Shown here: positions 1-26,386 of the stretch, one piece after another
Numbering within the stretch: the first letter of the stretch is position 1
How the letters are laid out: every line of letters begins with the position of its first letter
IMG/VR virus record: IMGVR_UViG_3300027976_000185
Span: 1-26,386 of that record
DNA: 26,386 nucleotides
DNA from: a virus
Reading direction: 5' to 3' (one strand)
Notes under the pieces: generated by a model
The model's database searches: none
What the model was told of the DNA's origin: nothing
Seen by the model: only the letters and a program-made list of their open reading frames with translations
Translations under genes and position numbers: made by a program

Positions 1-15
1 AATCAGGTGAAAAAG

Positions 16-336
16 ATGAAAAATTCCAGGAACAAAAGAAAAGGCCGTCGACAGGCCGTCGAGGCCGGGTTGATCGCCAGTGTACTGACGGCAGCACTAG
101 CCGAGGGGGTAGGCGTACTCCACGGGGAGTACAACGGACGTCCGGCGTCGAGCTGCGACGATCTCAACAGAGCCGATGGAGTCGCGGAGATTCCCGGGTT
201 CGCCCGATGGCTTGCGAGGTTTCCTCGCGGTAGCAAGGAGCGCGCAGAGGGCGCGATGTTGTTCGTCAGCCCGAATATGACGGCTGCTCTCGGCTACGAT
301 AGCGTCGAGCGCATCCTTCAAAGAGCGGGCCTGTGA
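16..336 (+). CDS. Small basic protein of unknown function
   Basis: I do not recognise this 106-residue protein. The start is the ATG at 16, with AGGTGA at 5-10 as a ribosome binding site. An in-frame GTG at 7 and an open frame to the window edge mean a longer form cannot be excluded. The first 15 residues are strongly basic (Lys/Arg-rich), followed by an alanine-rich hydrophobic stretch and a mixed C-terminus. The frame ends at the TGA at 334-336, overlapping the GTG start of the next gene (GTGA), so the two are probably translationally coupled. It lies upstream of the terminase promoter region, in the position where small regulatory or small-terminase genes are often found, but nothing in the sequence proves that role. 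Confidence 0.55.
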   Translation: MKNSRNKRKGRRQAVEAGLIASVLTAALAEGVGVLHGEYNGRPASSCDDLNRADGVAEIPGFARWLARFPRGSKERAEGAMLFVSPNMTAALGYDSVERILQRAGL

Positions 337-680
337 GCCTTTGCACGTGTCGGCAAGAAGCTGATGCGCGTGTCGCAAGGAATTTTCCCGCGCTCTTTAC
401 AGGGCATCAGGGACGGATGGTCCAGCTGGCAGTAGATCGGCTGGAGGGGACGCGTGACAGCAACACAGACTGGCTGGTGTACTACGAGGACGGGTCCGGC
501 CTGTACTACGCAGTCACAGATGACGCCGAGCTGGTCAGACTGGGTGAGCTGTACATAGCAGACGACGAACGCGGTACCGGCGACGAAGCGTACAACGAGT
601 GGTTCCGGAGCCTGCCGGCTGGCGTGCTGCAGGTAGTCGCCGCCGTGATACACACATCAGACCAAGAGAAACATGGATGA
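333..680 (+). CDS. Acidic protein of unknown function
   Basis: This 115-residue protein has no family I recognise. It starts with GTG at 333, overlapping the previous stop by four bases, and ends at 680 with an ATGA overlap with the next gene. The middle is rich in acidic and aromatic residues (around WLVYYEDGSGLYYAV) and could form a beta-sheet domain. The N-terminal 30 residues, with two early cysteines, are less conserved-looking, so the internal ATG at 417 is an alternative start. Codon use is similar to its neighbours. The overlaps on both sides support a three-gene unit from 16 to 895. Confidence 0.6.
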   Translation: MSLCTCRQEADARVARNFPALFTGHQGRMVQLAVDRLEGTRDSNTDWLVYYEDGSGLYYAVTDDAELVRLGELYIADDERGTGDEAYNEWFRSLPAGVLQVVAAVIHTSDQEKHG

Positions 681-895
681 AGACGTTAGCCATAAAGTTC
701 ATTGCGCTACAGGGCACTCCGCAGGCAGCTGCGGACTGGCTGACTGACCAGACGGGGCGGACGTACACCTCTTTACGGGTGATGGGGTTCCGAACACGCG
801 GTGTGCCCCAGAACATCCGGCCGCTGGTGATGGAGTATGTGATGATCAGGATCCTGTGCTCCGAGTGCGTGGATCAGGGCCAGCATTTCATGTGA
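677..895 (+). CDS. Small protein, possible helix-turn-helix
   Basis: A 72-residue protein whose ATG at 677 overlaps the previous stop (ATGA at 677-680). An upstream extension of the frame to 599 is possible but would overlap the previous gene for 80 bases. Residues about 12-50 (TPQAAADWLTDQTGRTYTSL then RTRGVP) read like a helix-turn-helix followed by a turn, a pattern seen in small phage DNA-binding proteins and small terminase subunits. This is an impression from sequence pattern only. It lies directly upstream of the repeat-rich promoter region before the large terminase gene, which makes a DNA-binding role (regulator or small terminase) attractive but unproven. Confidence 0.5.
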   Translation: MKTLAIKFIALQGTPQAAADWLTDQTGRTYTSLRVMGFRTRGVPQNIRPLVMEYVMIRILCSECVDQGQHFM

Positions 896-909
896 CCATA
901 TCGCCTGAA

Positions 910-942
910 TCTAGACAGCATCTAGACAGTGTCTAGACGGCT
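910..942 (+). repeat. Three tandem 11-bp TCTAGACA direct repeats
   Basis: Three head-to-tail units of exactly 11 bp start at 910, 921 and 932 and share TCTAGAC (TCTAGACAGCA, TCTAGACAGTG, TCTAGACGGCT). The 11-bp period is about one DNA helical turn, so a bound protein would see all copies on the same face. A fourth, inverted copy (CTGTCTAGA) lies at 952-960. TCTAGA is itself palindromic. I saw no further TCTAGACA copies elsewhere in the window. The arrangement is operator- or packaging-site-like. Confidence 0.8.
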
Positions 943-960
943 GATTTGACACTGTCTAGA
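921..960 (+). repeat. Perfect 13-bp inverted repeat (stem-loop) before the terminase gene
   Basis: TCTAGACAGTGTC at 921-933 is the exact reverse complement of GACACTGTCTAGA at 948-960, with a 14-nt loop. It could form a strong hairpin or cruciform, or be a dimer operator. No run of T follows, so a simple intrinsic terminator is unlikely. The right arm overlaps the -35 hexamer of the predicted promoter at 946-974. Confidence 0.85.
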
Positions 961-974
961 TGTTGAAATATTCT
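946..974 (+). promoter_or_regulatory. Sigma70-like promoter upstream of the terminase operon
   Basis: A perfect -35 box TTGACA (946-951) is separated by 17 bp from a -10-like TATTCT (969-974, four of six consensus positions). Transcription would start at about 981, inside palindrome copy 978-994. The -35 box lies in the right arm of the inverted repeat at 921-960, so a protein bound to the TCTAGACA repeats would compete with or contact RNA polymerase. It is the only sizeable gene-free stretch (896-1032) and precedes a long co-directional run of late genes. Confidence 0.5.
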
Positions 975-977
975 TCC

Positions 978-994
978 ACTGCCATGTTGTCAGT
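978..994 (+). repeat. Dispersed 17-bp palindrome, copy A
   Basis: ACTGCCATGTTGTCAGT matches the consensus ACTGCCA-N3-TGGCAGT with one arm mismatch (T at 990). Two extra flanking pairs (CC at 976-977 with GG at 995-996) lengthen the stem. It sits at the predicted transcription start and 38 bases before the terminase GTG. Confidence 0.75.
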
Positions 995-1032
995 GGGGTG
1001 GGCGATGATCAGATATATCGTGTTGATGTTGA

Positions 1033-2481
1033 GTGACTGATCGCAAGGATATCGCGAGACGTCTGGGCGCTATCGCGTCCGAGTACTTCGCCGACCCCCT
1101 CGGATTCATTCTGTACGCATTCCCGTGGGGCGTTGCCGGCACCTATCTAGCCGATTACGATGGCCCTGACGACTGCCAGGTTGAGGTGCTGGAGGACATA
1201 CGCAGTTGCCTCGAGTCCGGCATAGAGCCAGTACAGATAGCTCGGGCCAGTGGTCACGGGGTAGGCAAGACGGCACTCACGGCCATGCTGATCTTATGGT
1301 TTATTTCCTGCCGCCCGCATCCACAAATCGTCGTCACGGCGAATACAAAAGAGCAGCTGCTCAACAAGACCTGGCGGGAGCTGGCCAAGTGGCACGGCGT
1401 TTTTCTTTTCCGCGATCTTTTCGAGTGGCAGGCCACGACCTATAGATACAAGGGCGCGCCGAGCACCTGGTTTGCGCATGCCATCCCATGGTCTGTCGGC
1501 AACACGCAGAGTTTCGCCGGTACACACGAGCGACACGTCCTGATGCTTTTCGATGAGGCCAGCACGATCGATGACGGCGTGTGGGAGGTGGCATCGGGCG
1601 CGATGACAACCCCGGGCGCTATGTGGCTCGCTTTCGGCAACCCAACGCGCAACACTGGATATTTCAGAACACTGCCACGCCGGCAGTTGTGGCGGTTCGG
1701 TGCCATCAACGCCGAACGCAGCAGATTCACGAACAGGGATTACCTGCGCCAGCTCGAGAAAGAGGAGGGCAGGGACAGCGACTACTACAAGGTGCGCGTG
1801 CTGGGCGAGTTTCCATCAGTCGGCGCGAAACAGCTTATATCTGTGCGTGTGCTGGAGATGGCGCAGCAACGCGACATCCTGCCGATTCAGCTTGATGGCC
1901 TGCCGCTCTACATCGGCGTCGACATAGGCCGGGGCGGTGATCCGAGTGTCATTCGATTCCGCCGTGGGCCGAAGTTGTACAAGAAACGGATTGAGATCCG
2001 CGATGACAACCTGATGCGCGTCGCCAACCGCATCGCGCTGATCATGCGTGAGGGCGAAGTGCTCGATGACGGGTACACACACAAGCCGGCGTCAGCGATC
2101 ATCGATGAGGCAGGCGTGGGCGGCGGCGTGGTCGACCGGCTCATCGACCTGGGATTCCGCAACACTCACGGCGTGCAAACCGGTGGGGCATGCCCGGAGC
2201 CGATCAGGTATACGAACATCCGGGCGTACCTGTGGTTCAAAGCCCGGGACTGGCTGGAGACGGCTGACATCCCGAAACACGACACACTATTTTACGACGA
2301 CTGCATCTCCGGCGTGGTCGACATAGACGTGCGTGGCAGGTCGAAGATGCTCGAGAAAGACGTACAAAAGAGGACGCTTGGTCGCTCACCCGATGACGCT
2401 GACGCGGTCTTCTTGACGCTCTATGGCGGCCTGATGTCACACGAGGACGACGACATGAGTTATGAACTTGAGGAGGTCTGA
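1033..2481 (+). CDS. terL: Terminase large subunit (DNA packaging ATPase/nuclease)
   Basis: This 482-residue protein powers packaging of phage DNA into the prohead and cuts the concatemer. The N-terminal ATPase domain has a Walker A motif SGHGVGKT (residues 73-80) and a Walker B with adjacent glutamate, LMLFDE (170-175). The C-terminal nuclease domain of RNase H fold shows the expected acidic clusters: IGVDIGRGGDP with D297, AIIDEAG with D358, and RSPDDAD around 455-458. Length is normal for the family. The GTG at 1033 directly follows an in-frame stop, so it is the first possible start, although no clear ribosome binding site precedes it. It overlaps the next ATG by one base (TGATG) and is followed by the head genes in the classical order. 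Confidence 0.95.
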   Translation: MTDRKDIARRLGAIASEYFADPLGFILYAFPWGVAGTYLADYDGPDDCQVEVLEDIRSCLESGIEPVQIARASGHGVGKTALTAMLILWFISCRPHPQIVVTANTKEQLLNKTWRELAKWHGVFLFRDLFEWQATTYRYKGAPSTWFAHAIPWSVGNTQSFAGTHERHVLMLFDEASTIDDGVWEVASGAMTTPGAMWLAFGNPTRNTGYFRTLPRRQLWRFGAINAERSRFTNRDYLRQLEKEEGRDSDYYKVRVLGEFPSVGAKQLISVRVLEMAQQRDILPIQLDGLPLYIGVDIGRGGDPSVIRFRRGPKLYKKRIEIRDDNLMRVANRIALIMREGEVLDDGYTHKPASAIIDEAGVGGGVVDRLIDLGFRNTHGVQTGGACPEPIRYTNIRAYLWFKARDWLETADIPKHDTLFYDDCISGVVDIDVRGRSKMLEKDVQKRTLGRSPDDADAVFLTLYGGLMSHEDDDMSYELEEV

Positions 2482-3109
2482 TGCGAGTCGAGAGAGCAGA
2501 TCTGGAGACGACGGATCAAGGCAGGGTGTTCCCGGGGGAGAAGATCACCCGGATGAGGGCGGACAAGAAGAGAGGCGTTGGGTACACGTCAAGCAGCCCG
2601 ACGGCGAAGCAGCGGAAAGAGAAGAGATTGGCCGCACGCGTCGCAAGGCGGGGATCTCGTGCCGCAAGGTAGAGCCGGACGACTATGCCCGGATACTGGG
2701 CTGGGTCGACCGTCTGACGCTGGATGGCGAGCGGATCACTGGAGAGATGTACGGGGCAATCGTCGGTACCGGACATGTGCGATCACATTCAGTGCTCGCC
2801 GGTCGTCTGCCGCCGTACCATTTTGAGCTAAGATTGCTCGAGCTAGAGCTGGGACTTGTCGCGCCACTGTGCGCGGAAATCAATGTGAGGGTAGTGGGTG
2901 ATGATCAAGCCGTGGATCGGAGTCGACGTGGCCGCAATGGCGTTGGGGGTGGACGAGCACCGCATGGGTCCGGCGATACCTCTGATGGTATCCCGAATGG
3001 CGGTGTGGATCAGGCGGGGCGTAGAGGTGCGGATCATCAGCCCGTGGTCGATGAGCGAGAGCCACAAGACCATGATCCGCGACTGGATAGCGGCGCTGCC
3101 GGTGGTTGA
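2462..3109 (+). CDS. Overlapping open frame with coding-like middle, unresolved
   Basis: This frame is open for 215 codons but overlaps terL, the 63-residue gene and the HAD-like gene. Between about 2627 and 2900 it is the only frame that looks coding: GC-rich third positions and a sensible protein (for example LGWVDRLTLDGERITGEMY, then LPPYHFELRLLELEL). Before 2660 the frame starting at 2481 looks better, and after 2901 the HAD-like frame looks better. Good start codons are missing near 2660; the ATG at 2747 has GGAG too close to serve it. Possibilities are a gene with a long overprinted C-terminus, a -1 frameshift fusion to the 63-residue gene, or a sequencing indel. I assign no function. 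Confidence 0.3.
   Translation: MNLRRSDASRESRSGDDGSRQGVPGGEDHPDEGGQEERRWVHVKQPDGEAAEREEIGRTRRKAGISCRKVEPDDYARILGWVDRLTLDGERITGEMYGAIVGTGHVRSHSVLAGRLPPYHFELRLLELELGLVAPLCAEINVRVVGDDQAVDRSRRGRNGVGGGRAPHGSGDTSDGIPNGGVDQAGRRGADHQPVVDEREPQDHDPRLDSGAAGG
2481..2672 (+). CDS. Small very basic protein
   Basis: A 63-residue protein starting at the ATG that shares one base with the terL stop, preceded by a perfect AGGAGG at 2471-2476. The C-terminal half is dominated by Lys and Arg (AKQRKEKRLAARVARRGSR), suggesting nucleic-acid binding. I recognise no family. The sequence just after its stop continues as coding-like DNA in the -1 frame, so this could be the N-terminal part of a longer product if a frameshift or sequencing error exists near 2660. 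Confidence 0.55.
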   Translation: MRVERADLETTDQGRVFPGEKITRMRADKKRGVGYTSSSPTAKQRKEKRLAARVARRGSRAAR

Positions 3110-3260
3110 AGAGGTCACGTTCCGGCAACGCTGGTCAGACCTGAAAATACAGTGCGTGATCGCTCCCGAGATGTACGAGTTCTGGTCCTCCCTCTCTGTG
3201 CGTGTCGCCTATCAGAGCGGGGCAATCGACAACGCGTACATCGATAACACTGCTCTATGA
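2901..3260 (+). CDS. HAD-like protein with degenerate catalytic motifs
   Basis: This 119-residue protein (ATG at 2901, in-frame GTG at 2898; GAGGG at 2887-2891) resembles the short HAD-superfamily hydrolases common in phages. Those have the layout IGVDxDGT, then GPPIPxMVxRVxxWLxxGxxVRIFTAR, then ELWDDRAVxVxxNTG. Here the matching parts are IGVDVAAMAL (residues 7-16), GPAIPLMV and WIRRGVEVRIISPW (about 24-50), and EFWSSLSVRVAYQSG near 95. The second aspartate of DxDGT, the TAR segment and the DD pair are all replaced, so it should be catalytically dead. The family assignment rests on my memory of the motif spacing, not on a search. A dispersed palindrome (3271-3287) follows the stop. Confidence 0.6.
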   Translation: MIKPWIGVDVAAMALGVDEHRMGPAIPLMVSRMAVWIRRGVEVRIISPWSMSESHKTMIRDWIAALPVVEEVTFRQRWSDLKIQCVIAPEMYEFWSSLSVRVAYQSGAIDNAYIDNTAL

Positions 3261-3270
3261 CAAGTAAGTT

Positions 3271-3287
3271 ACTGCCATGCTGGCAGT
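3271..3287 (+). repeat. Dispersed 17-bp palindrome, copy B
   Basis: ACTGCCATGCTGGCAGT is a perfect palindrome with 7-bp arms and a TGC loop. It is intergenic and ends two bases before the AAGGAG (3290-3295) of the next gene. Together with ten bases of 5' flank (3261-3270) it matches copy D (17550-17576) at 25 of 27 positions. Confidence 0.9.
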
Positions 3288-3300
3288 TCAAGGAGACATG

Positions 3301-3447
3301 ATGGCTCGCAAACATGGCACACGCCCTCGGTATATCACTATCCCCTATGACGCGCTGGTGGACGCGAAAGAGCCCAAACCCGATGTGCCGCTGGCGTACG
3401 AGTTCAGCAACGGTAGGAAATTCGTGGAGCGCAAACCGTATGGCTGA
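3301..3447 (+). CDS. 48-residue basic protein, unknown
   Basis: A short gene with a strong AAGGAG at 3290-3295. The ATG at 3301 has better spacing than the adjacent ATG at 3298. The product begins MARKHGTRPRYITIPYDALV and continues with a proline/lysine-rich stretch. I recognise no family. Its end overlaps the ATG of the next gene (3440) by eight bases. A perfect copy of the dispersed palindrome lies immediately before its ribosome binding site, so its translation could be controlled by a hairpin or a bound protein. Confidence 0.6.
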   Translation: MARKHGTRPRYITIPYDALVDAKEPKPDVPLAYEFSNGRKFVERKPYG

Positions 3448-3865
3448 TGACGTCGTACACGACATCGACGATATGACTGACATCGATGCGCAGACGAAGC
3501 TGCTGATCATGGGCGTTGGAATCGCCCTTGAGCGTACGTATCCGGGATGGGGATGGATGATAGAGCCTGGCAATTCGATGATCAAAGTCGCATCGGCGCG
3601 TTGCAACCCGACTTACGGTTTCTATATGTCCGACAGGTCGATGGAGGGCTCCAGCTACCCAAGGGCTGTCGTGGACAGGCTGGCAGGGGAACTGCTCGAA
3701 CGCTTCGGCATGCCGCGCAGGGGATTCGGTTCGTGCATCGCGCAGTACACAGAACGCAGGACTCTGTGCAAACACCCACATGGATGGCTGATACCGGACC
3801 TGAATGACAAGGCAACAAGCACGCTTCGGGGGATCGAACGCAGACAACAGGGCAGGATCACATGA
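3440..3865 (+). CDS. Unknown protein upstream of portal
   Basis: A 141-residue protein starting at ATG 3440, inside the end of the preceding gene. The N-terminus is very acidic (many Asp in the first 18 residues), followed by a helix (AQTKLLIMGVGIALERTYP), an aromatic GWGWMI segment, and a C-terminal part with three spaced cysteines. I recognise no family. It overlaps the portal start by four bases (ATGA), so it is probably produced together with the portal and may be a virion or assembly factor. Confidence 0.65.
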   Translation: MADDVVHDIDDMTDIDAQTKLLIMGVGIALERTYPGWGWMIEPGNSMIKVASARCNPTYGFYMSDRSMEGSSYPRAVVDRLAGELLERFGMPRRGFGSCIAQYTERRTLCKHPHGWLIPDLNDKATSTLRGIERRQQGRIT

Positions 3866-6117
3866 GCGATATGGCCAAGGGAGAGATTACGGATACGTCC
3901 CACGACCTGCTGACACTGTGTCAGCTGGCCTACGAAGCGGGCGGGCGATGGTTCCAACAAGCGATGAGCAGGCGCGCAAAGGACTCATACGACAGGTTCT
4001 ACTCGAGGCACCCCGCAGGGTCAAAGTACCACACGGCGGCATTCGAGAAACGGTCGAAGATCTACCGGCCCAAGACACGGGTTGCGATACGTGGAATCGA
4101 GTCGCAAGCGGCGATCGCCGCGTTCGGCACGAAAGAGTTCGTCAACGTCACCCCGCTCGACAAAAAAGACAAGCGCAACGTGCAGGCAGCCGAGTTGCAG
4201 CAGAACCTGCTGAACTCCCGGCTCGGAGGCTCGACGTACAGCAAGACGTCGATTCCGTGGTACCGCATCTATATCGGAGCGGTACAGGAAGCAGCGGTAC
4301 AGGGTGTCGTGCTGTCGAAGCAGATGTGGGAGTACTCGGACTACACAGAGAAAACCAAGGTCACGCATGCCGACTTTGAAACTGGCGAGCAGTACGAAAA
4401 TGAGGAAACACGCGACGTGGTGGAGATCGATCGCCCGGTCGTGGATCTGATCCCGCTGGAGCGATTCCGGCTCGACCCAGGGGCGGACTGGTCTGACCCG
4501 ATCGGCAGCGCAAAATTCATGATCCACGAATTCCCCATGTATGTGGGCGACATCAAGAAGCGCATGGAAGCCAAGGGCCCGCGCAAGTGGAAGCAGGTCG
4601 ACGCCAGTTCGCTTGCAGGGCGTGGTGGTGGCACAGATTCGAGCCAGCTGGACCGATCACGGAACCCTGACTCGCAAGATAAGACCGAGCTGAACGATGG
4701 CCTGGGTGACTACGCGATGGTCTGGGTGCAGGAGCATCTGCGCTCCACGCGGGACGGCGACATCATCGTCTACACGCTCGACAACAAAGAGCTGTTGTCT
4801 GACGAGATCCCCCTTGAAGAGCTGTACCCGGCAGGCCGTCCGTACGTTCTGGGTCAGATGCAGATCGAGGCACACCGCGTGTACTCATCTGGCCTGGCTG
4901 AGGTGTCCGCGCAGACTCAGGACGAGATCAACAACATCGCCAACCTGCGCATAGACAATCTGACGCTGTCGATGCTGGGTCGGTACTATTTCCGTCGTGG
5001 CGGTGGTGTGGACATCCGGACACTTCTCAACGGCGGCCCGGGCTCAGCTGTGGGCATGGCCACGCTTGACTCGGTCAAGTGGGACCGACCCAGCGACGTC
5101 ACGAACAGCGCATACGAAGAGCAGGACCGGCTGTCGAACGACTTCGACGACGTCGCCGGGGTCATGAGTCAGTCGAGCATCATGAGCAACAAGCAGCTTA
5201 ACGAAACCGTTGGCGGGATGACACTGCTCACGTCCACTGCGAATGCAACGCAGGAGTACATGGTGAGGACGATCACCGAGACATGGGTCACGCCGGTATT
5301 GCAGCAACTCCTGGAACTGCAGGCAGCCAACGAGAGTGACGTGGAGCTGCTCAGGCAGGCCGCAGGCGCGGCAGGCATTCCGAACAGCGATGACATGGCA
5401 GAGGCTTTCGAGTTGCTGCAATACCGGTGCATTGCGTCCCCGGACGTGGGCTTCGGTGCGTCGTCACCGGACAAGCGCATTGGTCGCATCACGATGGCGC
5501 TGGAAACGATCGCTAAGTACATGCCGCAGGCGCTGCAGTCCATCGACGGCGCTGAGGTGCAGAAAGAGATCTGGGGTGCAGTAGGCCACGACAGCGAGCG
5601 ATTCTTTCCGAACGAGGAAGACGTTGATCCACGGGTCAAGGAAATGCAGGCCAAGGTCGATGAGCTGCAGAAGATCATTGATACCAAGCAGGTCGAAGTT
5701 GACGGCAGGATCAAGGTCGCGGAGGTCACGCAGCAAGGCGCTATCGAGCGGGAGAAGTTGAAGCATCAGGCTGAGGCCGAATACAAAAAAGCAACACTTC
5801 ATCTGGAAGAGCGCAAGACCGGCATTCAAGAGCAGCTGTCCACCGCCAACACCGACGCAAAGCGCGGCGAGTTGATCCTGCAGAGAGAAGCACTGAACAA
5901 GGCAATTCTGGACACTGAGCGAGAGTTCGCCCTTCAGCTGTACACGCTGGGGCTGATGCCGGACATCGGTCCAGCGCCGTTACAGGACGTGGTGAGAGGT
6001 CAGGCAGGACCAGTCCCGGTAGATGGCAAGGCAGCACCGCCGGACATGGCAGGTGACGACAAGGCGGGCACGCTGGCACGTGACAACTACGGCGACGTCC
6101 CATTTGGAGCGCAATAA
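3862..6117 (+). CDS. Portal protein
   Basis: This 751-residue protein would form the ring at the capsid vertex through which DNA is packaged and ejected. It lies in the canonical position between terL and scaffold. The N-terminal 500 residues look like P22/N4-type portals: an early helical region, a clip/wing region with VVDLIPLERFRLDPGA and SAQTQDEINNIANLRIDN, and a segment with VAGVMSQSSIMSNKQLNETVGGM where podoviral portals select a non-reactive helix. Residues about 590-700 are a long charged coiled coil (heptads of Leu, Lys, Glu, Gln), which fits the helical barrel seen in long podoviral portals. The end is Pro/Gly-rich and disordered. The ATG overlaps the previous stop. Confidence 0.9.
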   Translation: MSDMAKGEITDTSHDLLTLCQLAYEAGGRWFQQAMSRRAKDSYDRFYSRHPAGSKYHTAAFEKRSKIYRPKTRVAIRGIESQAAIAAFGTKEFVNVTPLDKKDKRNVQAAELQQNLLNSRLGGSTYSKTSIPWYRIYIGAVQEAAVQGVVLSKQMWEYSDYTEKTKVTHADFETGEQYENEETRDVVEIDRPVVDLIPLERFRLDPGADWSDPIGSAKFMIHEFPMYVGDIKKRMEAKGPRKWKQVDASSLAGRGGGTDSSQLDRSRNPDSQDKTELNDGLGDYAMVWVQEHLRSTRDGDIIVYTLDNKELLSDEIPLEELYPAGRPYVLGQMQIEAHRVYSSGLAEVSAQTQDEINNIANLRIDNLTLSMLGRYYFRRGGGVDIRTLLNGGPGSAVGMATLDSVKWDRPSDVTNSAYEEQDRLSNDFDDVAGVMSQSSIMSNKQLNETVGGMTLLTSTANATQEYMVRTITETWVTPVLQQLLELQAANESDVELLRQAAGAAGIPNSDDMAEAFELLQYRCIASPDVGFGASSPDKRIGRITMALETIAKYMPQALQSIDGAEVQKEIWGAVGHDSERFFPNEEDVDPRVKEMQAKVDELQKIIDTKQVEVDGRIKVAEVTQQGAIEREKLKHQAEAEYKKATLHLEERKTGIQEQLSTANTDAKRGELILQREALNKAILDTEREFALQLYTLGLMPDIGPAPLQDVVRGQAGPVPVDGKAAPPDMAGDDKAGTLARDNYGDVPFGAQ

Positions 6118-6453
6118 ATGATCGAAGATGATGTCGACCCCTTGGCCGTGGCAGTCGAGCTGTCGAAGGTTGGCCGGGCTGTTCGAGAGTTCTGGCTGTC
6201 CGAGGTCGGGCGAGAGATCCAGCGGCGCATTGAGCAGGCCGAGCGACACTGGCTGGATGCGTCCGCCGACTTCTACACAGATGACGCGGCGCTGAAGCTC
6301 AGGCGTATTGAGTACATCACAGCCAAGCGCGTTGCGACGTGGCTCGGTGAGGCGGTAGCGGGTGGGATGGAAGCTGAGCAGTTGCTGGAAATGGAGCTGG
6401 AGGCCGACATAGACACTGAAGACCTGATTGAAGCGGGGAGAATGTATGAGTGA
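6118..6453 (+). CDS. Small helical head-region protein, unknown
   Basis: A 111-residue protein, acidic and probably all-helical (for example ELSKVGRAVREFWLSEVGRE, then MEAEQLLEMELEADIDTEDL). The ATG follows the portal stop directly (TAAATG), with TTGGAG at 6103-6108. It overlaps the scaffold start by eight bases. I recognise no domain. Its location between portal and scaffold and its helical character suggest an assembly cofactor, but this is inference from position only. Confidence 0.7.
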   Translation: MIEDDVDPLAVAVELSKVGRAVREFWLSEVGREIQRRIEQAERHWLDASADFYTDDAALKLRRIEYITAKRVATWLGEAVAGGMEAEQLLEMELEADIDTEDLIEAGRMYE

Positions 6454-7693
6454 CGCAGTGGTTGATGGCGAAAATGTTCAAGGCGTCGATGCCGTATCAG
6501 CGGCTGACGGATTTGTAGCAGACACGGCTGACGATACAACGCAGGCGCTGGAGACAATCAAGGCGGCGATGGAGTCGGAGCAATCGCCCGACAAAGGCGA
6601 GGCAGCGCAGAAGACGTCGCGCAAGGACATATATGCCCGACGGCGTGATGTGAGAGACGCATCGAGAGCAGAGTCCGAAGAGAATGATCTGACCGTCGAG
6701 GTCATGCGTAAGCGCATGGAAATGGAGGTCAACGGCGTCGATGACACGAAGATCAAAGCGGCGTTGATGGCAGAGTACGGCGACAAACTTGCCGGCAACG
6801 ACTACGGGGACGAAGGCGACGAGCCTGGCGAGCGGGTTACTGCCAACATGGCAGTGAATGAGGAACAGACGCAGGACGTGTCTGCGGCGCTTGACAGCGA
6901 GCCGGAATACGTAGAGATTACTGTTAACGGACAGAAGCGTTTCGCTACTTCGGATGAAGTTCGCGAAGCAGGTTCGGTGAAGAATCTTCAGCGGATACTC
7001 GCGGCGGATGAGCGGTTTGAGCAGGCAGCAGCCGAGCGCAAACAGGTCGACGCCGAGAGGGCCCGGTTAGAGTCTTACATCGCGGACCAGCTTGGAGACC
7101 GTGCCAGTCACCTACCTAAAGGCGGCGCTGGCGCTGGCGAGGCACCCTCGTCAGCAGCAGAGATAGAGGCACTCAGCAAAGCAGTGATCTCGTCTTTTTA
7201 CGCATCAGATGAGGATGAGGCAGCCAAGAATTTGGCAGCCATGTTCGCAAAGGTGCAGCAAAGACAAGAGCCGAAGCCAGCTAGTCCTCCCGCTGCAGCG
7301 CCGCAACTCGCCCCGTTGCCCGATGATCAGGCTCGTGCCAACAAGTACTTTCGCGACAATTACGCGGATCTTGGTGTACGACCGGACCTCCTCGAGAGTG
7401 TTCGCTTCCAGATCACCGAACAACAGAAACAGAACCCCGGCGCTGACCTCGTGACGATCACCCAAAAAGCGGCCGATCACGTCAGGCTGCGGCATCTGGG
7501 TCCGTCCTCCGGCACAAAACCGGTAGAGATGGTCGAGGTCCGCAGAGAACGAAAGCGCGAAAACGTCGCGCCTAGAGCAGCGAGAGAGCCGATGGTGAGG
7601 GATGCGCCAGAGGAAAAAGCGCAGCCCAAAACGATCGAGTCTAGTCGGAAAGAGCAAATTGCCAAGTTGATGGCCTCAAGAGCGCGGCGGTAA
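6446..7693 (+). CDS. Probable scaffolding protein
   Basis: A 415-residue, highly charged, alanine- and glutamate-rich protein placed directly before the major capsid gene, where scaffolds sit. The start is ATG 6446 with GGGGAG at 6435-6440; an upstream in-frame TTG lacks support. The first 150 residues are acidic and low-complexity. A small beta-rich piece (YVEITVNGQKRFATSDEVRE, about residues 156-175) precedes a helix with coiled-coil character (AADERFEQAAAERKQVDAER). A Pro/Ala-rich linker near 275-290 leads to a basic C-terminus (residues about 360-415), fitting the capsid-binding end of scaffolds. It also contains palindrome copy E at 6839-6855. No protease gene is visible, so the scaffold may be released intact, as in P22. 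Confidence 0.75.
   Translation: MSDAVVDGENVQGVDAVSAADGFVADTADDTTQALETIKAAMESEQSPDKGEAAQKTSRKDIYARRRDVRDASRAESEENDLTVEVMRKRMEMEVNGVDDTKIKAALMAEYGDKLAGNDYGDEGDEPGERVTANMAVNEEQTQDVSAALDSEPEYVEITVNGQKRFATSDEVREAGSVKNLQRILAADERFEQAAAERKQVDAERARLESYIADQLGDRASHLPKGGAGAGEAPSSAAEIEALSKAVISSFYASDEDEAAKNLAAMFAKVQQRQEPKPASPPAAAPQLAPLPDDQARANKYFRDNYADLGVRPDLLESVRFQITEQQKQNPGADLVTITQKAADHVRLRHLGPSSGTKPVEMVEVRRERKRENVAPRAAREPMVRDAPEEKAQPKTIESSRKEQIAKLMASRARR
6839..6855 (-). repeat. Dispersed 17-bp palindrome, copy E (inverted loop)
   Basis: ACTGCCAACATGGCAGT is the exact reverse complement of copies C and D (ACTGCCATGTTGGCAGT). It lies inside the scaffold coding region, where it encodes TANMAV. It is flanked by GTT on the left and GA on the right, as is copy D. 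It is the only clear copy not near a gene start. Confidence 0.85.
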
Positions 7694-7734
7694 GGCACGG
7701 CCTTATTCAAAACATATTCTTGAGGAGAGATTAA

Positions 7735-8730
7735 GTGGCACAAGTATGGAGCGTAGACATCCTCGGAGGGTTCGCTTATTCCGACGAGTTGAGCGACACC
7801 TTGCGGACCGATCTGCAGCCTGTGGTCCGATTCCGTCAGCTGTGTGATGCAGCAGACGCGATGGACAAGGGCCTGAACGCAGGCGAATTTTACAACTGGA
7901 ACGTGTATTCCGATGTTGGTCGACGCGGGCGAGCCCTCGACGAGCAGCTGGAAATGCCGACCACAAACTTCCAGATCCGCCAGGGCCAATTGCGGATTGG
8001 CGAGATGGGCAACTCGGTCAAATACACCGGCAAGCTGAACAACCTCAGCAAGCAGCCGATCACCGAGATCATTCGCAAGGTTCTGAAGCATGACGCCAAG
8101 AAGGCGTTGGACGCAGCTGCGCACGCGCAGTTCGATCTAACCCCTCTGACCGTTGCCCCAACCAGCGGCAACAGTGCAACGGCGGTGACGTTCCAAACCA
8201 CCGGTTGCGACATCACCAACGGGATTGCCATGCGTGCTGCGCACATCAAGGCCATCAGTGACGGCATGAAAGAGCGGAACATCCCGGCATTCGCAGGTGA
8301 TGACTACTACGCTCTGAGCTGGCCAACCACGACCCGTGCTTTCAAAAACGACTACGAGGCTCTCAAGCAATATCACGGTGAAGGCTTCGGCTACATCATG
8401 AATGGCGAGACCGGTCGGTATGAGGGAATTCGTTTCGGTGAACAGACCCTGATTCCGAAGGGCGGCGCAGTCGACTCAACCACATGGTCGTCCGAGGACG
8501 GCGTGGCAGACGCATGGAATGGCGGGGTCTCCGACTGGGCGTTCTTCATGGGCGAGGACACCGTGATGGAAGCGGTCGCAATCCCAGAGGAGATCAGAGG
8601 CAAGCTGCCCGGCGACTTCGGTCGCAGCCGTGGCGTTGCCTGGTACTACCTGGGCGGCTTCGGCATCGTCCACGGTAGCGCCTCGGACGCAAAGAACATC
8701 CGCATCGTCAAGTGGGAAAGCGCAGCTTAA
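7735..8730 (+). CDS. Major capsid protein
   Basis: This 331-residue protein is the likely shell subunit (HK97 fold). It follows the scaffold after a 41-base gap containing a strong GAGGAG (7722-7727) before the GTG start, as expected for a highly expressed gene. The sequence has an N-terminal helical arm, a beta-hairpin-like stretch (FQIRQGQLRIGEMGNSVKYT), a long helix (ITEIIRKVLKHDAKKALDAA), and a typical late segment (YGEGFGYI-like: YHGEGFGYIMNGETGRYEGI followed by FGEQTLIP). The latter resembles N4-gp56-type capsid proteins, where a residue stretch reads as a check of peptide identity in the P-domain. The order portal, scaffold, capsid supports the call more strongly than any single motif. 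Confidence 0.85.
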   Translation: MAQVWSVDILGGFAYSDELSDTLRTDLQPVVRFRQLCDAADAMDKGLNAGEFYNWNVYSDVGRRGRALDEQLEMPTTNFQIRQGQLRIGEMGNSVKYTGKLNNLSKQPITEIIRKVLKHDAKKALDAAAHAQFDLTPLTVAPTSGNSATAVTFQTTGCDITNGIAMRAAHIKAISDGMKERNIPAFAGDDYYALSWPTTTRAFKNDYEALKQYHGEGFGYIMNGETGRYEGIRFGEQTLIPKGGAVDSTTWSSEDGVADAWNGGVSDWAFFMGEDTVMEAVAIPEEIRGKLPGDFGRSRGVAWYYLGGFGIVHGSASDAKNIRIVKWESAA

Positions 8731-8760
8731 TCGCTGCCTTCCTGTAATAGGAGATAGAAA

Positions 8761-9198
8761 GTGGCAGAACAAAGACTACGCGGCAGCTACGACGAGGCGA
8801 TGGTGATTTCGTATTCACTGGGCTCCGTCAACATCGGCGGCGGTACGACCAACCAGCGGATCAAGCCACCTCCGGGTGCCCGGTTCGGGGCAATTGAGGA
8901 CATGCACGTCAGTGTAACGACGACTTTCACGCAGGTGACTACCCCCGCATTCATACGCGTGGGCACGGTCGACGATGCGGACAAGTACGCCGAGCTGAAC
9001 ATGGGCGCAGCAGCAGCCAACACTGGCTACGGTCTGACTGACCATGACGCACTGGGGATCAAGCAGAAGGTCATCGACCTCGGCAAGGACTCAGACGCGG
9101 GCACCGCGATCACCGATCTTCGGATCGCTCTGATTGCTCCGACAGGTGGCTCCCCGGCTGGCGTGGGCATCCCGACGATCACGATGAAGTGGTGGTAA
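8761..9198 (+). CDS. Probable capsid decoration or head accessory protein
   Basis: A 145-residue protein with GTG start and AGGAG at 8749-8753. It is glycine-, threonine- and valine-rich with alternating hydrophobic patterns, suggesting an all-beta fold, and ends in MKWW. It follows the capsid gene directly with its own good ribosome binding site, the usual place of decoration or head-stabilising proteins. I recognise no family. A strong hairpin (9206-9229) and palindrome copy C follow the stop, marking the end of the head-shell block. Confidence 0.7.
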   Translation: MAEQRLRGSYDEAMVISYSLGSVNIGGGTTNQRIKPPPGARFGAIEDMHVSVTTTFTQVTTPAFIRVGTVDDADKYAELNMGAAAANTGYGLTDHDALGIKQKVIDLGKDSDAGTAITDLRIALIAPTGGSPAGVGIPTITMKWW

Positions 9199-9205
9199 GA
9201 CAAGA

Positions 9206-9229
9206 GACGGGCCTGGCAACCGGCCCGTC
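9206..9229 (+). terminator. Strong hairpin after the decoration gene
   Basis: GACGGGCC (9206-9213) pairs perfectly with GGCCCGTC (9222-9229) around an 8-nt loop, eight bases after the stop at 9198. It has the position and GC strength of a terminator stem but no following T-run; the dispersed palindrome copy C starts at the next base. It may be an attenuator, an mRNA-stabilising 3' end for the abundant capsid transcript, or an RNase III site. Confidence 0.5.
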
Positions 9230-9246
9230 ACTGCCATGTTGGCAGT
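9230..9246 (+). repeat. Dispersed 17-bp palindrome, copy C
   Basis: ACTGCCATGTTGGCAGT is a perfect palindrome with 7-bp arms and a TGT loop, identical to copy D. It abuts the GC-rich hairpin at 9206-9229 and lies ten bases before GGAG (9257-9260) of the next gene. Confidence 0.9.
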
Positions 9247-9267
9247 CAACGCAATTGGAGACCGAAA

Positions 9268-9450
9268 GTGGAAAAGAATGACAAGAGCATGAGCAATGCA
9301 TCTCTCGGCCTGACCGAGCGATGCGCGATTACAGAGAAGCCATCGGCTCTGGGTATGGCGCATGCATCCGGCAGCAAATCGAACAAGCCAATGGGCGTGA
9401 GCCCCGGCCACAAAGGCGGCGGCAAGCACAAGGGCAATGACGACTTCTGA
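9268..9450 (+). CDS. 60-residue basic, Gly/Ser/Lys-rich protein
   Basis: Starts with GTG at 9268, seven bases after GGAG. The C-terminal half is rich in Gly, Lys, His and Ser (GHKGGGKHKGNDDF at the end) and is probably disordered. I recognise no family. It overlaps the next ATG by one base (TGATG). It opens the second late block after the hairpin and palindrome at 9206-9246. Confidence 0.6.
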   Translation: MEKNDKSMSNASLGLTERCAITEKPSALGMAHASGSKSNKPMGVSPGHKGGGKHKGNDDF

Positions 9451-9614
9451 TGCGTGATTTATTCATGTATCCAGTCGAAAAAGCCGAGGAGCACCAAGGC
9501 GAGTGGGCGGAAGAATACGGCGAGTATAACCTGTCCGGTCACAAGCCTCTTGAACCGATGAGCGAGGACGAGAAACTTCAAGAAGGGATCACGTTCCGCA
9601 AACAGATCTGTTAA
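9450..9614 (+). CDS. 54-residue acidic protein, unknown
   Basis: A small gene starting at ATG 9450, one base into the preceding stop (TGATG), ending TAA at 9612-9614. The product begins MRDLFMYPVEKAEEHQGEWA and is rich in Glu. Codon choice and the coupled start support a real gene. I recognise no function. Its acidic character complements the basic product of the gene before it, so the pair could interact, though this is only a guess from charge. Confidence 0.55.
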   Translation: MRDLFMYPVEKAEEHQGEWAEEYGEYNLSGHKPLEPMSEDEKLQEGITFRKQIC

Positions 9615-9636
9615 CGAAAGGCAATGGGGGAAACAT

Positions 9637-10221
9637 ATGCCGAATCCGAAGATGGCCGCAGGTCGTCCAGTAGATCATATCAGTGGTGAGAGTGTTGCGA
9701 GGTACTACCAATCGTCCCACCATTTTGATGCCACTGGTGAGTACGTGACGCCAACCGAGGCGTCGATGCACCCGGAACAGGGTGTGACGATGGTCGCGAT
9801 GCGGCGAGCGAAGGAAGCCGATGCGGACCGGCTGGAAAGCAAGCGTCACGCAGAGGAAGAAGCGGCGGCAATCGATGCGGCCAGGCTGGAGGGAGCGAAG
9901 TCAAAAGGACCGCGCTCAAGACTCCAAGACCAGCAAGACCAGAATGATGCACTGATGGGCGAGATGAGCCGGAGCATGGAGACACTGGAAACAGAAGATC
10001 TGCTGCATGCGTACCTTGCGACAGTGCCTCGTGCCAGTGTCGCGGCATTCGCGACGGGGGTTCTTGGGTTTGTTGTTCCAGCCGGAACAAAGCCGAAGGC
10101 AGTCATAGACGTTGTCACTCCTGCCATCGTGGCGGCGTGGCAGGCGATACGGGAAGAGATGGCAGAGGCTGCAGAGCACGTCGCTGTCATTGACGATGAA
10201 GATCTGACTCAAACGAGCTGA
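9637..10221 (+). CDS. Coiled-coil virion-region protein, unknown
   Basis: A 194-residue protein with GGGGG at 9626-9630 before the ATG. Residues about 48-105 are a charged helix or coiled coil (MRRAKEADADRLESKRHAEE and following), then a polar Gln/Asp stretch. Residues about 125-175 contain a more hydrophobic Ala/Val-rich part (SVAAFATGVLGFVVPAGTKP). The end is acidic. It lies just before the adaptor gene, so it may be a head-completion or ejected internal protein. I do not recognise a family. Confidence 0.65.
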   Translation: MPNPKMAAGRPVDHISGESVARYYQSSHHFDATGEYVTPTEASMHPEQGVTMVAMRRAKEADADRLESKRHAEEEAAAIDAARLEGAKSKGPRSRLQDQQDQNDALMGEMSRSMETLETEDLLHAYLATVPRASVAAFATGVLGFVVPAGTKPKAVIDVVTPAIVAAWQAIREEMAEAAEHVAVIDDEDLTQTS

Positions 10222-10253
10222 TCTAACGATGGACGCCACAAGAAGGGGATGCG

Positions 10254-10967
10254 GTGAACTTTCGCGAGCTGTGCAAGGACACAATCGGTGAGCTGGGCGT
10301 AGGCGGGGGGTCGCGCAGCTTCTCTGGCGTCGCATCCGCCCGAGGAGAGCACGGCATCATTGTCGGGCTGATCAACAAGGCCCACACAGATATCTGCAAT
10401 CGGTACATCGATTGGAAGTTCCTCTGGAAAGACTACAAAGAGCGCCTGTTGAGCGGCGCTCGCGTGGCATCTCCACCGTCGACCGTTGCCGGTTACACCC
10501 CCATCGTCAAGCACTGGAAGCGCGAGAGCTTCTTCCTCGATCTTGAAACCGCCAGTGCCAAGGCGCTGCAGTTCATCGAGTTCTCGCAGTGGCGCGCACT
10601 GAGCCGGTTCTCCGCGTTAGTCACAGAGGCCCCGAGCACGTTCAGCATCAACCCGGCAGGCGCGGTCGAGCTGAACTCGATCAACGATTCACTGCGCTGG
10701 CTGCATGCTGAGTACTACCAGCGGCCGCAGGCCATGGTGCTGGACACAGACCTTCCCTTGGTTCCTGTCGACTTCCACCGGCTGATCGTTGTGCGGGCGA
10801 AAATCTACTACGGCGAGCGGGAGGATGCCCCCGAGATCGTTTCCGGATCCAGTGGCGAGCACGATGACCTGATGATGGCGCTGGAGTCCAGCGAGCTGGA
10901 GAACTGGGCTCCCAACGGCATGGGCACGCCGGACCTTGAGCACATCACCCCGAGCTTCGACAGATGA
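10254..10967 (+). CDS. Head-tail adaptor (P22 gp4-like) protein
   Basis: A 237-residue protein starting with GTG at 10254 after AAGGGG (10243-10248). The N-terminal pattern, with MNFRELCKDTIGELGV, a glycine/serine-rich turn, then IIVGLINKAHTDICNRYIDW and KFLW, matches the helical core of podoviral adaptor proteins that dock under the portal ring. The C-terminal half (YYQRPQAMVLDTDLPLVPVD, then helices with acidic ends) also fits that family. It directly precedes and overlaps (ATGA) the large hub gene, the expected order of adaptor then tail hub. The call is from remembered family pattern and position. Confidence 0.75.
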   Translation: MNFRELCKDTIGELGVGGGSRSFSGVASARGEHGIIVGLINKAHTDICNRYIDWKFLWKDYKERLLSGARVASPPSTVAGYTPIVKHWKRESFFLDLETASAKALQFIEFSQWRALSRFSALVTEAPSTFSINPAGAVELNSINDSLRWLHAEYYQRPQAMVLDTDLPLVPVDFHRLIVVRAKIYYGEREDAPEIVSGSSGEHDDLMMALESSELENWAPNGMGTPDLEHITPSFDR

Positions 10968-13189
10968 GACGCCCAGCCACATTCGGCCGACTGGGTGAAA
11001 CGCTGTCACGTCGCGGTGCCGGGCGATCGGCGTCGCGTGTCTACGAGAAAGACTACTACGCCTTCGATGGCGGCCTGAACACCGAGGATGGTCCCCTGGC
11101 GATACCGCTGGGTGACATCATCGGCTCCAAGAATTACGAACCCAACAAGCGCGGCGGGTTTCGCCGGGTTGACGGGCACGAGCGATTCGATGGTCGGCCC
11201 GCGCCTGCTGAGCAGCATTACACGTTCATCCTGTTCGATGCCGGGGTTCCTGCGGACTACCCGATTGTGGGCGACACAATCAATGGCCAGACATCCGGAG
11301 CGACCGGAAGAGTGCTGGCCATTGGACAGGGATCGCCTTACACCGACGGATTCGATTCAGGCTTCGGCGCGGACGACAACATCGGCTATGTGGCGCTGAT
11401 CAATGTCACCGGGACGTTTCAGGACAACGAGAACCTGCGCGAGGTCACGACGGTGTTCGGCGTGGAATACGGCGCACCCATCGTCGATGACGCGGTAACC
11501 GATGCGCTGCACGAGATCCTTGTCGACCTGATGGAAGCGTACTTTCGGACGCTGGTCCTCGCGGTCCCGGGTTCCGGCCCTGTGCGTGGCGTATGGTTCT
11601 TCAAAGGCGTGACGTATGCCTGGCGCGACAACGCGGGCGCGACGGCGTGCGTGATGCACAAGTCCACCGGTTCGGGCTGGTCAGCAATTGTCCTGAACAA
11701 GAAAATTCGGTTCGACGCAGGTGTCGGCCAGATCTTCGAAGGCGACACGGTAACCGGCCTGACATCGGGAGCCACCGGAGTGGTCCTGCGAGTCGGTACT
11801 GTGAGCGGCACATGGGGCGGCACCATGGTCGGGTATCTGGTGTTCGTGTCTATTACCGGCACGTTCGTTGACAACGAGGGGCTGCAGGTTGGTGGCGTCA
11901 CCAAAGCAACTGCCAATGGCGCGGCCTTCGTGCAGTCGCTGACCGCTGGCGGGCGCTATGAGTTCCGCACGAACAATTACTTCGGGCACTCGGACAAGAT
12001 CCGGTTCTATGGCGTGAACGGCGAGGATGCGTGCTTCGAGTACGACCCCGTGGATGCCTGTTTCGCCCAGATCGACACCGGCATGACGGTGGACAAGCCC
12101 CGGCATATTGGCTCGTATTCCGACATTCTGATGCTGGCGTTCTCTGGCGGCTCGGTCCAGCTGGCCGGCCGCAATACGCCCATGGCGTGGACTGTCGTGC
12201 GTGGCGCAGGCGAGCTGGCGCTGGGCGAGGAAGTGGTCGGTTTTATCGAAGAGATCGGCGCGACTGACAACGTGGCAGTGTTCATTCTGGGGAGAAACAG
12301 GATCAGTCGTCTGTCAGGTACAACGCCTGCGACGTTCAAGCTGGTCGAGTTCGGCATTCGTGCCGGCTGCCGCGAGTGGTCCTCACAGCGGATTGCCAAC
12401 GGGATCTACCTGGATGACCAAGGGTTTACCACGCTGACCGCGACGGAAGCCCACGGGAATTTCCGCGAGTCGATCGTCACGGACAAGGCGGCCGGATTCA
12501 TCACGAAACTGCTGGGACGTTCCTCTGTGGTGGACTCGCATGTTTCCCGGGAGTTGTCCTTGTACCGATGTTCGTTCGCCAACGGCGACAACGTGGTGAT
12601 TGGCTACAAGGATGTGTACACGAAGGGCGGCGCGCCAACCCGCGAGTACCGGGTGATGGTGACCAACTACGGCAAGCCAGTCCTATGTTCATGCGAACAG
12701 GAAGGTCTGGACGGCAGGATCCGGACCTTCTTCGGCTCCGACGACGGGTTCGTGTACGAGATCCGATCTGACGTCCGCAGCTTCGATGGCGTCGAGGTCG
12801 AGAGCTTCGTGCGGATGCCGTACCACTTCTCGAAGTCGCCGCAGCGCCACAAGCGTTATCGCCGAGGCACCATCGACATCAAGACCGCGTCCCGGATGCT
12901 GACGATGAAGTGCGTGGTCGACTACATGTCGGGCAACCCGGATTACAACATGCAGCCCGTAATCGACATGGTCATCCCTGGGGGCGGGGGGTTCTGGGAT
13001 ATCAGCGACTGGGGCGAGTTCCAGTGGAGCAGCGAGGTCAATCCGACGGCGACGTTCGCGCTTAACGCATCGGGCACAAACATCAGTGTCGGCGCGTACT
13101 CCAAGACCAAGTACGAACTGACGCACACGCTGCTGGGGCTGACGCTGCATTACTCCCCGCGAAAACTCAACAGGAACAGCTTGGCATGA
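10964..13189 (+). CDS. Large tail hub/structural protein
   Basis: A 741-residue protein of the type found after the adaptor in many short-tailed phages. The opening FDGGLNTEDGPLAIPLGD followed by KNYEPNKRGGFRRVDGHERF and DGRP is a phrase I recognise from phage virion proteins that look like beta-propeller or P22 gp10-type hub proteins. Two copies of a beta domain are visible: GDTINGQTSGATGRVL with NVTGTFQDNENL (residues 102-160), and GDTVTGLTSGATGVVL with SITGTFVDNEGL (259-310). The later part has repeated beta-strand patterns consistent with a closed propeller. It starts within the adaptor stop (ATGA) and ends within the next start, so these three genes are coupled. Confidence 0.75.
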   Translation: MRRPATFGRLGETLSRRGAGRSASRVYEKDYYAFDGGLNTEDGPLAIPLGDIIGSKNYEPNKRGGFRRVDGHERFDGRPAPAEQHYTFILFDAGVPADYPIVGDTINGQTSGATGRVLAIGQGSPYTDGFDSGFGADDNIGYVALINVTGTFQDNENLREVTTVFGVEYGAPIVDDAVTDALHEILVDLMEAYFRTLVLAVPGSGPVRGVWFFKGVTYAWRDNAGATACVMHKSTGSGWSAIVLNKKIRFDAGVGQIFEGDTVTGLTSGATGVVLRVGTVSGTWGGTMVGYLVFVSITGTFVDNEGLQVGGVTKATANGAAFVQSLTAGGRYEFRTNNYFGHSDKIRFYGVNGEDACFEYDPVDACFAQIDTGMTVDKPRHIGSYSDILMLAFSGGSVQLAGRNTPMAWTVVRGAGELALGEEVVGFIEEIGATDNVAVFILGRNRISRLSGTTPATFKLVEFGIRAGCREWSSQRIANGIYLDDQGFTTLTATEAHGNFRESIVTDKAAGFITKLLGRSSVVDSHVSRELSLYRCSFANGDNVVIGYKDVYTKGGAPTREYRVMVTNYGKPVLCSCEQEGLDGRIRTFFGSDDGFVYEIRSDVRSFDGVEVESFVRMPYHFSKSPQRHKRYRRGTIDIKTASRMLTMKCVVDYMSGNPDYNMQPVIDMVIPGGGGFWDISDWGEFQWSSEVNPTATFALNASGTNISVGAYSKTKYELTHTLLGLTLHYSPRKLNRNSLA

Positions 13190-13926
13190 CGAATCCATAC
13201 TACGAATACGGTGGAGCGATCCCGCCCACAGGGACCGCCAGATCCGAGGATGTGATCAGGGAGCTGGAGGCTGCCGAGGTCGGCTTCGATCTTCTGAGCG
13301 TCGAGTTCGATCGGCGGGTCAAGATCCCGTCGGGCGCGGCGAACGAGATCATTGCGACCGTCGATCAACGCAAGAACAAGCCGATCGGATTCAACTCGTC
13401 TGGAGGGATTGCCCTGCTGCAGGCGTTCGGGACGTGGCGCGGCGACTGGACGGCGCTGGCGGTGTACGCGAACCAAGACATTGTCCGTGATCCGGTGTCT
13501 CCGAACAGCATTTTCATTGCCAACGAGAACCACACGGCAGCGGCGGCGTTCAACGCGGGTGAGAAAACCGACCACTGGACCACGGTCATCGATCTGACGG
13601 AGCTGCAGCGAGCTGAGTCGGTCTCGTTCAACTTCACGGTAAAGACGGCCAACTTCAACTGCGTGACCGGTGATGACTACGCGGTCGACTGTACCTCTGC
13701 CGTGGTGGCGACATTGCCTGGTTCTCCAGTGGCCAACGACCACTGCCGTTTCATGCACGTCGCCGGAACGGTGTCGAACTTCACGATTGCTCGAAACGGC
13801 AAGCTGATCATGGGACTTACCGAGGACATGACGTTCTCAGCAACCGGCGATGCCAACGCAACTAATTTTGCCTTCGCGCTGGTCTTCATCAATGACACCT
13901 ACGGATGGAGGATCTATCCCGTATGA
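13186..13926 (+). CDS. Tail fibre or tail-attachment protein
   Basis: A 246-residue protein whose N-terminus ([20 protein letters not shown] then [12 protein letters not shown]) is a head I recognise from phage tail proteins that attach fibres to the tail. Residues about 80-125 ([20 protein letters not shown], then [18 protein letters not shown]) read like a small tryptophan-containing carbohydrate-binding module of the ChiC/chitin-binding type. The C-terminal third is Thr/Asn-rich beta sheet ([20 protein letters not shown]). It overlaps both neighbours by ATGA and leads into the collagen-like genes, so it may anchor them to the tail. Confidence 0.7.
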
Positions 13927-14540
13927 GTGTTTATCACACATTCCGACTCAAGGGCTCGACGGGCCCGGCAGGTCCGACAGGCTCTGGCGGGCCCGATGGA
14001 CCTGCTGGTCCGCCTGGACCACCCGGGTCTGTAGGTCCGACGGGTCCGAATGGCCCGGGTGGTCCTTCAGCTGGCGGCCCTCCGGGTCCGACAGGTTCGC
14101 CCGGTCCTGCGGGCCCTGCTGGCGCAACAGGTCCTTCAGGCCCTACGGGCGCTGCTGGTCCTCCGGGTCCAACAGGCGGTGCTGGTCCTGCGGGTCCGAC
14201 GGGTCCAACGGGTCCAACGGGCCCTTCGGGCACGACAGGTCCAGCAGGCCCAACGGGGTCGCCCGGACCGTCCGGTCCTACTGGCCCTTCAGGCTCAACC
14301 GGACCCACAGGTTCGGCAGGTCCAACTGGACCAGCGGGTCCGGCAGGCCCTGCGGGTCCGACGGGTCCGGCAGGTTCTACGGGCCCAACCGGCCCAACCG
14401 GATCAACCGGGCCGAGCGGCCCTGCCGGTCCTTCTGGATCAGCAGGCCCTGCGGGTCCGAACGGTCCTCCGGGTCCAACTGGACCTGCCGGACCGACGGG
14501 CGGGGCCGGACCAGCCGGACCAACCGGACCGGCTGGATAA
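13923..14540 (+). CDS. Collagen-like fibre protein 1, almost pure Gly-X-Y
   Basis: A 205-residue protein: ten leader residues ([10 protein letters not shown]) then about 64 uninterrupted Gly-X-Y triplets apart from one two-residue break near GPSAGGPP. X is mostly proline; Y is mostly Thr, Ala or Ser, with a few Gly-Pro-Pro. Such sequences form collagen triple helices and occur as stalks of phage fibres. The start is ATG 13923, overlapping the previous stop; an upstream in-frame ATG at 13905 lies inside the previous gene. It is odd in lacking any C-terminal globular domain, which normally drives trimerisation; it ends GPTGPAG then TAA. The next collagen gene starts one base later. Confidence 0.85.
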
Positions 14541-14541
14541 G

Positions 14542-15525
14542 ATGCCGGACTTCGGTGGTTACAGGATCGGATTGAATGGCAGCCCGGGGCCGAATGGCCC
14601 GCTGGGCGGACCGGGTCCGTTCGGAGCTTTCGGCCCGAACGGACCGGCAGGGCCGACAGGCTCAGCCGGACCAACGGGAGCACCAGGCCCCGTTTCCCCC
14701 GGGCCTACGGGCCCCGTTGGTCCGGTTGGGACTTCAGGCATCGCTGGAGGAACGGGCATTACCGGAGCGAAGGGTCCAAACGGCCCTCCTGGCACAGGCC
14801 CTTCAGGTGCGGTCGGTCCGCCGGGTCCAACAGGTCCGTCTGGGCCAAGACCTCCTGGTCCTCCGGGTCCTGCGGGCCCTGCGGGCGCAACAGGCCCAAC
14901 CGGTTCTTCTCCGGCAGGTCCGGCGGGCATTGCGGGCCCTGCTGGCGGTCCGGGTCCGACAGGAGCATCTCCTGCAGGCGGCGTTGGTCCGACAGGTCCC
15001 ACCGGGTCCGTAGGCCCAACGGGGTCATCCCCTGCGGGCGGCGCTGGTCCGACAGGTCCGTCCGGATCTGCGGGTCCTGCGGGCGGCTCTCCCGTCGGTC
15101 CGACAGGCCCGACAGGCCCGGCAGGCCCGACGGGTCCGACGAGCAACCTGAACATTCAGGTTCAATTTAGCCTCACGGACCCCGGTCCGTCGATAACGCA
15201 TGGCGTCCGGTTCCTGCGCAGTGGCGTGATGCAATTGCAGCAGGGTGGCGGCAGCTGGACAGACGACTCGGACGAGTGGGTGATTACCGGTCGAAGCGCC
15301 ACCGTCGGCGATCTCTATGAGGTGAGGCTGACGCAGGTCAGCGGGAGCCCGACTAATGGCGGCGGGCTGACACTGGGGACGTGGTATCGAATTGATTCGA
15401 CGAGGGAATACACGTTTAGCTATCCAGCTTCGGCCAACGGAATCTTTAATATGCAGCTGCGCAGATATTCCGATGGCACGGCGCTGCGCAACAAAAACAT
15501 CGAGATGTACGTTGAGGCGCTGTAG
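14542..15525 (+). CDS. Collagen-like fibre protein 2 with C-terminal beta head
   Basis: A 327-residue protein: short leader ([12 protein letters not shown]), collagen-like Gly-X-Y stalk to about residue 200, then a beta-rich head (201-327, beginning [18 protein letters not shown], ending IEMYVEAL). The stalk is less regular than protein 1. From residue 121 a one-register break of the form [18 protein letters not shown] recurs at 121, 141, 161 and 181, exactly every 20 residues. The frame stays open upstream to 14050, but that part is a shifted reading of the previous collagen gene, so ATG 14542 is the start. No strong ribosome site precedes it; with only one base between stop and start it is probably translated by reinitiation. 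Confidence 0.85.
14902..15141 (+). repeat. Four 60-bp tandem units in the collagen stalk
   Basis: Four degenerate units of 60 bp (20 residues) start at 14902, 14962, 15022 and 15082. Each begins with a glycine and a Ser/Pro interruption ([20 protein letters not shown]) and continues with six Gly-X-Y-like triplets. They imply expansion by unequal recombination and create evenly spaced hinges in the triple helix. Confidence 0.75.
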
Positions 15526-15543
15526 AGAAAATAGGGGAAAAGC

Positions 15544-16167
15544 ATGAGATGGCAGATCGCAACACCGCAGAAAAAGGAGTTCCCTCCTTTCGTCAAGTAC
15601 GAGGAGCTGTTCTCACCGCCTGAGTGCGTGGAGATCATACGAAGCGGACACGTCCTTGGACTGTCTGATGGCACCATCGGGAATGGCAAGGATTCCGTTC
15701 CCGTTGTCGATCAGGCGTATCGCAAGGTGCAGACCGCATTCATGCCGCCGATCGATATTGATCGCAAGATCGATCTTCGCTGGCTGTACAAACGGCTGGA
15801 TGAACGCGTGCAGTGGACCAACAGAGATTACTACGAGTTCGATCTGGTCGGCTTTGACGAAGGCATTGTGTTCCTGAAGTACGAAGCAGACGACGAGACG
15901 CCCGGTCACTACAAGTGGCATCAGGACTTCGGCGGCGGTCCGTCTTCGTTGCGGAAGCTGTCGATCGTGGTCCAGCTGTCGCCACCAGAGTCGTACGACG
16001 GGTGCGAGCTGTCTATATTCACGAATCAGGCGTTTATTCCCCAGGGCAGCACAAAGCAGGGGGACACGATCATCTTCCCGTCGTGGACACCCCACATGGT
16101 CAGCGACATCACGCGTGGTACGCGGTATGCACTGGCAGTGTGGGTAGCCGGACCGAGGTTCCGATAA
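15544..16167 (+). CDS. 2-oxoglutarate/Fe(II) dioxygenase, prolyl-hydroxylase type
   Basis: A 207-residue enzyme of the double-stranded beta-helix dioxygenase family (prolyl 4-hydroxylase/PKHD group, as in YbiX). The iron triad is clear: H126 and D128 in HYKWHQDFG, and H184 in PSWTPHMV. R194, ten residues after H184 in RGTRYALAVW, is the expected 2-oxoglutarate carboxylate ligand. The strands YDGCELSIF and GDTIIFPSWTPH match the core of the family. It would hydroxylate a side chain while converting 2-oxoglutarate to succinate. GGGGA precedes the ATG at 15544. It sits between collagen-like genes 2 and 3, so the collagen-like stalks are the obvious candidate substrates, though that is inference. 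A different protein substrate is possible. Confidence 0.88.
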   Translation: MRWQIATPQKKEFPPFVKYEELFSPPECVEIIRSGHVLGLSDGTIGNGKDSVPVVDQAYRKVQTAFMPPIDIDRKIDLRWLYKRLDERVQWTNRDYYEFDLVGFDEGIVFLKYEADDETPGHYKWHQDFGGGPSSLRKLSIVVQLSPPESYDGCELSIFTNQAFIPQGSTKQGDTIIFPSWTPHMVSDITRGTRYALAVWVAGPRFR

Positions 16168-16170
16168 CCC

Positions 16171-16317
16171 ATGGCTGACACCGTAAGAACGCTGGCGGAG
16201 ATCCTTGCAAGGCTGCCAGACAACCAAGACGCGCTGATCTCACCGCAGGACATGCGGGACTTCGCCGTGTCTGTGGGCGGCTTTGCGGTGTCATGGTCAG
16301 AAGTGACGGCATTCTGA
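16171..16317 (+). CDS. Truncated paralogue of a fibre head domain
   Basis: A 48-residue protein (MADTVRTLAEILARLPDNQD and so on) starting three bases after the dioxygenase stop, with only a weak GAGG 12 bases upstream. Residues 1-35 match the N-terminus of collagen-like protein 3: by my count about 79 of the first 105 bases are identical, with many differences at third positions, so the copy is old and still under protein-level selection. The shared part (RTLAEILARLPDNQ, then [12 protein letters not shown]) is a phage structural-protein N-terminal domain I have seen in other fibre proteins. This copy has lost the stalk. It may be a solitary anchor or a remnant of a fourth collagen gene. Confidence 0.65.
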   Translation: MADTVRTLAEILARLPDNQDALISPQDMRDFAVSVGGFAVSWSEVTAF

Positions 16318-16342
16318 TGACGACAGATAAACGGAGACGCGC

Positions 16343-16990
16343 ATGGTAGACACAGTACGAACGCTGGCCGACATCATTGCCCGCCTGCCGGACAATCAGG
16401 CCGGGAATATCACACCACAGGCGATGCGTGACTTCGCCGTTTCCGTCGAGGCTGGGTTCGTCCATATGGCCGCGATCCAGTTGTTGGACGACGAGGGCGA
16501 TGTCTTCGGCGCGGTCAGCGGACGGGTATTCAACGAGGCCATCGCGGCAGTCACCATTGTCGGGGTGCCGGGACCGCCGGGACCGCTGGGCCCCAACGGT
16601 CCGGCCGGTCCTCCAGGTTCGGACGGCGCGACGGGAGTCATCGGCAACCCTGGTACGCCGGGAGTCATCGGTCCTGCAGGCGCTTTGGGCCCGACCGGAC
16701 CTACTGGCAGTACAGGTTCTGCGGGTCCAACGGGATCCGGCGGCCCTCCGGGATCGACAGGCCCCAACGGCCTTAACGGAGCGGACCGTGGTCCGGTTAT
16801 TGTTGTGGGCTGGGGGCTGTCACCTGACTATGCAGCCGGGCTGGAGGGGAACATCTATCTGGAGTTGCCGTCCGGCACGCCTGTCGGCCCGTATGCCCCG
16901 GTTGGACTGGTGGTGATCTCCGATTTCGGAGAGGTCCCGTCTTATTCGGCGGGGCTTGAAGGGAACATCTATCTGGAGCTGCAGGCATGA
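16343..16990 (+). CDS. Collagen-like fibre protein 3 with N-terminal anchor domain
   Basis: A 215-residue protein with GGAG at 16333-16336 before the ATG. Residues 1-72 form the structural anchor shared with the small gene upstream ([27 protein letters not shown]), followed by about 25 Gly-X-Y triplets (residues 75-150) and a 65-residue C-terminus. That C-terminus has two near-copies of the phrase [11 protein letters not shown] (about 165-175 and 203-213), suggesting a small duplicated beta unit. It overlaps the next gene by ATGA. Because anchor, stalk and tip are all present, it looks like a complete short fibre. Confidence 0.85.
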
Positions 16991-17277
16991 CCGAAGAAAG
17001 AAACTCCCGGGTGATCCTCGTATCGTGGCTGCAGCTCATTGCGGGCACACTTGCGATATGCGCAACTCTGTTGGCGGGCAACGTCTGGGTGATGGAAAAG
17101 GTAGCTGGCGAGGTAGTCACTGACGCAATTGAGAAACACGCCGTGCAGGGGCACACGATAGCGAGCTACGAGTCACGAATCAATCAGGCCGTAGTATCCG
17201 CCGATCTGGCCAACATCAAGGCGCTGCTGATCAGGATCGAGAGCAAGATGGACAAGCTCGAGGATCGGGAGCGGTGA
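16987..17277 (+). CDS. Single-span membrane protein with coiled coil (lysis region)
   Basis: A 96-residue protein with one clear membrane span at about residues 10-36 ([20 protein letters not shown] and on). It is followed by a soluble helical part with coiled-coil character at the C-terminus ([20 protein letters not shown]). N-terminal anchor plus periplasmic coiled coil is the layout of an inner-membrane spanin, and some holins or antiholins look alike. It starts in an ATGA overlap with collagen protein 3 and lies just before the probable holin and the endolysin, so a role in lysis is likely. Which role cannot be decided from sequence alone. Confidence 0.65.
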
Positions 17278-17307
17278 TTTTCGAACTTATCAAACAGGAG
17301 CCTGACA

Positions 17308-17598
17308 ATGAGTGCTGAAGCCGCAATCAACGCCGCCATGGCGGCACTGGGCGTAATGCTGACTTCGTTCCTCGCGCTGCTGCAGACAGACAGCGAGATA
17401 ACCGACCGTGCCGTCGCCATCGTCCTGATCGGGTCGGCGATCAACTTCCTGCAAAACTACAAGGCCGTCTCCATCCGGCAGTTCACTTCGACGCAGATCC
17501 TGAACCAGCCATCTGACTATGTGCGGATCTCCGATCTCAAGAAGGACGACAAGCAAGTTACTGCCATGTTGGCAGTGATCGACGAGGAGCGGATATGA
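17308..17598 (+). CDS. Probable holin (two membrane spans)
   Basis: A 96-residue protein with CAGGAG at 17294-17299 before the ATG. Two hydrophobic segments are visible (AALGVMLTSFLALL at about 12-25 and AVAIVLIGSAINFL at about 36-49), separated by a short polar turn, then a hydrophilic tail. Size, two spans and position just before the endolysin (ATGA overlap) fit a holin, which would release the endolysin through the inner membrane. No specific holin family is recognised. Its 3' end carries a perfect copy of the dispersed palindrome (17560-17576), encoding VTAMLAV, seven bases before the endolysin ribosome binding site. Confidence 0.7.
   Translation: MSAEAAINAAMAALGVMLTSFLALLQTDSEITDRAVAIVLIGSAINFLQNYKAVSIRQFTSTQILNQPSDYVRISDLKKDDKQVTAMLAVIDEERI
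17560..17576 (+). repeat. Dispersed 17-bp palindrome, copy D
   Basis: ACTGCCATGTTGGCAGT is identical to copy C. It lies within the probable holin gene and seven bases before GAGGAG (17584-17589) of the endolysin gene. With its ten-base 5' flank it matches copy B at 25 of 27 positions. Confidence 0.9.
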
Positions 17599-17942
17599 GC
17601 GACCTGAACGACAAGCGAGTCGAGTTCATGCGGTGCGTCGCCCTGCTGGTGCTGTGGGCGAACGAAAACAACTTACCCGTCATCGGACGGGAGTTGGAGC
17701 GGACGGCTTCGCAGGCGGCCTTGTACGTCAAAAGCGGTGCCGGGATTGCGAACAGCCTGCACATGAAGATGCTGGCGATCGACTTGCATCGCGTCAAGGA
17801 CGGGAAGATCACGCTGGATGGCAGCGACTACAAGGCTCTTGCCGATCACTGGATCACGCTCCATCCTCTGGCGAGAGCGGGGTACTTCTTCAAACGAATG
17901 GACGCGTACCACTTCTCCTTCGAGCACGAGGGGGTCAAGTGA
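17595..17942 (+). CDS. Endolysin, M15-type peptidase (L-Ala-D-Glu or D-Ala-D-Ala type)
   Basis: A 115-residue zinc peptidase of the VanY/T5-endolysin-like M15 family that would cut peptidoglycan peptides at lysis. The zinc motif SLHMKMLAIDL gives H56 and D63 with the usual H-x6-D spacing; the third ligand is probably H106 in DAYHFSFEH, equivalent to the PHFE motif. A conserved Trp/Gly region (DHWITLHPLARAGYFF) precedes it. Length is typical for the minimal catalytic domain, and there is no cell-wall-binding domain or signal peptide, so export would depend on the holin. ATG overlaps the holin stop by four bases and has GAGGAG at 17584-17589. Confidence 0.85.
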   Translation: MSDLNDKRVEFMRCVALLVLWANENNLPVIGRELERTASQAALYVKSGAGIANSLHMKMLAIDLHRVKDGKITLDGSDYKALADHWITLHPLARAGYFFKRMDAYHFSFEHEGVK

Positions 17943-18547
17943 TCTATCTGGTCCACGGCATCCGAACAGACGGCGAAGACAACATCGACAGGATTGGCTT
18001 GACGATGACGCGCTTCGGCCACGTCGTGGTGGACACTCCGCTGGATGTACGACGCGCATGGAACGTGCGCCGGACCATGCAGCATGATGCGAACAGGCTG
18101 GCTGCCTTCATGGCAGGCGACCCGTGGCGTGAGCGAGTCATCATCGCTCACTCCCATGGTTGCAACATCGCCCTCGAAGCAGCCAAGCAGACAGCCGTCG
18201 CGTCTTTGTGGCTGTTCAACCCGGCGACATCATCGAAGTACGACCTTTCATATGTGCGCTGCCACACAGAACACATTTTCTGCATCTACAGCCCTACTGA
18301 TCTGGCTGTCCGACTGGGGAATATGATCCCTTTCAGGCATCCGTTCGGTGCGGCAGGGTACAAAGGATTCGCAGATCTTCCGGACAGGAACAATCTGGAG
18401 TCATTCGGCCATCACAGCATGGCCTTCAAAGAACCACTGGCCTCTAACTGGGGAAGGAATATCCATGAGTCGATGCTTAGGCTTGATAGTGAGCGCAGTA
18501 CTTTTGGCGGGCTGCGCAAGCGCGATCCTGCCGACCGAAGCCCCTGA
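17939..18547 (+). CDS. Alpha/beta hydrolase (esterase/lipase-like)
   Basis: A 202-residue protein starting with GTG at 17939, overlapping the endolysin stop (GTGA). It begins at once with the first core strand and oxyanion motif IYLVHGI (2-8). The nucleophile elbow AHSHG puts the serine at S72; D121 (IYSPTD) and H159 (SFGHHSM) complete a plausible triad. The substrate is unknown: candidates are lipids, an O-acetylated or acylated polysaccharide, or an envelope ester. Placement right after the endolysin recalls LysB-type lysis esterases of mycobacteriophages, but the Gram-negative features here argue for another substrate. The last 27 codons overlap the lipoprotein gene in another frame and look less constrained. 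Confidence 0.75.
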   Translation: MIYLVHGIRTDGEDNIDRIGLTMTRFGHVVVDTPLDVRRAWNVRRTMQHDANRLAAFMAGDPWRERVIIAHSHGCNIALEAAKQTAVASLWLFNPATSSKYDLSYVRCHTEHIFCIYSPTDLAVRLGNMIPFRHPFGAAGYKGFADLPDRNNLESFGHHSMAFKEPLASNWGRNIHESMLRLDSERSTFGGLRKRDPADRSP

Positions 18548-18713
18548 AAATGGCTCGGTTGTCAGGTTGTCTCACATACAGGGATCGTTTGGAATGCCAC
18601 CCGCCAGCGGCATTGCCGATACCTGCCAAGTGGTCATACTAGGGAGCCCGGACGGATGCGTTGTGATTGAACGGGAAGGCTGCAAAGTGAATACATGCGA
18701 GGTCGCAAAATGA
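18465..18713 (+). CDS. Small outer-membrane lipoprotein
   Basis: An 82-residue protein with a classical lipoprotein signal: MSRCLGLIVSAVLLAGC, lipobox LAGC with lipidated Cys at 17. GGGGAAGGA lies just before the ATG (18465), which is inside the hydrolase gene. The mature part has four further cysteines (TCQVV, DGCVV, EGCKV, NTCEV), probably forming disulphides in the periplasm. It is not proline-rich as outer spanins usually are. A spanin is possible from its place in the lysis region, but the cysteine-containing small fold also recalls phage Cor/Llp-type lipoproteins that block receptors against superinfection. Overlaps the next ATG by four bases. Confidence 0.75.
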   Translation: MSRCLGLIVSAVLLAGCASAILPTEAPENGSVVRLSHIQGSFGMPPASGIADTCQVVILGSPDGCVVIEREGCKVNTCEVAK

Positions 18714-19168
18714 AGGCACTGGTGATTCTGCTTATCTTGACGGGCTTCCAGCCGGTTTACGCCGACGACCTCGATGAGGCCATCGACTGCGGCATCCGAG
18801 CCTACGCTGAGTCGCAACCGCCTGCCGGATCCTGGGCGCAGCAACTGATCGCCGAACTGAAGGAGGACGTGCCCGCCAACACTCGGATTCAGTTGGGCGG
18901 CGTGAAGCTGTTGCTCACGTCATACCAGAGACAGGACGGCAACACCGCACGCGCTGAGCGCATGGGCACGATGAGTCACGCGATCCAAACCTGCCTGTCC
19001 CGCATCCCGACCAGACAGGTTTCTGCACACGACATTCTCGACAAAGCCGACGCCATCCTGACTGCCATGTATCCGCCTGCCCCTGAGATTGACCCGGCCA
19101 GCCTGATCGAGTGGGAAGCCGAGAAAGAAAAACGATTTGAGGCCGCACAGGAGCGAGCGAAAGAATGA
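18710..19168 (+). CDS. Exported helical protein, unknown
   Basis: A 152-residue protein starting at ATG 18710 (ATGA overlap) with a Sec-type signal peptide: MKALVILLILTGFQPVYA, predicted cut before DD. The mature part is charged, mostly helical, with two cysteines (IDCGI and QTCLS), and ends in a Glu/Lys/Arg-rich helix (WEAEKEKRFEAAQERAKE). It should act in the periplasm or outside the cell. I recognise no family. It lies between two other exported proteins, overlapping both, which suggests one co-translated envelope module. Confidence 0.7.
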   Translation: MKALVILLILTGFQPVYADDLDEAIDCGIRAYAESQPPAGSWAQQLIAELKEDVPANTRIQLGGVKLLLTSYQRQDGNTARAERMGTMSHAIQTCLSRIPTRQVSAHDILDKADAILTAMYPPAPEIDPASLIEWEAEKEKRFEAAQERAKE

Positions 19169-22100
19169 AGAAACTACTCGCACTGCTCCTGCTCATCTCA
19201 TCCGGCTATGCCAATGCACTGATCTGCCCCGACGGCGTATCACGTGCTGCGACTGTCCTCCTATGTCCTGCGCACCTCACACTGCCCAGCGTTGGACTGA
19301 TTACGACGACCAGCGCACAGATCATCGGCCAAGGCGATACCACTTCACGGGGCGCATTGCGGGGCATATTCATCAGCCTGAGCGCCTACCCTCCCGGCTG
19401 TACTGGCGCGAACTACCCACACGCCAATATGTCAAGCGCGGACCCTGCAACCGTGCAGGCCGCTGTTATCGCCCGAGCTGGGTGTACCCGACCTGACCTG
19501 ATCAAGCTGGGCTCCGGTGCATCGGCCTATACGACCGAGACACTGGTTGATACGGGCTATCACGCCAAGTCGGTCACAGGATTGGCTCCGGGAACTACCT
19601 ACTACGCGCATTCAATGGCGTTCGGCGGCGGGTGCGATGCGTTCCCCAATTTCACCCTGAACTGCCGTCGCCCCTCGGCTACCTCGCTGGTCAGCACCGT
19701 CGCATTCGTCACAGCCACAGATGTCGGTGGTGGTGGTGGTGGTACAGGTGGCACTACGCCGGTTGAACTGGTGGGTGAAAAGTTCGTCAACGATGGTGGT
19801 GCGTCTGCTCGGTTTATCAAAAACGGCGGCAACAACCTTCTGGACGGGCTGACTGATGCAAACGCATGGTCGACCCTGAGCAAAGTTGGTTGCGGCCTGC
19901 CTGCTGGCACCAACATTGGTATTCTCAACACCTCCACGTTTTCTAATGCTGCTGCACAGTTAGACCTTTGCTTTGACTCTACAGCAGGCGACTGGGCCAT
20001 CGTCGGTTCGTACAAACTCAACGCATCATCTGTCCCGGTGTTCACCGTCGACGCCATTCGTGGGGAGACTGAAACCGATCAGAAGGCGGCGATGGTGGGC
20101 AACATTACGCAAGACTGTATCGATGCACGGAACTGCCAGTACACATTGGCCACTTTCCAGGCTGGCGGAATGAGCAGTCAGTACGATCCTGCAATGAGCA
20201 TCACCGGCAACTACATCGAGGTTCGCAATCTCGATTCATCGATGTGGCCCGGTTACAGCTATCTGATTACAGGCACCGGCAATACATCGGCAGCAGACAC
20301 CGGTCCGGGTTCAACTCATCACATCATCATCGATGGCGTAGACACGGACAATAACGGAGGTGCTCCGTATGCCATCATCGATGGCGTCAAGGATGTCGTT
20401 GTCCGCAACAGTCGTCACAAGAACTGGGGCATGTGCTGGCAGTTGAAGGGGCTTGGAAACTCTTCGGAAAACTCAGACTATGTCTGCGATGGCAGTGCGG
20501 TCCCGTCAATCATGGGAACCGTCCGCTCGTATAACGCTCGTGTGCTGGTCGAAAACAATGACTCCTACGGTGGCATTGGCGAAGGCTACGATTGCGGCAG
20601 CACCTCCTCCCACATGATCCTACGTGGCAACCGTCACTACGGCTCACAGTCCGTGGGGGCATACGGCGACGGCTGTTCCAACTACGTGGTGGAAAACAAC
20701 ATCTTCATAGGTGGTCAGGACTACGGTGTGCAGGGTGCCGGGACTACCCTGCCTGGCAGCGGACTGTCCGGAGCAATGGCTGTCGACATCGAATCATGGC
20801 AGGGGGCCAACGCGAACAGCACTAATAATTATGTTGGTCGAAACAACTTACAGATCCGACCGGGATATTGCTTCAGCATGGCCATTAGCCAAGTAGCCGG
20901 CTCTAACGGCAGAACGGTTGGTATGCGTCTGCACGGCAACACCTGCATTAATGCGACCACCAGCGAATTCACGCAGTGGACACCAATCTACTCAGATGAT
21001 ATCCAGGTGCTGGATATCAGGAGCAATCTGATCTGGGACCAGGACTACGATTCCTGCAACATTACGGTCGCCACCAACGTGAGCAACAACCACTCGCACG
21101 CCACTCGTGTAGACCCGCAGTGTACTGGCCCCGACGCATCTACTGGCGACCCGATGCTAACCACAGCCTATGCGTCATGGGACAGTTACAAAGGCCCGTC
21201 CAGTTGGCCCGCATTCACGGATGCTCGACCTTTGTCAGGCTCGCCGCTCATAGACACCGGGTACTCGGCTACCGCTGCTGTGCTAGATTGGGCCAGTTTC
21301 GGGTTTGCTGCTACGGAAATGGCTGATTATAAATCAGGTGCCATAACCGCAGAGCACTGGGTCAAGGAGCGGTACTATGACGCGCTTAACCAACCTGTTG
21401 GGACCACGCCGCCCAAAGGCGCCGTTTGTGCTGCTACCGGATGCGACCCTGTAACGACTGGAGCGGCACGTGTACCCGACCCGGTTGCGGTCACCATTTC
21501 GCCGAATGGCCGATACTTCAGAAAGAATGGCACGACCTTCAATTGGGTCGGTTGCACGGCTTGGCTCTTGACCGACCTGACCACAGCGGACATGGATACG
21601 TTTTTCGACGACCGTGGGACACGCGGATGCAACGTCGTCAATGGTCCCATCATGATCAACCTGCTGGACTCGATCACGGCAGTCAACGGTCCTATCTCAA
21701 GCACTAGCCCATACACGATGCGCACGCAGTTCTTCATCGACAAGGTGGACCCCTTCGTCCAGAAAGCCACAGCTAAAGGGATGACGATCTTTTTCCCACT
21801 GTGCTGGGGACCGAACTGCAAGCGGGACATGATGGAGTCGGCAGTCAACGCACGGACCTACGCGAATTTCGTGGTCAGTCGATATGCGTCTTACGCCAAC
21901 ATCATCTGGGTGATTGCCGGCGAATACACGAAAATGGCTGACAACGCGCCATCTTACGTCACGCAGAGTGACGTGATGGACGCCAACGAACTGGCCATAC
22001 TTGACGCGCTGATTGCAGGCACTATGGCTAACAAGCACGTCGACAGCCTTGTGGTCCTGCATCCGGATGGCTGGAAGTCGACTACTGATACTGACCGGCA

Positions 22101-22746
22101 CCCAGCACGCAGCCTGCACAACGAATTCTGGAACAGCTTCCATGTGCTTCAGTCTGCCCGCAATAATAATGAAAACATCATCGACACGGTGTACGACACG
22201 GCGCTGTCGCCAACTAAGCCTAGTTTGCAGGCCGAGATTGGCTACGAAGAGGCTGGTGTCACTGATCCGTGGCACGTGCGACTTGGCGCGTGGTCCTCAC
22301 GCCTGAGTGGCTCCGCTGGATTTACCTACGGTCATAGTATTATCTGGCAGTTCGACACTGGATGGGCCTCTCATCTGGGAGCTGCCGGTGCAGATGACAT
22401 CTTCACAAACTTCAAAGCCTTCTGGGACGAACACCAAAGCGAGACGCTGATCGAGTCGCGCTCGTGGCTTACAGGCGACAGGGGTAGCAGCGCATACCTT
22501 ACGGACACGTATGAGGTAGCGATGCGCTCTGCGGATTCCACCAAACTGATTGTGTACGCTCCGCAGGGGGCGAACATCAACGTCATCACCAACAACATCA
22601 GCGGAACCGTTAGATCACGCTGGTACGATCCTCGACTTGGAACCTACACGCTGATCAGCGACAACGAAACCAAGTCGGCTGACGTGACGTTTGACCCCTC
22701 CGGCTCGCCGGGTGTTGATAACGATTGGGTGCTAGTCCTTGATTAA
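19165..22746 (+). CDS. Sec-exported beta-helix/apiosidase-like glycosidase
   Basis: A 1193-residue modular protein that starts at the ATGA overlap with the gene before. Layout: signal peptide (1-18, MKKLLALLLLISSGYANA); a fibronectin III-like domain to about 185 (VTGLAPGTTYYAHSM); a Gly6 linker (188-193); a parallel beta-helix-like region (about 200-640) with Asn/Gly turns, HHIIIDGVDTDNNGG and NYVVENNIFIGGQDYG; and a DUF4038/GH140-like TIM barrel (about 775-1105) beginning ISPNGRYFRKNGTTFNWVG. E920 in WVIAGEY and E1024 in LQAEIGYEE are candidate catalytic residues. The last 80 residues match the small beta domain that follows such barrels (Pfam calls it a putative collagen-binding domain). 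It probably degrades a surface polysaccharide. A signal peptide is unusual for a virion fibre, so it may be secreted. Confidence 0.75.
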   Translation: MKKLLALLLLISSGYANALICPDGVSRAATVLLCPAHLTLPSVGLITTTSAQIIGQGDTTSRGALRGIFISLSAYPPGCTGANYPHANMSSADPATVQAAVIARAGCTRPDLIKLGSGASAYTTETLVDTGYHAKSVTGLAPGTTYYAHSMAFGGGCDAFPNFTLNCRRPSATSLVSTVAFVTATDVGGGGGGTGGTTPVELVGEKFVNDGGASARFIKNGGNNLLDGLTDANAWSTLSKVGCGLPAGTNIGILNTSTFSNAAAQLDLCFDSTAGDWAIVGSYKLNASSVPVFTVDAIRGETETDQKAAMVGNITQDCIDARNCQYTLATFQAGGMSSQYDPAMSITGNYIEVRNLDSSMWPGYSYLITGTGNTSAADTGPGSTHHIIIDGVDTDNNGGAPYAIIDGVKDVVVRNSRHKNWGMCWQLKGLGNSSENSDYVCDGSAVPSIMGTVRSYNARVLVENNDSYGGIGEGYDCGSTSSHMILRGNRHYGSQSVGAYGDGCSNYVVENNIFIGGQDYGVQGAGTTLPGSGLSGAMAVDIESWQGANANSTNNYVGRNNLQIRPGYCFSMAISQVAGSNGRTVGMRLHGNTCINATTSEFTQWTPIYSDDIQVLDIRSNLIWDQDYDSCNITVATNVSNNHSHATRVDPQCTGPDASTGDPMLTTAYASWDSYKGPSSWPAFTDARPLSGSPLIDTGYSATAAVLDWASFGFAATEMADYKSGAITAEHWVKERYYDALNQPVGTTPPKGAVCAATGCDPVTTGAARVPDPVAVTISPNGRYFRKNGTTFNWVGCTAWLLTDLTTADMDTFFDDRGTRGCNVVNGPIMINLLDSITAVNGPISSTSPYTMRTQFFIDKVDPFVQKATAKGMTIFFPLCWGPNCKRDMMESAVNARTYANFVVSRYASYANIIWVIAGEYTKMADNAPSYVTQSDVMDANELAILDALIAGTMANKHVDSLVVLHPDGWKSTTDTDRHPARSLHNEFWNSFHVLQSARNNNENIIDTVYDTALSPTKPSLQAEIGYEEAGVTDPWHVRLGAWSSRLSGSAGFTYGHSIIWQFDTGWASHLGAAGADDIFTNFKAFWDEHQSETLIESRSWLTGDRGSSAYLTDTYEVAMRSADSTKLIVYAPQGANINVITNNISGTVRSRWYDPRLGTYTLISDNETKSADVTFDPSGSPGVDNDWVLVLD

Positions 22747-23191
22747 CTTACTCGTAGCCGTCCGCCAAACCGAAGTCACCGCCGCACGTACCCGCAGGGC
22801 TGCTATTGATCGGGTACGAAGCGATCCGGGAACTGATGCCAAGCGCGTGGGCGATATCTTTGATAAGCAGCACGACGACGTGGGCAACATGTGGTTGAGT
22901 CCAGCAAAGGGCGGATCACCGCGCACGCTACTGTCGATCTATGTCGACGACGTGGATGACAGCAAGTCGACCATCGTCGATCTGGGCGCGAAGGCGGAAA
23001 TCATGGGTGGGTGGGACGTGGACAGCGGCGAGATCGTCTACCCAGTCCATAGCAGTCTCTACACTTTTCAACGCGATCAATACGAGACGGACGATAAAGG
23101 AGTCAGCACATTGATTAAATCAGCCAAGAGCAATGCGGACCTTGACCAGATTGTTTTGCTTTCTGGACAAGTTGAAAGGAAGTATAGCTAA
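22739..23191 (+). CDS. Unknown protein with TTG start
   Basis: A 150-residue protein that begins with TTG at 22739, overlapping the preceding gene by eight bases; there is no in-frame ATG until far inside, so TTG is the best choice, although no clear ribosome site is present. The N-terminal 50 residues are helical and charged; the middle (SPRTLLSIYVDDVDDSKSTI, then GWDVDSGEIVYPVHSSLYTF) is beta-rich. It ends one base into the next ATG (TAATG). I recognise no family; position suggests a small tail-fibre assembly factor or virion component. Confidence 0.6.
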   Translation: MINLLVAVRQTEVTAARTRRAAIDRVRSDPGTDAKRVGDIFDKQHDDVGNMWLSPAKGGSPRTLLSIYVDDVDDSKSTIVDLGAKAEIMGGWDVDSGEIVYPVHSSLYTFQRDQYETDDKGVSTLIKSAKSNADLDQIVLLSGQVERKYS

Positions 23192-26100
23192 TGCCCCACT
23201 TATCACTCGTATCCACACGACTCGGTACTGACCCGCCGGCAAGCGATGTTGTACCCGACGTCAACCTGACCGCGCAGGGAGTGCTGGACTGGCTCCTCAT
23301 GGGCGAGGGCGCTGTTGGCGATCAGAACTTCAAGAACGGCGCGGTCTTCATTACGTCCATAGTGGAAATTGGATCCCCTGCGCCAACCCGCTTTGCCGGA
23401 TCAACGGACAAGCAAGCCTCGCTCACGTCTTACACCGACGGTGTCAGTCCCGCGTCTGGCGGCAACCGGGCTTGGATCGGCACAACCGTAAACGCCGCCG
23501 GGTGGCGCATCACGATTGCCCTCAGTGGCCAGAGCGTAGAATTCACGCTGGGCACGGGCGGGTACGACGGCACACACCGCGTGGACTGTAGCTTAAGCGA
23601 CGCGTCTGCCCCTCCTGTGTCGTCAGACCAGGTGTCCGGCGCGACGGCAGTGGGCTGGTGGAAAAACGTGATTCTTGCAGATGCCACCAGTGATGCAGCC
23701 AACCTTATCGTTGACATCACCAAGATTTCGGGAGCAGGCAACGCCTGCCAGTTCCAGCATGGTTATCTAACCTACGGCACCAAGGTCATACGGCGCGTCA
23801 CCCCCACTTCGCCCTCCCCCGGCGACGCAGTGTCTGCGGTACTGGGAGGCTACGCGGCAGCACCGCTGACGGCTAACAGCCTGTTCGCCGGCATTGGTAT
23901 CACGCTTAACGGCGGCGCTACGAACGTCCTGTGCGGGTTCACGATGCCCGCTCGGTCGGCCTTCCGGTTCGGCGGTACGCACGCGGCCAAGAGGTTCTAT
24001 TTCAACCATGACCTGGTCATTGCCAACGCGAGCGAGACTGCCACGAAGGCAGATGTGCAAGTCGCGCCGGCCCAGCCCGGAGGCTTCGGCGCGAGGAACG
24101 CAGCAGCCCAGTCGGCCACGCCGATGGGCGACATCATCGATCTGCTGACGTGGAATGCAGGCGCGATCGCGCTGGCTACGGCTGATGAGGTGTGGGGGCA
24201 CATCACTACAGGGTCGGGCGTGATCAACGCGCTGGAAGTGAACTACGAGGCATACTCGGACCCGATGGTCATCGAGTGGACGTTCTTCGATATCAGCGCA
24301 GGATCGTGGTCAGGGCTGGTCACTACAACGTACTCCGAGGCGATGACGCTGGCAGCCGGCCACCTCGCGCCGACGCCGGGACAGACGGTTCGGCTGACCT
24401 TGACGGGCGGCCCGTTCGCGCTTCCGATCACCCAAGCCTACATCGTTTTCGGAGTGAACCTCATACCTATCGCATGGACGGTATTTGATGCGAGCAACAC
24501 CGACGTGGTGGTGCCGGATTACGCCGAGCTGGGTTTCGACAAGGTCGCCGAGTACTTGCCGTTTTATGCAAACTTCGCTTTCAGACTTGTCGCCGGATCG
24601 GAGGTTACCGAGACGCCCAATACCAACCAGATCGTCGCACCCGGCTCGGCTAAAAGCGGTGGCGCTGGTAGCTACTACGCCAACTTTCGCGGTCTCAGGC
24701 TGCCCTCAGAACTCGCCCCTTACTTCGTTCGTGCTTCGACCGCGCTGACCAAAGGCGCAGACGGCGTCTACTCGACAGTGCTTTCTGGGGTGCCTGCGTT
24801 CGATGGTGCGGACGGCCTGATCCTTGAGACGGCGAGTACCAGTCCGATTATCCAATCGGGTTTTGCGGGTGCTGTTTCGGGGACTCCGGGCACTGCTCCG
24901 ACGAGCTGGGCTTTCGGTTTCTCGGATGGGACGTTGGCTGTTGAATCAAGCGCATTTTCTGGCACAAACAAACTCCGATTTACGACTTCGGCAGCGCGTC
25001 ATTATCTGACACAGACCACGAGTTCCTTAGTCGCCGGAACGACATATTGCGTTTCTGTTATGTGTGAAGTCTTGAGCGGCACCCCGACTTTTAACACCTC
25101 GATGTTTCTTCTCGCCGGGTCGACTTCTTTTACGACTACCGAGCTACGTATCGACGGCGTGGTGGCCAGCGGTGCGACAACAGTATCTGCGGGCTTGCGC
25201 CTCCTCGAACACGTTTTCGTTCCGACGGGTAACGGGACGCTTCAGGTCAGATTGGGGGCAGGGTGCTCAACTACTGTCACTGTCGACCAGACCTTCGACA
25301 TGCCCCAGCTCGAAGCCCAAGTCTGTCGCACCTCCTACATACCCACAACGACAGCTGCCGTCACGCGGGCGCTGTCGCAATTGGGGGCCATGCCGCTCAC
25401 GGTGCTGGGTCTGGCCGCGCAGGACAATGAGTGGAGTGCTCACGTAGCTGCCAAGATGTTGTATTCGAGCGCGGTGTCTTGGACGGCAGGAAATTTGATA
25501 TTTGCAATGGCGGAATCGGCGTCTAACATCGAGCGGCTGAACATCAATTATGCCGGTGTCGGGTCAATCCGACTTAGCACAATAATCAACGGCAACAGCA
25601 TCAGTACTCAGGTTAATGGGCTCACATGGGCCGCAGGGGACGTCCTTAATGTCCGTTTCAGCAAGGGCGCAACGAACGGATTGATTCTGCGGGTCGACGC
25701 AGCAGCCGCAGCAACGAACACGACAGCGAACGCGAAAGCACCGCATGGAACTGCGTTGGCTTTGGTGATGCTCAACTCACACGTGGGGGTCGGATCTCAC
25801 TGGGCAGGCGTCTATCGCGGCTTCAAGGTCTGGGACATAGCGCTGTCAGACGCAGAGCTGAGCGCGCTTTCGGTCGGTGCATTCGGCGTGCCTGTTGCTG
25901 GTGCAATTGCATCAGTCAGCGCCCTAACAGGCGCGCTATCAATTGGTAAAACTTTGGCGGGTGCAATCGCATCAGTCAGCGTTCTAACAGGCGCGGACAA
26001 ACTGCAAAGACAGATGCTGGGCGACATGCAGTCTGTGTCCGAAATAAGCGGGGATGCTTTTCTCGTTCAGCAACTCGAAGGTGAGATCGCATCACAATCC

Positions 26101-26241
26101 GAGCTGCAGGGAGGCGCATTTATCGACATGCATATGGCGGGAATCCTGCCCGCAGTTTCCCAGCTAACAGGCCAGATCACGGGCGCTGCCAATGTGCCTC
26201 CTGGGTACTTGAAGGCGTCCATACGTGTTTACCCTGTCTAA
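23191..26241 (+). CDS. Large lectin-like tail/receptor-binding protein
   Basis: A 1016-residue protein, Thr/Ser/Gly/Ala-rich and all-beta. Residues about 500-720 contain a phage carbohydrate-binding phrase: FGFSDGTLAVESSAF, then PQLEAQVCRTSYIPTTTAAV and TRA, a stretch I recognise from many phage tail and head-fibre proteins that carry CBM-like jelly rolls. It is followed by a concanavalin/LamG-like domain (about 740-895) that ends with the typical FKVWDIALSDAELSAL. The C-terminus holds five tandem 20-residue repeats (902-1001, LAGAIASVSALTG type). It probably binds a cell-surface glycan as fibre or spike. The ATG shares one base with the previous stop. Confidence 0.75.
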   Translation: MPHLSLVSTRLGTDPPASDVVPDVNLTAQGVLDWLLMGEGAVGDQNFKNGAVFITSIVEIGSPAPTRFAGSTDKQASLTSYTDGVSPASGGNRAWIGTTVNAAGWRITIALSGQSVEFTLGTGGYDGTHRVDCSLSDASAPPVSSDQVSGATAVGWWKNVILADATSDAANLIVDITKISGAGNACQFQHGYLTYGTKVIRRVTPTSPSPGDAVSAVLGGYAAAPLTANSLFAGIGITLNGGATNVLCGFTMPARSAFRFGGTHAAKRFYFNHDLVIANASETATKADVQVAPAQPGGFGARNAAAQSATPMGDIIDLLTWNAGAIALATADEVWGHITTGSGVINALEVNYEAYSDPMVIEWTFFDISAGSWSGLVTTTYSEAMTLAAGHLAPTPGQTVRLTLTGGPFALPITQAYIVFGVNLIPIAWTVFDASNTDVVVPDYAELGFDKVAEYLPFYANFAFRLVAGSEVTETPNTNQIVAPGSAKSGGAGSYYANFRGLRLPSELAPYFVRASTALTKGADGVYSTVLSGVPAFDGADGLILETASTSPIIQSGFAGAVSGTPGTAPTSWAFGFSDGTLAVESSAFSGTNKLRFTTSAARHYLTQTTSSLVAGTTYCVSVMCEVLSGTPTFNTSMFLLAGSTSFTTTELRIDGVVASGATTVSAGLRLLEHVFVPTGNGTLQVRLGAGCSTTVTVDQTFDMPQLEAQVCRTSYIPTTTAAVTRALSQLGAMPLTVLGLAAQDNEWSAHVAAKMLYSSAVSWTAGNLIFAMAESASNIERLNINYAGVGSIRLSTIINGNSISTQVNGLTWAAGDVLNVRFSKGATNGLILRVDAAAAATNTTANAKAPHGTALALVMLNSHVGVGSHWAGVYRGFKVWDIALSDAELSALSVGAFGVPVAGAIASVSALTGALSIGKTLAGAIASVSVLTGADKLQRQMLGDMQSVSEISGDAFLVQQLEGEIASQSELQGGAFIDMHMAGILPAVSQLTGQITGAANVPPGYLKASIRVYPV
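25894..26193 (+). repeat. Five 60-bp tandem repeats at the end of the tail protein gene
   Basis: Five units of 60 bp (20 residues) with consensus AGxIxSVSxLTGxx. Units 1 and 2 are nearly identical at DNA level (around 25897-25932 and 25957-25992), the others diverged. The pattern is familiar from phage tail proteins and is likely to form a repetitive stalk or shaft. Confidence 0.8.
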
Positions 26242-26259
26242 GGATCAAAGGAGAATGAA

Positions 26260-26386
26260 ATGAGCTTCACGAACAGAACCGCACAAGCGTTACTCAACAG
26301 CCTTTTTGGGAAGACGAGCAATTTCGGTGCTCTCGCCACTGTACCCACCATCTACGTAGCACTATCAACTACTACACCAAACGAGG
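26260..26386 (+). CDS. Tail-associated protein, start only (cut by window end)
   Basis: The ATG at 26260 has AAAGGAG at 26247-26253, and the frame is open to the window edge (42 codons). The start MSFTNRTAQALLNSLFGKTS followed by TIYVALSTTTPNE is a phrase I recognise from a widespread small phage tail-protein family whose members begin with a short helix and then YVALSTTTP. Those proteins are often found beside tail fibres. The remaining sequence is outside the window. Confidence 0.75.
   Translation, partial: MSFTNRTAQALLNSLFGKTSNFGALATVPTIYVALSTTTPNE

Follow-up and report, generated by a model that had tools for sequence, protein, structure and literature searches.

Gene content of the lysis-to-tail region

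The window, a 26,386-base IMG/VR fragment, carries a podovirus-type structural module with large terminase, portal, scaffold, major capsid and tail genes. Its named kin, identified via the portal, are Escherichia phage PTXU04, Vibrio phage 1.232.O and their relatives. The related-phage set comprised 76 records, 32 found via the terminase and 44 via the capsid protein. The same population is also represented by a 12.5-kb contig (IMGVR_UViG_3300007523_000264), which aligned without gaps to positions 2813-15351 at 99.8% identity and stops short of the cassette described here. The functions of all genes discussed are inferred from sequence.

Three collagen-like (Gly-x-y repeat) proteins (13905-14540, 14542-15525 and 16343-16990) are encoded around a 2OG-Fe(II) oxygenase gene (15544-16167), which is also present in the related phage G043. 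This enzyme may hydroxylate collagen-like fibres of the phage itself. A frameshift within the collagen-like region was considered and rejected, as there are two separate genes.

The lysis module, on the forward strand like all genes that follow, begins with a holin-like small membrane protein (17308-17598), which has a hydrophobic N-terminal segment, precedes the endolysin and matched no family. The 115-residue M15-type endolysin (17595-17942; SLHMKMLAIDL ... YHFSFEH) matched phrog_1768 endolysin (E = 7.5e-5), and has a homologue in the related phage G047 (SAHKRRLAIDL ... HYSLEY; E = 5e-9). Directly 3' of the endolysin gene, and absent from the list in the first-pass annotation, is an alpha/beta hydrolase of 202 residues (17939-18547; GTG start, no signal peptide) with a GxSxG-like nucleophile elbow, AHSHG. 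Its profile matches were below cut-off (Pfam Abhydrolase_6, weak, E = 0.019; NCBIfam BchO-like, E = 6.7e-6), and no homologue was found in phage records or IMG/VR viral contigs. It could assist lysis, in the manner of LysB or by de-esterification.

From 17595 the gene order is endolysin, hydrolase, lipoprotein, 152-residue protein, 1193-residue glycosidase, 150-residue protein and tail/spike protein, with the holin-like gene upstream. Every gene up to 26241 overlaps the next, with zero intergenic gaps. The 150-residue protein (22739-23191; TTG start, no signal peptide, no family match) shares 8 bp of its gene with the 3' end of the glycosidase gene. The 1016-residue tail/spike protein (23191-26241), also without a signal peptide, matched NCBIfam NF048003 GTA_spike_fiber (E = 1e-13) and phrog_5939 tail. 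The earlier placement of three exported proteins between lysis genes and a tail gene was thus upheld. A role for these products in a lysogen, also raised there, was not: neither integrase nor repressor was seen within the fragment, and with no sign of lysogeny a lysogen-surface function is unsupported.

Three consecutive genes carry predicted export signals

All three open reading frames proved to be real. The first (18465-18713) encodes an 82-residue lipoprotein with a perfect lipobox, LLAG/C at Cys17, and Ala at +2; its signal sequence is MSRCLGLIVSAVLLAG, cleaved before CASA. The second (18710-19168) encodes a 152-residue protein with the signal peptide MKALVILLILTGFQPVYA, cleaved before DD (VYA/DD), and two Cys. 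The third (19165-22746) encodes the multidomain glycosidase, whose signal peptide MKKLLALLLLISSGYANA would be cleaved before LI (YANA/L). This N-terminus shows the features of a Sec type I signal: n-region charge, a hydrophobic core and an AxA-type site. A Shine-Dalgarno-like stretch precedes each of the three starts, that of the lipoprotein being GGAAGGA. The ATGA coupling described in the first-pass annotation is present at two junctions (18710 and 19165). It does not extend to the lipoprotein start, which lies 83 bp inside the hydrolase gene in another frame.

Export signals were called with a single fixed home-made rule, a heuristic complemented by inspection by eye and distinct from SignalP, and all three proteins were positive. 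The same rule was positive for 24/1515 genes (1.6%) in related phages and for 7/1515 shuffled N-termini, the 1515 called genes including some spurious ORFs. From this background, three positives in a row among about 24 genes have an expectation of about 1e-4 per window, so the consecutive signals are far beyond chance.

Domain architecture and catalytic site of the 1193-residue protein

A Cys-rich FN3-like domain with a Gly-rich linker was recognized by eye at about residues 19-192 (19219-19740); a Pfam search over this region returned nothing significant. It is followed by a putative right-handed beta-helix region of about residues 200-740, with periodic strands in a low-confidence model; its core, at 20317-20733, matched PF13229 Beta_helix. 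The match had E = 3.6e-5 in a single-genome search and falls under Pfam's cut-off. The AlphaFold model is confident at residues 776-1193 only (pLDDT mostly 80-97) and low over most of residues 15-775, so the beta-helix call leans on PF13229.

The C-terminal part, residues 776-1193 (21490-22746), comprises a GH140/apiosidase-like (beta/alpha)8 catalytic domain and a beta-sandwich. PF13204 Apiosidase matched with E = 4e-43 (148.7 bits against a curated cut-off of 26.5) and PF12904 with E = 8e-13. Sequence matches in the PDB were 8t9w and 3kzs/5msy, and the modelled catalytic domain aligned to the GH140 structure 8t9w in Foldseek with TM 0.80 and E = 1.6e-24. PF13204 was found in 0/76 related-phage records, so the glycosidase gene is not a trait of the clade. 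The substrate that defines GH140 is apiose in the rhamnogalacturonan II of plants, not a bacterial capsule.

The catalytic pair of GH140, as assigned for BT1012, is an Asp acid/base and a Glu nucleophile. The nucleophile Glu, E1024 in the window protein, was present in 85/85 aligned members. The acid/base column held Asp in 82/85 and Glu in the remaining 3/85, namely the window protein (E920), the viral contig L196 and a Poribacteria MAG. Both catalytic carboxylates of the family appear to be kept, with the acid/base residue changed from Asp to Glu. The Poribacteria sequence (L237, JAJRTO010000076.1) is the only bacterial GH140 among the aligned loci with an acid/base Glu (CGEY), and it groups with the two exported phage enzymes in the tree described below.

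The protein contains 24 Cys; the expectation, set by the other large proteins of the same phage, is 8.1 (P = 4e-6). Of the 24, 20 fall in residues 18-775, ahead of the catalytic domain (P = 4e-7). Disulfide-rich proteins as a rule fold outside the cytoplasm, and the Cys excess is therefore evidence for export that is independent of the signal call.

Other viral GH140 proteins

A pattern search of IMG/VR and GTDB contigs with the whole 1193-residue protein found nothing; it took catalytic-domain alignments to bring up relatives. IMG/VR yielded two further viral GH140 genes. L196 is a siphovirus-type contig, as judged from its translated gene content, and is unrelated to the window phage. It encodes a 1223-residue GH140 protein with a signal peptide (2066-5737), adjoining tail-tip genes. 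The GH140 domain begins a few residues past the cleavage site, too close for a virion anchor to fit at the N-terminus. The second contig, L317, has terminase and tail-like genes and encodes a 559-residue GH140 protein (2331-4010) with no signal peptide and a structural-looking N-terminus, a probable virion-borne apiosidase-type depolymerase. So phages have used GH140 in both exported-looking and apparently virion-borne form, and the enzyme type alone does not decide location.

Among 50,697 phage records, GH140 was found only in MT835628.1 and MT835684.1, filed as Bacteriophage sp. Both were rejected as phage GH140 since their gene content is bacterial-looking; it includes a SusC/D-type polysaccharide locus and two-component and transport genes.

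In a tree of the three viral domains and 82 others, all three viral domains sit on very long branches, the end branch of the window domain being 3.6 against a median of 0.37. The window and L196 domains join (99/68), a grouping that long-branch attraction may explain. Export-like N-termini were common among the bacterial GH140 relatives.

Exported-looking proteins in related phages

Among the longer relatives, two of those closest in capsid protein, G036 (66%) and G039 (64%), each encode one large exported-looking protein of 2.4% Cys between terminase and portal. That of G036 (L197:786-3287) has 833 residues with He_PIG and Beta_helix matches, the latter over Pfam's cut-off; that of G039 (L201:7385-9613) has 742 residues. 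Homology with the 1193-residue protein was considered and rejected: no convincing sequence relation was found, and the proteins are alike in kind. No large exported protein was seen between terminase and portal in G002, G005 or G008, and some other relatives encode tail-fibre-type proteins in this interval. In PTXU04 it is occupied by a tail-fibre gene, so the G036 and G039 proteins can be read either as exported replacements of a fibre or as signal-bearing fibres.

Smaller exported-looking proteins were also observed. Vibrio phage 1.232.O encodes two consecutive small signal-peptide proteins downstream of its tail genes. At the end of the lysis region of G036 (L197:18109-18657) is a 182-residue exported-looking protein with an outer-membrane-barrel-like end (..ITLGVRF); its identity as a PagL-like deacylase, proposed by eye, had no Pfam or PDB support and was dropped. 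A 203-residue protein of G005 (L108:5954-6565), in which a twin-arginine signal (PF10518) and Peptidase_M15_3 both match weakly, is possibly a Tat-exported endolysin.

The lipoprotein and the 152-residue protein

No family or phage-record homologue of the lipoprotein rose above noise. A match to TrbK entry exclusion (E = 0.043), confined to the signal region, was dismissed as noise. Beyond Cys17, the protein has four Cys in its mature part and one in its signal. Its LAGC sequence, after a hydrophobic stretch, fits the bacterial lipobox consensus [LVI][ASTVI][GAS]C (PMC6139136). The mature 152-residue protein was predicted to be all-helical, in a low-confidence single-sequence model too weak for a fold search, and no homologue of it was found in IMG/VR, phage records or plasmids.

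The two small proteins may act as envelope partners of lysis, most simply as a divergent spanin-type pair, or as surface modifiers. As a spanin, the lipoprotein would be the outer-membrane component, with the 152-residue protein or the membrane protein encoded at 16987 as its inner-membrane partner, and would break the outer membrane at lysis; we regard this as plausible, though somewhat short of probable. No other lipobox ORF was found in the 9 kb that follow the tailB gene, and the lipoprotein is encoded 3' of holin and endolysin. Its periplasmic Cys are usual in two-component spanins (PMC6139136), and gene overlap is typical of such pairs. The relatives G039 and G003 carry classical o-spanin-like ORFs in the lysis region too, with a lipobox and the motifs P..L...C.v.plP and CN.R. 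These Rz1-type motifs are, however, absent from the window lipoprotein, which matches no family. Its gene also comes first, the reverse of Rz/Rz1, and the 152-residue protein appears to be cleaved rather than anchored. The spanin reading of the small proteins is compatible with an exported glycosidase.

The first-pass annotation had instead proposed that the lipoprotein masks a receptor against superinfection, in the manner of T5 Llp or T1 Cor. The small size, high Cys content and Ala at +2 of the lipoprotein, the last suggesting outer-membrane sorting, would suit such a role, and T5 Llp is itself a small phage lipoprotein whose gene adjoins that of the receptor-binding protein (PMC9586334). 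In the window, by contrast, several genes separate the lipoprotein from the nearest spike-type gene, and its place in a late run, after the lysis genes, is at odds with the early expression of Llp. No credible Llp/Cor-type sequence relation was detected, although such proteins diverge fast. We consider superinfection exclusion unlikely. Because Rz1-type o-spanins occur in the lysis region of two relatives, a divergent spanin appears at least as likely an identity for the lipoprotein, and in our view a somewhat likelier one.

Where the 1193-residue enzyme acts

The position of the glycosidase gene in a single run behind holin and endolysin would be accounted for most simply by late expression, Sec export, storage and release at lysis. 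The infected cell, probably a Gram-negative one, would make the protein, and Sec would move it into the envelope, where it would fold with disulfide bonds. There it would be stored until lysis by holin and endolysin released it together with virions. The signal peptide would then serve folding and storage, true secretion being done by lysis. Outside the cell, the beta-helix region would probably bind polysaccharide, while the GH140-like domain, a predicted retaining glycosidase (E920, E1024), could cleave a branched sugar of the host capsule or matrix. Progeny might thereby avoid being trapped by mother-cell debris or biofilm. The signals, overlaps, domains, catalytic residues, Cys excess and analogues in other phages were all established computationally. 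The export itself, its timing, the substrate and the benefit are what we infer from them, and a late-expressed, Sec-exported, periplasm-loaded polysaccharide-degrading enzyme, freed with progeny at lysis, is the account we favour, as slightly more likely than not.

The exported-effector proposal of the first-pass annotation was sustained for the glycosidase, by its Sec signal, Cys excess and GH140-like domain, by the large exported-looking proteins of two of the closest relatives and by L196. Its argument that virion proteins lack signal peptides proved less decisive. This is a general rule and not proof, and the viral GH140 of L317 is signal-less with a structural-looking N-terminus.

The main rival is a virion tailspike whose signal-like N-terminus is accidental. 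In this case the N-terminus would not be a working signal, or the start codon would be a minor one, and the beta-helix and GH140 regions would cut capsule at adsorption. Such a combination of beta-helix and glycosidase is the usual make-up of podoviral depolymerases (PMC6966330), and a tail gene (23191) follows downstream in the same overlapping run. The comparative data can also be read this way. The terminase-portal interval holds tail-fibre-type proteins in PTXU04 and others and an exported beta-helix protein in G036, and the signal-less GH140 gene of L317 is followed by tail-like genes. A tailspike, however, would have no export signal and an N-terminal virion anchor, while the window protein carries a textbook Sec signal with an AxA cleavage site and matches no PHROGs family. 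Its Cys load is unlike that of the other large proteins of the phage, which already encodes another spike-type protein (23191-26241). The L196 protein, its catalytic domain lying directly behind the signal, likewise argues against an anchor. Taken together, these data make a tailspike a real but minor prospect.

An auxiliary metabolic gene, feeding the infected cell sugars from plant or algal polysaccharide, is improbable. In its favour, the enzymes of the GH140 family are secreted and act on plant cell walls, in Bacteroidota among other groups, and many bacterial relatives have export-like N-termini. Against it, the gene is located in the lysis/tail region and not with early genes, and its strong divergence from all bacterial relatives argues against a recent copy of a host gene.

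Implications

Phage depolymerases are mostly regarded as parts of the virion, and enzyme found free in plaque haloes is ascribed to spillover of unassembled tailspikes. The favoured account of the glycosidase can be extended to a tentative proposal, which we hold to be possible rather than probable: some tailed phages may load Sec-exported, disulfide-rich beta-helix enzymes into the periplasm late in infection, and lysis would discharge them with the progeny. If true, the tailspike would not be the only means by which tailed phages deploy matrix-degrading enzymes. The window phage and two close relatives would exemplify this second route, as would the unrelated siphovirus-type phage, the exported protein differing from one to the next. 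A signal peptide and a disulfide-rich build would mean that phage resources go into an enzyme made specifically for export, and the annotation of capsule-degrading phages would change to consider export signals beside lysis or tail genes. It also becomes a simple, testable question whether the enzyme resides in virions or in the infected cell's envelope.

Comparison with known systems

Exported phage proteins of the envelope have precedents. Lambda Bor is a phage-encoded exported envelope protein among tail or lysis genes. The same holds for lambda Lom (PMC12309495), T5 Llp and T1 Cor (PMC9586334). In contrast to the window glycosidase, these four are small surface non-enzymes; no sequence relation was found, and Lom is expressed in lysogens. 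Two-component spanins (Rz/Rz1, T4 pseT.3/pseT.2; PMC6139136) resemble the small proteins of the window in having a small lipoprotein with periplasmic Cys, encoded behind the endolysin by overlapping genes. The window pair differs in lacking the Rz1-type motif and in having the lipoprotein gene first.

Soluble matrix enzymes are known from the Bacillus phages phiNIT1, SP10 and SPG24, namely the gamma-PGA hydrolase PghP and GH32 levan enzymes (PMC4497714, PMC4595243). Like the 1193-residue protein, they are phage-encoded and predicted to cut a host extracellular polymer, but their hosts are Gram-positive and their folds differ, and a signal peptide is absent from all three phage GH32 enzymes (PMC4595243). 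WceF of Pantoea stewartii (PMC7949094) is tailspike-like and modifies a biofilm glycan, but is a bacterial gene with no GH140 domain. Podoviral tailspike depolymerases (PMC6966330) likewise join a beta-helix to a polysaccharide-cleaving domain beside tail genes; the window protein is distinguished from them by its Sec signal, its many Cys and the lack of a recognisable virion-anchor domain.

The GH140 apiosidases, BT1012 of Bacteroides thetaiotaomicron (PDB 3kzs/5msy) and the mangrove metagenome enzyme 8t9w, share with the window protein the fold, the beta-sandwich and both carboxylates. The window protein has an acid/base Glu rather than Asp (GEY vs GGD), is phage-encoded and carries the additional Cys-rich FN3-like and beta-helix regions. 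Polysaccharide depolymerases and soluble matrix enzymes encoded by phages are already known, as are phage proteins exported to the envelope such as Lom, Llp and Cor. What is new is that a beta-helix/GH140 enzyme with predicted Sec export is encoded in a run of lysis and tail genes, and that two relatives as well as an unrelated phage have analogues of it.
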